DNA of 64,000 bases from Anthracocystis setariae (taxonomy: Eukaryota > Basidiomycota > Ustilaginomycetes > Ustilaginales > Ustilaginaceae): positions 1 through 64,000 of the forward strand of contig CAKMXJ010000027.1 in assembly GCA_928724745.1 (NCBI GenBank). The letters run 5' to 3'. Every line of letters starts with the position of its first letter. The stretch's first letter is position 1. This document shows, in pieces, positions 1 through 64,000 of the stretch. Below the pieces are notes generated by a model. It did not search any database and was not told the DNA's origin. It worked only from the letters and a program-made list of their open reading frames with translations. Made by a program: the position numbers and the translations under genes.

Positions 1-71
1 CCTAACCCTAACCCTAACCCTAACCCTAACCCTAACCCTAACCCTAACCCTAACCCTAACCCTAACCCTAA
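1..71. repeat. Terminal telomere repeat (CCCTAA)n
   Basis: About twelve uninterrupted copies of CCCTAA, the C-rich strand of the TTAGGG telomere common in filamentous fungi. Its position at base 1, with C-rich strand reading inwards, is what a left chromosome end looks like. It passes directly into the subtelomeric block with no spacer. Confidence 0.95.
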
Positions 72-945
72 TTTGTATTGGACCGTCTTAATTTGTATTG
101 GACCGTCTTCCAATTTGAATACAGACGCGTCTTCCAATTTTCAAATGGACCGTCTTCCAGAGCTGCCTAGCTCCGGATAAGCATTAGAACCCTATCATAA
201 GAAGGCCAAGTGGTTTTTCCTTGAGCACCAGAACCTCTAATAACCCTAACCCAAGCTTGAAGGTGATGAGGGCTGGTGTGCATCCTGGTGAGGTTGGCAA
301 TCAGTATCAGACAGGCAAGGTTGAGGCCAATGTGGACCCTACTAAGGTTGAGGTAGACCATACCAAGATTGACATCCAGGTTGAGGGTGGACTTGCCAAG
401 CCTGACCATGTTGAGCTCAAACCTCCAGAGGTTGATCATGCTAGGCTTGCACCTCCTGAGGTTGACCATACTGAGGTTGAGGTAGAGGTTGAGGCTTGGG
501 CTGGCTAGGTTGCAGACATTGAGGTTGAGGTTGAGGCTAGTGAGGTTGCAGAGGTTGAGGTTGAGGTTGAGGCTGGCTAGGTTGTGGAGGTGGAGGTCCG
601 GGTTGCTGAGGTTGCAGGCTAGGTTGGCTAGGTTAAGGAGGTTGTCAACCTCAACAACATTGAATGATGACATACAGCCTCAACCATTTAATTTGAGATG
701 ATATGGCTATCCATTCCCTTACCTGTGGGCCCCAGTGTATGTGTCCAGCGCATCTGCAGACAAGTCAATTAGCAGAATCAACTCAAGGTCAAAAAACTTT
801 GACGGCTCGGAAAGTTGCAATTTTTGTTAAACTTTAACAAAATTTGTAACTATTCCGGTAGCTTATAGCCCCATTGAGGTTGCCAGATCATAAGAAGGCC
901 AAGTGGTTTTTCCTTGAGCACCAGAACCTCTAATAACCCTAACCC
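72..945. repeat. Subtelomeric block, telomere-proximal copy
   Basis: An 874-bp block present again at 5374-6247 in direct orientation; wherever I compared them the two agree base for base. It begins with short 'TTTGTATTGGACCGTCTT' units, then carries about 400 bp of degenerate GGTTGA/GGTTGAGG hexamers (about 270-640) that resemble telomere repeats but are G-rich on the opposite strand from the real telomere. It ends in CCCTAACCCTA. The two open frames here (Asn/Leu-rich on minus, Val/Glu-rich on plus) are translations of the hexamer repeat, not genes. Confidence 0.9.
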
Positions 946-1584
946 TACACCCTTGTAACCCTAGCCAAAAATTCCGGCTCTAAAATAAAGCAATTAATAA
1001 ACACTGTTAGATTATGCCAGTCAACGCAATCTCACATTGCAAAAAAGCGAGAATTATTCTGCTGTGTTAGATCAGAAGTGTCTGACACGGGAAGTGACCA
1101 ACTTTGAACCACTCCTGAGCCGTGACAAGACATAATGACGCACTGCAATGCTGGGAACATCACTGTATAACACCCCTCTACACATCCCATTAAAGCGTCA
1201 GCACCATCAGAGGTGATCCAAAACTTTTTTTTCTTCCCCGGGTGATCAGCCCCCCACACCTTCAACGCTAAATATCTCGGAATTGGCGTTAATTGGTAAC
1301 GCCAAAGTTTGCATACACCCTCCGTTTGGGTCCCTCTACAAGTTCTATTAGTACAGATTTCACGGTGTGAAGAGCCTCCGTGGGGATCGCCTTGTAACCC
1401 TTAAGCTAGCGTGGAGATTGGAGGTGGTCCATTTTCCCACTTTCAAAGGGGGGACCCTTGGAGCTTTGACCAAAATCTCCAAAAACGACAAGTCGGCCAT
1501 AGCTCCACAACCACTTTGCGCCCTTCCATGGGAGTTTCAGGGTGTTCATTTGGGCCTATTTGAGCCATAGTTTACTATGGGTGC
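946..1584. other. Subtelomeric spacer without a convincing gene
   Basis: Starts with CCCTAA-like degenerate telomere motifs. It includes a 77-codon minus-strand frame (1032-1265) with no recognisable domain and no support. From about 1400 the sequence is the first of several copies of a segment beginning 'AAGCTAGCGTGGAGATTGG' (others start near 2237 and 3346). Confidence 0.5.
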
Positions 1585-3715
1585 GTCCCTGAAAAGTGAA
1601 ATTTTTGCCAACCCGAGTCGAGTCGGGCCAATATTGACGGAGCCGTACAGCAACATTTTATTATGCAACTTGCGTAGGGTTAAGTAATCAAATATACCTA
1701 TTTTGGGTAGATGAACAACTTTTATTAAGCAACCCTACCCTGTTTGTAAAAGCACACCCCCTTGTAAGTGAAATTTTTGCCAACCCGAGTCGAGTCGGGC
1801 CGATATTGACGGAGCCGTACAGCAACATTTTATTATGCAACTTGCGTAGGGTTAAGTAATCAAATATACCTATTTTGGGTAGATGAACAACTTTTATTAA
1901 GCAACCCTACCCTGTTTGTAAAAGCACACCCCCTTGTAACCCTAACCCTAACCCTAAGACACCCTTGTAACCCTACGTAAGTGATCATACCACCGCACAC
2001 ACTCCACCAACTGCTCTGAAACTCTGATGCTGTCCTCTCCTAGCATATAGAAGGAAGTCTTATTAGTGTAGCGTAGAGATGGGAGGAGGTCCACCTCCAA
2101 CGTCCCTGACATGGTCACGTAGGGTCAGGGTTGGGTCGGGGTCAAAACCCGAGTCACCGTATCTCAGCAACCAGGGATGCGCTCCCTCTGAAACTTCACT
2201 GCTAGCATCTCCTAGCATGTGTGAGCAAGTTTGATTAAGCTAGCGTGGAGATTGGAGGTGGTCCATTTTCCCACTTTCAAAGGGGGGACCCTTGGAGCTT
2301 CGACCAAAATCTCCAAAAACGACAAGTCGGCCATAGCTCCACAACCACTTTGCGCCCTTCCATGGGAGTTTCAGGGTGTTCATTTGGGCCTATTTGAGCC
2401 ATAGTTTACTATGGGTGCGTCCCTGAAAAGTGAAATTTTTGCCAACCCGAGTCGAGTCGGCCCAATATTGACGGAGCCGTACAGCAACATTTTATTATGC
2501 AACTTGCATAGGGTTAAGTAATCAAATATACCTATTTTGGGTAGATGAACAACTTTTATTAAGCAACCCTACCCTGTTTGTAAAAGCACACCCCCTTGTA
2601 AGTGAAATTTTTGCCAACCCGAGTCGAGTCGGGCCGATATTGACGGAGCCGTACAGCAACATTTTATTATGCAACTTGCGTAGGGTTAAGTAATCAAATA
2701 TACCTATTTTGGGTAGATGAACAACTTTTATTAAGCAACCCTACCCTGTTTGTAAAAGCACACCCCCTTGTAACCCTAACCCTAACCCCTAACCCTTTGC
2801 GCCCTTCCATGGGAGTTTCAGGGTGTTCATTTGGGCCTATTTGAGCCATAGTTTACTATGGGTGCGTCCCTGAAAAGTGAAATTTTTGCCAACCCGAGTC
2901 GAGTCGGCCCAATATTGACGGAGCCGTACAGCAACATTTTATTATGCAACTTGCGTAGGGTTAAGTAATCAAATATACCTATTTTGGGTAGATGAACAAC
3001 TTTTATTAAGCAACCCTACCCTGTTTGTAAAAGCACACCCCCTTGTAACCCTAACCCTAACCCTAAGACACCCTTGTAACCCTACGTAAGTGATCATACC
3101 ACCGCACACACTCCACCAACTGCTCTGAAACTCTGATGCTGTCCTCTCCTAGCATATAGAAGGAAGTCTTATTAGTGTAGCGTAGAGATGGGAGGAGGTC
3201 CACCTCCAACGTCCCTGACATGGTCACGTAGGGTCAGGGTTGGGTCGGGGTCAAAACCCGAGTCACCGTATCTCAGCAACCAGGGATGCGCTCCCTCTGA
3301 AACTTCACTGCTAGCATCTCCTAGCATGTGTGAGCAAGTTTGATTAAGCTAGCGTGGAGATTGGAGGTGGTCCATTTTCCCACTTTCAAAGGGGGGACCC
3401 TTGGAGCTTCGACCAAAATCTCCAAAAACGACAAGTCGGCCATAGCTCCACAACCACTTTGCGCCCTTCCATGGGAGTTTCAGGGTGTTCATTTGGGCCT
3501 ATTTGAGCCATAGTTTACTATGGGTGCGTCCCTGAAAAGTGAAATTTTTGCCAACCCGAGTCGAGTCGGCCCAATATTGACGGAGCCGTACAGCAACATT
3601 TTATTATGCAACTTGCATAGGGTTAAGTAATCAAATATACCTATTTTGGGTAGATGAACAACTTTTATTAAGCAACCCTACCCTGTTTGTAAAAGCACAC
3701 CCCCTTGTAACCCGG
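1585..3715. repeat. Nested subtelomeric tandem repeats (~170 bp and ~1.1 kb)
   Basis: A unit of about 170 bp, from 'GTGAAATTTTTGCCAACCCG' to 'CACACCCCCTTGTAA', occurs about six times (near 1597, 1766, 2436, 2601, 2876 and 3536). These sit inside a larger duplication: 1932-2606 matches 3041-3715 with an offset of 1109 bp. Short (CCCTAA)2-3 tracts mark unit junctions at about 1937, 2772 and 3046, suggesting growth by recombination at telomere-like seeds. No gene seen. Confidence 0.85.
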
Positions 3716-5330
3716 ACGTGTTAGATCTGGTGTTGTGACTGTCATAACCAAGTTTAACCAAGTTAAGGTTAAGGTTCTGACGTGCAGTGAGCTTGAGCTA
3801 AATGAGTGATCGATGTCATTTCGATGGAGGCAGTGTGAGTGAGACGAGATTTACAGGGAAAGCGGAACCAGCGAAAATAGGAGTTAGCCCGATGCAGCGG
3901 ATCGGGCTTGGATCGGCGATCTGGGAAGCGTAATAGGAGTGAGACGTCTCATGACAGTGACACATGCTGAACAAGCAAAAAAAGCAGGAATTTCGGACGC
4001 CTCCGGACGTGTTAGAACACGTGTTGTGACACGTTCTGAACAAGCAGAAAAAAGCAGGAATTTCCGACGTCTCCGGACGTGTTAGAACACGTGTTGTGAC
4101 ACGTTCCGTCTTTGCGGAAAAAAGCAGGAATTTCGGACGCTTCCGGACGTGTTAGAACACGTGTTGTGACACATGCTGACTAAGCGGAAAAAGCAGGAAT
4201 TTCCTGACGTCTCCGGCTGTGTTAGATGACGTGTTGTGACACGTTCTGAACATGCAAAAAAAGCAGGAATTTCGGACGCTTCCGGACGTGTTAGAACACG
4301 TGTTGTGACACGTACTGAACAAGCAGAAAAAAGCAGGAATTTCGGACGCTTCCGGACGTGTTAGAACACGTGTTGTGACACGTTCTGAACAAGCAAAAAA
4401 AGCAGGAATTTCGGACGCCTCCGGACGTGTTAGAGCACGTGTTATGACACGTACTGAACAAGCAGAAAAAAGCAGGAATTTCGGACGCTTCCGGACGTGT
4501 TAGATCTGGTGTTGTGACACATGCTGAACAAGCAAAAAAAGCAGGAATTTCGGACGCTTCCGGACGTGTTAGAACACGTGTTGTGACACGTACTGAACAA
4601 GCAGAAAAAAGCAGGAATTTCGGACGCTTCCGGACGTGTTAGAACACGTGTTGTGACACGTTCTGAACAAGCAAAAAAAGCAGGAATTTCGGACGCCTCC
4701 GGACGTGTTAGAGCACGTGTTATGACACGTACTGAACAAGCAGAAAAAAGCAGGAATTTCGGACGCTTCCGGACGTGTTAGATCTGGTGTTGTGACACAT
4801 GCTGAACAAGCAAAAAAAGCAGGAATTTCGGACGCTTCCGGACGTGTTAGATCTGGTGTTGTGACACATGCTGAACAAGCAAAAAAAGCAGGAATTTCGG
4901 ACGCCTCCGGACGTGTTAGAACACGTGTTGTGACACGTTCTGAACAAGCAAAAAAAGCAGGAATTTCGGACGCCTTCGGACGTGTTAGAACACGTGTTGT
5001 GACACGTACTGAACAAGGAGAAAAAAGCAGGAATTTCGGACGCCTTCAGCTGTGTTAGAACACGTGTTGTGACACGTTCTGAACAAGCAGAAAAAAGCAG
5101 GAATTTCCGACGTCTCCAGAAGTGTTAGAACACGTGTTGTGACACATGCTGACTAAGCGGAAAAAGCACGAATTTCCTGACGTCTCCGGCTGTGTTAGAT
5201 GACGTGTTGTGACACGTTCTGAACATGCAAAAAAAGCAGGAATTTCGGACGCTTCCGGACGTGTTAGAACACGTGTTGTGACACGTTCAGAACAAGCAGA
5301 AAAAAGCAGGAATTTTGGACGCGTCCGGTC
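3716..5330. repeat. 70-bp tandem array with recurrent CACGTG palindromes
   Basis: About 23 head-to-tail copies of a 69-70 bp unit built from TCCGGACGTGTTAGA, AACACGTGTT, GTGACACG and a 'GAACAAGC...AAAGCAGGAA' segment. About 14 units hold the perfect palindrome AACACGTGTT, containing the E-box CACGTG. Variant units read GATCTGGTG or GATGACGTG at that place. The short frames across the array just reflect its period. The spacing is too regular and the units have no unique spacers, so it is not a CRISPR. Confidence 0.9.
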
Positions 5331-5410
5331 TAATTTGTATTGGACCGTCTTAATTTGTATTGGACCGTCTTTATTTGTATTGGACCGTCTTAATTTGTAT
5401 TGGACCGTCT
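5331..5410. repeat. 20-bp tandem repeat
   Basis: Four copies of a 20-bp unit 'TAATTTGTATTGGACCGTCT' (the third reads TTATTTG). The last runs into the second copy of the 874-bp subtelomeric block; two copies are retained at the start of the telomere-proximal block. Confidence 0.85.
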
Positions 5411-6247
5411 TCCAATTTGAATACAGACGCGTCTTCCAATTTTCAAATGGACCGTCTTCCAGAGCTGCCTAGCTCCGGATAAGCATTAGAACCCTATCAT
5501 AAGAAGGCCAAGTGGTTTTTCCTTGAGCACCAGAACCTCTAATAACCCTAACCCAAGCTTGAAGGTGATGAGGGCTGGTGTGCATCCTGGTGAGGTTGGC
5601 AATCAGTATCAGACAGGCAAGGTTGAGGCCAATGTGGACCCTACTAAGGTTGAGGTAGACCATACCAAGATTGACATCCAGGTTGAGGGTGGACTTGCCA
5701 AGCCTGACCATGTTGAGCTCAAACCTCCAGAGGTTGATCATGCTAGGCTTGCACCTCCTGAGGTTGACCATACTGAGGTTGAGGTAGAGGTTGAGGCTTG
5801 GGCTGGCTAGGTTGCAGACATTGAGGTTGAGGTTGAGGCTAGTGAGGTTGCAGAGGTTGAGGTTGAGGTTGAGGCTGGCTAGGTTGTGGAGGTGGAGGTC
5901 CGGGTTGCTGAGGTTGCAGGCTAGGTTGGCTAGGTTAAGGAGGTTGTCAACCTCAACAACATTGAATGATGACATACAGCCTCAACCATTTAATTTGAGA
6001 TGATATGGCTATCCATTCCCTTACCTGTGGGCCCCAGTGTATGTGTCCAGCGCATCTGCAGACAAGTCAATTAGCAGAATCAACTCAAGGTCAAAAAACT
6101 TTGACGGCTCGGAAAGTTGCAATTTTTGTTAAACTTTAACAAAATTTGTAACTATTCCGGTAGCTTATAGCCCCATTGAGGTTGCCAGATCATAAGAAGG
6201 CCAAGTGGTTTTTCCTTGAGCACCAGAACCTCTAATAACCCTAACCC
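5374..6247. repeat. Subtelomeric block, internal copy
   Basis: Direct repeat of 72-945 at an offset of 5302 bp. It ends in a fresh CCCTAA tract (6246-6271), so this was probably once a telomere-adjacent block that was later capped by more subtelomeric DNA. Confidence 0.92.
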
Positions 6248-6271
6248 CTAACCCTAACCCTAACCCTAATT
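6247..6271. repeat. Interstitial telomere tract at copia breakpoint
   Basis: Four CCCTAA units in terminal orientation sit directly against the broken 3' side of the copia element (CCCTAAT then CCCGACGTCGGG). This layout is expected when a broken chromosome end is healed by telomere addition and later extended by a subtelomere from elsewhere. Confidence 0.8.
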
Positions 6272-6511
6272 CCCGACGTCGGGTTTTGGGGTCTAATGAG
6301 AGTTGCTATATCTCGGGTCGCGCGTTCATGCAGGGTCCATTTATTTTATGAGCTTTTATTGTTATTTTGCTGTGTTGGTCTCGTTCGGGTAGCTTTCGTG
6401 TTGTTTTCTTGATTTTTCGATGTTTTCTGGTAAAACGCGTCGGGTTGTGGGTGTTCATGTGCGGATCTTGATGATTAATCAATGGAAGGAGAAACCCGTC
6501 GTCGGGTTTTC

Positions 6512-9500
6512 CTAATTCGTGGGAAGTATGTGGAGATTCTCGCGATTGACTTGAACTTTGTTCTTTTCCAATGCTTTTGTGAGAATGTCAGCTAGTTGGT
6601 TCGTTGTTGAGACTGGCTTCACAATCAGTAATCCCTCTGCTTGGTATGATTGGGTAATGTGATACTTGAGGCGAAAGTGCTTGGTCCTGTTGTGAAACTT
6701 GGGTTCCTTGGCGAGTTCGATGGCCGCGCGGTTATCCACCATAAGTTGCGTCGGGTTCTTGACTTTCAGGCCGAGTTCTTCGACCAGCCATCGGCACCAT
6801 GTGATTTCCTTCGCTGCTTCGGCCATAGCTACATATTCGGCGTATGTTGTAGAGTCCGTGATGATGGACTGTAGCTTGGAAATCCAGCTGTATGGCATAG
6901 TATTGACCGTGTTGACAATTCCCGACGTTGATCTCGAAGTTAGTGTGTCCCCCGCGTGATCTGCGTCGGTGAATGTCTGAAATAGCAATCCGAAATCAAG
7001 ATTCACGTCGTGAATTGGAAACCCGACGGCGGGTTTATATTCGAGCCCGTGGGTTTCCGTTCCCTTGAGGTAACGTAACAGATGTTTAGCCTGAACCATA
7101 GCATTAGAGTGCGGGTTTGCAAGTTCGCGGCTGAGTCTCTGTACAGCGTAGCTGATGTCTGGCCTCGTACATGTTGCAATGTAAAGGATTTGGCCAACAA
7201 TGCTCCTGTATTTGGAGTGTTCGGACGGCGAGAGGAGGTCTCCATCTGCCAGGCTGGCACTCGGGTTGAGCGGAGTGTGTACGATGTTGGCAGATTCGAG
7301 TCCGTAAGTCAGAAGGAGCCGTCGGATGTAGCTGGTTTGGGACAAGTGTATGGAGTCCGGCGATTGTTTCACTTGAATGCCTAGAATGTAGTCAAGCTGT
7401 TCTCCACCCGTCATCTTGAAGTGCTTCCTGAGGTCGTTCATTACGTTTTCGGCGAGGGGTTTAGAGCGGGCGAAGATTAGTATGTCATCCACGTAGATTG
7501 TGAGGACGAGCGGGTGAGTCCCGGACCCCGACGTCGGGTTTTTGATGTAGAGCGCGGAATCGTGGTTACTGCGCTTGAAACCCATTCCCCGCAAAGTCGA
7601 GTCTGCCTTTTGGTACCAAGTACGGCCAGCTTGTTTGAGACCGTACAGTGACTTGTTTAACTTGCAAAGTAGACCCAGAGCGTGAGGATCTGCGTCGGGT
7701 TCACGAGGTGGCGGTCTCATGTATATATCTTTGTCAATTTCGCCATTGAGGTAGGCGGTTTCGACATCCATTTGGTAGATAGTCAATCCAATCTGCAGGC
7801 TTAGGATCATGAGCAGACGGAGTGTCGCAAGCTTCACGACGGGTGCGAAGGTCTCGTCGTAGTCTATGCCGTGTTTCTGTGCGAATCCTTGTGCTACCAA
7901 GCGAGCCTTGTACTTGTCAATTGTTCCATCGCTTTTTCGTTTGATCTTGAAGACCCATCGACTTCCGATGACGTTTGCGTCCTTAGGAGGGGTCACAAGG
8001 TTCCAGGTGTTGTTGTTCTTGTGCGACGCAAGTTCTCTATTTACTGCCTGTTTCCACAATTCCCAATCAGGTCTTCTGAAAGCCTGGGTGATTGTTCGTG
8101 GTTCGTCATCGAGTAGCCCTATTGGGTCCGAATCGTCCAATCCCGACGTCGGGTCTTCGACCCCGTCGGTTTCTTCGAGGGCTGCGAGCGCGTCCAGGCG
8201 TGGTGAACTTGGTGGCGAACCAGGTGGAGTCTGGATTCCTGCCGCCCTTTCCTCTGGAGTAAGGTAGGGCCAACTGTTTGAGTCTTCCGATGTGTTCTGC
8301 TGTAGTTCGGCGTTTTGATGATTTGACTGGGGAGGGATATCGATTTCCTTCGTCGTTGTGTTAATTCTGGGCGGGTTCGCAAACCCGACGTCGGGTTTTG
8401 CAAACCGCACCGAACTTTCGGTATCATACGAGAAGGGGAAAGTCCCTTCGTCGAATGTTGCGTGGACCGTTGTAATATATCGATCTTCGGCCACGTTATA
8501 TAACTTGAAGGCCTTCGTCCCTGCAGCGATGCCGACGTAGATGCATGCCAGCGCGCGGGGCTCCAATTTGTCTCTTCTCTCCTCTGGAACGTGTGCCCAA
8601 GCAGCACATCCGAACGTTCGAGCGAGGGAGAAGTCAGGTGTAATGGAACGCAACAATTGGATCGGGATCTTCATCCCGGCGCCCTTCGTTGGGAATCGGT
8701 TATTGAGGTAGACCGCGTGGAGGAAAGCGTCTCCCCACATATGATACGGTGAGGATGATTGGATCATCATGCAGCGAGCTAGGTCGAACAGGGTGCGATT
8801 CATTCGTTCTGCAACCCCGTTCTGTTCTGGCATGTATGGAGCGGTGTGTTCGTGGATGATCCCATTTCCTCGAAGTAGCTCTGCAAGTTCTTTACTCGTG
8901 TATTCGCCTCCGTTGTCTGACCTGACTCTTTTGATTAACTGGCCGGTTTGCTTTTCCATCAAGGTTTTGTACTCCAAGAAGTGGCCGTACACCTCACTCT
9001 TCCTTGTGAGTAGGAAAGCAACGGTGAATCTTGAGAAGTCGTCGATGAATGTGACAGCGTATCGGTGGCCTTGAGGAGTTTCGTCGGGCATTGGGCCCAC
9101 GACGTCGGTGTGTACAAGTTCCAGGGGTTTTGTGGAACCCGACGTCGGGTTTCGAGAAAACGGCTGTTTATGCGATTTCCCGATCTGGCACGTCTCGCAC
9201 TTCGCGGGTGTGCGTGGATTGAGAGTTACTTGGGGAACGACCTTCGCAATCTCTTCCAAGCGTGCTTGACCAGGGTGACCGAGGCGTTTATGCCAGTTTG
9301 TGGTGTTGGCCTCGTGTTCGGCTGCCATTCCTGCAAAGTCGGTGCCGACTTGGTCGACATACGTGAGGGGTCCAATGTGGACGCCTCTGCATGTAATTCT
9401 GCCGTCTGTCGTTCGGGCGATGGTTTCACGGTCGTTTGTGACTATTTCTACCTTCTTCCTCATCACTCCTGTGGAGAGGAGGTTGACGCCGAAGGATGGT

Positions 9501-10819
9501 ATGTAAGCCACGTTCGACAGTGTGATCTTGTTCGTTTTTCCTCGTCCGATGTTGACTTCGAGGTCCACTGTGCCAAGTCCTTCGATTTTGACCGGAACTT
9601 CGTTTGCTACCCAGATGGGTCGCATTGACACGCCTAGTTTGAGATCCCGGAATAGAGTCTTGTTACAACAGATGTGTCGACTGGCACCCGAGTCCATTAG
9701 CCACATTGTTGACCGCGGGTGTGTGAACTCACTGGCGGAGTAGACGTTATCGCGCCCGGGTTCACCAGTTTTGATGTTCGGTTGGGAACCCGACGTCGGG
9801 TTCTTGGGTTTCGGGCATTTGTTCGCATAGTGCCCCTTTTCTTGACAATTGAAGCAAGTGATCTTCTCGATTGGCGTTTTCGGCTTCGTCTTGGAGTTTC
9901 GCTTCGGGTTTCGTTGACCCTTCCGTTTGTTTTCTTGTCCGGCATAGTATGCCGATGACCCAACCCGGGTTCGCTGGTGCATGCCCTGAACGTTGATACC
10001 AAGGCGCAATTCCTCGCTTCGCAGGCGGGTAACGATATTGTCGAGCTCGACCTTCTCATTAATGACGGCACTCTCGACAACCAGGGTCTCGACTTCGTTG
10101 TCGCCCCTTCGGACGATCATTTCGCTTGTCTCTCGGCGTGCTCGGTAGGTCTCCTCGATTTGTGCTCGGATGTTATCATATTCCTTGCGGAGACCCTTCA
10201 TTAGTACGCTGTACTTCTTGTTGAAGCTAATTGTAATGCCTGCCATGGTCAGCTGGTCTGACAGTTCGGTGATTCGGCTGACGAATCCGTCGATGGTTCG
10301 TCTATCTTGCTTGAGACTGTTGAGCTCCGTCTCCATTTCCTCGAGTTGCCATTTCATGGCTTTAGCGAACCGTTCTTCGAGGGTTTTCCAGATTGTGTGC
10401 GCGTCTTCGAGGTCCGCGATAATGTGTTTGATCTCGCTTGAGAGACTGCTTTGTAGCATGCCGCAAGCGGTAAAGTTGGCGTTAATCCATTCTCCGTGCT
10501 TGGGGTCAGAGGCTTCAGGCCGGGGTAGAGTCCCCTTAATGATTCCATAGATTCGGGCACCCTTTTGCATAAGAATGTCGATGCATTGGTCCTTCCATTG
10601 GTAATAGTCGCGTGCCTGTGTCAATTTCGGCAATCCGGGGGAATTATGCGGGACCCCGTCGATGGATTGCATGATTTCTTCGGTGTATTCGGGACCCGTC
10701 GTCGGGTTCGGTAAATTTCTTTCGGGGTTTTCGTGTTCTCCGGTGATCGAATCGACTCGAGAGCGGGATCGAGTATTCAAGTATATATCGTTCGAGTTTC
10801 CAGCAGGCTTTGGGCTCAT
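6512..10819 (-). CDS. Ty1/copia Gag-Pol polyprotein (intact, 1435 aa)
   Basis: One uninterrupted frame holds all domains in copia order: a gag-like N-terminus; a CCHC knuckle (C322, C325, H330, C335); aspartic protease (DSGA at about 376); integrase with HHCC zinc site (H510, H515, C541, C544) and DDE residues at about D572, D635 and E671; reverse transcriptase with YVDD at 1108-1111; and RNase H with TDADHAG near 1284 and YAEY near 1326. It copies and inserts its own RNA. Small segments NPTSG, NPTTG, KPDVGF and KPAVGF (at about 38, 340, 557, 807, 889, 1093 and 1261) are encoded by the 12-bp palindrome in two different frames, one just before the integrase core and one just before YVDD. The start is the ATG three bases into the exon after the leader intron. 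Coding capacity looks intact, but without a 3' LTR this copy should not complete a normal cycle. Confidence 0.93.
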   Translation of the reverse strand: MSPKPAGNSNDIYLNTRSRSRVDSITGEHENPERNLPNPTTGPEYTEEIMQSIDGVPHNSPGLPKLTQARDYYQWKDQCIDILMQKGARIYGIIKGTLPRPEASDPKHGEWINANFTACGMLQSSLSSEIKHIIADLEDAHTIWKTLEERFAKAMKWQLEEMETELNSLKQDRRTIDGFVSRITELSDQLTMAGITISFNKKYSVLMKGLRKEYDNIRAQIEETYRARRETSEMIVRRGDNEVETLVVESAVINEKVELDNIVTRLRSEELRLGINVQGMHQRTRVGSSAYYAGQENKRKGQRNPKRNSKTKPKTPIEKITCFNCQEKGHYANKCPKPKNPTSGSQPNIKTGEPGRDNVYSASEFTHPRSTMWLMDSGASRHICCNKTLFRDLKLGVSMRPIWVANEVPVKIEGLGTVDLEVNIGRGKTNKITLSNVAYIPSFGVNLLSTGVMRKKVEIVTNDRETIARTTDGRITCRGVHIGPLTYVDQVGTDFAGMAAEHEANTTNWHKRLGHPGQARLEEIAKVVPQVTLNPRTPAKCETCQIGKSHKQPFSRNPTSGSTKPLELVHTDVVGPMPDETPQGHRYAVTFIDDFSRFTVAFLLTRKSEVYGHFLEYKTLMEKQTGQLIKRVRSDNGGEYTSKELAELLRGNGIIHEHTAPYMPEQNGVAERMNRTLFDLARCMMIQSSSPYHMWGDAFLHAVYLNNRFPTKGAGMKIPIQLLRSITPDFSLARTFGCAAWAHVPEERRDKLEPRALACIYVGIAAGTKAFKLYNVAEDRYITTVHATFDEGTFPFSYDTESSVRFAKPDVGFANPPRINTTTKEIDIPPQSNHQNAELQQNTSEDSNSWPYLTPEERAAGIQTPPGSPPSSPRLDALAALEETDGVEDPTSGLDDSDPIGLLDDEPRTITQAFRRPDWELWKQAVNRELASHKNNNTWNLVTPPKDANVIGSRWVFKIKRKSDGTIDKYKARLVAQGFAQKHGIDYDETFAPVVKLATLRLLMILSLQIGLTIYQMDVETAYLNGEIDKDIYMRPPPREPDADPHALGLLCKLNKSLYGLKQAGRTWYQKADSTLRGMGFKRSNHDSALYIKNPTSGSGTHPLVLTIYVDDILIFARSKPLAENVMNDLRKHFKMTGGEQLDYILGIQVKQSPDSIHLSQTSYIRRLLLTYGLESANIVHTPLNPSASLADGDLLSPSEHSKYRSIVGQILYIATCTRPDISYAVQRLSRELANPHSNAMVQAKHLLRYLKGTETHGLEYKPAVGFPIHDVNLDFGLLFQTFTDADHAGDTLTSRSTSGIVNTVNTMPYSWISKLQSIITDSTTYAEYVAMAEAAKEITWCRWLVEELGLKVKNPTQLMVDNRAAIELAKEPKFHNRTKHFRLKYHITQSYQAEGLLIVKPVSTTNQLADILTKALEKNKVQVNRENLHILPTN

Positions 10820-10822
10820 AAC

Positions 10823-10908
10823 CTGTAAAAGAATAGCAAATGAGAAATGACGGCCTTACGGCAAAGCCAAGAATAAGTAGTTAATTATGGCTTTTGAGCG
10901 CGACTTAC
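10823..10908 (-). other. Predicted 5'-leader intron of the copia element
   Basis: On the minus strand GTAAGT (from 10908) and TTTTACAG (ending 10823) enclose 86 nt immediately upstream of the polyprotein ATG. Both splice-site regions are recognisable in two decayed relatives (about 34048-34125 and 49234-49310, plus strand). That conservation argues for a real intron in this copia lineage. Confidence 0.6.
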
Positions 10909-10929
10909 GGAAGTAGGCGTCGGGTGATC

Positions 10930-11621
10930 AATCCCGACGTCGGGTTCTGACAAACTGCGGGTTTGTTAGAATCCCGGAAGTCTTAGGATATCCGAACGTT
11001 ATCTTTGTTGTTATTCCAAAGATCCACGTCGGGTTTCGTACGCTCACGTCGTCTTCGCAGAGGTAGGAAGCTTGAACGATAAATACTATAAGTACTTTGA
11101 TGACTACTCGACGAGTTGTCGGAGAGAAGGTATGGTAAGAGTAAATGGGGGAAAGATTCGATGTATTCCAAAGACACTAAACGAGTCGTGACAAAGAGGC
11201 GTTTATATACATGTTGAGTCCACGATGATGCTTCCTTGTGTTCGCACTGAACGTTTCTTGATGGATGTTATGGTGTCTATAGCGTGGTCCCTTTACTTGG
11301 TCGTTGGCACCAGTCTTTCGCTGTGGGGTCTTCCTTCTGGTCGAATTGAGGGGGGATCCGTGCTTTCTATTCGAGGACGCATCCGGAAATATTAAACCCC
11401 GACCGCGGGTTTTGAGATGATGTTTCGGACCTCCTGTCTTGAATCGTGTGTCTTGGGGACGTGTGTGAGTTTCGGTTGGTTTTGTGAATACTCAGTGGTT
11501 GTCCAAATCCGGTGAATAAAACGCGAACCCGCATGCGTGTTACAAAACCCGACGGCGGGTTTATTGCCGAAGGGTGAAATGCTCCAAGTGTGAGACGACA
11601 AATGGAACCCGTGTTCCAACA
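10930..11621 (-). promoter_or_regulatory. Copia 5' LTR/leader with TATA box
   Basis: The minus-strand sequence starts with TGTTGGAAC at 11621. TATATAA lies at about 11203-11209. A segment ending near 10930 is shared with relics elsewhere in the window. The exact LTR end and primer-binding site could not be fixed because the second LTR is missing, so the inner boundary is approximate. Confidence 0.6.
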
Positions 11622-13020
11622 GTTCCAAGAGTCCGGGCTGTCGGAACAGCGGGCCCCGGCTGCGCACCGAATATCTGACGTAGTCCCGGCCCCCGACCCT
11701 CTCCCGACCAGTCCCGTGTCCCCCACCGAAGTTAAACAAATCCTAGAGCGCTATCACGACCACCCGACGGCGGGACACCCGGGAGTGGCCGCTACCCTGG
11801 AACTGGTCCGCCGCCACCACTCCTGGCCCAATCTCAAGCACGATGTCACGGAGTACGTTCGGACCTGTGGAGCCTGTAAGCGCGCTAAAGCGCCCCGGCA
11901 TAAGCCTTACGGACTGCTGCTCCCGCTCGACGCCCCAACCCGGCCGTTCGGGACCATCACGATGGACCATATTGAGGGTCTCCCGGTTTCCCGGGTCGGT
12001 GGTCTCACGTTCGACTCCATCCTCGTCGTCGTCGATCGCCTCACCAAATACTCCCTTTTCCTCCCGGCCCGGAAGTCCGATACAGCTAAAGATCTCGCCC
12101 ACATGCTGTTCTCCCGCGTCTTCGCCTATTTTGGACTCCCGGACACCATCGTGTCGGACCGGGGACGCACTTTTGTAGCGTCCCTGTGGAAGGATATCTT
12201 AACAGCCCTCGGGACCACTCCGGCCCTCTCCACGGCCTATCACCCCCAAACAGATGGCCAAACCGAGCGTGTTAATCAAAATCTAGAGGTTTTCCTCCGA
12301 TTCTATGTCAACTACCAGCAGGACGACTGGGCGTCCTGGCTACCGTACGCCCAACTTACGCTCAACAATAGAGTGTCAGCTACTACCGGGCTACCGGCCA
12401 CCCTTCCCCTGTTTGGATTCACCCCGAAAACCCTCCCCGGGTCACCAGCCCTTTCCCCGGATGGTATCCCGCCCTCCGATTCGGCTTTCCGGGGACTCCT
12501 CCAACATTGCCGGTCCAACATTCACCACGCTGCCACCATGATGTCCAAGTACGCAAACCGCTCCAGGATGGACCGGTCTTTTGCCGGGGGTGACATGGTG
12601 CTACTCCGCACCCGACATCTGCGTCAAGATCGACCATCCCGGAAGCTAGGGAATCCGTTAGCGGGGCCGTTCCGGATTCTCCAGGCGGTAGGCTCCCGGG
12701 CTTACAAGTTGGACCTCCCGCCCGCCTGGAAAATCCACCCGGTGTTTCACGTCAGCCTCCTGGAGCCGCACTCCCCGGACACCCGGCCCTCCGAGCACGC
12801 CCCGACGTCTCGGCGCCTGGAGGACGACCGGCAGGATTTCGAAGTGGAAGATATCCTGGCTTCCCGCGATACACGCCGGGGTCGGCAGTACCGAGTGAAA
12901 TGGGTAGGCTACACCCAACCTACGTGGGAGCCAGCGGCCCACCTAGAGAATAGCCAGGAGCTACTCCAGGAATTCCACCAGCGGCAGCCCGGGAACCAGG
13001 CTAGCTCCCGGGACTGCTGA
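11622..13020 (+). pseudogene. 5'-truncated Ty3/gypsy chromovirus pol (integrase + chromodomain)
   Basis: The frame is open from the copia insertion point to a TGA at 13018-13020. It encodes the HHCC zinc site (HDHPTAGHPG, then CGAC), the DDE core (ITMDHIEG, IVSDRGRTF, TDGQTERVN), a C-terminal region with HPVFHVSLL, and a chromodomain (VEDILASRDTRRG to WVGYTQPTWEP). Chromoviral integrases use the chromodomain to target chromatin. Gag, protease, RT and RNase H are absent because the copia element interrupts the gene and the sequence beyond copia was lost. The ATG at 11590 lies inside copia and is not the original start. The region is GC-rich with many CCCGGG words. Confidence 0.9.
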
Positions 13021-13371
13021 CTCCCGGCTGCCCCCGCCCCTCGGAACCCAGCGCGAGGGCGGCCAGCGAGGTCCCCCTGGGAAGCATCAGCAAGGGAACA
13101 GGGAACGCAGCGGTCCGATCCGGGAAGCGGGACAGCGGTCGGGAGCTATGCATCCCGCCAGACGCAGTTTGCCCCGGGTGTTCCCTTGACCCGGCCACCA
13201 CGCCCAGGGGGCAGAAGGCTCACCGACACACTCACACACACGCCCACACTCTCACCCTCACTCACACACACACACACACACACCCAACACGCGGGAACTC
13301 ACGGCAAACACAATTGTATTCCCGGGATCCTAATGATCCCGGACACACAACATGACACAGCTCCCGGGGGC
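13021..13371. other. Gypsy pol / antisense ORF intergenic spacer with CA microsatellite
   Basis: It separates the convergent 3' ends of gypsy pol and the antisense ORF. It contains an (AC)n-rich tract at about 13220-13290 and several CCCGGG palindromes. No gene seen. Confidence 0.6.
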
Positions 13372-15257
13372 CTATTGACGCCCCCGACGTGGAGGGGTGC
13401 GGGGACGGGACTCGTATACGTCCGAGTCCACCATCACCACATCCTCGTCGGAGCCCTCCCCGGACTCCCGGCTTCGGTCCTCCGCCCCCGAGCTCTCCTC
13501 GTCGCGGGACTCACCCCGGGAGTCTTCCCGGGAGCTCTCCCGACGGCGGGCACGGATCGGGGCCCGCATGTCCCGCACCACCGCCTGAGCCCGGCGGCGC
13601 TGGGCACGCCTCTCCGGTTCGGGAGAGGGAGGGCAAAGTCCGCCCACTGGGAGACGCTTCCCGCCCGTCTGGAAGCTCCCCGGGAGGCGCTTACCCCCCG
13701 TCTGAGGAGGGCGCTTTCCTCCCGTTTGGGGGCGGGAGCCACTCGCACGGGAAGTTCGTTCCCGCGTGGGCGTCCCGGGGCGCTGCCGCTTAGCACGCGC
13801 CAGCTCCGGGGTCGCAGGAGCATACCCCGGGGAGGGAGGACCCCGGATCCGGGACGGCCCAGCCTCGGCATTGCGCCTCGGGGGCGCCGCCGCACGAGTG
13901 GGAGCGGGAGCGGGAGCAGGGACGGGGGCGGAGGCAGCGGGAGGCACTACCGGGGGCAGGGGAGGAGGCGGGACGCCAAGCTCCTGGGTGATGCCCCCGA
14001 AGGCATGGCTCACCCCCTCCACGTAGCGGAGGATGTTCTCGTCCCGGTACGACCAGGAGAGACGTCGCTCCGCCCCCACGGCAGCGGTCCGGCGAAGGAC
14101 CTGCACCAACGCGGCGATCACTCCCGCCGCGTGGGATGCCGCCTCCCGGGCCCCGGCCATATGTTGGTCCCCCGGGGCATCGAAGGGACACACCTGACGC
14201 AGGGCCAGGGGAGCATCGGGGATGAGGGTGGTTTGTTTCCACCCCCGTTGACCCCGAGGGGGCCGGGAGCCCGGGACACTGCCGCCAGCACCGGACGACG
14301 CCCCAGCGGGAGACTCGGGAGCCCGGGGACGACTTCCCGCCTTGGCTTGACGCCGAGTCTCATACCGAGCACGCGCAGGGGCGTACTCGGCCGCCAGGTA
14401 TTCCGGGAGGTCAGCCGCGGAGAACGATGTGAAGGGCATCCCGGGGTTAGGGCGTTGACCCCGGGCCCGGAGGACAAGATAGGCTTCCATAAGGAAGCCG
14501 CCCTCCTGGCGTCCCGTGATGTCCGGGACGCGCCCTTGCCAGTCGCAGGGGTACCCTGCGGCGTGGCAACGCTCGCACGCGGCATGCTGACCGTCCCTGG
14601 GGTCCTCCGGACCCCCGACGTCCCGGTGCGCATACCCCAGGGAGCACTGCGGGTGGGGCTTCTTTTTACTGTTGGCGCAAGACCAACAGTGCCCGTACCC
14701 CTCAGACGCGGGAGGGGTACCCCGTGCTCGAACCTCCCGGACGAGCGCCGCCAGCCGTCCGGGGTCCCCGATCGTTACGCCTGCCCCGGGAGCCGGGGTG
14801 GCCACGACCAAAGACCCGGGAGGAGCCCCGCTGGATGGGACCACCACACCGCTGGCTTCGCTGCCCGGGAGCCCGGGAGCCTGCTGCCTCTCTTCCCGGC
14901 ACGAGGCCGAAGCCTGTACCGGGGACTCGTCCACACCACTGGCACCCGGGACCAATTCGGGGCCAGCTTCCCCGCGCGGGAGCACGGGGGACTCATCCAC
15001 ATACAGGGAGACTACGTCTCCCTCTTGGGCCACATAGTGGCCCGACTCATCCACACCCTCCGGGGCACTCACGCCCCGGGACTCGTCCACAACGTTATTT
15101 TCGCCGGGAGCGGGGGCAGGGCCTCCCGGCATCCCAGCGTCGGAGCCACCACGCCGGGTGGAAGATCTTGTTGCTGTATCCAAACGGAGAAGCAAAAGAT
15201 GTCAGTAACCGGCCTCGCTCTCGTACCTCGGGTCCCGGAACTATACTTACTACGCAT
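13372..15257 (-). CDS. Antisense extra ORF of gypsy element, Cys6-motif protein (two exons)
   Basis: It lies between gypsy pol and the 3' LTR on the opposite strand. A single long frame (607 codons) can be extended by a clear splice: exon 1 is ATG CGT A at 15257-15251, the intron is 15250-15174 (GTAAGTAT ... ACAG, 77 nt), and exon 2 is 15173-13372 in the correct phase, starting MRTTRSSTRRG. The protein is Pro/Gly/Ser/Arg-rich. It has repeated VDES segments near the N-terminus, a cysteine cluster C-x2-C-x10-C-x22-C-x2-C-x6-C whose second half matches the Zn2Cys6 spacing, repeated QTGGKR(L/P) segments, and an acidic Ser/Glu/Asp C-terminus (SDEDVVMVDSD). I do not recognise a family; DNA or RNA binding is a guess. 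A minus-strand TATATAA lies about 85 bp upstream. The plus-strand frame through the same DNA is taken as a GC-driven shadow. Confidence 0.65.
15174..15250 (-). other. Intron 1 of the antisense ORF
   Basis: Donor GTAAGTATAG, acceptor GGATACAG, 77 nt, with a possible branch site around TTACTGACA on the minus strand. Removing it joins the ATG at 15257 in frame to the long exon. Confidence 0.65.
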
Positions 15258-15339
15258 GTTCTTGAAGATAACGTCCCGAGCTGTAGAACGTGTGGTTGTG
15301 GAAGGAGGGAAGGAACCAGGAACGGGAGCGAGGCGAGTC

Positions 15340-15346
15340 TTATATA
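15340..15346 (-). promoter_or_regulatory. TATA box for the antisense ORF
   Basis: TATATAA on the minus strand, in the context TTTTGTATATAAGACTCGC, about 85 bp upstream of the predicted ATG. This gives the antisense gene a promoter independent of the LTR. Confidence 0.55.
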
Positions 15347-15531
15347 CAAAAGAGGAGTTAGCGCTCAGCCCGCTGCGCACGCTCCGCCGCGCACGTCCCG
15401 CCAGGCACACAAAGCGTCCGTTCCTGACTCCTTTGTTCTCAGCGCGGACCACGCGTGGTGGGTCCGGGGATCTCCCGGGTGGAACTTAAGACCCGGGAGT
15501 ACCAAGTAGGCCACGAGGACGTCGGCCTTCC

Positions 15532-15543
15532 CGGGGGGGGGGG
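15532..15543 (+). other. Gypsy polypurine tract
   Basis: A run of about 12 G immediately 5' of TAA and the TGTTATG start of the 3' LTR, in the place and strand expected for the plus-strand primer of a plus-oriented gypsy element. Confidence 0.7.
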
Positions 15544-15546
15544 TAA

Positions 15547-15806
15547 TGTTATGATTGGGATATCGGGAGAGTTAGTGATTGGGTTTAGTATCAGAGCGGG
15601 CAGGAGTGGTCCCCCCGATGACGCCCCGGATCGGGGATCGGGGGGCAGACTGCGGCATCACCCGGGGGGTATCCGGGAGGCCACATAATCCCACGTCCTA
15701 AGTCCACCACACTCACGTTAGGACGTCGATTGTATTTTAGCTTACTCACTCTAGTAGGTGGAAATATCAGACCTTCTCCCAATCTCCCGCTCACCCACCC
15801 CGCTAT
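15547..15806 (+). mobile_element. Partial 3' LTR of the gypsy element (LTR family A)
   Basis: It starts TGTTATGATTGGG right after the polypurine tract and matches the reverse complement of the complete 360-bp LTR at 27507-27866. It breaks at CGCTAT, losing roughly 100 bp, where an inverted copy of the same LTR family begins. Confidence 0.85.
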
Positions 15807-16150
15807 TGTTATGCTCCTGGGGTCTTAGAACCTCGGAACGTGGCGGTGCGTCTGTGTCGAGGCCAGGGGCGTGGTACCGGGTGTTGCTCCCGGGATCGTT
15901 GCCAAGATAGCGGAGCGGGTGAGCGGGAGATTGGGAGAAGGTCTGATATTTCCACCTACTAGAGTGAGTAAGCTAAAATACAATCGACGTCCTGTTGTGA
16001 GTGTGATGGGATCTAGCCGTGAGATTATGTGGCCTCCCGGATACCCCCGGGAGATGCCGCAGTCTAACCCGATCCCTGATCCGGGACTACCCACGCCCAT
16101 GTTAATACTAAAACCAATCACTAACCCTCCCAATATTCCTATTCATAACA
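15807..16150 (-). mobile_element. Inverted LTR, family A
   Basis: Plus-strand sequence runs TGTTATGCTCCTGGGG ... CATAACA, so it is complete but opposite to the 3' LTR before it. Flanks GCTAT and CAAGG are not a target duplication, so it probably arose by LTR-LTR recombination. Confidence 0.8.
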
Positions 16151-16555
16151 CAAGGCCAGGGGCGTGGTACCGGGTGTTGCTCCCGGGATTGTTGCCAGGA
16201 TAGCGGAGTGGGGAGTTGGGAGAGCAGGAGAAGGTCTGTGATTTACACCTACTAGAGTGAGTAAGCTAAAATACAATTGACGTCCTAATGTGAGTTCTCT
16301 ACTCACCGGACGCGGGGATACATTGCCTCCTGGGTCTTCCCCTGGGATTACCGCAGTCAACCCTGATCTACCAATCCGGGAGCATAATTGGGGAACAACG
16401 CTCTTAGCTACACATCCCCAGACTCTCTCTCCGACACTAAGTCATAACACTACTTAGGCAATGATCCCAGGAGAAACACCTGGTATCTTGCCCCTGGCCT
16501 CAGCACAAGACGCACACCCACAAGTCCAAGGTCCCTAGACCCCAGGAGCATAACA
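16151..16555. mobile_element. LTR family A fragments in head-to-head arrangement
   Basis: 16151-16449 is an LTR lacking its first ~55 bp, in the same orientation as its neighbour, ending CATAACA. 16457-16555 is the inverted distal part of another, ending CCCCAGGAGCATAACA. Both show many CpG to TpG/CpA differences from the copy at 27507. Confidence 0.7.
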
Positions 16556-16895
16556 TTGAATTGCCAACGATAGGGCTGTGTCAGGTATGTTGTTGAGAAA
16601 ACATTTGGTGGAGCTTTACATTGAAAACAGCGCTATATCATGCCTTGCACGGATTCAGAGATAGAATATACTTTTGACAAATGTATAAACACTTGAAGAA
16701 TGCAGATGGCACATTTTCAGCCCTATCAAACAGCTTAAAAAGTAGCTATGGGCCTGTGCTGGAATTTTTTTAAGAGACAAAAAACAGCACTACAAGGTGC
16801 CTTGCACAGATTGGGAGGTATGTTGAGCATTGGATCAGCTTGTTTATCATTACAGTAAGTGCCAACCATACTTTGTGCTCAATCGAACAGTTAAA
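16556..16895. repeat. Dispersed repeat R, copy 1
   Basis: About 340 bp, from 'TTGAATTGCCAACGATAGG' to 'GTGCTCAATCGAACAG'. Related copies are at about 34411-34750 and 50340-50640, with partial ones at 42178-42205 and 53080-53200. No coding potential or terminal repeats recognised; the family is unknown to me. Confidence 0.6.
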
Positions 16896-17368
16896 AAAGG
16901 GTTAACATTAGGGTTTGATTGGCAGGCAATCTTTGTTTTGGATGCGCTGCTGTTAAAACCAAAGGTTCTAACTACTGCAGGGCGGCTTTGGTTGTAGGCG
17001 GCAGGCAGGAACAGAGGCGTCATAGGGACAATGTATGTAGAGATGCTAGGGTTAGGGTTTGATTGGCATTCACTTGTTAGGTGAGATGCATGCCCAAGAA
17101 AATGAGATGGTCCATTTGAAAACTGTGCTGAATTTTGAAATGACAGGGAGACGCGCCACTTCAAAATAATTTTGGATTTGAATTCAGCAGAAAACGGTCC
17201 ACTTCAAACAGAAAGACAGACGGTCTACTTCAAATTGGAAGACAGTCAGTAACAATTTGGAGATGGCCAGTAAGAAACAGGAGATGGTTGGTAACAAAGC
17301 ACTACAATTGCAAAGGCCAGACAGACGGCTCATCTTCTAATGCTTATCCGCAGGTGGGCAGCTTGCGT
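16896..17368 (-). repeat. Decayed inverted relic of subtelomeric block
   Basis: The 17100-17350 stretch contains degenerate reverse-complement matches to the start of the 874-bp subtelomeric block (runs like TCCACTTCAAA, AATTGGAAGACAG, and TTCTAATGCTTATCCG as at 5475-5495). GGGTTAGGGTTTG tracts near 16907 and 17048 resemble telomere repeats. This looks like an older chromosome-end junction next to the helicase gene. No gene seen. Confidence 0.5.
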
Positions 17369-17369
17369 C

Positions 17370-18259
17370 TGGCCCTAGCCCTAGGCCGTGGTGCGCCGGC
17401 TGCACGCGACGGTCAAGTCCGTCGCCCATTTCCCTGCCAAATGGCGGGCCCCTCCATTTGTACGTCACCCCAATGGACAGCCAAATTTACACTGCTCCTG
17501 TGCAGCAACGTCAAACGCCAGATTTTAGCAGGAGCACCGGGCAACGGGCAACGGACGCGTCAAAATTGCCAGGAAATTGGCTGGGCAATGGTCAAAGTGG
17601 AGGACTGGTCCAGTGCCTGACATACAGATCCAACTTTGTTACTGGCGCCGTGCCCAAAGTACAGATCTGGTGAGCGTGTCCGTGAGTGCATCAACTCTGG
17701 GTCAGCATGCAATCCTTTTTCCTGTCTGTCAGACCGCCATCAAGTCTATTCATCAGCGTGTCAGCTTTTCAGTGCATCAGCTTTTCAGTGCGTCAGTTGA
17801 TCAGACCCTTAGTTGGTTTGTCTGTCAACCGGGCCGGACTGGATCCCTTTGTTCACCACCACACAATGCCATTGCCAACACCATCTCCCTTTGTCCTTCT
17901 CCAAGGCGTGACATGCCTATCCAACCTATCAGCATGCGTCCAGTCAAGGATCCCCTTTGTTCCCACGCTCAGCCATTGTTTGGGCTGGGGCAAGTACAGC
18001 CGTTGTGTGCAAAAATTTTCACTGCGCTTGCCTGGCAGACTGTCCTGCCATGTGCATGCGCATGCTCTGGGGTCCGTACTACATTGTCTGTGAGTCACGC
18101 ACACTGAATGGTGTTGCTGAGCTGGCTGCTGGACGGGCCTCAGTGGTATATAGATGGGCGCCTGTTCTGCAGAGGACATCACATCCTCATCCTCTCTGTA
18201 CCAATCTCACTTGAATCTCTACGCCCATCATCAACGCAGACTGCTCAACATCTCCAATC
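17370..18259 (+). promoter_or_regulatory. Upstream region of the helicase gene, duplicated with it
   Basis: About 890 bp conserved in the inverted copy (about 31404-32299). It includes TATATAG at 18147-18153, 107 bp before the ATG, also kept in the second copy. Its outer edge in both copies is CCTAGCCCTAGG, the apparent limit of the duplicated unit. Short direct repeats (CAGCTTTTCAGTGC) occur near 17760-17800. Confidence 0.6.
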
Positions 18260-21200
18260 ATGACTCCACAGTCGCCGCCTCCTGCCAACAACAGCCAAGC
18301 TGATGGCAACATCAGCGCAGCACTTGACAACGAGTCAGTGGAAACTCCCTTGCTTGAAACGTAAGCTATTTGTGTCCTGTCCCCACACATCGCCAGCAAT
18401 TAGCGTGTTTCTGATACATGTGTCTTTCTCCAACACAGTCCTGTCTTACCTGCTGCAAACCAGCTGGCCGCCAATGCTGCTGCTGTACCCAACATTGCAG
18501 CTGCTGACAGCCGTGCTGCTGCTGCCCCCCAAGGCGCTGACCTTGGCCGCTTCTATCTCCGCTTGGTCAATCACCCGCAGTTGCTTGTCTGCACGCGCGC
18601 TGGCTGTACTCTTGGAGTCCCGCTGACACCCTTGTTCAAAGATGTTACTGCTCACCTGCAGCGTTTCCATCACCAGCCCCTTGGTGACGCTTCACGCCGC
18701 GCTATCCAGGCCATGCTTGATCAGCTTGACCTGCCGCTTCCCAAGGATGTCACTGTGGACCAAGATCAGCTGCCTGTGCCCAAGATCAAGGAGCTGCCGC
18801 TGGTCACAGACGGTTACCAGTGCAACCACTGCTCCTATGCCATCTTTGCCAGGAATGCCATGTATGCTCACCTCAAGGACAAACACGCAGACCTGAAGGT
18901 CAAAGCCAAGTCTACGCACCCTGTCCTGCTGCAGGTCATCCAGGAGCATGGCAAGAACAAGCGCTACATCTATGTGCAGGACAAGGAGCTGGACCCCACA
19001 CCTCCACAAGCCATCCTCAACCCCAACTTGGATGCACGCCAGCTGGACGATGCCATCAAAGCCAAGGCTGCTGCATTCATCCAGCAGGATCAAGATGCTC
19101 TCCGTGATGCAGGTCTGCTCAACCCTGTTGCGGACACATCCATGCGCACCGGCAACATTGGTCCCTGGGCCAAGCAGCTCAAGTGGCGCTCCTACTGGGC
19201 AGGCAAGCCGCTGACTGCCATTGGCGCCTTGGGCACAGACACATCAAGCTGGCCCGGCGCTCACAGTGACTTTGTTCACTGGCTGGCTAGAATGACCAAA
19301 GCCTTTGCTCTGCATTGGATGCAGGCATTTATGGACTCTGGCCGCTACATGCAGCAGACATTCCGTGCCTACAGTGACGAGCCGTCTGAGCCCTACAACC
19401 TCCAGCCTCCCACCATCAAGAAGCGTGCTGACATGTGGGGCAATGTCCTTGCTCTACTTGCACACCTTGCCTTGGACGGTGAGGCCCTCCACTATCACGG
19501 CAGCAGGACAGAGGAGCAGCATCTGGTGGTCACAGAAGAGGCCATAGAGGCCATTCTACACCTGCGTGACTTGTCAACGCTCTTTGACAATGACAATGAT
19601 GCCAGCGCCAACACCAGTGCACTTGCAGCTGCAGAGCACCAGCAACACATTCATGAGGTCACCCTTGCAGTGGAAGAAGCGCTGCTCAGCCTGTCCCACC
19701 AGCTCATCACGCAGCGGCCAGCAAAGCACGGTCAGACAGATGAGCTGATGCTGGTGCGTCTCTTCATGCACATGTGTGTGGACAGGGAAGGCATGCCCAA
19801 AGCCGTCAGCGCTGCCACCTCCATCATTGCCAGCCTGGAGTTCTGCGTGCGCGCTGTGTTGCACCACTACCTCTTCAATGACACCAACGGTCAGCTCTTG
19901 AAGATGTCTCCATCTCAGACGGACAAGGCCATGCGCAAGCACCTCAAGGAGAACGTCTACCACAACAGCAACTCTGCCAGCGCCCACCTCCAGTCTCTCC
20001 ACCGCTACGGCAAGGTGCTTGCTCAGGATGAAGTCACACCTTTCATCTGTTCTTGGGCGCATGACCTCAGCCACATCAAGTACGGAACAGAGGAGATCCA
20101 GATCACATGCCTCCAAGCTCTGATGCACGGTGCACAGGAACAGGCAGAGCGTCACCTGCGTCAGCTGTGTCTGCTACCAGAGGACGCCACGCTGGCCATC
20201 AACCTCAAACACATCCAAGATGATCACCGCAACACGCAACCAGGCTTCAACTTTGTCTCTGCCTCCCCAGAGCTCAGCAACCTCAGCACCGTCCTCTGCC
20301 GTGCTGTTGCTGGCAATGCCCCACCAGCGCGACCGTTGCTGGATGCCTACAGTGAGGAGCTGGAGTTTGATGCAGAAGCAGCACAGTCCTACTTCAGCAC
20401 GCACAACGAGTTCATCAAGCTGCTTGCCGTTCTCATTGAACTGGGCAGCGGTCTGCCAGCAAGAGGTACGGAACTGATGCAGCTTCAGCACACCAACACG
20501 CTCATGGGTCCACGCAACATCTTTGTCCATGATGGCAGCATCTTCACGGCACTGCCCACCAACAAGGGCTCAGGGCGGCAAAGGATCATCCCACGCTTCC
20601 TGCCTCACGCAGTTGGCTGCATGGTGGTCTACTACATCTCTCAGGTGGCGCCCTTTGTCCATCTGCTTCACAATGCCATCATCAAGCCCCGCCCAGCCTG
20701 CCACATGCTTCTTTCTATGCACAGTGGGCAGCCGCTGGACACCAACACCGTCAGCAAGATGCTGCAGGCGCTCCATCAGCAGCACATCAGCTCTGTCTCC
20801 AGCGGCATGACCATGCGCATGTGGCGTCAGGTTGCGGTAGCCATTGACCGCAAGCTCATCCGTCCAGGCTCTGCAAGCATGTCCAGCAAGGAAACAGATC
20901 AAGACAACGAGCATGATCTCCAAGCAGGTCACTTGACCAGCACCGCAGAGCAGCACTACGGCCTGGATGCAAGCATGCTCTACCAGCTCACGCAGGAAAG
21001 CATGGACTGCATGCTGGCGGTGTCAGAGCGCTGGCACACATTCTGGAGGATGCGCACACGCTTTCAAGAGGACACACAGCCATTCAACCAACTTGTTGAG
21101 CTTGGAAGTGGTGCAGACCACGCACAGGAGCTCAGAGGCATCAAGCGCAAGTTGGAGCTGGTAGAAGAGAGCGTGCTCACCATCAGACGCAAGCTGGAAC

Positions 21201-23281
21201 ACCACACTCCACCATCAGCGCACAGCACTGGCGGCAGCCTGCAGCTCAGCGGTGCTTCACGCTCTGCTGTGCTCCCACCAGCAGTCAGCAGGGCCCTCTT
21301 CCAGATTACCGGCAGCCACCGCACCAAGACACTGGAGCAGGCATATGCACTCAATGCCATTCACGCCAAGGAGTCTCCACTGATCATCATCATGGCCACT
21401 GGATCCGGCAAGTCTGCACTCTTCATGGCTCCACTGCACTGGCTGCCAGAGCGGTCTGTCATCATTGTGGTGGTGCCCTTCATTGCACTGACAGATGACC
21501 TCCTGCAAGACTGCTGCCGTGTTGGTGTCACTGCCAAGCGGTGGGCCAGCCACCAACCATCAAGAACAGTAGCAGGTGTGGGAGCCCAGCTGGTCTTTGT
21601 TGCGGTGGAGAACTGCCACAGTGTGGAGTTTGCTAATTGGGCACGCGTCTTGCAAGAAGAAAAGCAGCTGGCGGCCATCTTCTTTGATGAGTGTCACGTC
21701 TGCCTCACTCAGAGCAACTTCCGACCAGCCATGGACAAGATCAAGGCGTTGCTGTCTTCTGTGAAAGTGCAGCAGTACTTCCTCACTGCCACGCTACCAC
21801 CTGCGCTGGTGTCCACCCTCAAGACAGCGCTCCAGCTCCCGCATGACGGCACAGGCATGATACGTGCCAGCACCAACCGCAAGAACATCTCCTATGCGGT
21901 GCAACGGCTGAAGTCAGAGGACAGCATGTTGCTCTGCTTGGAAGAGCTCCTTGCAGCGCATCCAACAGGAGCAGTGATGGTCTTTTGCATCTCCAAGTCG
22001 GCCACAGCATTCATTGCAACAGCGCTTGGCTGCCCCTTCATCACATCAGACATGGATGAGGCATACAAGCAGACCACCATCTCAGCCTGGCTGCGGTGCT
22101 CCACCACAGAGACGGACAACAGCAAGCGCATCCTGGCAGGCACCACCGCCATTGGAACCGGCATCAACCCGCAGCACGTCAAGCTGGTAGTGCACTGCAC
22201 CAACACATTTGACATGATCAGCTATGTCCAAGAGTCTGGCCGTGCAGGCCGCAGCGGAGCACCAGCAACAGCAGTGCTGCTTGCGGTGAACAACACATCG
22301 GTCCAGCAGTACGTGGAGGAGCAGACATGTCGGCGCTTGATCATCTCCACCTATATTGATGGCATGCCGGTCACCTGCCTCAGCCAGCCAGACTTTGCGC
22401 TCTGTGACCTTTGCCATCAAGCAGTTGGGGAAGAACCTGGCACGCCACCCAGAACAACCATTGCGGTGGAGTCTCCTCCTGTCCACCAGCCCTGTCATGC
22501 CAGCAGCAGCTCACATCAGACACTGCAGCGCACACCCACAACCCCACAGCATCACAACGCAAGCGCTAGCAGCAGCAGGTTGCAGCAGATTACCAGCACC
22601 AGCACCTTGCGCTCACCAGCAGCACGCACACTACCAGCAGCACCGTACACGCCTACTCCACGTATGCTACACAGGGTCAACCAGCAGCCCAGTCCATCGG
22701 CCATGTTCTCTCACCGCTTGATGCCAGCACCACCTGACTTTGGCTCTCCAGTGCACACCGCTGATCCCAACATCTCCCACATACGCTCATTGCTGGAGCC
22801 ACTGGTGGACTGCTGCTCCCTCTGCTATCTCTTCAGCCGCAGTCACACATGCAGTGGAGAGCATGGTCTCAGCCACCGCTTCAAAGACTGTGCATGCTGG
22901 AACCAGATAGAGGCGCTGCTGCCGGAAATAGAGGATCCAGAACGCATCAATGGCACACACATTGGCAAGATCAAGAACCGCATGCGGAAGGACAAGGGAA
23001 GTACGTGCTGGACATGCCTGGTGCCGACAAAGGTGTGCTTGACCAGCAACGTCTCGGTGGCCACACCGTGCTCAAGGCGGTATGCAGATATAGTGTTGCC
23101 AGTGGTAGCTGCCATGCTCAGAGATGAGCCGTCTTGTATTGATGTGTTTCAACAGCTGGGCCGTCCCTTTGTGGACTTGGAGATGGTGGAGGCGGAGCTA
23201 GGAACCACGGTGCTGTATCATGGTGAGCGTGTCTTCCTAGCGTTTGCCATCTTTGCCACCGCTGTTCAGCTGGCAAATTAG
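18260..23281 (+). CDS. Telomere-linked RecQ-type helicase with C2H2 fingers and a tyrosine-recombinase-like domain (two exons)
   Basis: Exon 1 is 18260-18360, the intron 18361-18438 (GTAAGC ... CACAG), and exon 2 18439-23281, giving about 1647 residues. The long frame has no ATG at its 5' end; the splice supplies MTPQSPPPANN in phase, and the inverted copy shows the same structure. In order: two C2H2 fingers (C85, C90, H106, H111; C162, C165, H178, H183) like those of OrsD-type fungal proteins. Then a region matching tyrosine recombinases: PARGTEL (R709), TNKG (K743), MRMWRQVAVAI (R830), QAGHLTSTAEQHYG (H865, Y874). Then an SF2 helicase with Walker A MATGSGKS (about 1019), FDECH (1116-1120), TAT (1150) and QESGRAGRSG (about 1298), and a Cys-rich C-terminus. 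RecQ-type genes at chromosome ends are known in smuts and yeasts, where they are tied to telomere maintenance by recombination. The recombinase assignment rests on motifs only. Confidence 0.88.
18361..18438 (+). other. Intron of the recombinase-helicase gene
   Basis: 78 nt, GTAAGC to CACAG. The phase joins ...LLET to PVLPAANQ. The equivalent intron in the inverted copy (31302-31225) is also 78 nt. Confidence 0.8.
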
Positions 23282-23504
23282 TTGTTGACAGCAGCTCAGT
23301 CAGTCATACATAGTGTAAGTACATACATTCAGCAATGTGATGTGAGGAATACAGGTTTGCATAGCAGAGATAGGAACAGCATGATCAGCAAGTGAAAGTG
23401 CTGCTTGGGGGGATTGCCTTGTACTCCAATTTTGGCTGATGTGATTAGGTTCAGTATTGCAGTACGGAGCAATCCCCTGGCAGTCAGTTCTGTCTGGCCG
23501 TGTT
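23282..23504. other. Helicase 3' flank
   Basis: Non-coding. The last ~50 bp already contain a GGGGATTGCC/GCAATCCCC pair like those of the array that follows. Confidence 0.5.
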
Positions 23505-23960
23505 GAGGGGATTGCCTGGTAGTTGGCATTTGCCGGCAAAATTGGGCCTTGAATTTTGGGTACGGGGCAATCCCCTGGCAGTCAGTTCCGTCTGACTGAG
23601 GGGATTGCCTGGTAGTTGGCATTTGCCGGCAAAATTGGGCCTTGAATTTTGGGTACGGGGCAATCCCCTGGCAGTCAGTTCCGTCTGACTGAGGGGATTG
23701 CCTGGTAGTTGGCATTTGCCGGCAAAATTGGGCCTTGAATTTTGGGTACGGAGCAATCCCCTGCGTACACCTAACGCAAACATGTTTTGTTGAGGGGATT
23801 GCCTGGTAGTTGCCATTTGCCGGCAAAATTGGGCCTTGGATTTCAGGTACGGAGCAATCCCCTTGTGCGGCTGGTTTTCCTGTGACCGGGGATTGCCTGG
23901 TACCCAACTGGCAAGCACCAATCTGACTGTGCATTTGCATTATGAGGCAATCCCTTTCCG
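23505..23960. repeat. Array of inverted-repeat units between helicase and oxygenase gene
   Basis: Five units, starting at about 23505, 23598, 23691, 23792 and 23885, with a 93-bp period for the first three and about 101 then 93 bp after. Each unit opens with GGGGATTGCCTGGTA and closes with TACGG(G/A)GCAATCCCC, so its ends are inverted repeats around a core with TTTGCCGGCAAA. Intervening bases vary. It lies directly in front of the oxygenase ATG at 23994. Frames through it are repeat-derived. Confidence 0.8.
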
Positions 23961-23993
23961 CAACCTGCCTTTCCCATTCATTGCAACAAAGCA

Positions 23994-24920
23994 ATGCCAT
24001 CAACATCCCCAGAAGCCATACTCAGGAAGCGTGCAAGAGCAGCAGCCAGACGTCAAGCATACCAGCAAATGCAGCAAGAAGTGCAGCGGCTTGGGCTTGA
24101 CAAGCAGCATCGCATCACACGGAATACACCGCAAGAAGAGATCTCCACTTATCCTCTTCAAGAGATTAACATACCGTCCAACCTCACACTGTTTGACAAT
24201 GCCAACTCCAACATCATTCTGCAGCGCATCCGGCCCAGCAGTCACCGCAAAGCTCTGCAAGCTGCTGCCAGTTCAAAGATTGGCAAGGTCCTTTTCGACA
24301 AGTACTGCCTTTCAAATCCATCCATCCTTGACAAGAACAGACGCTCTATCGGACATCACCTTGGCATCTGGCATGATCAAGCACGGCAGACACTTGGCTA
24401 CACACAGCACACCCTCAACAGCCGGCACAAACAAGATGCGCTCAACCTCCTTGCTTGGACAAGAAAGCATACCGGCATGATCCTTGTGCCAACTCGACAC
24501 CTTTTTGAGCCACAGTTCTGCGCAAGTCTTGGCAGGCGGCTGAAGTCTTTTGATTGGCTCACTTCCATCTTTGGGGCAGACATGCTGTCGTATGTACACC
24601 CGTGGTACAGTACAGTTGCTTTCTTCCACGGGTTCTCTGGTGGCTTCCATAGAGATACCAACGATGTCAACCCTTCATTCCTTTTCTGCTTTGGTCAGCC
24701 ATTCTGGTTCGAGCTTCCTGAATACTCGATCAAGATCAGAGTCGAGCCTTATGATCTGCTTCTCCTCAACTCTCAGCAGTGTTGGCATCGCACAACTAGT
24801 ATTGACAACAACCACATTGCAGGACGGTGGGCCTTTAGCGCATTCCTGCGATCCAGTATCTTCAAGATGGATCCGGTCGCTCAGATTGCTGCTTCTCGAG
24901 TTGATCCCAATCAGATTTAG
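23994..24920 (+). CDS. 2-oxoglutarate/Fe(II) oxygenase, possibly TET/JBP-like (308 aa)
   Basis: A single-exon frame from ATG to TAG. The C-terminal half carries the Fe(II)/2OG signature HxD...H...R: GGFHRDTND (H219, D221), NSQQCWHRTT (H265), AGRWAFSAF (R278), in a double-stranded beta-helix-like context (FWFELPEYSIKIRVEPYDLLLLNSQQ). The N-terminus is basic and Gln/Arg-rich. Enzymes of this fold hydroxylate many substrates. The neighbouring minus-strand gene is a clearer TET/JBP relative, and fungal genomes can carry expanded TET/JBP families near transposons, which makes oxidation of a DNA base plausible here. Substrate is inferred. It is convergent with the next gene; only the GGAACTAC minisatellite lies between. 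Confidence 0.7.
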   Translation: MPSTSPEAILRKRARAAARRQAYQQMQQEVQRLGLDKQHRITRNTPQEEISTYPLQEINIPSNLTLFDNANSNIILQRIRPSSHRKALQAAASSKIGKVLFDKYCLSNPSILDKNRRSIGHHLGIWHDQARQTLGYTQHTLNSRHKQDALNLLAWTRKHTGMILVPTRHLFEPQFCASLGRRLKSFDWLTSIFGADMLSYVHPWYSTVAFFHGFSGGFHRDTNDVNPSFLFCFGQPFWFELPEYSIKIRVEPYDLLLLNSQQCWHRTTSIDNNHIAGRWAFSAFLRSSIFKMDPVAQIAASRVDPNQI

Positions 24921-25091
24921 ATGTTCTCCGCTCTCAATGTTACTTTCTCTCCAAATGCAATCTGTTCTGACTAAGCCTTGCTTTTTCCTTTTCATCAACC
25001 GCTTCTCAAAAATTTTCAACTGCATCAAACTTGAAAAAATCTTCAAGTCCCAATTCACACACTTTGACACACGGAATCACAAAACTTTGAC

Positions 25092-25228
25092 TGTGGAACT
25101 GTTGAACTATGGAATTATGGAACTACAGAACTACGGAACTACGGAACTACGGAACTACAGAACTGGAACTACGGAACTATGGAACTACGGAACTACGGAA
25201 CTATGGAACTACGGAACTACGGAACTAC
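25092..25228. repeat. GGAACTACG minisatellite between convergent genes
   Basis: About fifteen copies of an 8-9 bp unit (GGAACTACG, with ATGGAACT and CAGAACT variants). They end at the TAA stop of the minus-strand oxygenase gene. Confidence 0.9.
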
Positions 25229-26308
25229 TTAGGTGGTCTTGCTGTCAATGTGCTTGAAGAGATCCCAATTTTTGATGCATGTGTCCTTGTATGCCTCCTT
25301 CTCTTGTTCAGTCTTGCTGCCTGCCTTGCCTCTATGGCCTGCCCACTTGACAACATCGCTAGACATGAACATGGTCAATGAGCCTCGAGTCTCACCCTCT
25401 GCAATGTTGGTGTTGTAGTGATGCACAACATGCGATGGGAAGAAAGCAAGTGCACCAGGAGGGAACTCGATGCTGATGTTGGCCTCGTGCATGTTGAGCG
25501 TTGTGTGCCGATAGTCACCAACACTCATCACTCCAGCCAACCCTTGCAAGTAGTCCCTCCGGTCTCTGTGTGGAGCAGAGATTGCATTGGCCTCCTCGTT
25601 CAAAGCCAGGGATGGAAAGCACGGTCCAAACTTGAATCCCCCATATGGCTTGAACTCGGACGAATCTCCAACATACTGGTAGAAGCTGGCATGATCAGGA
25701 AAGCACTCGTAGAATTGGCGATTGCAATATGCCTGGATGCTCTTGAGGGACTCGGTGTCAAGGAAAGCCTGCATTTGAGGATATTGCATGAACTTCAAAT
25801 TCCAGTATGGCCCATCCATATGTGCTTGGTCCTGGCCACTGAGCATCAAATGCCATGTTCAAAAGTGACCTCCTCGGATAGCCTCCGTTGGAGCTCCTGC
25901 TGCCCATGGGAGAGCTTTCATCGAGGCTCGGACCTGATCCAGGCTGCTGTGGAACTCTGCTGCATGCAGCTCTGGGGGCAGGACCACACTGGCAAAGTGG
26001 AGACCGTTCTTGTCAACAAAATGTGTCCACCGAGTCTTCAACTTGATGCGTCTCAGCATTGCAGCATTGTTTCCCGGACTTGGCTCCTTTGGTAGGATCA
26101 GAGGCTGCGTCATGTACTTGTTTAGATCCAGGTCCGTTGTCACAATGAACGCCTCACCAGATTGTACATGCTTCCTGAATGCCAGCTTCCCTTTGCTTCG
26201 ACCACGCTTTCGTGGACCATGTTCCATCTGCCTCGGATGCTGCCAAATAAGCAGGTTTGGTTTCTTTATTTTCCTTGCCGTCTTGTCAACCGTTCTTTGC
26301 CTTGCCAT
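25229..26308 (-). pseudogene. TET/JBP-like 2-oxoglutarate oxygenase with one in-frame TGA
   Basis: Two minus-strand frames (149 and 206 codons) are in the same phase and separated only by a TGA at 25861-25859 plus three codons, so one gene of about 359 residues carries a single nonsense codon. The N-terminal part is basic (MARQRTVDKTARKIKK, GPRKRGRSKGK). The catalytic part has SAPHRDRRDYLQGLAGVMSVGDY (HxD), IEFPPGALAFFPSHVVHHYN (distal His) and GETRGSLTMFMSSDV (2OG Arg). This is the arrangement of fungal TET/JBP-related oxygenases, which oxidise 5-methylcytosine or thymine in DNA. The TGA could come from CGA by CpG transition, in line with CpG decay around it. Alternatives are a sequencing error, readthrough or a recently dead gene. 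Confidence 0.72.
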
Positions 26309-26716
26309 CTTGTCAACCGTACTGTGTTGTAGTCAATGTCTGTTATAGGACAGGCTTGTTCTTGTTCTCGTTTGATTTGCGTTTGGTTTGGGTTTGCGTG
26401 TTTGCTTGAGCTTTGGTTAGTGTTTGCGTTTTGGTTTGCGTTTGCGTGTCTTTCTCTTTTCACAGTGGGCGCCCCCTACGGTTCATATGCTGTCATTGCT
26501 CTATAAGTTTCTGCTATAGTACATAATCATTGTTGTCAAGTATTCTGAAGAATCTAACATTAAAAAATAGACCTCCTTGATTGCCAACATGGTTCAAGCC
26601 GAAACGGGATGTCTCAAATGCTCAGCCATGCCAACAACGCAAAGAGGGGGAAAAGCCAAAGCAAAACCCTACATTTTATAACCCAAAGCCAAAGCAAAAC
26701 CCTACATACAACCAGG
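26309..26716. other. Non-coding spacer with TTTGCGTTTGG-like repeats
   Basis: It contains degenerate GTTTGGTTTGCGTTTG repeats (about 26365-26450), the duplicated phrase CTTGCCNTCTTGTCAACCGT at 26273-26320 and AAAGCCAAAGCAAAACCCTAC direct repeats near 26660-26705. No gene supported. Confidence 0.55.
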
Positions 26717-27495
26717 CAGCCGATGTGATGCGCCATCTCCCAGCCTGGATGGCCCCCAGGTGTTCGACGTTGTATCACACCAACTGGCTTGTGTCGACAA
26801 ACATCAGCTTCCTTGCTTGCAATCATTGGGAGCCATCAATGATATACACACAAGGCGCCTCTGTCTGCCTACCCAAGACTCTGGTCAGTCCCTTGATAGC
26901 CAAATAAGCCAAATCAGCCGATGTGATGCACCATCTCCCAGCCTGGATGGCCCCCAGGTGTTCGACGTTGTATCACACCAACTGGCTTGGCTTGTGTCGA
27001 CAAACATTGGCTTCCTCATTTGTAATCATTGGGAGCCATCAATGATATACACACAAGGCGCCTCTGTCTGCCTACCCAAGACCCTCAATAATACCCCAAT
27101 AGCCAACATACCACATTACCATTGCTGCTCTGTGCCGTCAATACCCTAAAAGCCAACCTACCACATTACCATCGCTACGCTGTGCCGTCAATACCCCTGT
27201 GCCGTCAATACCCCAATAGCCAACATACCGCTTTACCATCACTGTGCTGTGCCGTCAATACCCCAACAGCCAAACTACCGCATTACCATCACTGTGCTGT
27301 GCCGTCAACCCAAAGACAAGCCAAATCAGCCAATGTGATGCGCCGTCTCCCAGCCTGGATGGCCCCCAGGTGCTTGACTTTGCATCACACCGACTGGCTT
27401 GTGTTGACAAACATCAGCTTCCTTGTTTGCAATCATTGGGAGCCATCAATGATATACACACAAGGCGCCTCTGTCTGCCTACCCAAGACCCTCAA
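26717..27495. repeat. Tandem ~165-bp repeats with inner ~45-bp repeats
   Basis: Three copies (about 26717-26884, 26917-27085, 27330-27491) of a unit from 'GCCGATGTGATGCGCCATCT' to 'TGTCTGCCTACCCAAGAC'. Between the second and third are four to five copies of a shorter unit containing CATTACCATCNCTNNGCTGTGCCGTCAATACC. No gene supported. Confidence 0.8.
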
Positions 27496-27506
27496 TAATA
27501 CCCCAA

Positions 27507-27866
27507 TGTTATGCTCCTGGGGTCTTAGAACCTCGGAACGTGGCGGTGCGTCTGTGTCGAGGCCAGGGGCGTGGTACCGGGTGTTGCTCCCGGGATCGTT
27601 GCCAAGATAGCGGAGCGGGTGAGCGGGAGATCGGGAGAAGGTCTGATATTTCCACCTACTAGAGTGAGTAAGCTAAAATACAATCGACGTCCTAACGTGA
27701 GTGTGGTGGACTTAGGACGTGGGATTATGTGGCCTCCCGGATACCCCCCGGGTGATGCCGCAGTCTGCCCCCCGATCCCCGATCCGGGGCGTCATCGGGG
27801 GGACCACTCCTGCCCGCTCTGATACTAAATCCAATCACTAACTCTCCCGATATCCCAATCATAACA
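27507..27866 (-). mobile_element. Complete solo LTR (family A) at a rearrangement junction
   Basis: 360 bp, TGTTATGCTCCTGGGG ... AATCATAACA, nearly identical to the gypsy 3' LTR and CpG-rich, so young. Flanks are CCCAA and CGTGG, not a target duplication. On its right, the minus-strand helicase copy stops abruptly in the codons for LTAT; on its left lies unrelated tandem repeat. It most likely marks recombination between two LTRs. Confidence 0.88.
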
Positions 27867-30800
27867 CGTGGCAGTGAGGAAGTACTGCTGCACATGCACA
27901 GAAGACAGCAACGCCTTGATCTTGTCCATGGCGGGTCGGAAGTTGCTCTGAGTGAGGCAGATGTGACACTCATCAAAGAAGATGGCCGCCAGCTGCTTTT
28001 CTTCTTGCAAGACACGTGCCCAATTAGCAAACTCCACACTGTGGCAGTTCTCCACCGCAACAAAGACCAGCTGGGCTCCCACACCTGCTACTGTTCTTGA
28101 TGGTTGGTGGCTGGCCCACCGCTTGGCAGTGACACCAACACGGCGGCAGTCTTGCAGGAGGTCATCTGTCAGCGCAATGAAGGGCACCACCACAATGATG
28201 ACAGACCGCTCTGGCAGCCAGTGCAGTGGAGCCATGAAGAGTGCAGACTTGCCGGATCCGGTGGCCATGATGATGATCAGCGGAGACTCCTTGGCGTGAA
28301 TGGCATTGAGTGCGTAGGCTTGCTCCAGTGTCTTGGTGCGGTGGCTGCCGGTAATCTGGAAGAGGGCCCTGCTGACCGCTGGTGGGAGCACAGCAGAGCG
28401 TGAAGCACCGCTGAGCTGCAGGCTGCCGCCAGTGCTGTGCGCTAATGGTGGAGTGTGGTGTTCCAGCTTGCGTCTGATGGTGAGCACGCTCTCTTCTACC
28501 AGCTCCAACTTGCGCTTGATACCTCTGAGCTCCTGTGCGTGGTCTGCACCGCTTCCAAGCTCAACAAGTTGGTTGAACGGCTGTGTGTCCTCTTGAAAGC
28601 GCGTGCACATCCTCCAGAATGTGTGCCAGCGCTCTGACACCGCCAGCATGCGGTCCATGCTTTCCTGCGTGAGCTGGTAGAGCATGCTTGCATCCAGGCC
28701 GTAGTGCTGCTCTGCAGTGCTGGTCAAGTGACCTGCTTGGAGATCATGCTCGTTGTCTTGATCTGTTTCCTTGCTGGACATGCTTGCAGAGCCTGGACGG
28801 ATGAGCTTGCGGTCAATGGCTACTGCAACCTGACGCCACATGCGCATGGTCATGCCGCTGGAGACAGAACTGATGTGCTGCTGATGGAGCGCCTGCAGCA
28901 TCTTGCTGACGGTGTTGGTGTCCAGCGGCTGTCCACTGTGCGTAGAAAGAAGCATGTGGCAGGCTGGGCGGGGCTTGATGATGGCATTGTGAAGCAGATG
29001 GACAAAGGGCGCCACCTGAGAGACGTAGTAGACCACCATGCAGCCAACTGCATGAGGCAGGAAGCGTGGGATGATCCTTTGCCGCCCTGAGCCCTTGTTG
29101 GTGGGCAGTGCCGTGAAGACGCTGCCATCATGGACAAAGATGTTGCGTGGACCCATGAGCGTGTTGGTGTGCTGAAGCTGCATCAGTTCCGTACCTCTTG
29201 CTGGCAGACCGCTGCCCAGTTCAATGAGAACGGCAAGCAGCTTGATGAACTCGTTGTGCGTGCTGAAGTAGGACTGTGCTGCTTCTGCATCAAACTCCAG
29301 CTCTTCACTGTAGGCATCCAGCAGCGGTTGCGCTGATGGGGCGTTGCCAGCAACGGCACGGCAGAGGACGGTGCTGAGGCTGCTGAGCTCTGGGGAGGCG
29401 GTGACAAAGTTGAAGCCTGGTTGCATGTTGCGGTGATCATCTTGGATGTGTTTGAGGTTGATGGCCAGCGTGGCGTCCTCTGGGAGCAGACACAGCTGAC
29501 GCAGGTGACGCTCTGCCTGTTCCTGTGCACCGTGCATCAGAGCTTGGAGGCGTGTGATCTGGATCTCCTCTGTTCCGTACTTGATGTGGCTGAGGTTGTG
29601 CGCCCAAGAACAGATGAATGGCGTGACTTCATCCTGAGCAAGCACCTTGCCGTAGCGGTGGAGAGACTGGAGGTGGGCGCTGGCAGAGTTGCTGTTGTGG
29701 TAGACGTTCTCCTTGAGGTGCTTGCGCATGGCCTTGTCTGTCTGAGATGGAGACATCTTCAAGAGCTGACCGTTGGTGTCATTGAAGAGGTAGTGGTGCA
29801 GCACAGCACGCATGCAGAACTCCAGGCTGGCAATGATGGAGGTGGCAGCGCTGACGGCTTTGGGCATGCCTTCCCTGTCCACACACATGTGCATGAAGAG
29901 ACGCACCAGCATCAGCTCATCTGTCTGACCGTGCTTTGCTGGCCGCTGCGTGATGAGCTGGTGGGACAGGCTGAGCAGCGCTTCTTCCACTGCAAGGGTG
30001 ACCTCATGAATGTGTTGCTGGTGCTCTGCAGCTGCAAGTGCACTGGTGTTGGCGCTGGCATCATTGTCATTGTCAAAGAGCGTTGACAAGTCACGCAGGT
30101 GTAGAATGGCCTCTGTGGCCTCTTCTGTGACCACCAGATGCTGCTCCTCTGTCCTGCTGCCGTGATAGTGGAGGGCCTCACCGTCCAAGGCAAGGTGTGC
30201 AAGTAGAGCAAGGACATTGCCCCACATGTCAGCCCGCTTCTTGATGGTGGGAAGCTGGAGGTTGTAGGGCTCAGACGGCTTGTCACTGTAGGCACGGAAT
30301 GTCTGCTGCATGTAGCGGCCAGAGTCCATAAAGGCCTGCATCCAATGCAGAGCAAAGGCTTTGGTCATTCTAGCCAGCCAGTGAACAAAGTCACTGTGAG
30401 CGCCGGGCCAGCTTGATGTGTCTGTGCCCAAGGCGCCAATGGCAGTCAGCGGCTTGCCTGCCCAGTAGGAGCGCCACTTGAGCTGCTTGGCCCAGGGACC
30501 AATGTTGCCGGTGCGCATGGACATGTCCACAACAGGGTTGAGCAGACCTGCATCACGGAGAGCATCTTGATCCTGCTGGATGAATGCAGCAGCCTTGGCT
30601 TTGATGGCATTGTCCAGCTGGCGTGCATCCAAGTTGGGGTTGAGGATGGCTTGTGGAGGCGTGGGGTCCAGCTCCTTGTCCTGCACATAGACGTAGCGCT
30701 TGTTCTTGCCATGTTCCTGGATGACCTGCAGCAGGACAGGGTGCGTAGACTTGGCTTTGACCTTCAGGTCTGCATGTTTATCCTTGAGGTGAGCGTACAT

Positions 30801-31403
30801 TGCATTCCTGGCAAAGATGGCATAGGAGCAGTGGTTGCACTGGTAACCGTCTGTGACCACCGGCAGCTCCTTGATCTTGGGCACAGGCAGCCGATCTTGG
30901 TCCACAGTGACGTCCTTGGGAAGCGGCAGGTCAAGCTGATCAAGCATGGCCTGGATAGCACGGCGTGAAGCGTCACCAAGAGGCTGGTGATGGAAACGCT
31001 GCACGTGAGCAGTAACATCTTTGAATGAGGGTGTTAGCGGGACTCCAAGAGTGCAGCCAATGCGCGTGCAGACAAGCAACTGCGGGTGATTGACCAAGCG
31101 GAGATAGAAGCGGCCAAGGTCAGCGCCTTGGGCAGCAGCAGCAACAGCACGGCTGTCAGCAGCTGCAACATCAGGTACAGCAGCAGCATTGGCGGCCAGC
31201 TGGTTTGCAGCAGGTAAGACAGGACTGTGTTGGAAAAAGACACATGTATCAGAAACACGCTAATTGCTGGTGATGCGTGGGGACAGGACACAAAAGGCTT
31301 ACGTTTCAAGCAAGGGAATTTCCACTGACTCGTTGTCAAGTGCTGCGCTGATGTTGCCGTCAACTTGGCTGTTGTTGGCAGGAGGCGGTGACTGTGAAGT
31401 CAT
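27867..31403 (-). pseudogene. Second recombinase-helicase gene, inverted and truncated in the helicase domain
   Basis: Exon 1 is 31403-31303, the intron 31302-31225, and exon 2 31224 down to 27867, where it runs into an LTR. It is very similar to the plus-strand copy: same two fingers, same R, K, R, H and Y of the recombinase-like region, Walker A and FDECH. It ends right after motif III (LTAT), so motifs IV-VI and the Cys-rich tail are lost and helicase activity is unlikely. The fingers and recombinase-like domain are intact, with no stop codon before the break. Its 5' region includes one extra Ala codon relative to copy 1. The shared TATA and upstream region are kept. Confidence 0.88.
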
Positions 31404-32299
31404 GATTGGAGATGTTGAGCAGTCTGCGTTGATGATGGGCGTAGAGATTTGAGTGAGATTGGTACAGAGAGGATGAGGATGTGATGTCCTCTGCAGAACA
31501 GGCACCCATCTATATACCACTGGAGCCTGTCCAGCCAGCTCAGCGATGCCATTCAGTGTGCGTGACTCACAGACAATGTAGTACGGACAAAGCATGTACC
31601 TGGCAGGACAGTCTGCCAGGCAAGCGCAGTGAAAATTTTTGCACACAACGGCTGTACTTGCCCCAGCACAAACAATGGCTGACCGTGGGAACAAAGGGGA
31701 TCCTTGACTGGACGCATGCTGATAGGTTGGATAGGCATGTCACGCCATGGTCAAGGACAAAGGGAGATGGTGTTGGCAATGGCATTGTGTGGTGGTGAAC
31801 AAAGGGATCCAGTCCGGCCCGGTTGACAGACAAACCAACTGAGGGTCTGATCAACTGACGCACTGAAAAGCTGACGCACTGAAAAGCTGACGCGCTGATC
31901 AATAGACTTGATGGCGGTCTGACAGTCAAAGAAAATGAATGTGCTGGTCAATTGATGTGCTGGCGGTCTGACAGACGGGAAAAAGGAGACACGCTCACTG
32001 GATCTGTACTTTGGGCACGGCGCCAGTGTCAAAGTTGGATCTGTACATCAGGCACTGGACCAGTCCTCCACTTTGACCATTGCCCAGCCAATTTCCTGGC
32101 AATTTTGACGCGTCCGTTGCCCGTTGCCCGTTGCTCCTGCTAAAATCTGGCGTTTGACGTCGCTGCACTGGAGCAGTGTAAATTTGGCTGTCCATTGGGG
32201 TGACGTACAAATGGCAGGCCCCGCCATTTGGCAGGGAAATGGGCGACGGATTTGACCGTTGCGTGCAGCCGGCGCACCACGGCCTAGGGCTAGGTCTGT
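31404..32299 (-). repeat. Upstream arm of the inverted helicase duplication
   Basis: Reverse complement of 17370-18259 with scattered substitutions and small indels, ending at CCTAGGGCTAGGTC. With the coding part, the two arms form an inverted repeat of about 4.4 kb each, about 6 kb apart. Confidence 0.8.
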
Positions 32300-32379
32300 A
32301 GCAACTTAGCTACTTGCTATAGTGCCTTTGGCGGACGATAGACTCATCGTACCTGGCTGCCTGCCGTCAAGGTTGCCCC

Positions 32380-32726
32380 TTGGCGCAGTCAACTTCCAAT
32401 AGAGACACCACCTCAAACCTGTCATTGTGCTTGCAAACCCATGGTGTATCATCAAGAATCATCATGAACCACTACGGACCAACAGAGAGGCTGCGCTTAC
32501 CTGCACAGAACCATCCAAACGACGAGGCAAGAAGACCACGCCATGAAGACTGCACTTCACATTGCAAGACTTACAATGCTTTCACAAACATGTTGCCCAA
32601 CAGACCTCATTGTGTATATAAGCCCCTCCTTTGTCATAACTGTTAGTGTTCTTGGAATTCATCAAATCTTTCCCCTATTTACTCTCATACTGCCTTCTCT
32701 CCAACAACTCTCAAGTAGTCATTAAG
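32380..32726 (+). mobile_element. Decayed copia LTR, left part
   Basis: Plus-oriented relic matching the minus strand of the copia 5' LTR: TGTATATAAG near 32613, then 'CAAATCTTTCCC' and 'CTTCTCTCCAACAACTC'. Interrupted at 32727-32731 (CATTC) by a 1.1-kb solo LTR and resumed at 33844. Most CpGs of the intact copy are TpG or CpA here. Confidence 0.75.
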
Positions 32727-32731
32727 CATTC

Positions 32732-33843
32732 TGTCACGGGCGGTGAAGCCGAGGCGGCGGAAAACTGGCCTTCCGACCGCCCTCGGCACTGGCGCGGCCA
32801 AGGGAGCTTCAGTTGACCGCCACAGCATTCGGATGAAGGGGGTAAGCTGTCGGCAGTGCGTCGTACCAAGCATTGTCGTTACCATAGGCAGCAAAGCCGA
32901 AGCGGTGGAAAAACTGTTTTGCAGCCGCCCTCAACGCAAGTGCGGCTCAGAGAGTCTTTTTTGGCCGCTTTTGCTTATAGTGGTCGGATCGCAGCCGTTT
33001 GACGTTGCAGAGACGCTGGATCGCTACAACACCATCTTGAGGTGATCAGCAGTTGAGGGACATCATATCAGACGCTCTCAGAGGCCTGGAGGTGGCCAGC
33101 TGCTTGTACCACGGTCAGTACATGCGCACACGCAGGCCGTGCAGCTAGACAATAGGCTAGCGCCGGATCGGCCTTGCCATAGGGGCTTGGAGCGGTCATA
33201 CTTAAGGCCTCCTCATCTGGCTTGTAGTGGATGAGCTCCTCATCCACTCTACTTCTTACAAATACAGTCTTCAGCTCAGTATCTCTTCTTAACGTCTTCT
33301 TCACGATCATTCCAGTAACTAGTTCAGTAAGTTGCAATACAGTAGCATTGCAGCTTCCTTGCGTGCCTCCGTTCAAGTCGGAGAACAGCTAGTCCTCGTC
33401 AGTACCTGTACCGACACTGCAGCACATAACCGCTGCCTACAAGCTGACACCGGGACGTCAGGCCCTAAGCCGTCGCCGTAACAGCTTGGTGATCACTTGC
33501 AGTGACCATCTAACCAATCAACCCGCCTTCTGCCTCGTCAAGAGTGCTCACGAGACATTAGGCCACCACACCACCATACCGAGTATGCCGTGCTGCCTCT
33601 GAACGGAGCGCCAACATCGGTCAGTTGGTAAAAGGTCGAACGCGGTCAAGAAACCCACACTCCGCCGCCGCCGAATTGGGTGCGGCTCAATAGACCTCAC
33701 CGGGCCGCCAACGTATCTGCGCAACCCACCTTGCACCTCCCAGTTGCACAGGCGCGTAACACAAACTCAGCGGCCCAGCCCTTCAGGACCGCACCGCTCT
33801 CGAACCAAGATCGGCCTAGTTACCAGGCGCCCGACCGCTGACA
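32732..33843. mobile_element. 1112-bp solo LTR with perfect TSD (family D)
   Basis: Ends TGTCACGGG ... CCGCTGACA (TG...CA with a 5-bp inverted TGTCA), flanked by CATTC at 32727-32731 and 33844-33848. The host copia relic reads through continuously when the element and one CATTC are removed. It is CpG-richer than its host, so it inserted later. No coding sequence; the only copy in the window. Confidence 0.85.
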
Positions 33844-34140
33844 CATTCATAGTATTCTCACAAACAAGCTCTCACATACAAGCTTCCAACCTCTGCAAAA
33901 CAACGCAAGTGTAAGAAACCCAACATGGGTCTTTGGAATCATAACAAAGACAACGCTTGGTTATCCTTAGACTTTCAGGATTCCTACAAAATTGCTATAT
34001 GTTAGAATGCAATGTTGGGGTTGATCACCCAAAGTACATTCCTGTAAGTCACGCTCAAAGGTCAGAACTAACCATTTGTCTTGGCCTTGCCACCAGGCCA
34101 TAGTTTCACACTTCTATCCTTTCACAAGCCCCACCAAATG
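33844..34140 (+). mobile_element. Decayed copia LTR/leader, right part
   Basis: Continues the relic at 32380-32726. It keeps 'GAAACCCAACATGGGTCTTT', TTGATCACCC and the leader-intron borders CCTGTAAGTC and CTTTCACAAG, aligning with the copia minus strand at 11060-10820. Confidence 0.75.
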
Positions 34141-34410
34141 TCTTTTCAACAACAAACCTGGCACAAAGATTCTGACTACTGCAAGGCGGCTTTGCTTTGT
34201 ACAATCACCCTCACCCACAAGTAATCCTTGTTGCTCAATATTGCAGATAAGGCTCACTTAACCGTGATCTTGGTTGAGATTGCGGTGAGCTGTATGACAG
34301 TAACCAGATCTAGGAAACGCATTGCATGTGCAGGTCATGGGTTCCTGCATTGGCAATGCCACCATTGCTGATCAATATCATTGGCATTGCTTATTGCAAG
34401 CCAACATGGC

Positions 34411-34750
34411 ACTTGAATTGCCAATAATGGGCCTGTGCAAGGTATGTTGTTGAGAAGATGTTTGGTGAAGTTCTATGTCAAAAACAACACTGCAAAACAC
34501 CTTGCACAGATTCAGAGATGAAGTACACTTTCAAAATGTGCATAAATGTTCAAAGGGTGCAAATATTACATTGTTAACCCTATCAAACAGCTCAAAAAGC
34601 AGGTATAGGCCTGTGCTGGACAAACTTTTGTGGGACAAAAACAGCGCTACAAGGTGCCTTGCACAGATTGGGAGGTATGTTGAGCATTGAATCAGCTCGC
34701 CTACCATCACAGTAAGTGTCAATTATACTTTTTGCTCAATCGAACAGTAT
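34411..34750. repeat. Dispersed repeat R, copy 2
   Basis: Same family as 16556-16895: CTTGAATTGCCAATAATGGG through 'CTTGCACAGATTGGGAGGTA' to 'TTTGCTCAATCGAACAG'. Function unknown. Confidence 0.6.
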
Positions 34751-34869
34751 ACAAAGGTCCAGAGGCAACCTTTGCAAAGAGGCATATCAACAGAAAAGTC
34801 CTTTATCTGCAGGTGGACCTCCTGCAGGATAGGAGAGGCCTGATGCGCACTGCCAGAGTTCTAACACAA

Positions 34870-35835
34870 ATGCAACATGGCTCCAATGGCAAGCCTGTTG
34901 AGCAAAAAACTTCAGCACTTGGCCTGGTGCATACCAGGACATGGCTCTCTGGGTGTACTATGTTGCCAACCGCTGGTCTTTATGTGGTTCAACAACTTCC
35001 TCTGCGCTGGCAATCAAATCCAGCAAAGGTTCCACAGCTACGGTCCAGAAGCAACACCTCCCTACAACCTGAAGCCATCCACAGTGGAGAAGCGCTTGTT
35101 ACGGCTGGACAGAGGTTTCCAGCCAGCGCGCCATCGGAACACTGTCCAACGGCCGCGCAGGGGAGTGGGCGTGCCGCGCAGCATAAGGCCATTAGGGGCG
35201 CGCTGCGCAGTACGCTATGAATGGAGGGGCATGCCGCGCGTTGTTTCATGAAGACAGGGGCGCGCTGTGCAGTGCTTGACACAGGGGTTCACCCCATATG
35301 ATGTAAGTCAAGGTTGCGCGCAGCCTACGCGTTCCTGGAGGGGCGCGCGCTGCATGGCACGCGTGATGCCTTATAAGGTGGAAGCCGCGCGCCACCCCCC
35401 TGTTGTCTGCTTGTCAATTGTATTCTTAGTTACCTAGAGTAATAGTGAATAGCAGACCCAACGCTAGAACCGTTAACCTCAGGATTGTGCTTGGTGACTC
35501 TTGTGGCCACCACTCCCGCCACGCACCCTCAAGCCCAAGCCTCACACACCACGTGCCGTGCCGCACAGTCAAGAGGTTGCCAGACCCTTGGCTCTTAACA
35601 GCGCTCAGATGGGTGGTCCCACCTACTTGCACCCCTGTTCTGTCTCTACTTTGTTGGAGATCAGAACAAGTTCTTTGTTGATGGCAGGGATCTGGACAAC
35701 CATCTGTCCCTGGATCATGACATCTGCGCTTTACTGTGCAAGATCAAGAACCTCTACAACACATCCTACCTGGAAATCAATGTGGATGAGGATCTGGAGC
35801 TGGGGGGGAAGGTGGCATCCCTTCTGCTTGACTTA
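34870..35835 (+). pseudogene. Diverged relic of the recombinase-helicase family, split by a solo LTR
   Basis: When the LTR 35097-35600 and one GCGCT copy are removed, the frame continues ...GPEATPPYNLKPSTVEKRSDGWSHLLAPLFCLYF... It resembles the intact helicase protein at PSEPYNLQPPTIKKRADMWGNVLALLAHLAL and continues with ICALLCKIKNLYNTSY against ILHLRDL. Upstream and downstream parts are out of frame. Only the region between fingers and recombinase-like domain is recognisable, so the assignment is moderate. Confidence 0.5.
35097..35600 (-). mobile_element. Solo LTR, family B, TSD GCGCT
   Basis: 504 bp, TGTTACGGCTGG ... GCTCTTAACA, flanked by GCGCT at 35092-35096 and 35601-35605. The minus strand carries a CTTATAAGG TATA-like motif. 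Family members are at 36030, 45115, 47561 and 52223. Confidence 0.9.
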
Positions 35836-36029
35836 CCCTATGCTCTACTTAACGTGATTTATGTAGCACTGTGAATATTTCAAAGTCAACTATCCCACCA
35901 AATATAATGGCAGTGCGCTTGTCCAACAGTGAGCAGGTTGTCATCCCTCCTTTGGGTCCCACCAATCTTGTTTGCTCACCATCACCTCTTGTACCTCCAT
36001 CACCAGTATATGCGCATAAATCCGCAAGA

Positions 36030-36524
36030 TGTTAAGCGCCAAGGGTCTGACAACCTCCTGACTGTGCGGCGTGGCACGCGGTGCGCGAGGCTTGGGCTTG
36101 AGAGCGCGTGGCGGGAGTGGTGGCCACGAGAGTCACCGAGCACGATCCTGAGGTTAACGGTTCTACCGTTGGGTCTGATATTCGCTATTACTCAAGGTAA
36201 CTAAGAATACATTCGACGGCGGACAACAAGGAGGTGGCGCGCGGCTCCCACCTTATAAGGCATCACGCGTGCCACGCGCCGCGCGCCTCTTCTTGGAAAC
36301 ACGCGGCTCGCGCGCGGCCCCGACTCACGACATATGGGTTGGGCCCCTGTGTCGAACGCTGCGCGGCGCGCCTCCTTCTTCAGGAAGCGACGCGCGGCGC
36401 GCTCCTCCATTCCCAGCATCCCCCGTAGCTCCCCCCTTAATGGTAACACCCCGCGTGGCACGCCCTCTCCCCAGCGCGGCCGTCGGACAGCACGCTGGCT
36501 GAGAGCCTTCGCCCAGCCGTAACA
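36030..36524 (+). mobile_element. Solo LTR, family B, TSD CAAGA
   Basis: 495 bp, TGTTAAGCGCCAAGGG ... CAGCCGTAACA, flanked by CAAGA at 36025-36029 and 36525-36529. CCTTATAAGGC at about 36251 is the likely TATA region. Among the most CpG-rich of its family in this window. Confidence 0.9.
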
Positions 36525-36722
36525 CAAGACAACTCTGTTCCCTTGCATTTTATGCAGCTGTAACCATGACACACTCCAACTCCAAACAAAGCAAGGCTGG
36601 AAGAACGGCAATTGCTGCTGCCCAGGATGACAAGGAGGCTTGGTTCCAGCAAGCCATTGATGAGCTTTGGAGAGGGCAGTATTGCAATGCTACTCAGGAT
36701 GCAGCAGCTCATGGTGTAGCAA

Positions 36723-37072
36723 TGTTATGCTCCTGGGGTCTTAGAACCTTGGAATGTAGTTGTGCATCTGTGTTGAGGCCAGGGGCATGGTACCAGGTGT
36801 TGCTCCTGGGATTGTTGCCAAGATAGCAGAGCGGGGAGTCGGGAGAGCAAGGGAAGGTCTGTGATTTCCACCTACTAGAGTGAGTAAGCTAAAATACAAT
36901 TGACATCTGAACGTGAGTTAATTACGGGGAGGATCTTTGGTATGGCCCCCGGGAGCCCCTCCCGGGGACTACGGCAGCATCCCCCTGGACCCCAATCCAC
37001 AACCTGGATTGGGAGAGCCACCTCCTGCTTGCCACACTTCTGTATTCTAGGCCGGCACTGACGTTTGTAACA
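36723..37072 (-). mobile_element. Solo LTR, family A variant, TSD AGCAA
   Basis: 350 bp, TGTTATGCTCCTGGGG ... TTTGTAACA, flanked by AGCAA at 36718-36722 and 37073-37077. It belongs to the TTTGTAACA-ending subfamily, also at 45929. Inserted in transposase P1. Confidence 0.92.
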
Positions 37073-37696
37073 AGCAAACTCAACCTTGCAACACCAATTT
37101 TCTGGCTGTACAGACAAGAAGCATGCTCAGGATGAGCATCATTTGCTACCACTGGCTGTTGAGGACAAGCTTGTTGAGCACACAGAAAGGTGTGCTGTCA
37201 ATGGCTTTCCACTGAACCCGTCCAAGGTCTGTGACTATGCCAATTTGCTGACACGCTGCCTCCTGGATGCTCCAAGTCATGCAAAGTTGGCATCATATGG
37301 GTCAATTGCTTCCTGTATCACCAACCAACTCTCAAGTTATCATGGAGCCATTGTTTGGAGAATGCCAGGCTGAAGGGAGCAAACAAGGACAGAATCAAAC
37401 AATGGTTCACTTGATTGGCTGAGATTGTGCCTGAGTACAACCTCGCGGCCAACCGTATCTTCAACATGGACAAAAATGGGCTTAGATTTGGTCAAGGCAG
37501 TTCTCAGTGTGTGCTTGTTCCTGACAATGATCCAGCATCTTGCTTCATGGCACAGCCAGACTCTTGTGAGAATGCCACCATCATTGAATGCATTGGAAGC
37601 GGTGGTCAAATTCTTCCTCTGCTGGTGATCACAAAAAGCAAGATCCACACTATTGGCAAGCAGCAGCAAATGCATAGCATCCCTGCCTTGTGAGAC

Positions 37697-38016
37697 TGTT
37701 ATGAATAGGAACATCGGGAGGGTTAGTGATTGGTTTTAGTATTAACATGGGCGTGGGTAGCCCCCCCAATATAGTTTCTCCCGGGGGTATCCGGGAGGCC
37801 ACATAACCTCACGGCTAGATCCCATCACACTCACGACAGGACATCGATTGTATTTTAGCTTACTCACTCTAGTAGGTGGAAATATCAGACCTTCTCCCGC
37901 TCACCCGCTCCGCTATCTTGGCAACAATCCCGGGAGCAACACCCGGTACCACGCCCCTGGCCTCGATACAGACGCACAGCCACGTTCCGAGGTTCCCAGA
38001 CCCCAGGAGCATAACA
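37697..38016 (+). mobile_element. Solo LTR, family A, TSD GAGAC
   Basis: 320 bp, TGTTATGAATAGG ... CAGGAGCATAACA, flanked by GAGAC at 37692-37696 and 38017-38021. Orientation is that of the gypsy 3' LTR. Inserted in transposase P1. Confidence 0.92.
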
Positions 38017-38224
38017 GAGACTTTGCCAAGACTCCAATGGGCTGGACAAGCAACAAGGTTGCCCTAGAATGGGCCCAAGACATCTTCAACATCAACACAA
38101 AGCCATTTGCACCATCACAATGGCATCTCTCGATACTTGATGGCCACAAGTTTCATGTGAGTACTGTGATGACTGCTAGTGCAGGAAGAGGTCTCTCTGG
38201 ATTCTAGTCTTGTATTGAGCAGGA

Positions 38225-38244
38225 GTTTCTTAGGGTTAGGGTTA
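38225..38244. repeat. Interstitial TTAGGG motif
   Basis: TTAGGGTTAGGGTTAC between transposase relics P1 and P2, two units only, in the orientation opposite to the terminal telomere. Confidence 0.7.
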
Positions 38245-38321
38245 CTATATTTGCAATTCCAACACATTTAACCAACTTTACCATTGTCAGTATGCCAACC
38301 TGACCGTTCTCCAAGCGTTCC

Positions 38322-40122
38322 ATGGCCTCCCAAGCGGCAAAGGCTGCTGATCATGACCAGCAAGAGCTCCAATTACAGCAAGCAGCTGCAGAGCTTGGCA
38401 ACAGGCAATACAACAGCATTTGCAAAGCTGCCAAAGGACACAATGCTCCCAAATCAATGCTGCAGCACCGTATGGATGGCCAACTGCCAAAGAAGGGTGC
38501 ACAAGCCGGCCAGCAGCATCTTACACCTGCCGCCAAAACAGCTCTTGTTTGTCATATCCAGCATTCTGCCTGTAGCAGATATCCTCTGGCACCCGCTTTA
38601 CTCCGTGAGTATGCCAATACAATTGTTTGCCTGCTACCTGCTCAAGATCAGCTGCCCAAAGTTACTCATGGTTGGATGCAATCCTTCCTATTGCAACATC
38701 CTGAAGTCTGAGCACAATGGCCACGCTGTCTTGACAAAGCTCGCCTCACTGGAGTCAACAATAGCATTGTAAGACAGTGGTTTGATCAGCTCGGTAGTAT
38801 CATTCAGAAATACAATGTTGCTTCAACAAACATCTTTAATATGGATGAAACGAGCTTTATGATTGGACAAGGTGGTAGTGAGCAAGTGATTGTCCCTACT
38901 GGCGATCCAGCATCTTGGTTCAGGGCGCAGCCAGGAACCTGAGAGTTGGCAACAGAGATTGAATGCATTGGAAGTGGAGGTCAGGTGTTACCTCCGCTCA
39001 TCATCACCAAGGGCTCACGTCATACTGTTGGAGATCACCGCCAAATGGATGACATTCCGCCTACCTGGCATTTCACAAAGTCTCCAAACGGCTGGACAAA
39101 CAACAAGATTGCCCTTGAATGGCTTGTCAACACGTTTCATCAATGCACAATGCCTTCCTCATCATCAGACTGGAGACTGCTCATATCGACAGGCATAGGT
39201 TGCATACAACGCCGAGGCTGCATGGTCTCAAAGGATCATCCCATTCCTCCTTCCTCCTCATGCAACCCACAAGATGCAGCCACTTGATGTTTTGGTCTTT
39301 GGTCCGTTAACTCATGCTTATTGGCGTTTGGTCTCAGACATGGCATTCCACATCAACACAATCGACAAAGCACAATTTGGAACACTGTATGCTAAGGCAC
39401 AAAGCAAGATAGTGACAGAAGCAAGAGCCCAGAAGGCCTTCACCGACTGTGGTATCAAGCCAAGTCCTGAGCCTGAGCGGGTTTTGGTTCACCTAGCTGG
39501 TGGTCTCACAGCAGCAGCACAATCCAAAGCACAACAGCATCCTCCATTGCAGCAAAGCACAATTTCACACTCAGCCTCAGCGTTTGGCGCTGCCATTGAC
39601 ACACATTGGCAGCAAACCACAATTGCAGATGCCAATACCGTCAAGCAATCAATCATGCAAGCACACAAGGAATTGCAAGCTTGGATTTCTGTACTTGAAG
39701 CCAAGAACTCGGTCCTGCGTGCTCAACAGGAGCATCATTGCAAGACATTGCAAAATCTTGGAAAGAAGAAGGCGAGGGGCAATATGAGGATTCTCACAAA
39801 GGACAGGATCATCACACGCAAGGATGCTGTGAGAGAACTGGTTGCAAAGGAACGGACAAACAGATCGCCATCAAAAGGCAAAGGTTGGCAGGAGGAGGAG
39901 GAGGAGGTAGCAACGCCAGAGGTACTCTCTGATCACGGCAAAGCATACAGTGATGGCAAAGAAGCTCTTTTGGTGCTGTCAGTGACACCTCCTACTCATG
40001 TAATGCCTGCATTCCTGGAGGAACTCGATGACGGCAAGCCTCTTACTGCCACCAAAGATGACAACAAGGACCCCTTTGGTTTCTTTGCATCGCTTCCAAT
40101 TGCTGGTCCTTCTCATGGTTAA
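38322..40122 (+). pseudogene. pogo/Fot1-type transposase P2, degenerate
   Basis: It begins with MASQAAKAADHDQQELQLQQAA and a CENP-B/Tc5-like HTH region (to 38711). A frameshifted part follows, with NIFNMDETSFMIGQGGSEQVIVP, a stop, and IECIGSGGQVLPPLIITKG (about 38946-39170). A long open C-terminal part starts at 39274: MQPLDVLVFGPLTHAYWRLV, a late DDE-domain motif, then a Lys/Glu-rich coiled tail to the stop at 40122. At least two frameshifts and one stop. Confidence 0.75.
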
Positions 40123-40329
40123 TGTTCAATCTCACTTATTCATCATGTAGCCTAGTGTTCCACCATCTTGCAATTCAAGTTTCAGTCTCTGATGGTGACA
40201 AAAGAGCTTTGTTTGCGATCACACATGGTACTGGCATCAAAGACAATTTCTATATCTCAAAATGCGTCGCTACCACACATGCGCTGTTACTATTGTAATT
40301 ACGTTACCAACTTTCTTGACCTGCTGTAG

Positions 40330-41144
40330 TCTCAGCGCAATGTTCCACTCTGCTTGCCTGCACATGCCACGCATGTGATGCAGCCACTTGATATGAGCAT
40401 CTTTGCACCGCTCAAGGCTGCCTGTAAGCGCTTGGTGACCAAGCTTGCTAGCCATGTGCCTGGAAGCAGGATCAACAAGCCGGTCTTTCGATCCTTGTAT
40501 GCCAAGGCACATGGTTCAGTGCTCACCTCTTTAGCAGCAAGGAAGGCTTTCAAGAACTCAGGCATTGCAGTCAACCTAGAGCCAAGCAAGGTTTTTGCAA
40601 GACTGGCTGGGTCTCATGCACAACATTGATTGCCATCACTACAGCCGCTGGCTCATCAAGGAGTTGCTGTTCCACAGACCAAGGCAGCGTTTGGCAACAT
40701 GCTTGATGCTTTGTGCGCCTCCACACACAAGCAGGAGAAGCACAGCAAGACAAACGGCAATTGCAGTCAACAGGAGGTGTCCAGCACAGGCAGGTGATTG
40801 AGCAGTCTTGTCAAGGGGTAGAATGACCATGTGAGCATGCTGAGCGCAAATTGGTGGCCAGAGAGCTGGTACAGGCTGGACATGGGCAGGGGCAGGATCA
40901 GCAGGAGGAGGCTGGTGGGGAGATACAAGGTGGCAATGCAGCAAACAATGATGCCATTGAAGCCAAGGACAATGATGAGATACTGTTTACATTGTCCTGC
41001 ATGAGCACTCCGCCAAGAAACATAGTCTGGGACATCCTTGATGACATGGAGCCCCTTGGTGACAACAACAATTCAGACCCAGCTTGCAGCATGTACTGGG
41101 ATGAACTCACTATTGCAAGCTCATCAAGACAGCAGTTGCAGTAA
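40330..41144 (+). pseudogene. pogo/Fot1-type transposase P3, C-terminal fragment
   Basis: It starts inside the domain: LPAHATHVMQPLDMSIFAPLKAACKRLVTKLASHVPGS..., matching P2 MQPLDVLVFGPLTHAYWRLVSDMAFHI, then a frameshifted tail. The N-terminal and most of the DDE part are absent. Confidence 0.65.
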
Positions 41145-41379
41145 GTCATTCATTCAGCATATAACGTAGTTACAGTAGTACCGATGCATGTGTAGTACCA
41201 ACACATTTGTTAGTTCTTACAAATATCAATGAGTGTGATGTCAGTGACCTGCATGATTGTGTCTGCAGGGTTTGGTGCCTGCATGAGATCCACCATCAAC
41301 TTTCTCAACATTGTCATCACCATTGTCATTACCATACTGACAGCTCACAACCCCAATACAAACTTGTTCTACCACCTTT

Positions 41380-41500
41380 TCCATTGCCAGTATGCCCTTT
41401 TCCATTGCCAGTATGCTACCTGTCCATTCTCCAAGCATTCCGTAGCCTCCTGAGCAGCAAAGGCTGCTGATTGTGACCAGCAAGAGCTTTGCTTGCAGCT
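41380..41500 (+). pseudogene. pogo transposase P4, 5' fragment
   Basis: About 120 bp matching 38280-38400 (TTGCCAGTATG, TTCTCCAAGCATTCC, GCAAAGGCTGCTGATTGTGA, CAGCAAGAGC). It is cut at 41500 by an LTR fragment. Confidence 0.6.
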
Positions 41501-42177
41501 GATATGCCCCTGGGGTCTGAGAACCTCGGAATGTGATTGTGCATCTGTATTGAGGCCAGGGGCATGGTACCGGGCGTTGCTCCTGGGATTGTTGCCAAGA
41601 TAGCAGAGCAGGGAAGCGGGAGAGCAGGGGAAGGTCTGTGACTTCCACCTACTAGAGTGAGTAAAATAAAATACAATTGACATCTTTTCATGAGTTAGCT
41701 ATAGGTGAAGATGTTGAGATATGCCTTCCTGGAGGCACCCCAGGATTTGCTGCAGCTTCCCCCAATCCCTGATCTGGGGCTGATTGGGGAGAACCATCCC
41801 CACTTGCTATAACACCGTATACAAATACTATCCCACCCGCTACAGGCACCCATAACACCTGGGGAACTGACCTCTCAGGCACGCCCTGGGAGCTACTGCA
41901 GTATGCCCTGATCCCCAATCCGGGGGACCAATTGGGGAGAACCATTCCTGCTTGGTGTAACACTAAATCCCAAGAACTATTCCCCTGGGCTGACACTCAT
42001 CACAGTGGGTAGGAATATAAGACCTCTCCTCTCCTGCTCTCCTGCTCTCCTGCTCTCCTGCTCTCCTGCTCTCCTGTTTTGGCAACAATCCCGGGAGCTA
42101 CACCCAGTACCTTGCCCCTGGCCTCAATACAGATGCACATCCATGTTCCAAGGTTACTGGAACCCAGAAGCATAACA
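41501..42177. mobile_element. LTR family A inverted pair, decayed, with CTCCTGCT microsatellite
   Basis: 41501-41817 is a decayed LTR beginning ATGCCCCTGGGGTCT; the rest is an inverted partner ending AAGCATAACA at 42177. Between them 42027-42077 is a (CTCCTGCT)n tract grown from an LTR motif. Nearly all CpGs seen in the 27507 copy are TpG or CpA. Confidence 0.65.
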
Positions 42178-42258
42178 TTGAGTTGCCAACAATAGGCCTG
42201 GTCTTAACACATACGAGCTGTTCCAGGTTACAAGTCTAGGGTCAACATTACAGCCATC

Positions 42259-42545
42259 GAGCTGTTGGAAATAGTAATCAGTGTATGGGCAATTGGGGTT
42301 ACATCTTCCCGATTGGCAATGCGCAGAGGTTAACTGCATGGAGACCGACGGAACTGGCGGCTAAAACCTCTTCTGCCAAGGGTCAGGCACGACAGGAATC
42401 TCCGACATGCGGTAACCAGTGCAGCCAATGATTGCCCACCGCCTCCGCCGGTAAGGTCAACGTGTCCAAACAGAGAAATAGATCTCACAGAAGAACGACA
42501 AGTCTGCCGGGATTCATCCGAAAGGGATCCACTCCAGCCACGTAG
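42259..42545 (+). mobile_element. LTR-like repeat, family C, copy 1
   Basis: Begins TGTTGGAAATAGTAATCAGTG and ends about 'GGATCCACTCCAGCC'. It is a shortened relative of 44470-45075 lacking its middle part. Probably a copia-type LTR, by its TGTTGGAA start and TATA in the longer copy. Confidence 0.5.
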
Positions 42546-42799
42546 CGCAAGACTAAAACTCGCGATCTAATACGAGCAACCATGGCTGTACTTGGCTTGC
42601 CCATGATTGTTGGGTCCCGGTTCTCGCCTGGCTTAATGAATCTCTGACCCTTTGGCACTTTCGCTCTTCCTATGTGACGCTTTGGCTTTGTGGCTCCTTG
42701 ACTCTTCAACTTTCCAGCTGTTGCGCTTCCAACTTTTGAGTCACAACGCAAGGAAGGGGGAAGAGTTTGTCTCGTAGCCACCTGGTGGCGCCATCCTGC

Positions 42800-43560
42800 G
42801 ATCAGAGGTGACTGCGGGACGCATTCTTTTTCGTTTTCGTTTTCCTCATTTTTTTAAAAGAAAAAAAAAACGATGTGAGCTACCTGAGCGAGCCAAGCTG
42901 CAAACAAACTAAGTTGATTTTGTCGGTAGAAGCGCAGAAAACCCACGAGCCAGCCAACTCAAACTTCGAGCAAATGTGGCAGACGTTGCGGATCCGATTA
43001 GTCCGTCGTGTCATATTTGCACGCTCGATATATTTTGCGTATACATGTGGCATAAAAATCAGAGCTCATTCATACATATCGTAAAAAAAGGAAAAAGGGG
43101 GTGGCTTTGGGGGAAAGCTGTTCGACGGATTCTTTTCCTTACAATTCGACGGAGTAACGAAAGAGTCCGACGCACAGATGTAAAACATGGTTGTGCATGA
43201 TTTTTCTTTAAAACATGCTAGAAAGTCACGTCGCAAAAAAAGGCAAAACTTTTCTTGCAGCCACCCGTCGTAGCTTGCCCCCACCTCCCATGGCTCCCCA
43301 CCAAAGCCAGGACACATGGCCCCCCCCCCCCCTCCTGGCTCCGCTTACGGATCTTTCTTCTTTTTCTTCTCAGAAACGAGTTGAGCACGGGTAACATCGA
43401 GGAAAAATGGAAAGTTGCGTCCGCAAACCCACTCACTGACCCACCCCGGGTGGTTTCGAGGTGGGTCCGCGCCGAACACAGACTGACGAAGGGGGGATGA
43501 GTGCTTAGGTGGATTTGCGAACTCGAACCCACCCGAGCAGTCCTGCTCAAAGATGAAGAT
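42800..43560. other. AT-rich spacer with partial hairpin-family sequence
   Basis: Poly-T/A tracts near 42850-42870, and a region at about 43400-43480 with AAAGTTGCGTCCGC and CACCCCGGGTGG related to the foldback element at 43936. No credible gene. Confidence 0.4.
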
Positions 43561-43935
43561 ACTTTAGGTTAAACATGTTCGTTCAACTGCTCTGGAATTG
43601 ATGCTTAACACCGTGTGTTTGTCATTCATGATTTGTCAACAACGGCATTTACTTCGTGCCACCAAACTCATTCGGCTGATTCATATCGGAAAAAAGTAGA
43701 TATCCGTACTCGGAGCCACGAGCCTTTGCTCCCCTTCTAGCTCAAGGTACGATTCTTTCCTTTTCCGATATAATTCTAACAGAAATAATGGGCATGTATT
43801 TGCTCACTCTCCTTCTTAAATGCCTAGAAGGGGAGGTTGGCGGAGCAATTCAGGGTAATGGTTCCCCACCGCTCTGCAAGATGGGTAAAAGGACAAATTT
43901 CCTCTATGCACAGAATCAAATTTTGAATCCGCAGT

Positions 43936-44113
43936 CACATCGTAAAAAACGGAAAGTTGAGTCCGCGAACCCACCCCCTCACCCACCCGGGTTGGGTTCA
44001 CTGTGAACCCACCCGGGGTGGCTCGGGGGTGGTTCCGGGGTGTAACCCCCCCAGCAACCACCCCGGGTGGGTGAGAGGGTGGGTTCGCGGACTCAACTTT
44101 CTTTTACGATGTG
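43936..44113. mobile_element. 178-bp foldback (MITE-like) element, TSD AGT
   Basis: Arms of about 60-70 bp are inverted repeats: CACATCGTAAAA ... AAGTTGAGTCCGCGAACCCACC on the left and its reverse complement ending TTTTACGATGTG on the right. The centre contains several CACCCGGGGTGG-type palindromes. Flanked by AGT on both sides (43933-43935, 44114-44116). Half or partial copies are at about 43400-43480 and 47052-47180. Confidence 0.75.
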
Positions 44114-44183
44114 AGTCTGCATTTTTTTTATTTTTTGTTATTTTAGGGAGTGGGTTTGCATTGTGAAAACCTGGGGTGGCTCG

Positions 44184-45075
44184 TGTTGGAAATCATGAAT
44201 TTGGTATATCGGCGATTGGGGTTACACCTTCTCAATTGGCGATACACAGGAATGAACTGCACGGAGGCCAATGGGCCTGGCAGTTGAAGACTTTTTCAAC
44301 CAAGAGTCAAGCACAGCATGGGTTTATGTCACTGGCAACAAATGCAGCCAATGAGATCAATGGATGACCATTGGACTGCTGGGAGTTCCCAACTCACTGC
44401 AGAAGAACTATGATACCTCCAGTGAGTAGCTGGAAGACTCCAATCAGATTTCAAGGCTCAAAATGCAAGAGATACATGTTGGAAAAAAATGATTAGTGTA
44501 TAGGCGATTGGGGTTACATCTCCCCAATTGGCAATGTACAAAAGGTAACTGCACGGCGACCGACGGAACTGGCGGTTAAAACATCTTCTGCCAAAGGTCA
44601 AGTATGGTAAAGGTCTCTAATGTGTGGTAACCAATGCAGCCAATGAAGTCAACAGATGACCATTGACTGCCGGGAGTCCCCGACTCACTACGGAAGAACT
44701 AGGGTATCTCCAGTGAGTAATGAGGACCTCCAATCAGATCTTGAGGTTCAACCCAAGAGATGCAAAAGCCAGCTCAGCCTATTGGGGCAAGCTGAATCAG
44801 GGAACTCCCGGAAGGACAAGGACCGTCTACTGGGAGTCACGTAAAGACATGAATTGCACAGTGGGATGCAGACTAGCCTCTAGGCAGATTACCACTGTAT
44901 GAGAAGAAGCAATGTAGGGTCTCCAGGAAGACCTGGGCACCACCCAACTCATGTATATAAACTTAGTTGCCCACCGCCTCTGCCAGTAAGGTCAACTTGT
45001 CCAAACATAGAGATAGATCTCACAGTAGTTTGACAAGTCTGCTGGGATTCATTCAGAAGGATCCACCCTCATAAT
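44184..45075 (+). mobile_element. LTR-like repeat, family C, two tandem copies
   Basis: A first partial copy starts TGTTGGAAATCATG (44184). A second, longer copy starts TGTTGGAAAAAAATG (about 44477) and includes ATGTATATAAAC near 44954 and a 3' part shared with 42259-42545. Tandem partial copies suggest LTR recombination. The short frames are not genes. Confidence 0.5.
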
Positions 45076-45114
45076 CAAGGGTGAGCCCCATTTGCGGATC
45101 ACATTGGACCAAAC

Positions 45115-45619
45115 TGTTAAGCGTCAAGGGTCTGGCAACCTCTTGACTGTGCGGCGCGGTGCACGGTGTGTGAGGCTTGGGCTTGAGGGCGCTTGGCGGG
45201 AGTGGTGGCCATGAGAGTCACCGGGCACAATCCTGAGGTTAACGGTTCGACCGTTGGGTCTGCTATTCACTATTACTCAAAGTAACTAAGAATACAATTG
45301 ACAAGCAGACAACAGGGGGGTGGCGCGCGGCTTCCACCTTATAAGGCATCACACGTGCCACGCGGCGCGCACCTCCTCCAGGAACGCGTAGGCTGCGCGC
45401 AACCTTGACTTACAACATGTGGGCTGAACCCATGTGTTGAGCACTGCGCGGCACACCTCCGTCTTCATGAAGCAACAAGCGGCGCACCCCTCCATTCCCA
45501 GCATACCGCGCAGCGCGCCCCTAATGGCCTTATGCTGCGCAGCACGCCCACTCCCCTGCGCAGCCGTTGGACAGTGCCCCGATGGCGCGCTGGCTGGGAA
45601 CCTCTGTCCAGCCGTAACA
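45115..45619 (+). mobile_element. Solo LTR, family B, TSD CAAAC
   Basis: 505 bp, TGTTAAGCGTCAAGGG ... CAGCCGTAACA, flanked by CAAAC at 45110-45114 and 45620-45624. CCTTATAAGGC near 45337. Confidence 0.92.
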
Positions 45620-45928
45620 CAAACCAATTGGAGGAGAGCCACAAATGACTTGTGCAGGGAAACCTCAACAAGAAGAAAAGACATGCAAGGGTGCGTGCTC
45701 GATAGCAAACCCTCAACTGATCATGAGATGTTCAGAAGTACAGCTACAGCAACGATGGTTGTCACTTAGCCGTATACAATAACTCACGCCACATGTATAT
45801 ATAGAGGCTTGCATTCTACTCTGTAGTGACTGGAAATTTATCGAATCATCAACTATTGAAGTGTGCTCACAACACACAGCCAAGTATATGAACTCGCAGG
45901 CTTGCGTGTTTATCCCTCACACAGCGAT

Positions 45929-46278
45929 TGTTATGCTCCTGGGGTCTTAGAACCATGGAACGTGGTTGTGCGTCTGTGTCAAGGCCAGGGGCGTGGTACC
46001 AGGTGTTGCTCCCAGGATTGTTGCCAAGATAGCGGAGCAGGAGAGCGGGAGATTGGGAGAAGGTCTGATATTTCCACCTACTAGAGTGAGTAAGCTAAAA
46101 TACAATTGACGTCTTAATGTGAGTTAGTTGCAGGGAAGGTCTTTGGTATGGCCCCTGGGAGCCCCTCCTGGGGATTACTGCAGTATCCCCCTGGGCCCCA
46201 ATCCACGCCCCGGATTGGGAAAGCCATCTCCCGCTCACCACCCTTCTATATTCCAGCGCGGCACTGATGTTTGTAACA
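45929..46278 (-). mobile_element. Solo LTR, family A variant, TSD GCGAT/GCAAT
   Basis: 350 bp, TGTTATGCTCCTGGGG ... TTTGTAACA. The flanks GCGAT (45924-45928) and GCAAT (46279-46283) differ by one G to A change at a CpG, as expected if one copy decayed after insertion. Confidence 0.85.
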
Positions 46279-46283
46279 GCAAT

Positions 46284-47560
46284 CTACCAAGCTTCCAAAT
46301 CTACTGCGCCCACCTAGACAAGTGTTGTCACTCTCAGTCTACCCTTGCTGGCTTCACTGCCAAAGAAGACTGACTTAGTGAATTCAAACTCACCTCCAAG
46401 ATCACAACTTGGAAGTCAATCAAGGACCGTGGTAAACATGTGTCCTTGCATGTTTGTATTCAAACTCAGCCACCTACTCACCAAGCAATAGTGACTAGCC
46501 GACGTGTAGATTCTAATAAAACTCGCAATCTAATATTCCAAACCCTCTTCGGGAACCACCAAAGGGCGGTGGCTGCGGAACGGACTTTGCATTTTGTTGC
46601 AATTGGGGTTCTTTGAAGAGCACGGATTGACTTTGTAATTGCCAGCAATGAATGCCAGCGAGTCATAGACGGGCTGGTTGTTCGTTGAGCGAGGCAATGG
46701 GAGTGCTAAGACTTCTTGTGTGGTGATTTATTGACGAGGGAAGAGTAACACTAAAGTCATACAAGTCGTCTTTATGTGTCTTTCATCGTCACATTTGAAC
46801 AACCTTTACAATCGCAGCTACTCCTTAAGCGTAGTCGATCAATTATCAGATCACTCAGCCACTCAGCGTCACCGACGCGCTTCAAACTCTCATTTTGTAG
46901 AAATACAACCACAATAGAGCCTTTTTTATATATAGGAATTAGGTCTACGGTTGGATCCGCGCGCTCATCTTTTTGTGAAAGTATGAATATCGTAAAAAAA
47001 TGAAGCTAAGGGACGGTCTTGACGAGACGAGCGGCAGGGTGGCGGAAGACGGTCACATCGTAAAAAGCGGAAAGTTGCGTCCCCGAACCCATCCCTCACC
47101 CACCCCGGTTGGCTTCGAGGTGGTTCTGCGCCGCAACCACCCCCCCCGCTTGGGTGGGTGTGCGAACCCACCTCCGTAACCATGTCTGACATGTTTCAAA
47201 TCTGAGACCGATTTCCGTCATTCTTTATATACAACAAGCGAAAGTCTAACATGCGCCTTCGACCAAAAGCGCCTCGCCGGCAAGGTACTTTCCTCGACGT
47301 TAGTGAGTTTTCGGACACCTCCTACACGCGTACTGGAGGTGGTAGAAACAAGCTTAAAATCAAGGTCCATCACAATTGTGCATATTGAACCACCTCCAGG
47401 ACAATTAAAGCTCGTTCTTGGAGGTGTGTGCTCCTATGTTCAACTACCCCCAGAATGCATTGAGGAGGTAGACCAATACAATCAGTGAAACCACCAGAAA
47501 AGTGTGTGTCCATTGCCATTGGTGTGTGGTGTGAGTTGAGTACTACCATCATCTTGGTCT
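46284..47560. other. Spacer with a half copy of the hairpin element
   Basis: No supported gene. 47052-47180 has CACATCGTAAAAAGCGGAAAG and GGTTGGCTTCGAGGTGG, a one-armed relative of the foldback element at 43936. 47365-47470 is a short sequence rich in ACCACCTCC/GGAGGT inverted words. Confidence 0.4.
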
Positions 47561-48063
47561 TGTTAAGTGCCAAGGGTCTGACAACCTCTTGACTGTGCGG
47601 CGCAGCATGCAGTGTTTGAGGCTTGGGCTTGAGGGTGCATGGCTGGAGGGGTGGCCACAAGAGTCACCGAGCACAATCCTGAGGGTAACAGTTCTACCAT
47701 TGGGTCTGATATTTGCTATTACTCTGGGTAACTAAGAATACAATTGACAAGCAGACAACAGGGAGGTGGCGCGCAGCTTGCGCCTTATAAGACATCACAT
47801 GTGCCATGTGGCGTGCGCCTCTTCCCAGACGCATATGTTGCATGCAACCTTGGCAGGTGGCAGATGGGGTGAACCCCTGTGGTGGGTACTATGTGGCGCG
47901 CCCCCACCTTCACAAAACAACGCGGGGCACACCTTTCCATCCACAACGTACTGCGCGGCACGCCCCCATTGGCCATACACTGCGCAGCACGCTTGTTCCC
48001 CAGCGCAGCCGCTGGACAGTGCTCTGACAGCATGCTGGCTGGAACCCCCGCCCAACCGTAACA
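47561..48063 (+). mobile_element. Solo LTR, family B, TSD GGTCT
   Basis: 503 bp, TGTTAAGTGCCAAGGG ... CAACCGTAACA, flanked by GGTCT at 47556-47560 and 48064-48068. More CpG-decayed than the 36030 copy. Confidence 0.92.
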
Positions 48064-48075
48064 GGTCTCCTCATC

Positions 48076-48527
48076 TTGATCAGCACAATCATGCAGGTCA
48101 AGTCCATTACTGCTTGTGCTTGTGGACAATGGATACGCATGCTTGCAGTACTATCTGTCCTTACGCAGAGGCCGCCAACCAACCTTCAGCCGCAACACTA
48201 CAATACAATAGCAAGACTCTTTGACAATGCTCACTTTGAGTCTGTGTTTGGTGTAGGTATCCACGAGTTTGAATGCATACACTCTGTATTGCTTTTGCCA
48301 GAACCCATGAGAACGCCAAACATGGATGTGATCAATAGCAAGACGGCGTTGTTGATGTACTTAGCATGGCTCCAAGGATATTGACAACTAGACCTTGAAG
48401 CTCATTACGGTTGGTTGCATAGCCAATGCAGCTGCATCATCCACATTGTTGGCGAGACCATATACAAGATGTGGGGCCGTCAGCTCGACGCCACCAGCAA
48501 TTGCCACCATCTCCTCCGTCCTTGTTA
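48076..48527 (+). pseudogene. Possible PIF/Harbinger transposase N-terminal relic
   Basis: The frame gives ARLFDNAHFESVFGVGIHEFECIHSVLL ... NSKTALLMYLAWLQGY, then a stop, then LEAHYGWLHSQCSCIIHIVGETIYKMWG. The order 'F...F...L, several aliphatic helices, then a SxS-V-type helix' resembles the N-terminal part of DDE_Tnp_4 (Harbinger) transposases. It is cut by the copia relic at about 48530, and no catalytic residues remain, so confidence is limited. Confidence 0.4.
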
Positions 48528-48529
48528 GA

Positions 48530-49345
48530 ACCTAGGGTTCTTTATGTCGTATCACACTTAGAGCATTTCACCCTTTGGCTGTAGAACCCAACGTTGGGTT
48601 CTGCAGCATGCATGCGGATTTACGATCCAAGCTGCATTTGGCCAAACACAACCAAATTTTATGGAAATTGCTGCAAACTCCCACATGTGTTTGAAACTCA
48701 CAGTCTGAGACATGCAACAGAAGACACTACCTCAAACCTGTGGTCGGGTTTACCATATTTGGGTATATCACAAAGACTCACAATGGATTGTCACAGTCCA
48801 ACCACCGGATTGTACTCTCATTAGCAAAAAACACACATTGGGGACAAAACAGGCAGATCACACCGTAAGTGCAATGCTCCTCTCCGCAGACATTGAGTAC
48901 TCTCATGTATGAGTGTTCCAACAAGCCCATTGTGTATATAAGCACCATTCTGTCATACCCCATTAGTGTTCTTGGAATCTATCAAATCTTTCCCTCATTC
49001 ACTCTTGCATTACCCTCTCTCTCCAACAACTCTCAAGTAGTCATTGAGTATCCATAGTATCCCTTGTTTGAGCTCCCAACCTCTGCAAAACAACGTTAAT
49101 GTCAGGAACCCAATGTGGGTCTTTGAAGTAATAACAAAGACAATGCTTGGATACCTTTAGACTTCTGGGATTTTAACAAACCTGCCATTTGTCAGAACCC
49201 AACATCAGGGTTGATCACCTGATGCCTACTCCCGTAAGTCTGCCAAATGTCAAGACTGACCATTTGTCTCGACTTTGCTGCCAAGTCATAGTTTCACAAT
49301 TCTATACTCTTTCACAGTCCTGAGCGTCTAGACCACTACGCCGCG
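48530..49345 (+). mobile_element. Decayed copia LTR and leader
   Basis: Begins GAACCTAGGGTTC and aligns along the copia minus strand from 11621 to about 10815: 'TTAGAGCATTTCACCCTTTG', CCCAACGTTGGG (the intact copy has CCCGACGGCGGG), TGTATATAAGC near 48935, 'CAAATCTTTCCC', leader-intron borders CCCGTAAGTC and CTTTCACAG. Pol sequence is absent. Confidence 0.8.
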
Positions 49346-49370
49346 GCAATTGAGCGGAAAACCAGCAGGT

Positions 49371-49719
49371 TGTTATGAACATCAGTGCCGGGCAAGAATA
49401 TAGCAGTGTGGAAGCGGGAAGTGACTTTCCCAATCCGATTTGTGGATCAGGGTCCAGGGTGATACTGCAGTAATCCCCAGGAGAGGCTCCTGGGGGTCAT
49501 ACCAAAGATCCTCCCTGCAACTAACTCACGTTCAGATGTCAATTGTATTTTAGCTTACTCACTCTAGTAGGTGGAAATATCAGACCTTCTCCCAATCTCC
49601 CGCTCTCCTGCTCCGCTATCTTGGCAACAATCCCAGGAGCAACACCTGGTACCACGCCCCTGGCCTTGACACAGACGCACAACCACGTTCCAAGGTTCTC
49701 AGACCCCAGGAGCATAACA
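49371..49719 (+). mobile_element. Solo LTR, family A variant, no TSD
   Basis: 349 bp, TGTTATGAACATCAG ... CAGGAGCATAACA. Flanks CAGGT and AGAGG do not match, suggesting recombination after insertion. Confidence 0.8.
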
Positions 49720-50129
49720 AGAGGTTGGCAATAAATTGATTCAGAGATCATCAACTGTGCGCTTGAAGTGCGCTCTATAAGTACACATTGGTCCCCTTGT
49801 TATTCCTAGTAGAGATGTAGGGGACCGTATAGCAACAATGTTAGTAACAGACAAATTGCTGAATGTACAGTACAGTTGCCCATCAACGTGAACAACACAA
49901 TCAACAGTAACATGATCCAATGAGAAGGATTCCAGTCAGGAATGTGGTGAGATACAGGACCCATAATGTATAGGCATGTGTGGCGCCAACATTGGCATTG
50001 GCGCACACACTGCTTCCATGTCCCAAGAAATGTGGCGGTGGCATTTGTGTTGGAATGTTACTGCACTAGTTACAAACACCTTATTGACGTCTGTAATGTC
50101 AGATCAATGGCTGATACAGTGGGTGACCG
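49720..50129. other. Spacer, no gene seen
   Basis: Low-identity repeats and short frames only. A 227-codon plus-strand frame begins here but runs through copia-relic and repeat R sequence, so it is not accepted as a gene. Confidence 0.4.
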
Positions 50130-50337
50130 TATATTTCAACAGTCTCAAACCATCTGTCTTGAACTGCGTGTCTTGGACGTGTGTGTGGGAGATTTCAGCA
50201 ATTTGGAACAAATTGCGATGTGATCTACTAGATCCAGCAAAATCCAAGGACCCAAATGCAGACTGGAAAACCCAACGATGGGTTTTGTGGCCAAATGGTG
50301 AAAATGTTCTAAGTGAGAGACGGAATATGGAACTCAA
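50130..50337 (-). mobile_element. Decayed copia LTR end
   Basis: Same orientation as the main copia: 'CTTGAACTGCGTGTCTTGGA', AAACCCAACGATGGGTTT and 'GGAACTCAACAG' match 11430-11621, with CpG losses. Confidence 0.7.
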
Positions 50338-50339
50338 CA

Positions 50340-50680
50340 GAGCTTCACATCGGAAACAGCGCTATAAAATGCCTTGCACAGATTCAGAGATAAAGTACAC
50401 CTTTGACAAGTGTGTAAATGCTCAAAATATGCAAATAGTACATTTTCAGCCCTATCGAACAGCTCAAAAAGCACTATGGGCCTATGCTGGACAAATTTTT
50501 GTGGGACAAAAACAGCACTGCAAGGTGCCTTGCACAGATTGGGAGGTATGTTGGGCTTTAGATCAGCTTGTTTACCATCACAGTAGGTGTCAACCATACT
50601 TTGTGCTCAATCGAAGAGTATTACTGCCAACAATGGGCCTGTTCCAGGTATGTTGTTGAGAAGACATTTGGTGGAGTTTT
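50340..50680. repeat. Dispersed repeat R, copy 3
   Basis: Same family as 16556-16895: 'ATGCCTTGCACAGATTCAGA', 'CTTGCACAGATTGGGAGGTA', 'GTGCTCAATCGAAGAG', then the leader 'GGTATGTTGTTGAGAAGACA'. The parts occur in a different order from copy 1. Confidence 0.55.
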
Positions 50681-50939
50681 ATGTCAAAAACTATTCAAAA
50701 TCAAACTTCAATATTCAGCATTTTCCTATGCCACAAGCCAAAAGTCTAACATGCGGTTTTGACAGAAGGCACTGTTAGACCCCTGGCACCTTCAATTGGA
50801 CCCCTGGCATCTCCCCATCCCTGCCATAGGTCCAACTGCAGTAAAGGGTCCTCCCCTTGATCATGTCCCCTACAAAGATTGCCTCCGGACCTTTGTTGCA
50901 TGTATTACTTAGTCAGCTTGTGGCCAAAGGAGTTCTAGC

Positions 50940-51035
50940 GCCTCTCTCTAAATTGTCCCTACAACCCCTCTGTTCCTGCCTGCCGCCTACAACCAAAGCC
51001 GCCCAGCAGTAGTTAGAACCTTTGGTCTTAACAGG
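50940..51035 (-). repeat. Short dispersed repeat shared with 16960-17035
   Basis: The reverse complement TGTTAAGACCAAAGGTTCT ... GCGGCTTTGGTTGTAGGCGG ... GGAACAGAGG matches the segment near 16968. The TGTTAA start hints at an LTR end, but the other end is not defined. Confidence 0.45.
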
Positions 51036-51372
51036 CACCTGCCAGCAAGATGCCATCCTTGAAACAACCATGGTCCAACACAACATGAGTGATACATCCA
51101 ACAACATTGGTTCCAGACCCTCATCTGGCAACTCACATGGTCCCAACACTCAACATGTTGGAGATGCAAGGAGTCTAGATGTCCAGCAATCCAGAGGGAG
51201 TCTGGACCCAAACACACCTGCAACGGTTCAGGCTCAATGGCAACTTGCAGCAAGTGCCAGCAAATTTATTCAATATTCCCCGCAAGATTAAACTACTTGA
51301 CAGTCAAGGTAACCACATCTCTTCAACAGTTGATCCCACAGTCCTACATGGAACACACACAGCAAAACTTCA

Positions 51373-51743
51373 TGTTATGCTCCTGGGGTCTGAGAACCTT
51401 GGAACATGGTGGGGCATCTGTGTCAAGGCCAGGGAGTGGTACTGGGCATTGCTCCTGGGATCATTGCCAAGATAGCAGAGCGGGGAAGCAGGAGAGCGGG
51501 AGAATATCTGATATTTTCACCTACTAGAGTGAGTAAGCTAAAATACAATTGACATCCTAATGTGAGCTGATTGCTGAGCAAACATAGAGATATGAACCCC
51601 TGGGGTACTTCCTGGGGGAATGCTGCAGTCTGTCCCAATCCCCCAATCCGTGAGGTCAATTGGGAGGGGCCGCTCCCGCTTGCCTTGACCACCAGTTTCC
51701 CAGGACCTTCCCTCCTACACCAATAGACGTAGCATTTGTGACA
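51373..51743 (-). mobile_element. Decayed solo LTR, family A variant
   Basis: 371 bp, TGTTATGCTCCTGGGG ... TTTGTGACA. Flanks CTTCA and CATCT do not form a target duplication. Strong CpG decay. Confidence 0.7.
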
Positions 51744-51869
51744 CATCTACACTTAGAGACCATTTTGTAGTTCCACCATAGTGTATAAGTAGCACCTGAT
51801 GTATCATAGTTGGTATTTGTCAATCATATTGTCAATTCTCACTTTCCTCCATAGCTACCAGAGACACCT

Positions 51870-52215
51870 CTGGTGGAACCTAGGGTCCATAAATCGTCTC
51901 ACACTTAGAGCATTTCACCCTTTGGCCACCAAACCCAACAGCAGGTCTTACATCCCGCATTTGGGTTCATGCACTTTGCTGGATTTGGACAAACACATCA
52001 CAAATTATGGAAAATTGCTGAGGATTCACTCACCCATTTGAGACACATGGTTTGAGACAAAAGATTCAAGACATAAGATTTGAAACACCGTCCAAGACCT
52101 GCCATTGGGTTTGGAGACTAAAGGTGTATCATACAGAATCACCACAAGTACATAGAAACCAACAAGTGGATCCACCTATCAGGATGCCAGACACATCTTG
52201 ACAGACAAGATGGGC
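51870..52215 (+). mobile_element. Decayed copia LTR start
   Basis: CTGGTGGAACC ... CGTCTCACACTTAGAGCATT ... AAACCCAACAGCAGG ... GCTGGATTTGGACAAACAC aligns with copia minus strand from 11621 to about 11480. It is then less conserved up to the LTR at 52223. Confidence 0.7.
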
Positions 52216-52222
52216 AGACCAC

Positions 52223-52718
52223 TGTTACGGTGAAGGCAGAGAGTCCCGACCAGTGCGTTAACAGAGTGATGCCAGGCGGCCGTGCAGAGGAACGGGCGCA
52301 CCGCGCATCGTACTATCAGTGGGAGCGTGCACCGCACGGTACGCTGTGGATGGGAAGGCGCGCTGTGCATTGCCCCCAGAGAAGGGGCTGCACCATGCAA
52401 TACCCTTTGAAGAGATTCCCCCCCTTGTGAAGTTGCGTGATGTGCACGTGTCCTGGAGGTGCGCGCCACATGCCACACGCAATGTCTTATAAGGTGCAAG
52501 CCACGCGCTACACCCCTGTTGTCCCTTGTTGATTGTATTCTTAGTTACCCTAGAGTAATAGTGGATATCAGACCCAACGGTAGAACCATTACCCTCAGGA
52601 TTGTGCTTGGTGACTCTTGTGGCCACCACTCCTGCCATGCCCCCCCTCAAGCCCAAGCCTCATGCACCACATGCCATGCCGCACAGTCAAGAGGTTGTCA
52701 GACCCTTGGCACTTAACA
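52223..52718 (-). mobile_element. Solo LTR, family B, no TSD
   Basis: 496 bp, TGTTACGGTGAAGG ... GGCACTTAACA. Flanks ACCAC and CCTTG do not match. Diverged near its TGTTACGG end. Confidence 0.8.
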
Positions 52719-53530
52719 CCTTGCCACCAAGTTGTCACTTCACCTTGAATCTTTCATAACCTCAACAGCAAGCCACTCACACTCCCTGTCAATCTCCAAT
52801 TCCACTTTCAAGAGTGCCAAGCTACCTTCCAAATATAGGTGAAATCCCAGTACATCAACACCCACCGCTGCTACTAGGCCACAGGTATAGCAACTGTGAG
52901 GCCATGCCAGAGATCAACTACACAATCAAGGCAACACACATTACCTCAATGGCAATAAGTGCACATCCACATGGACATGCTCACTGTACCCAGCGTGGTG
53001 CTCAGATTGACCATCCTGTTGCTGATCTACCACTTCCATTCACACCCAATCACTGCATTGGAACTTTTAATAGTTTCACCACAAGATGCCTTGCACGGAT
53101 TGGAAGGTATAATTTGCATTGAACTAGCTTGCCTACCATCATAGTATGTACTAATTATACTTCGTGCTCAATCGAACAGTATGATGGGCAGTAATGGGCC
53201 TGCCCCAGGTATTGTTGAGAAGGATTTTGCATGAGGGTTTTTTAATGGGTCACACAAATGCAGACGGCAATGGCTTGCCTATTTGCTCATAGTGACATAC
53301 CTTTGCCCTCCCTGTTGTGCACATTCAGGACAGACCCAGTCGATGTTGCCATGTGCTGCAGCTCAAGTATTTCAAAAGTTGGAAGCAAAACAGTCATGAG
53401 TCAAGAGTTGAAGCGTCAAAGAGCCCCAGAGCCAAAAGTCACAGAGCTCCAAAGCGTCAACCAGCAAACGAGCCAGAGAGCCAGAGAGCCAGAGAGCCAG
53501 AGAGCCATAGAATTGATGGCACGGTAATTT
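52719..53530. other. Repeat-derived spacer, no gene
   Basis: 53080-53200 is a partial copy of repeat R ('CTTGCACGGATTGGAAGGTA', 'GTGCTCAATCGAACAG'). 53460-53510 is a short tandem AGCCAGAGAG repeat. Small frames are not credible genes. Confidence 0.5.
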
Positions 53531-54397
53531 GAATTCCAACACTTCCCTTTGAACATATTAAAAGGTCGAGCTGCTTCTTGTTATCGATCCTGGTTCTATT
53601 TAGCTCTCTACCGATAGCTTTTGTGATATCCATATTCAGCACGTCAACGTTGCGGTTTGATATCGTAACAAAGTCAAGCCAACATCCGGCTTTGTACATA
53701 TTTAGTATTGTGAAATGCAGTTCAAAGCAGGAGCTCGATGGAGCCAAGCTCGGAATCGGGAATCTCCGTCATTGTGCCTTTGTTTTTCGGAAAGACCTGA
53801 ACTTGCCAGTTTGTGTTGCGGTGCCAGATCAAACCATCGAGAACATTCCAATCAGGTTTGTGGACCGAGCGTTGGTAATGCATACCAACAAGGAGAATCT
53901 TTCGAGCGTCGGAGCACAACTTTATCGGTGCAGCCAAGGCTCGGACCGCATGGCCATGGCAGTATCGTACCGCAAAGGACAGTCACAACGTGACGGCTAG
54001 AGAGAGCATATTTGTGAGCACCAATTGGGGATTCAGGGTGCAGTCGCTTCCAATAATTACGATCTGTGTCCTGGACATCCCAAGCTCGGGCAAAGATTGC
54101 GATGCTGAGACGGCAATACGCGGATCAGTCCGGTCCGGACCTGTTCGAGTTTCAGATGGATTTCCGAGCGTGGTAGCTGACTGTTGCACATTCGACCTGA
54201 GAGGGAGGGACAGGAATTAGAAAGTTATGCTGTGTGATGTTTTACGGTGCAGGACAGTACAGTGCAATACAGTACAGTGCATGTGATGCGATTTGATGCG
54301 ATGCGATGCGACGAGGTATACAGTGCTTGAGGTAGGAAAGAGACAGCTGCTGGAAAGAGGTTGAGCGAGCAGAACATCAAGACGGAAAGGATTTGAG
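53531..54397. other. Transition from repeats to unique sequence
   Basis: From here right, the solo LTRs and transposase relics stop. A 140-codon plus-strand frame (53578-54000) has no domain I recognise and is left uncalled. 54240-54310 holds short direct repeats (ACAGTACAGTGCA, GATGCGATGCGA). Confidence 0.4.
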
Positions 54398-55784
54398 CTA
54401 TGTGGGGGCTTGCGATGAGGAGGGAGCGGGTAACAATCTGCCTCTAGCATCACGCCTGCGACCGACGATATTGGCCGTGGACGAACGAGATTTTCGACCC
54501 TTGTTGCGATAAGTCAGATTGTGACGTTTCACGGCCGGAACGCTGGCAAGACCAGCAGACTTGTCGTTGTTGAAGAGTGGCGGCGCACTCGCCGAAGAAG
54601 CTCTTGGGCTCAAGGACGAGCGGTGAGATGGAGGCGGTGATTCGGCCGATGTGAATGGGACGGGGCTACCTTCAGGGGAGGAAGGACGGGTATCTGAAAG
54701 ACGATCGGCATCCAGACCGAGGCTCATGTCGAACGGGTCGGAGCCAAAACTCGGCTCGATGTCGACAGGTCGATTGCGGCCGACGCCGGGTTCAGCTAGA
54801 ACTTGGTCTGTTTCGTCTGGGTCATGCGCTGTTGTTGGTGCGTGAGGTGTGTGGGTCACTAATGGCCTGAGCGTACCTCCGCCAGAGATCGTCGTCAACA
54901 CCGGGGCGCTTATGGATTGATCGAGGAAGGTTTGCGGCTCGAAAGGAATCTCCGGACCGAAAAGGATGTGAAGGCGATTCGTTCACAGCTGGCGTCGGAA
55001 CTTCGACACGCTCGCCGGCGTCGGACGCCACTGATAATACATTGTTTGCCAAGATGCTCGAGATGCTGTTTGCTGCGGCGTTGCTTGTGGCGTTGGGATT
55101 CATGTTGGTGCCTGTGCTGGTGCTGGTGCTAGTGACGAGACTGACTTGAGCAAGGCCATTCTTTACTTGTTCAAGGGTGCTGCATGACGCAAGCAGATGC
55201 GCAGCAAGAGGAACGGCCTTTGCGCGTCGTTCGATGTTTGAGGGCAGAGTGCTATTGATGAGCAGCGCCGCTTGAAGGCCGCAAGAGGCGTGGGGGTTGA
55301 GTTGTTGGAATGAGTCAAGGATCGCCGACAAGTGCGCGTGAGCCGAGGGCGGCAAAGCTGAAATGGTGTCTGATACTCGGAGCATGCTCCAACTCAACAG
55401 AGCTTCGTCCCTGAAGCTCACTTGGGCCACAAAGGCGGGCTGTTCTCGGGTTGCCAAAGGCGACGAGGTTGCGTAGGATCCAATCAAGCCCAAGAGATTA
55501 GGACAGGATTGCTGAGTGCGCAGCACGTCGATGGCCCACTGCCTCTCGTATGGTTCAAGTGTATCGATGAAGCTTTGACATGCATGGGCATCGTGATAGG
55601 GGTAATCGAGGGTGCGTAGAAAGTTGAATGCCTTCTCCCTGGCCATCTCGGCGCCAGTCTTGGCACTCGTACTGGTGCCATCTGCTTGACGATTCATGTG
55701 TGCAGGCAGCGTTTGCAAGCACGCATTCGCGGATGAAACACAGCGGATGAGATTGACAGATGGCGGAAGGCGGAAGGATAGCAA
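54398..55784 (-). CDS. Hypothetical protein, probably two exons or one frameshift
   Basis: A 320-codon frame (55784-54822) is overlapped at its 3' end by a second minus-strand frame (54901-54398). The first is Ser/Ala-rich with a helical region (AREKAFNFLRTLDYPYHDAHACQSFIDTLEPYERQWAIDVL) and KRPGVDDDLWRRYAQAI. The second is Pro/Ser-rich and low complexity (SPEGSPVPFTSAESPPPSHRSSLSPRASSASAPP), ending in RRRDARGRLLPAPSSS. The style and overlap suggest one protein joined by a short intron in the 54800-54900 region, but the donor/acceptor pairs I tested did not restore frame cleanly. The alternative is the 320-residue protein alone. The start ATG at 55784 is followed in frame by MNRQADGTSTSAKTG at codon 30, a possible true start. 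Family not recognised. Confidence 0.5.
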
Positions 55785-56324
55785 CAGAAGGTGGTGGTGG
55801 TTGGTGGCAACAAAGTGGCCAATGAGCTGGCTGAGTCGAGACGAGACGAGATTAAAGAGAACAACACTTTCGCCCGTCTCCCGATCTATCTCTCTCTTGG
55901 CACAATTTACACCCTTTCACCTTTGACATTTCACGCGATTCACGCGGCAGACTTCCGAACCCTGTGATTCGGCGTGTCGCGCTGAGTGGTTGTCGGATCA
56001 GTGTGAACGTGGCTGTGACTGCAACTGTCACTCTGTGAGTGTGACTATGACTGTGTCGGGTTGCATTGATATAATTTGGATATTACTCTATAAATACTTG
56101 TCACGCTATCGCACGATTGTATGCGTGAGAGTGAGAGGAAATGGTAGTGAACGGCGGGATCCGAACGAAGCTGAAAATTCATACAGACCAAGTGGCCGTG
56201 AGTGCTGACTCAGCATCAGTCAGGTGGTTGGGATCGAGGCACCTGACATTACTGTTAAAATAATCATTATGTTATTGTGAATTGAAAAATCGCTCGTTCC
56301 ATCGATCCACGGCATTTTTTCTAT
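55785..56324. other. Intergenic region
   Basis: No gene seen. TGTGAGTGTGACTATGACTGTG-type short repeats near 56010-56055, and an AT-rich CTCTATAAATAC motif near 56088. Confidence 0.4.
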
Positions 56325-56873
56325 TATACCTTTTTTCGCTTCAAACCATGGTTAATGGCAAAGTCATCGTGATTGCTCCTAATGTCTTCGTGACAATGTT
56401 AAGAGATCCTAGCTGATGTGATCGTGAGTCTTGATTGGCTGTCTTTGGGAGAGGTCTGTGTTGATTGTGATTAGTCAGCAACATGCGTGATCCTTGCTTG
56501 TCCAAAGTGCTGAGCTTCTCCTTGTTCTTGCCGAGGGGCTGAGTTCTGTCTTGACACCATCGCATCGCATCGCCAACAACACCATACAGTCCAGACCAAG
56601 AAGCAGAGCTCAGTTCCTGATTTGATCCGAGGGAAGATTGTTGACATGGTATCCTCGGTCATGTAGTCTGGTTCACAACTGAGAATGCGATTTGGTTCAC
56701 ACAGCATGATCCCTATACATTTGGCAGATCTTGATACATCGTTTGACTCCCGAAGACAGCCAATCAAGACTCACAATCACATCAGCTAAGATCTTGAACA
56801 TGTATCACGAAGACATTAGGAGCAATCACGATGACATTGCCGTTAACCATGGTTTGAAGCGAAAAAAGGTATA
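56325..56873. mobile_element. 549-bp element with long terminal inverted repeats
   Basis: TATACCTTTTTTCGCTTC at the left edge is mirrored by GAAGCGAAAAAAGGTATA at the right. The arms stay complementary for roughly 120 bp each (for example 56381-56396 against 56801-56821, and TCTTGATTGGCTGTCTT against its complement at about 56755-56771) around a ~300-bp core. It begins and ends with TA, suggesting a TA-targeting Tc1/mariner-like non-autonomous element. It encodes nothing convincing. Confidence 0.7.
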
Positions 56874-57929
56874 TTGTAATATCGAGGTGCCGATTCTTTC
56901 TCGCGTCCTTTTCTGAGTTAGAAGACGCTGCAATTTTGGTGAATATAGCAATTCATTATTTGACCCTCTTTTAATAATTTTTTTTTGTTTTTTTTTTTTG
57001 GCGTCGCGAACTCGAAAATTTGCACCACACTTGTAAAAGCTTTTCGGGCCTATGTCACACGATCGCTGCTTGTATGCGATATGTGAATAGTGAAGGCAGT
57101 CGATTGCAAGGGGAAGAGATTCAGTGATGGCCTTGAATATATACATGAGGAGCGTGAGCGACGAGTGTGCGGTGAGGCAAGAGGTCGGAATGTGCTTAGC
57201 AGACGCTGACTAAGCGTTAGTCACATGCACACGTGACAGCCTATCACTCATTGCCCACTTGACTTGCTTCGAGGACCTACGTAAGCGTATGAGTTGGGGG
57301 AGGGCGGATGCCTTCGATTATGCAACTGAGTCTTTCCAGTCAGCCCAGAGCCTCGACAGCGAAGCGGAAACATGAAAATGAGGGTGAGGAACAGAGTGGA
57401 AAAGTCACAAAGTGGGAGAGCTGCAGAGTAGACAAGTCCGTCCCAGTCTGCTACTGTAACGCCACGGGGGGGCAGAGTGTCAAAGTTGGTTAACCATGCA
57501 GAGTTTGCAGCAGAAACGACGTTGAACGCGGTCTATATTTCTTTTTTGAGTTCTCAACAAACCTCCTCCGCCTCTCCAACTTTCCATGTCTCGGGAGCGC
57601 TCACTCTCACTCTCACTCTTAATTCTTAGCTACCAATCAATAAAGCATTCAATTCCCAAAGGCAAGGCAAATACGGTATCATGAGAGTGGCTGTGACGTT
57701 GGCAAGCATGTCGAAACGGAACCAGCACCAGCAAATCATCAGCGCTCTCGCCCTGGTAGAATTCCATGAGTCAAAGAATCCGCGCTGCCGGTAGTCAGAT
57801 GTCCAACGAGCCAGCCTCCCTGTGACACGCGTCTTGAAGTGGACCAGATCTGACACACGCCACCGTACCTGCACTGTACTGTACAGCACAGTGTCCAAGC
57901 TTGTTGTCGGTTGGCGATCGCAATAAAGG
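56874..57929. other. Intergenic region
   Basis: Includes a poly-T tract (56965-57000), the short palindrome TGACTAAGCGTTAGTCA at about 57207 and CACTCTCACTCTCACTCTT at 57600. No supported gene. Confidence 0.4.
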
Positions 57930-59510
57930 CTAGCTTGCTTCGTTCAATTTGACGTGATGTTCGAGCATGACGATGAGGCTTCGCGTCCACTTCAGCGCCT
58001 CTTTCGCCTCGGCGACGCTTAACTTGGAAACTTGCAGAGTGGTAGTCTCCTTGGGTGGACGCTTCAGTACCACGAGCAGAGGATCCTCGAAGCGCGACCG
58101 AGGCGATGACGGAGACGGAGGCGATGATGCTTGGAGTGAAAGTGATGCAGGAACACGAGGATGGCTGTGGGCTGTATCACCGAGGCTTTTTTGCCAAGGA
58201 TACGAGACTTGCTGGTTTCGGCTGCTGCTCGGGAGATGTCGACTGTACGGATGCGATACACGGCCACGATCGGGGCCTTGGTCGACGGGGTTCACGGGTC
58301 GGGAGGCTGCCTGTTGCGAGAAATTTCGATTGAGGGGTTCGTGCGGATCTTCAGAGATGCGTCCGCTGCTGCTGCCCGGCAGCCAATTATCGACGTGAAG
58401 ACGCACGAGACTGTCAGCGGCGAGATTGGTGATGGAACCAGTCGAAGGTGCGACTGAAGCTGCGGTTGAAGGAGCCGCCGATGGCGCGCGAGCAGAACGC
58501 ATTCGACCAGATGTCGTTGACTTTCTAAGAGGGGTTTGCTGCAAAGGCGAGGCTGATCTACTCGAGATTGGTGAGCCAACGTCCGTGGCAGCATCCGTTG
58601 CAGCATCCGTAGCCGCAGGTCGCGGGCCCAAGTCTGATACCAAGATCGTGCTGGCTCGCCATGCTTCAACGTTGTGGTCAGATTGCGTGGGATGGACAAA
58701 ACGCCGGGAAGGCTGTGCCAGACTGCGCTGAGAAATGTGTGGTGAGGAGCCATGGTCCAGTCCGGTGGTGCGCGGCCGTTTAGCAGGGACTATGACGGAG
58801 GCAGAGCTGGTGATTGGCTGGGTATGCGATCGAAAAGGCGAATGATTGTGCGAGGTGCGGGTTCCAACGATACTGTATCCGGGAGGGTCGTGAGAGATGC
58901 GTCTGACCGTGAGACGATACGGACAATTTGTAAACGATTTGTCAGGGTCAGGAGGCTTGGTGGTCTTGTGTCCACGTTGGCCAACAAGCTCCTTGGGTTC
59001 TCTGGCGCGACAGCAATCGAGGTAGGCATAAGACTTTATTTTCTTGGGAGGGTCACCGCAGAAGCTGGTACCGCTGGACCGAGTGAAGAGCTTGAAGCCG
59101 TTCTGGGTGGAGAAGCGGCGACAAGTGTCGATGACTGCCGTAAAGTCCGGAAAGACTTGGTCAAGTATACTTTGGGGTAAACGTGCTTCAAATGACCGAG
59201 CACTTGTCTCATCGGATGGTGTCTGATCTACGTCAGACGCGCTGAAATCGCAGCCTCTGCCCGTGTTGGTGACGTTGCTATCCTGAGTATCCAGCTCATC
59301 CCCATCCGCCTCCGCCTCCGCCTCTGCCTCTGCCTCCGCCTCTGCCTCCGCCTCCGCCTCTAGTCGCCCGTCTTGGTCGTCTTGTTCGTCTTGATCACGA
59401 TTGTCGGCTTCCAGCAGCGCTGGACGCGAGGAGGATGAGCGTGGCACGGGTAGCTTCATGAACGGGAAGCGGAGTGAAAAATGCGGAATGCGAGCATGAA
59501 TGGTATGCAA
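57930..59510 (-). CDS. FAR1/WRKY-GCM1-type zinc-finger protein (526 aa)
   Basis: A single frame. After a low-complexity acidic N-terminus with an (AE)n run (about 51-68), residues 117-224 read VFPDFTAVIDTCRRFSTQNGFKLF ... YAYLDCCRA ... SFTNCPYRLTVRRI ... GTRTSHNHSPF. This is the Cys-Cys...NCPY...HNH pattern of the FAR1/WRKY-GCM1 zinc-binding DNA-binding fold found in MULE transposases and transcription factors derived from them. No MULE catalytic domain follows; the rest is Ser/Pro-rich with a short amphipathic C-terminus (VAEAKEALKWTRSLIVMLEHHVKL). Probably a nuclear DNA-binding protein, perhaps domesticated from a MULE. The start could instead be Met18. Confidence 0.72.
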   Translation of the reverse strand: MHTIHARIPHFSLRFPFMKLPVPRSSSSRPALLEADNRDQDEQDDQDGRLEAEAEAEAEAEAEAEAEADGDELDTQDSNVTNTGRGCDFSASDVDQTPSDETSARSFEARLPQSILDQVFPDFTAVIDTCRRFSTQNGFKLFTRSSGTSFCGDPPKKIKSYAYLDCCRAREPKELVGQRGHKTTKPPDPDKSFTNCPYRLTVRRISHDPPGYSIVGTRTSHNHSPFRSHTQPITSSASVIVPAKRPRTTGLDHGSSPHISQRSLAQPSRRFVHPTQSDHNVEAWRASTILVSDLGPRPAATDAATDAATDVGSPISSRSASPLQQTPLRKSTTSGRMRSARAPSAAPSTAASVAPSTGSITNLAADSLVRLHVDNWLPGSSSGRISEDPHEPLNRNFSQQAASRPVNPVDQGPDRGRVSHPYSRHLPSSSRNQQVSYPWQKSLGDTAHSHPRVPASLSLQASSPPSPSSPRSRFEDPLLVVLKRPPKETTTLQVSKLSVAEAKEALKWTRSLIVMLEHHVKLNEAS

Positions 59511-60385
59511 GCTCTTTGGTGCGAGTTCAAGAGCGTGCGCGAAGCATACCTATAGTGGTCGCCATAGTTGGCTGATACGATGATGGTGGTGGGCGGCAAT
59601 AAAGGATTGGCAGTCCACGTTGGTGGGTCCATGCAGCTGCGTGTGCGCGTCGGTGACAAACGATTCACCGAAACCCGAAATTGGACTCCCGAAATTGGAA
59701 GTGAATCGTGATCACAGCCACGAACTTCTGAGATCGGAGATCGGCTCGATTGCTTTATTAATAATACAGTAAACTGTTTTTGCACAAATGTGTCAGAAGC
59801 TCAGTCCAACTCGTCCCGTCAATTTCTTGTTTTATTTGTGTTTGTGTATTTTTTTCGCCAATAATTTGTTGATTTTGTTTACTTCGTCGGACAAGTGGAA
59901 CCGGCCGATTCAGTAAATCCAGCCCATCTCAGCCCAGACGCGCACGTCCTTACGGTACGGTCTGCGTCATGCATTTACTGTAACTTTGTCAATTTTGTAA
60001 GAAAAAAGAAGCAACAAAAATACAAGAACAAGTAATGATTTTAATGCTGCGCACACACAAGTACAGTACAGTGCGCAAAACAAGATTGCTAACGCACGCA
60101 GAGCGTCGAGTACCAAAAACACAAGGAGGTACCGCACAATTTTGACTACTACTACAAGAACACTAACAGGAAGCGCGCCGTTGTTGTTGTATTCGTTCTT
60201 CTCATTTGTACCAATTCTGCGAGTTGGCGTAGTGTACAGCTTTGTACAGTTCTGTACAGTACAAGCTAAGCTCCTTGGCGCCTACCTGCTTCTTGCTTGC
60301 CTTCTTGCCTTCTTGCCTTCTCGCTTTCTTTTTCTTTCTTTCGTTATGCCTCTCAGAGACTCACTCTTTTTCAGGGACTTTGACA
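59511..60385. other. Intergenic region between divergent genes
   Basis: Contains promoters for both flanking genes presumably, CTTTGTACAGTTCTGTACAGTAC-type repeats near 60060 and 60238, and pyrimidine-rich tracts before the next ATG (CTTTCTTTTTCTTTCTTTCG). No gene seen. Confidence 0.45.
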
Positions 60386-61534
60386 ATGTCATCGTCATCG
60401 TCATCGTCATCAACCTCGGCCAATTCACTGTGGCAGATGGTCTCGGCTCGTGACATCAATTCCATCCCTTTCCCGCGCACGACAGAATCGAATGGAAGCT
60501 CCAATGATGCTTCCTACGCCGATTTCGAGATCCAGGGCCATTTCAAGCTGGCAGGTGTGGCTGCTCGTCGTATCAGAATCATGGTGCATGGTACAATGGA
60601 TCGCGATCTCGCTTTGCTGGCTTTGCGCCAGCAACCGTTCCACTTCTTCTCTTACTGGCACGGTAGCGATCGAGATGTGATCTTGTTGCATCACAGACAG
60701 AGACAAAAAGATTCCAACCGCCGAGCAGATCAGCGTGACGACCGAAATGGAGCAGCTAATCGCCAGCTTGTCCTTTTTGCAAACTCGGGCTCGAACCCCA
60801 GCAAAGAGGACGAGAACCACGACGATGACGAGCAGTCAACGGATTTGGGTTCGCCACTTGACCCTGTAGTGACTCGCGCACCTTCTTCATCAGATGAGTC
60901 GATGCACAGCTCTGATACTTTCAACACCGTTGGCTACCTCTACCTGTTCCGACAAGGATCTGAGGAGATGATTGCTGCTCTTGCCGTCTCGACCCAAAGC
61001 AATGCAAGCACTTGCAGCCCAGCCATGAATCCAATTTTGCCAGTACATGGCTCTCTCGATCAGCCTCTTGCGCCCTTTCAAAGTCCGATCGGGACCATTG
61101 GCAGTCGGACGCGTGCACGCTCTGACCTTGCGTCGGTCGCGCACCATCAACACCGGCTCATACAATTGGATCACCACGAGACCCAAACCATATCGCACAC
61201 CGACTTGAAACATGCTATGCGCGAATCCAGTAGGTCAAGCAGCCAATCACGCGCACACGGTCAGCGTCAGCGTCATGAACTCAGTCATGAACTCAAATGG
61301 ATCATCTTTGCTGCGAAAGCATTGACCCTGGCGTCACTTCACATCAATCTGGTGGAGCTGATCATAATCGGCTGCAATCTCTTGCGTCTCTTGTGGATGG
61401 TGACTGTGTTCTACTTTCAACCCGTCTCCCACGAGCAACTTGAAGCTTATTGCGGCTTCGAGCTCGAGATCTTTGACACGACGCCCATGACTGTGGGATG
61501 CTTTATGCTCCAACGCGGTCGCGGTCGGGTCTGA
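60386..61534 (+). CDS. Hypothetical protein with C-terminal membrane segment
   Basis: I chose the ATG at 60386 (GACAATGTC context), giving about 382 residues starting MSSSSSSSSTSANSLWQM. The frame extends 48 codons upstream to 60242, but that part is hydrophobic, translated from pyrimidine-rich leader, and more likely 5' UTR; if real it would be a signal anchor. Features: a conserved-looking N-terminal region (FEIQGHFKLAGVAARRIRIMVHGTMDRDLALLAL), an acidic/Ser-rich middle, and a long hydrophobic stretch at about 303-344 (LKWIIFAAKALTLASLHINLVELIIIGCNLLRLLWMVTVFYF) that could span a membrane once or twice. Family not recognised. Confidence 0.6.
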   Translation: MSSSSSSSSTSANSLWQMVSARDINSIPFPRTTESNGSSNDASYADFEIQGHFKLAGVAARRIRIMVHGTMDRDLALLALRQQPFHFFSYWHGSDRDVILLHHRQRQKDSNRRADQRDDRNGAANRQLVLFANSGSNPSKEDENHDDDEQSTDLGSPLDPVVTRAPSSSDESMHSSDTFNTVGYLYLFRQGSEEMIAALAVSTQSNASTCSPAMNPILPVHGSLDQPLAPFQSPIGTIGSRTRARSDLASVAHHQHRLIQLDHHETQTISHTDLKHAMRESSRSSSQSRAHGQRQRHELSHELKWIIFAAKALTLASLHINLVELIIIGCNLLRLLWMVTVFYFQPVSHEQLEAYCGFELEIFDTTPMTVGCFMLQRGRGRV

Positions 61535-62663
61535 TATCGCCTTTACTGGTGTTGGATTCCGACATCTGATGCCCCTGTTTTGCAGTCCTCAAATACTATC
61601 TCAATTGCGATCGAGCCCATAACAATAGATTCGGCTTGGCTTGCTGGATGCCAACATGGTCCCCCGTGGACGTCATAACACAACCTTTCACCCTTATACT
61701 GTACGTGTATCAGCATGGTCCATAACATAGCAAGACTGCATAACGTGACAGCCGCTTGAAACATGATTTTGGAACGAAACTCATCCAGTGAAGCCTGTGT
61801 ACAATGAGTGATTGCTTGATTGCCTGCACGCACTGACCAGCTACTGGCGAGTCGCGCTAGGATGGTATTTCACTCTATGGTTTCATCGCACAACAGCTAA
61901 GTTTATGAAACAATGTTGATCACATGGTTTCACTTTATGGGCCAGGTAGTCGCGTTATGAGATGCACGGAGGAACAGATGTTGGCGATCCCAGCCTTGAT
62001 CGGCTCGCGATATTAGATCGCCGATACAGGAGTCTCGTGCATGCGCATGTTCTTGCTGGTTTGTCTTGCCTGTCTGTTTTGTTGCGAGGTAGAGCACATA
62101 AAGGAAGTCATACGGGTTAGCTAGACATCATAACACAACCACTGTCTTTACATAACTTGTTCCTAGTCCGGTCCCTAATACCAGTGCTCTACCAATCTTG
62201 TGCGACTATTTGGTCATACTATCCAACAACAGAATCTTAATGATCCGACATTGCCTTTCTCTGTTGCTTAAATCTGGTTCGCCTCTTACTCGCCTTTGAC
62301 CTCTGTGTGATTTGTGGGTATACGGTATGTGTGTGATAGAGAAAGAGAGCAGCACGCGAGTCCGTGCGCATGAAAGCGCAGAACGCAGCGTATTGTATGA
62401 CTTTATTTTTGCGCTTGGCTTCGTCACGTAGAAACAAAAGAATACAGGAAAAATGAAAAGAAGGAAAACAAGAACACAAGAACAAGAACAAGAACAAGAA
62501 CAAGAAAAAGGAATAAATACAAGAACAATGTTGCACAAGACACAAGCTTCCTCTCGTCCGCTCCTCCTCCATCTGCTTTGCACACCTCACCTCCGTCCAA
62601 GACTGCCATCCAGATGCTTCCCATGTCCGGAGTTTGAATTGCTGGAATTCACCTCCTCCTAAG
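61535..62663. other. Intergenic region with AAGAAC microsatellite
   Basis: 62440-62525 is an AG/AC-rich tract with (AAGAAC)n, and short frames in it come from the repeat. 61543-61833 has a weak minus-strand frame without domains. No supported gene. Confidence 0.45.
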
Positions 62664-64000
62664 ATGCCGCCACACAGAACTACAAGATTTTCGCGATCGT
62701 CGTCTTCACCATCTTCAACTTGTTCACGGGTCTATGGACGTCATGCTTCCCTCACAAGCTCTTCGTCAAGCAGATCTTCGGTCGAAATCAACACTTCAAC
62801 TGCATCGTCCTCGTCCGATAGTCTGTCTCGTCAAGATCGAAATACACTCCGACGCCTTGAATCCGTGGTTGCATCTTCTCGCCGGGTCGAGTCCTCTGTC
62901 CGTCCCAAGAAGGAGGCGCAGTGGTACCAGGTGTTCAAGCGATACTTTCCGGGCCGACTGAGCTACCACACCGAATTGGCCATTTGTCGCAACAGCTACC
63001 CTACGCTCACCCCGTCGCTCAGAAAGTCATTTGAAACTTTTGTTGAGGGACTCGGTCTCATGCGAGTTTCCACCATACGACCGCCTGGAGAGTGTGACTT
63101 CTGCACCGAGCACCAAGCACCCTTCTGCGCCATGCCACTCGACGCAAAGCCTGTAGGCTCAAAGCAGCATCCACTGTCGACTTCCCCGATGCAGCGCTGT
63201 GTTTTAAAGAGAGCCTTCAATTCGAACAACGCCAGCTTGGGAAAGGTGCAAAGCTTTTTCGCGAACGATTCTGGTGAGCTTCGACTGCTCAAAGACATTG
63301 ATGGTCAAGGTCAACATATGCACATGCTCGAAACCTATCTCGACCACTTGTGGACAGCCTTACGCCGCTTTGGATTACGAAAGGTAAAGATTCTCCTCAA
63401 TGTAGTTCTGGACCAACAGTGTACAGCACTGGTTCGCGACGTTGACCTGAACGCCCCGCATGTCAAAAAGTGTCACCGAAAGCTGCGACGCTGCTTCGCT
63501 GAGCTCCTGACTCCTAGCGCAGAAACGAGCGACGGCACGGGCCGATCGCGAGCCACAGCGTCTCAAGTGGTTGCGGACCTCGACTCGCTCGCTTCAACGC
63601 ACATGCTCATCTTCGGAGCAGACTTTGCCGACTTTCTGATGCAAGCTGCTCAACTCGCTCTCCGCTACCTACTGACCAAACACGGAGTCAGTGAGTCGGC
63701 TGCAACTCAGCGTCCAAACGGCTGGATGACCGAGACGGCCAAAACCGTCCACGCCTCGTATCCCCCAGAGACTTACCGCGTTGGCAATAGTAACGACACC
63801 CTGACGGTAAACAGAGATATCTCGATGGCTCAGCATCTGTTTGACCAATGGAAGACATCGCAGCGACGACAGGCCACTTGGGTCCCCACTTCGACGGCAC
63901 CCACTTTGGTGCAAACAACATCAAGGTCTCGGCGTCGAATTGAAGACGACGAAATCGAACATTTCCATGTAGCCAAGAAGGCGCGCCATTCACCCAACAA
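62664..64000 (+). CDS. Hypothetical protein, open to the right edge of the window
   Basis: The plus-strand frame from ATG at 62664 (AAGATGCC) stays open for at least 445 codons and leaves the window without a stop, so it is 3'-partial here. The N-terminus is Ser/Thr/Arg-rich and disordered (MPPHRTTRFSRSSSSPSS). A globular part follows (KEAQWYQVFKRYFPGRLSYHTELAICRNSYPTLTPSLRKSF) with a CxxC and other Cys (GECDFCTEHQAPFC), then LLKDIDGQGQHMHMLETYLDHLWTALRRFGLRKVKILLNVVLDQQ and a basic tail near the edge (SRSRRRIEDDEIEHFHVAKKARHSPN). I do not recognise the family. Codon use and absence of stops over 1.3 kb make it a convincing gene. The GECDFC...C segment might bind metal. Confidence 0.75.
   Translation, partial: MPPHRTTRFSRSSSSPSSTCSRVYGRHASLTSSSSSRSSVEINTSTASSSSDSLSRQDRNTLRRLESVVASSRRVESSVRPKKEAQWYQVFKRYFPGRLSYHTELAICRNSYPTLTPSLRKSFETFVEGLGLMRVSTIRPPGECDFCTEHQAPFCAMPLDAKPVGSKQHPLSTSPMQRCVLKRAFNSNNASLGKVQSFFANDSGELRLLKDIDGQGQHMHMLETYLDHLWTALRRFGLRKVKILLNVVLDQQCTALVRDVDLNAPHVKKCHRKLRRCFAELLTPSAETSDGTGRSRATASQVVADLDSLASTHMLIFGADFADFLMQAAQLALRYLLTKHGVSESAATQRPNGWMTETAKTVHASYPPETYRVGNSNDTLTVNRDISMAQHLFDQWKTSQRRQATWVPTSTAPTLVQTTSRSRRRIEDDEIEHFHVAKKARHSPN

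What the first reader, a model, noticed from the sequence alone, without database searches (positions are those of the whole stretch)
18260..23281. Subtelomeric gene fusing C2H2 fingers, a tyrosine-recombinase-like domain and a RecQ-type helicase
The protein has between its zinc fingers and its helicase a region with every landmark of a tyrosine recombinase in order: ARGTEL (Arg), a beta-turn Lys (TNKG), MRMWRQVAVAI (second Arg), QAGHLTSTAEQHYG (His and catalytic-type Tyr). These residues are also kept in the truncated second copy. Crypton and Starship elements use such recombinases. Attached to a helicase at a chromosome end, it could drive site-specific recombination or movement of subtelomeric ends, rather than being only a helicase. 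RecQ-type genes at fungal telomeres are known; I do not know of an experimental description of the recombinase part.
Basis: partly seen in the sequence, partly recalled or inferred. Interest (0 to 1): 0.86.

Follow-up and report, generated by a model that had tools for sequence, protein, structure and literature searches.

The report
Telomere helicase gene fused to recombinase
A gene at the chromosome ends of what is probably a smut fungus, of a kind described so far as a helicase, also carries what looks like an intact DNA-recombining enzyme and sits just inside the one sharply defined end of a DNA block that has joined many different places at a three-letter target, so it may be what moves chromosome ends around.

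Summary
The gene (18260-23281, one inferred 78-bp intron, 1647 aa) encodes OrsD/C2H2, a tyrosine-recombinase (TR)-like region and a RecQ-type helicase. Of 167 aligned proteins with all five columns (Basidiomycota and Ascomycota), 163 keep R709, K743, R830, H865 and Y874, which align in register with XerD (E 4e-4; a smaller version beat 400 shuffles). The box-II His position (827) is not conserved, and no structure could be predicted.

Beyond the finding: the gene starts 886 bp inside a repeat whose 5' end is exact. All 40 exact copies of CCTAGCCCTAGG in the genome are 5' ends of such units, 30 of one family, 10 of a second whose protein is ~51% identical. Flanks differ. At 12 of 13 target sites an unoccupied relative has CCT at the joint; two weaker relatives, left out, do not. 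Of 36 units judged, 35 read toward the nearer contig end; the window's own copy is the exception. No fixed 3' end was found.

Best reading: a TR-helicase mobile element of chromosome ends that joins its 5' terminus at CCT. That the TR does the joining is inferred; whether insertion is one-ended is open.

The parts
17374..17385 (+). 5' terminus of the element, CCTAGCCCTAGG; exact boundary
   Evidence: 40 of 40 exact genome occurrences are element 5' ends (30 family A, 10 family B); a 31st family-A end (C14) has a changed 12-mer
17374..23407 (+). part of the element shared by the family-A lineages compared (5' terminus to 126 bp past the stop codon)
   Evidence: copies on C10 (right), C7 and C6 diverge from the window at 23407, C10 (left) at 23451; C15 and the inner C10 copy continue with the window's sequence
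23408..27507 (+). lineage-B 3' sequence (variable cargo) shared with C15 left and the inner C10 right copy, with small differences and an insertion in the latter; not a fixed end
18260..18360 (+). exon 1 of the TLH gene (ATG)
   Evidence: splice sites inferred from sequence
18439..23281 (+). exon 2 of the TLH gene, with stop codon
18578..18886 (+). OrsD / C2H2 domain
   Evidence: Pfam PF12013, E 6.6e-8
20360..21052 (+). tyrosine-recombinase-like catalytic region (residues 675-905): R709 20462-20464, K743 20564-20566, R830 20825-20827, H865 20930-20932, Y874 20957-20959
21335..22258 (+). RecQ-type helicase core (DEAD to Helicase_C)
   Evidence: NCBIfam recQ_fam matches 28 of 33 members of alignment A2, whose window row did not include the helicase
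27864..32294 (-). second family-A unit, 5' terminus at 32283-32294, gene cut off in the helicase where an LTR-like repeat (27507-27866) begins
23994..24920 (+). cargo ORF, 308 aa; HxD...H residues seen by eye; at best a weak resemblance to a TET-like dioxygenase
   Evidence: PDB 5cg8 E 0.29, not significant; no such Pfam match
25229..25849 (-). cargo ORF, 206 aa, weak Tet_JBP match
   Evidence: Tet_JBP E 6.5e-4, below the curated cut-off; PDB 5cg8 E 0.22
1..71 (+). telomere, CCCTAA repeats

Best explanation
The gene is the main gene of a mobile element of chromosome ends. SHOWN: (1) it encodes OrsD/C2H2 + TR-like region + RecQ-type helicase in one reading frame; (2) the residues R-K-R-H-Y are kept across two phyla; (3) the unit has one exact end, CCTAGCCCTAGG, 886 bp upstream of the start codon, in two families whose proteins are about 51% identical, while the rest of the leader aligns only in short patches; (4) this end is joined to many different flanks, and unoccupied relatives of the flanks show CCT at the joint in 12 of 13 cases; (5) units read toward the nearer contig end in 35 of 36 cases judged. 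INFERRED: the TR recognises the 12-bp terminus, cuts at CCT with Tyr874 through a 3'-phosphotyrosine, and joins the element's CCT to a target CCT; OrsD/C2H2 fingers help bind DNA; the helicase opens the DNA or helps copy out to the chromosome end. The result is a chromosome whose end, distal to a CCT, is now the element plus the subtelomeric DNA behind it.
For: Domains and residues. Profile match to a XerD-led TR profile: E 5.4e-4 with 49 rows (R709, K743 and R830 in the main alignment, H865/Y874 in a second short one) and E 3.6e-4 local / 9.2e-5 global with 169 rows, all five in register in the local alignment. For the 49-row profile the real score of 31.5 was not reached by 400 shuffles (best 24.0) or the reversed profile (13.2); two neighbouring regions of the same protein gave E 0.11 and 0.19. 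Purifying selection on the TR region among 8 in-genome copies: dN/dS 0.15, helicase 0.11. Exact 5' end. CCT targets. Direction. The gene is first and reads inward from the fixed end, as for a Starship captain (PMC12289983, passages).
Against: No structure prediction. The first position of the HxxR box (827) is A 61, R 40, S 26, Q 26, P 8, H 5, L 1, G 1 in the 169 rows, so the box-II His of standard TRs is not conserved. No Pfam match up to E 10 and no TR match in the PDB sequences for the TR region; none in the lists, which show the 25 commonest families only. The profile match is modest: with shallow profiles unrelated single E. coli proteins scored better than the TRs (YgfZ E 0.0069), no unrelated protein was tested against the deep profile, and the 169-row version was not shuffled. 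No match to the genome's own DIRS-type TRs (E 0.25). One target (C10 right) has CCC; some copies of the satellite target have CGT or TCT; a 70% relative of the C23 site has GCT; the two weak relatives left out (C8, C9 at 61694) do not show CCT. No fixed 3' end, no direct repeat at both ends and no excision product was found. Telomeres at C6, C8 and C9 sit on other DNA as if healed, so missing distal flanks may be later losses.
Confidence: 0.6

Rival explanations
1. A conventional two-ended TR transposon (Crypton- or Starship-like): a circle or linear form integrates at CCT, leaving CCT at both ends; the 3' end and right flank exist but were lost by terminal breakage or lie in DNA not read. The bias to chromosome ends would come from target choice (AC|CCT resembles the telomere C strand) or from survival.
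For: Exact 5' end with a short shared word, TR gene first and inward; Cryptons have 4-6 bp terminal direct repeats (PMC3212892, passages). Telomeres here seem healed on other DNA, so loss of right flanks is plausible. The inner C10 copy lies 64.6 kb from the contig end, and 777.5-809 kb behind it was not read.
Against: Three lineages share the 5' 6 kb, but no common 3' end was found. Right flanks were not found at the six sites where enough distal DNA could be judged nor downstream of the window's own copy; other sites were ambiguous or had too little distal DNA.
Confidence: 0.22
2. The TR-like region is a catalytically dead DNA-binding relic and the block spreads by other means: break-induced replication primed by the AGG-3' end of a processed terminus pairing with CCT, or a reverse transcriptase acting in trans.
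For: Box-II His position not conserved; the terminus resembles degenerate telomere repeat, so end annealing at CCT is conceivable; in 3 of 20 distinct joints a TTAGGG array ends 13-14 bp before the element.
Against: All five residues are kept in 163 of 167 rows, whereas domesticated Crypton derivatives lost most of theirs (PMC3212892, passages); 41 of 41 units found begin at the same base, where microhomology repair would be expected to start at many places; no RT domain in the three ORFs scanned.
Confidence: 0.12
3. An ordinary subtelomeric gene family: a host telomere-maintenance helicase spread among chromosome ends by homologous recombination.
For: That is how the family is described: TLH/UTASa in U. 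maydis (PMC10532341, section 14) and TLH in F. oxysporum (PMC12857005, passages). Later exchange clearly shuffles the 3' parts: family B shares lineage-A 3' sequence.
Against: Homologous exchange does not create an exact boundary against 20 distinct flanks, at least one inside another TLH gene and others in dispersed repeats, with CCT at the joint in 12 of 13.
Confidence: 0.06

Closest known systems
Telomere-linked helicases (TLH) / UTASa-UTASb of Ustilago maydis
   Same: Subtelomeric, multi-copy, RecQ-like core, OrsD domain reported for UTASb (PMC10532341, section 14); the closest named proteins are from Kalmanozyma, Ustilago and Sporisorium
   Different: The TR region, the exact CCTAGCCCTAGG terminus and the CCT target are in none of the passages read; [quoted passage not shown]
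Starship elements (captain tyrosine recombinase)
   Different: No DUF3435 match in the three proteins; TR fused to OrsD and a helicase; no defined 3' end; units found near contig ends
Crypton transposons
   Same: TR-encoding fungal element with a short sequence word at the joint
   Different: No GCR1_C match; Cryptons have 4-6 bp repeats at both ends (PMC3212892, passages), here only the 5' CCT is seen; the word helicase does not occur in that paper's main text
Telomere-targeted non-LTR elements (MoTeR, FoTeR)
   Same: Live at fungal chromosome ends, in F. oxysporum often beside TLH genes (PMC12857005, passages)
   Different: They encode reverse transcriptase; no RT domain in the three ORFs of this unit that were scanned

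Membership tests
Tyrosine recombinase superfamily | Arg-I and Arg-II | tested here: met
   R709 168 of 169; R830 166 of 168 with a residue there
Tyrosine recombinase superfamily | beta-hairpin Lys | tested here: met
   K743 169 of 169
Tyrosine recombinase superfamily | conserved His at the first position of the HxxR box | tested here: not met
   position 827 is A, R, S, Q, P, H, L or G; H in 5 of 169
Tyrosine recombinase superfamily | His/Trp-III and nucleophile Tyr about 9 residues apart | tested here: met
   H865 166 of 167, Y874 167 of 167 with a residue there
Tyrosine recombinase superfamily | profile similarity to proven members | tested here: met
   E 3.6e-4 local, 9.2e-5 global to a 157-member XerD-led profile, residues in register (shuffles of the 49-row version). 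Not found with shallow profiles, where unrelated proteins scored as well or better and 6 of 10 pairs of known TRs failed too
Tyrosine recombinase superfamily | catalytic fold | not tested
Telomere-linked helicase family | RecQ-type core, multi-copy at chromosome ends | tested here: met
Starship | DUF3435-type captain | tested here: not met
   no PF11917 match in three proteins up to E 10 (HMMER filters drop most matches above about 0.1)
Starship | captain first at the 5' end, reading inward | tested here: met
   start codon 886 bp inside the fixed 5' end
Starship | two defined ends with a target-site repeat | tested here: inconclusive
   only the 5' end is defined
Crypton | YR with GCR1_C domain (CryptonF) | tested here: not met
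   no such Pfam match up to E 1
Crypton | 4-6 bp direct repeats at both termini | tested here: inconclusive
   CCT at the 5' joint in 12 of 13; 3' end unknown
MoTeR/FoTeR non-LTR elements | reverse transcriptase | tested here: not met
   no RT domain in the gene or the two cargo ORFs; the rest of the unit was not scanned

The most novel reading that the evidence does not exclude
Fungal telomere-linked helicases with this OrsD-TR-RecQ layout are the transposition proteins of a separate class of mobile element: one-ended, telomere-directed TR-helicase elements that join a fixed 12-bp terminus to CCT targets and replace everything distal with themselves and their telomere, so that chromosome ends are swapped or copied by a dedicated site-specific enzyme in many Ascomycota and Basidiomycota.
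Probability: 0.35. Interest if true: 0.95.

Novelty: new variant of a known kind. Interest (0 to 1): 0.85.

Why it matters
Subtelomeric RecQ-like genes of fungi have been discussed as helicases with a possible role in telomere maintenance (PMC10532341, PMC12857005, PMC7473861, passages read). If they are TR-helicase mobile elements, the question of what they do, why they sit at chromosome ends in many copies and why those ends change becomes directly testable with a defined 12-bp site, a CCT target and one tyrosine to mutate. It would also add a helicase-fused branch to the eukaryotic tyrosine-recombinase elements.

Tried and rejected
Direct sequence searches for a TR match failed: PDB, Pfam, PHROGs, NCBIfam; searches show the 25 families matched by most members, so a rare weak match could be hidden. 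PF11917 (DUF3435) was not found in the own genome, but the control rang nowhere, so this says nothing. hhalign with shallow TR profiles gave nothing, and unrelated proteins (YgfZ 0.0069, TrhA 0.0096, YigA 0.011) scored better than the TRs; known TRs also failed against each other in 6 of 10 pairs (E above 0.05). The deep profile was built for that reason. In one search Cre and lambda Int are part of the deep profile, so their strong scores are no independent control; DIRS (E 1.6e-9) is not part of it.

A fixed 3' end was sought by comparing three lineages and the telomere joints and not found. At C9 the telomere sits inside a repeat unit, so it is no natural 3' end. A Helitron-like reading (hairpin near a fixed end) was dropped: the residues are not those of an HUH enzyme (recalled), and the hairpin z-scores (-1.9, -2.8) are weak.

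Left out of the CCT count: W2, L005, L009, L014 and L019 have no unoccupied relative in the DNA held; L016 (26 bp; shows TCA) and L021 at 3694 (30-34 bp, most with a gap; no CCT) were judged too weak, and with them the count would be 12 of 15; the joint at C7:787160 (L208) was not tested. L004 and L022, L020a-c, and C36/C16 were each counted as one site. The C34 joint was placed from alignment coordinates; its own flank letters were not read. Right flanks could not be judged at the satellite sites (L004, L022), at L013 and L016 (contig ends inside the unit) or at C5 (little distal DNA held). The conservation counts rest on proteins found by searching with this region itself, which favours conserved ones; 73 of 193 hits were not listed.
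Full report
WHAT IS THERE. The window starts with a telomere, (CCCTAA)n at 1-71. The gene of the finding runs from an ATG at 18260 through a 78-bp GT..AG intron (18361-18438, inferred) to a stop at 23281 and gives 1647 aa. Pfam sees OrsD, DEAD and Helicase_C; the region between them has no Pfam match even at E 10. A second copy lies on the minus strand (5' end at 32294), cut off in its helicase where an LTR-like repeat begins. The organism is not given; the closest named protein is from the smut Kalmanozyma brasiliensis, 92% identical over the region searched.

IS THE MIDDLE A TYROSINE RECOMBINASE? Named ones are from Kalmanozyma, Ustilago and Sporisorium (16 proteins), from Stereocaulon, Villophora, Letrouitia and Xanthomendoza (34 proteins with the query), and from Penicillium, Aspergillus, Botrytis and Teloschistes, with two odd names noted below (193 proteins, 120 listed). 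Most of those listed carry helicase domains, and many carry OrsD. In the 169 proteins aligned (window and P0001-P0168), R709 is R in 168 (1 H), K743 is K in 169, R830 is R in 166 (2 H, 1 gap), H865 is H in 166 (1 Y, 2 gaps) and Y874 is Y in 167 (2 gaps). All five are present together in 163 of the 167 rows that have all five columns; the exceptions are P0010, P0013, P0022 and P0032, each of which could be a single C-to-T type change (inference; their DNA was not seen). In a set thinned to 33 sequences below 62% identity the five columns are among the first 22 of 450 ranked by conservation; 827 ranks 45. Against a profile of 157 known or phage XerD/HP1-type recombinases the region scores E 5.4e-4 with 49 rows and E 3.6e-4 local or 9.2e-5 global with 169 rows, with R709, K743, R830, H865 and Y874 lying on R, K, R, H and Y of XerD in the local alignment. 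The score of the 49-row profile, 31.5, was not reached in 200 block shuffles (best 20.0), 200 column shuffles (best 24.0) or the reversed profile (13.2); the 169-row profile was not shuffled. Two neighbouring regions of the same protein gave E 0.11 and 0.19. Against this stand: no curated TR family match seen (with capped lists); shallow profiles found nothing and unrelated E. coli proteins scored better there, the best at E 0.0069, though 6 of 10 pairs of known TRs failed as well; no match to the DIRS-type TRs of the same genome (E 0.25); and the first position of the HxxR box, where most TRs have a catalytic His (recalled), is variable here (A 61, R 40, S 26, Q 26, P 8, H 5, L 1, G 1). Among eight copies in this genome the TR region evolves under constraint, dN/dS 0.15, with 0.11 for the helicase and 0.15-0.22 elsewhere in the protein.

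THE UNIT HAS ONE EXACT END. Comparing the copies by DNA showed 15 family-A units, in the window and 11 other loci, that all begin at the same base, CCTAGCCCTAGGCC..., 886 bp before the start codon in the window. Their upstream flanks differ, except that three tandem fragments share one flank and two units sit in the same satellite. Among the flanks of the two families are a dispersed repeat, a 70-bp satellite and a family-B TLH gene; others look by eye like transposon or dioxygenase genes. The 150-bp 5' end has 31 matches in the 21.5-Mb genome, all starting at its first base. The 12-mer CCTAGCCCTAGG occurs 40 times (5 for the reversed-pattern control). Thirty of these are among the 31 family-A ends; the other ten are the ends of a second family, again all starting at base 1. 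The second family's proteins are about 51% identical to the first, and beyond the first 13 bases the two leaders align only in short patches. So the terminus is conserved while its surroundings are not, as expected of a recognition site. Both leaders have a subterminal palindrome near +33 to +52 (z -1.9 and -2.8), which is weak evidence.

THE TARGET IS CCT. For 13 distinct joints an unoccupied relative of the flank could be aligned to the junction: in 12 the next bases are CCT, in one (C10 right) CCC (tally, chance about 3e-21 at 1/64 each). Three of the 13 belong to the second family. Exceptions within these: some copies of the satellite have CGT or TCT at that place, and a more distant relative of the C23 site has GCT. 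Two weak cases that I left out (relatives of 26 and 30-34 bp) do not show CCT; counting them gives 12 of 15. Upstream there is a weaker preference: A at -2 in 7 of 10 and C at -1 in 7 of 10 sites, and G at -6 in 12 of 18 flanks (made before the last three sites were added). In 3 of 20 distinct joints a TTAGGG array ends 13-14 bp before the element. Five further joints gave no unoccupied relative and one was not tested (see Tried and rejected).

DIRECTION AND THE OTHER END. Of 36 units judged, 35 read toward the nearer contig end; the exception is the window's first copy, C26:17374. Four plus-strand units on contigs of unknown length were left out; for C30 and C31 the length is also unknown, and they were counted as near the start by their low coordinate. 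Behind the gene the sequence varies: C10, C7 and C6 right share one 3' sequence; the window, C15 left and the inner C10 copy share another; C10 left has a third. Family B shares the first kind, so 3' parts have been exchanged. No common 3' end was found. The distal flank of the target was looked for where enough distal DNA could be judged. It was not found at C10 left and C23 (C23 holds a 71% relative of part of it), at C10 right to the contig end, at C9 up to a true telomere, at C15 left except for 70% relatives (291 bases not held) and at the inner C10 copy in the parts read (777.5-809 kb not read); downstream of the window's copy no match was seen, only matches upstream of it. At C9 a family-A unit sits inside a family-B TLH gene, has lost its own gene, and runs into the telomere. 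But the telomere repeats at C8 and C9 sit on transposon or repeat DNA, and those at C6 on what looks like coding DNA, so ends here seem to break and heal, and lost distal flanks are not proof of a one-ended reaction.

HOW IT MOST LIKELY WORKS. The anatomy is that of a tyrosine-recombinase element: enzyme gene first, reading inward from an exact end that shares a short word with its target. I infer that the TR binds the 12-bp terminus, cuts at CCT through Tyr874 and joins it to a target CCT, and that the fused helicase opens DNA or drives copying toward the chromosome end. With a crossover between a terminus on one chromosome and a CCT on another, the product is what is seen: foreign proximal flank, CCT, element, subtelomere, telomere. 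Confidence by step: mobile unit with an exact end about 0.95; TR homology about 0.85; TR as the joining enzyme about 0.65; one-ended end replacement rather than two-ended insertion about 0.4. These are judgements, not computed.

WHAT IS KNOWN. TLH/UTASa genes of smut fungi are known as RecQ-like subtelomeric genes with possible telomere functions (PMC10532341, section 14 and passages; PMC4466345, passages). [quoted passage not shown] FoTeR work in Fusarium describes TLH genes at many chromosome ends, with no occurrence of the word recombinase (PMC12857005, passages). A screen of TE co-option in fungi names helicases but, in the passages seen, not this fusion (PMC10799480); PMC8381367, PMC11457142 and PMC3627910 were looked at in passages and do not make the link there. 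Seven library searches listed no paper whose title, start of abstract or passages read link these genes to a tyrosine recombinase; one search listed 15 of 19 and one search listed 20 of 25 papers, the library holds open-licence PMC papers only, and a 2024 paper on tlh families in F. oxysporum is not held. Comparison with Starships and Cryptons uses passages of PMC12289983 and PMC3212892. The catalytic roles assigned to individual TR residues are recalled knowledge apart from the R-H-R-Y tetrad quoted in PMC3212892.

VERDICT. It is a new variant of a known kind: a member of the TLH genes that works like a tyrosine-recombinase element. Membership in the TR superfamily is likely but not complete, because the box-II position fails and the fold is untested.

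Noticed in passing
window 23994-24920 (+) and 25229-25849 (-): Two ORFs behind the gene resemble TET-like 2OG-Fe(II) dioxygenases weakly (Tet_JBP E 6.5e-4 for the second only; PDB 5cg8 E 0.2-0.3 for both). ORFs that look by eye like the first lie behind the gene in the C10 and C7 right lineage.
   Followed up: partly
L024-L035 (own genome): Twelve PF00589 matches; most lie in what by eye are DIRS-like elements, with an RT-type frame beside a ~370-aa tyrosine recombinase.
   Followed up: partly
L207 (C6 right end), L209 (C8 left end), L021 (C9 right end): Telomere repeats sit directly on other DNA: Copia-like sequence at C8, the inside of a 1.15-kb repeat unit at C9, coding-like DNA at C6, as if broken ends had been healed.
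   Followed up: no
window 17374 (+): The window's first copy is the only one of 36 judged that points away from the nearer contig end; it faces the second, truncated copy.
   Followed up: no
window 3957-5328: A 70-bp satellite near the telomere, about 20 copies; at the C7 and C11 ends the same satellite has been joined by the element at the same position, GAAATT|CCT.
   Followed up: partly
L020 (C5:911577, 913368, 915185): Three tandem 5' fragments of the element share one flank: a secondary tandem repeat.
   Followed up: no
C28:21131-21162 and C30:24369-24400: Only the first 32 bp of the family-A end match (116 bp at C33 and C34, 418 bp at C9): shortened units that keep the terminus.
   Followed up: no
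P0076, P0084: Hits named as plant (Tanacetum) and bacterial (Salinispora) RecQ proteins, probably fungal contamination (not tested).
   Followed up: no
window 6512-10819 (-): A 1435-aa open frame that looks by eye like a Copia polyprotein, uninterrupted.
   Followed up: no
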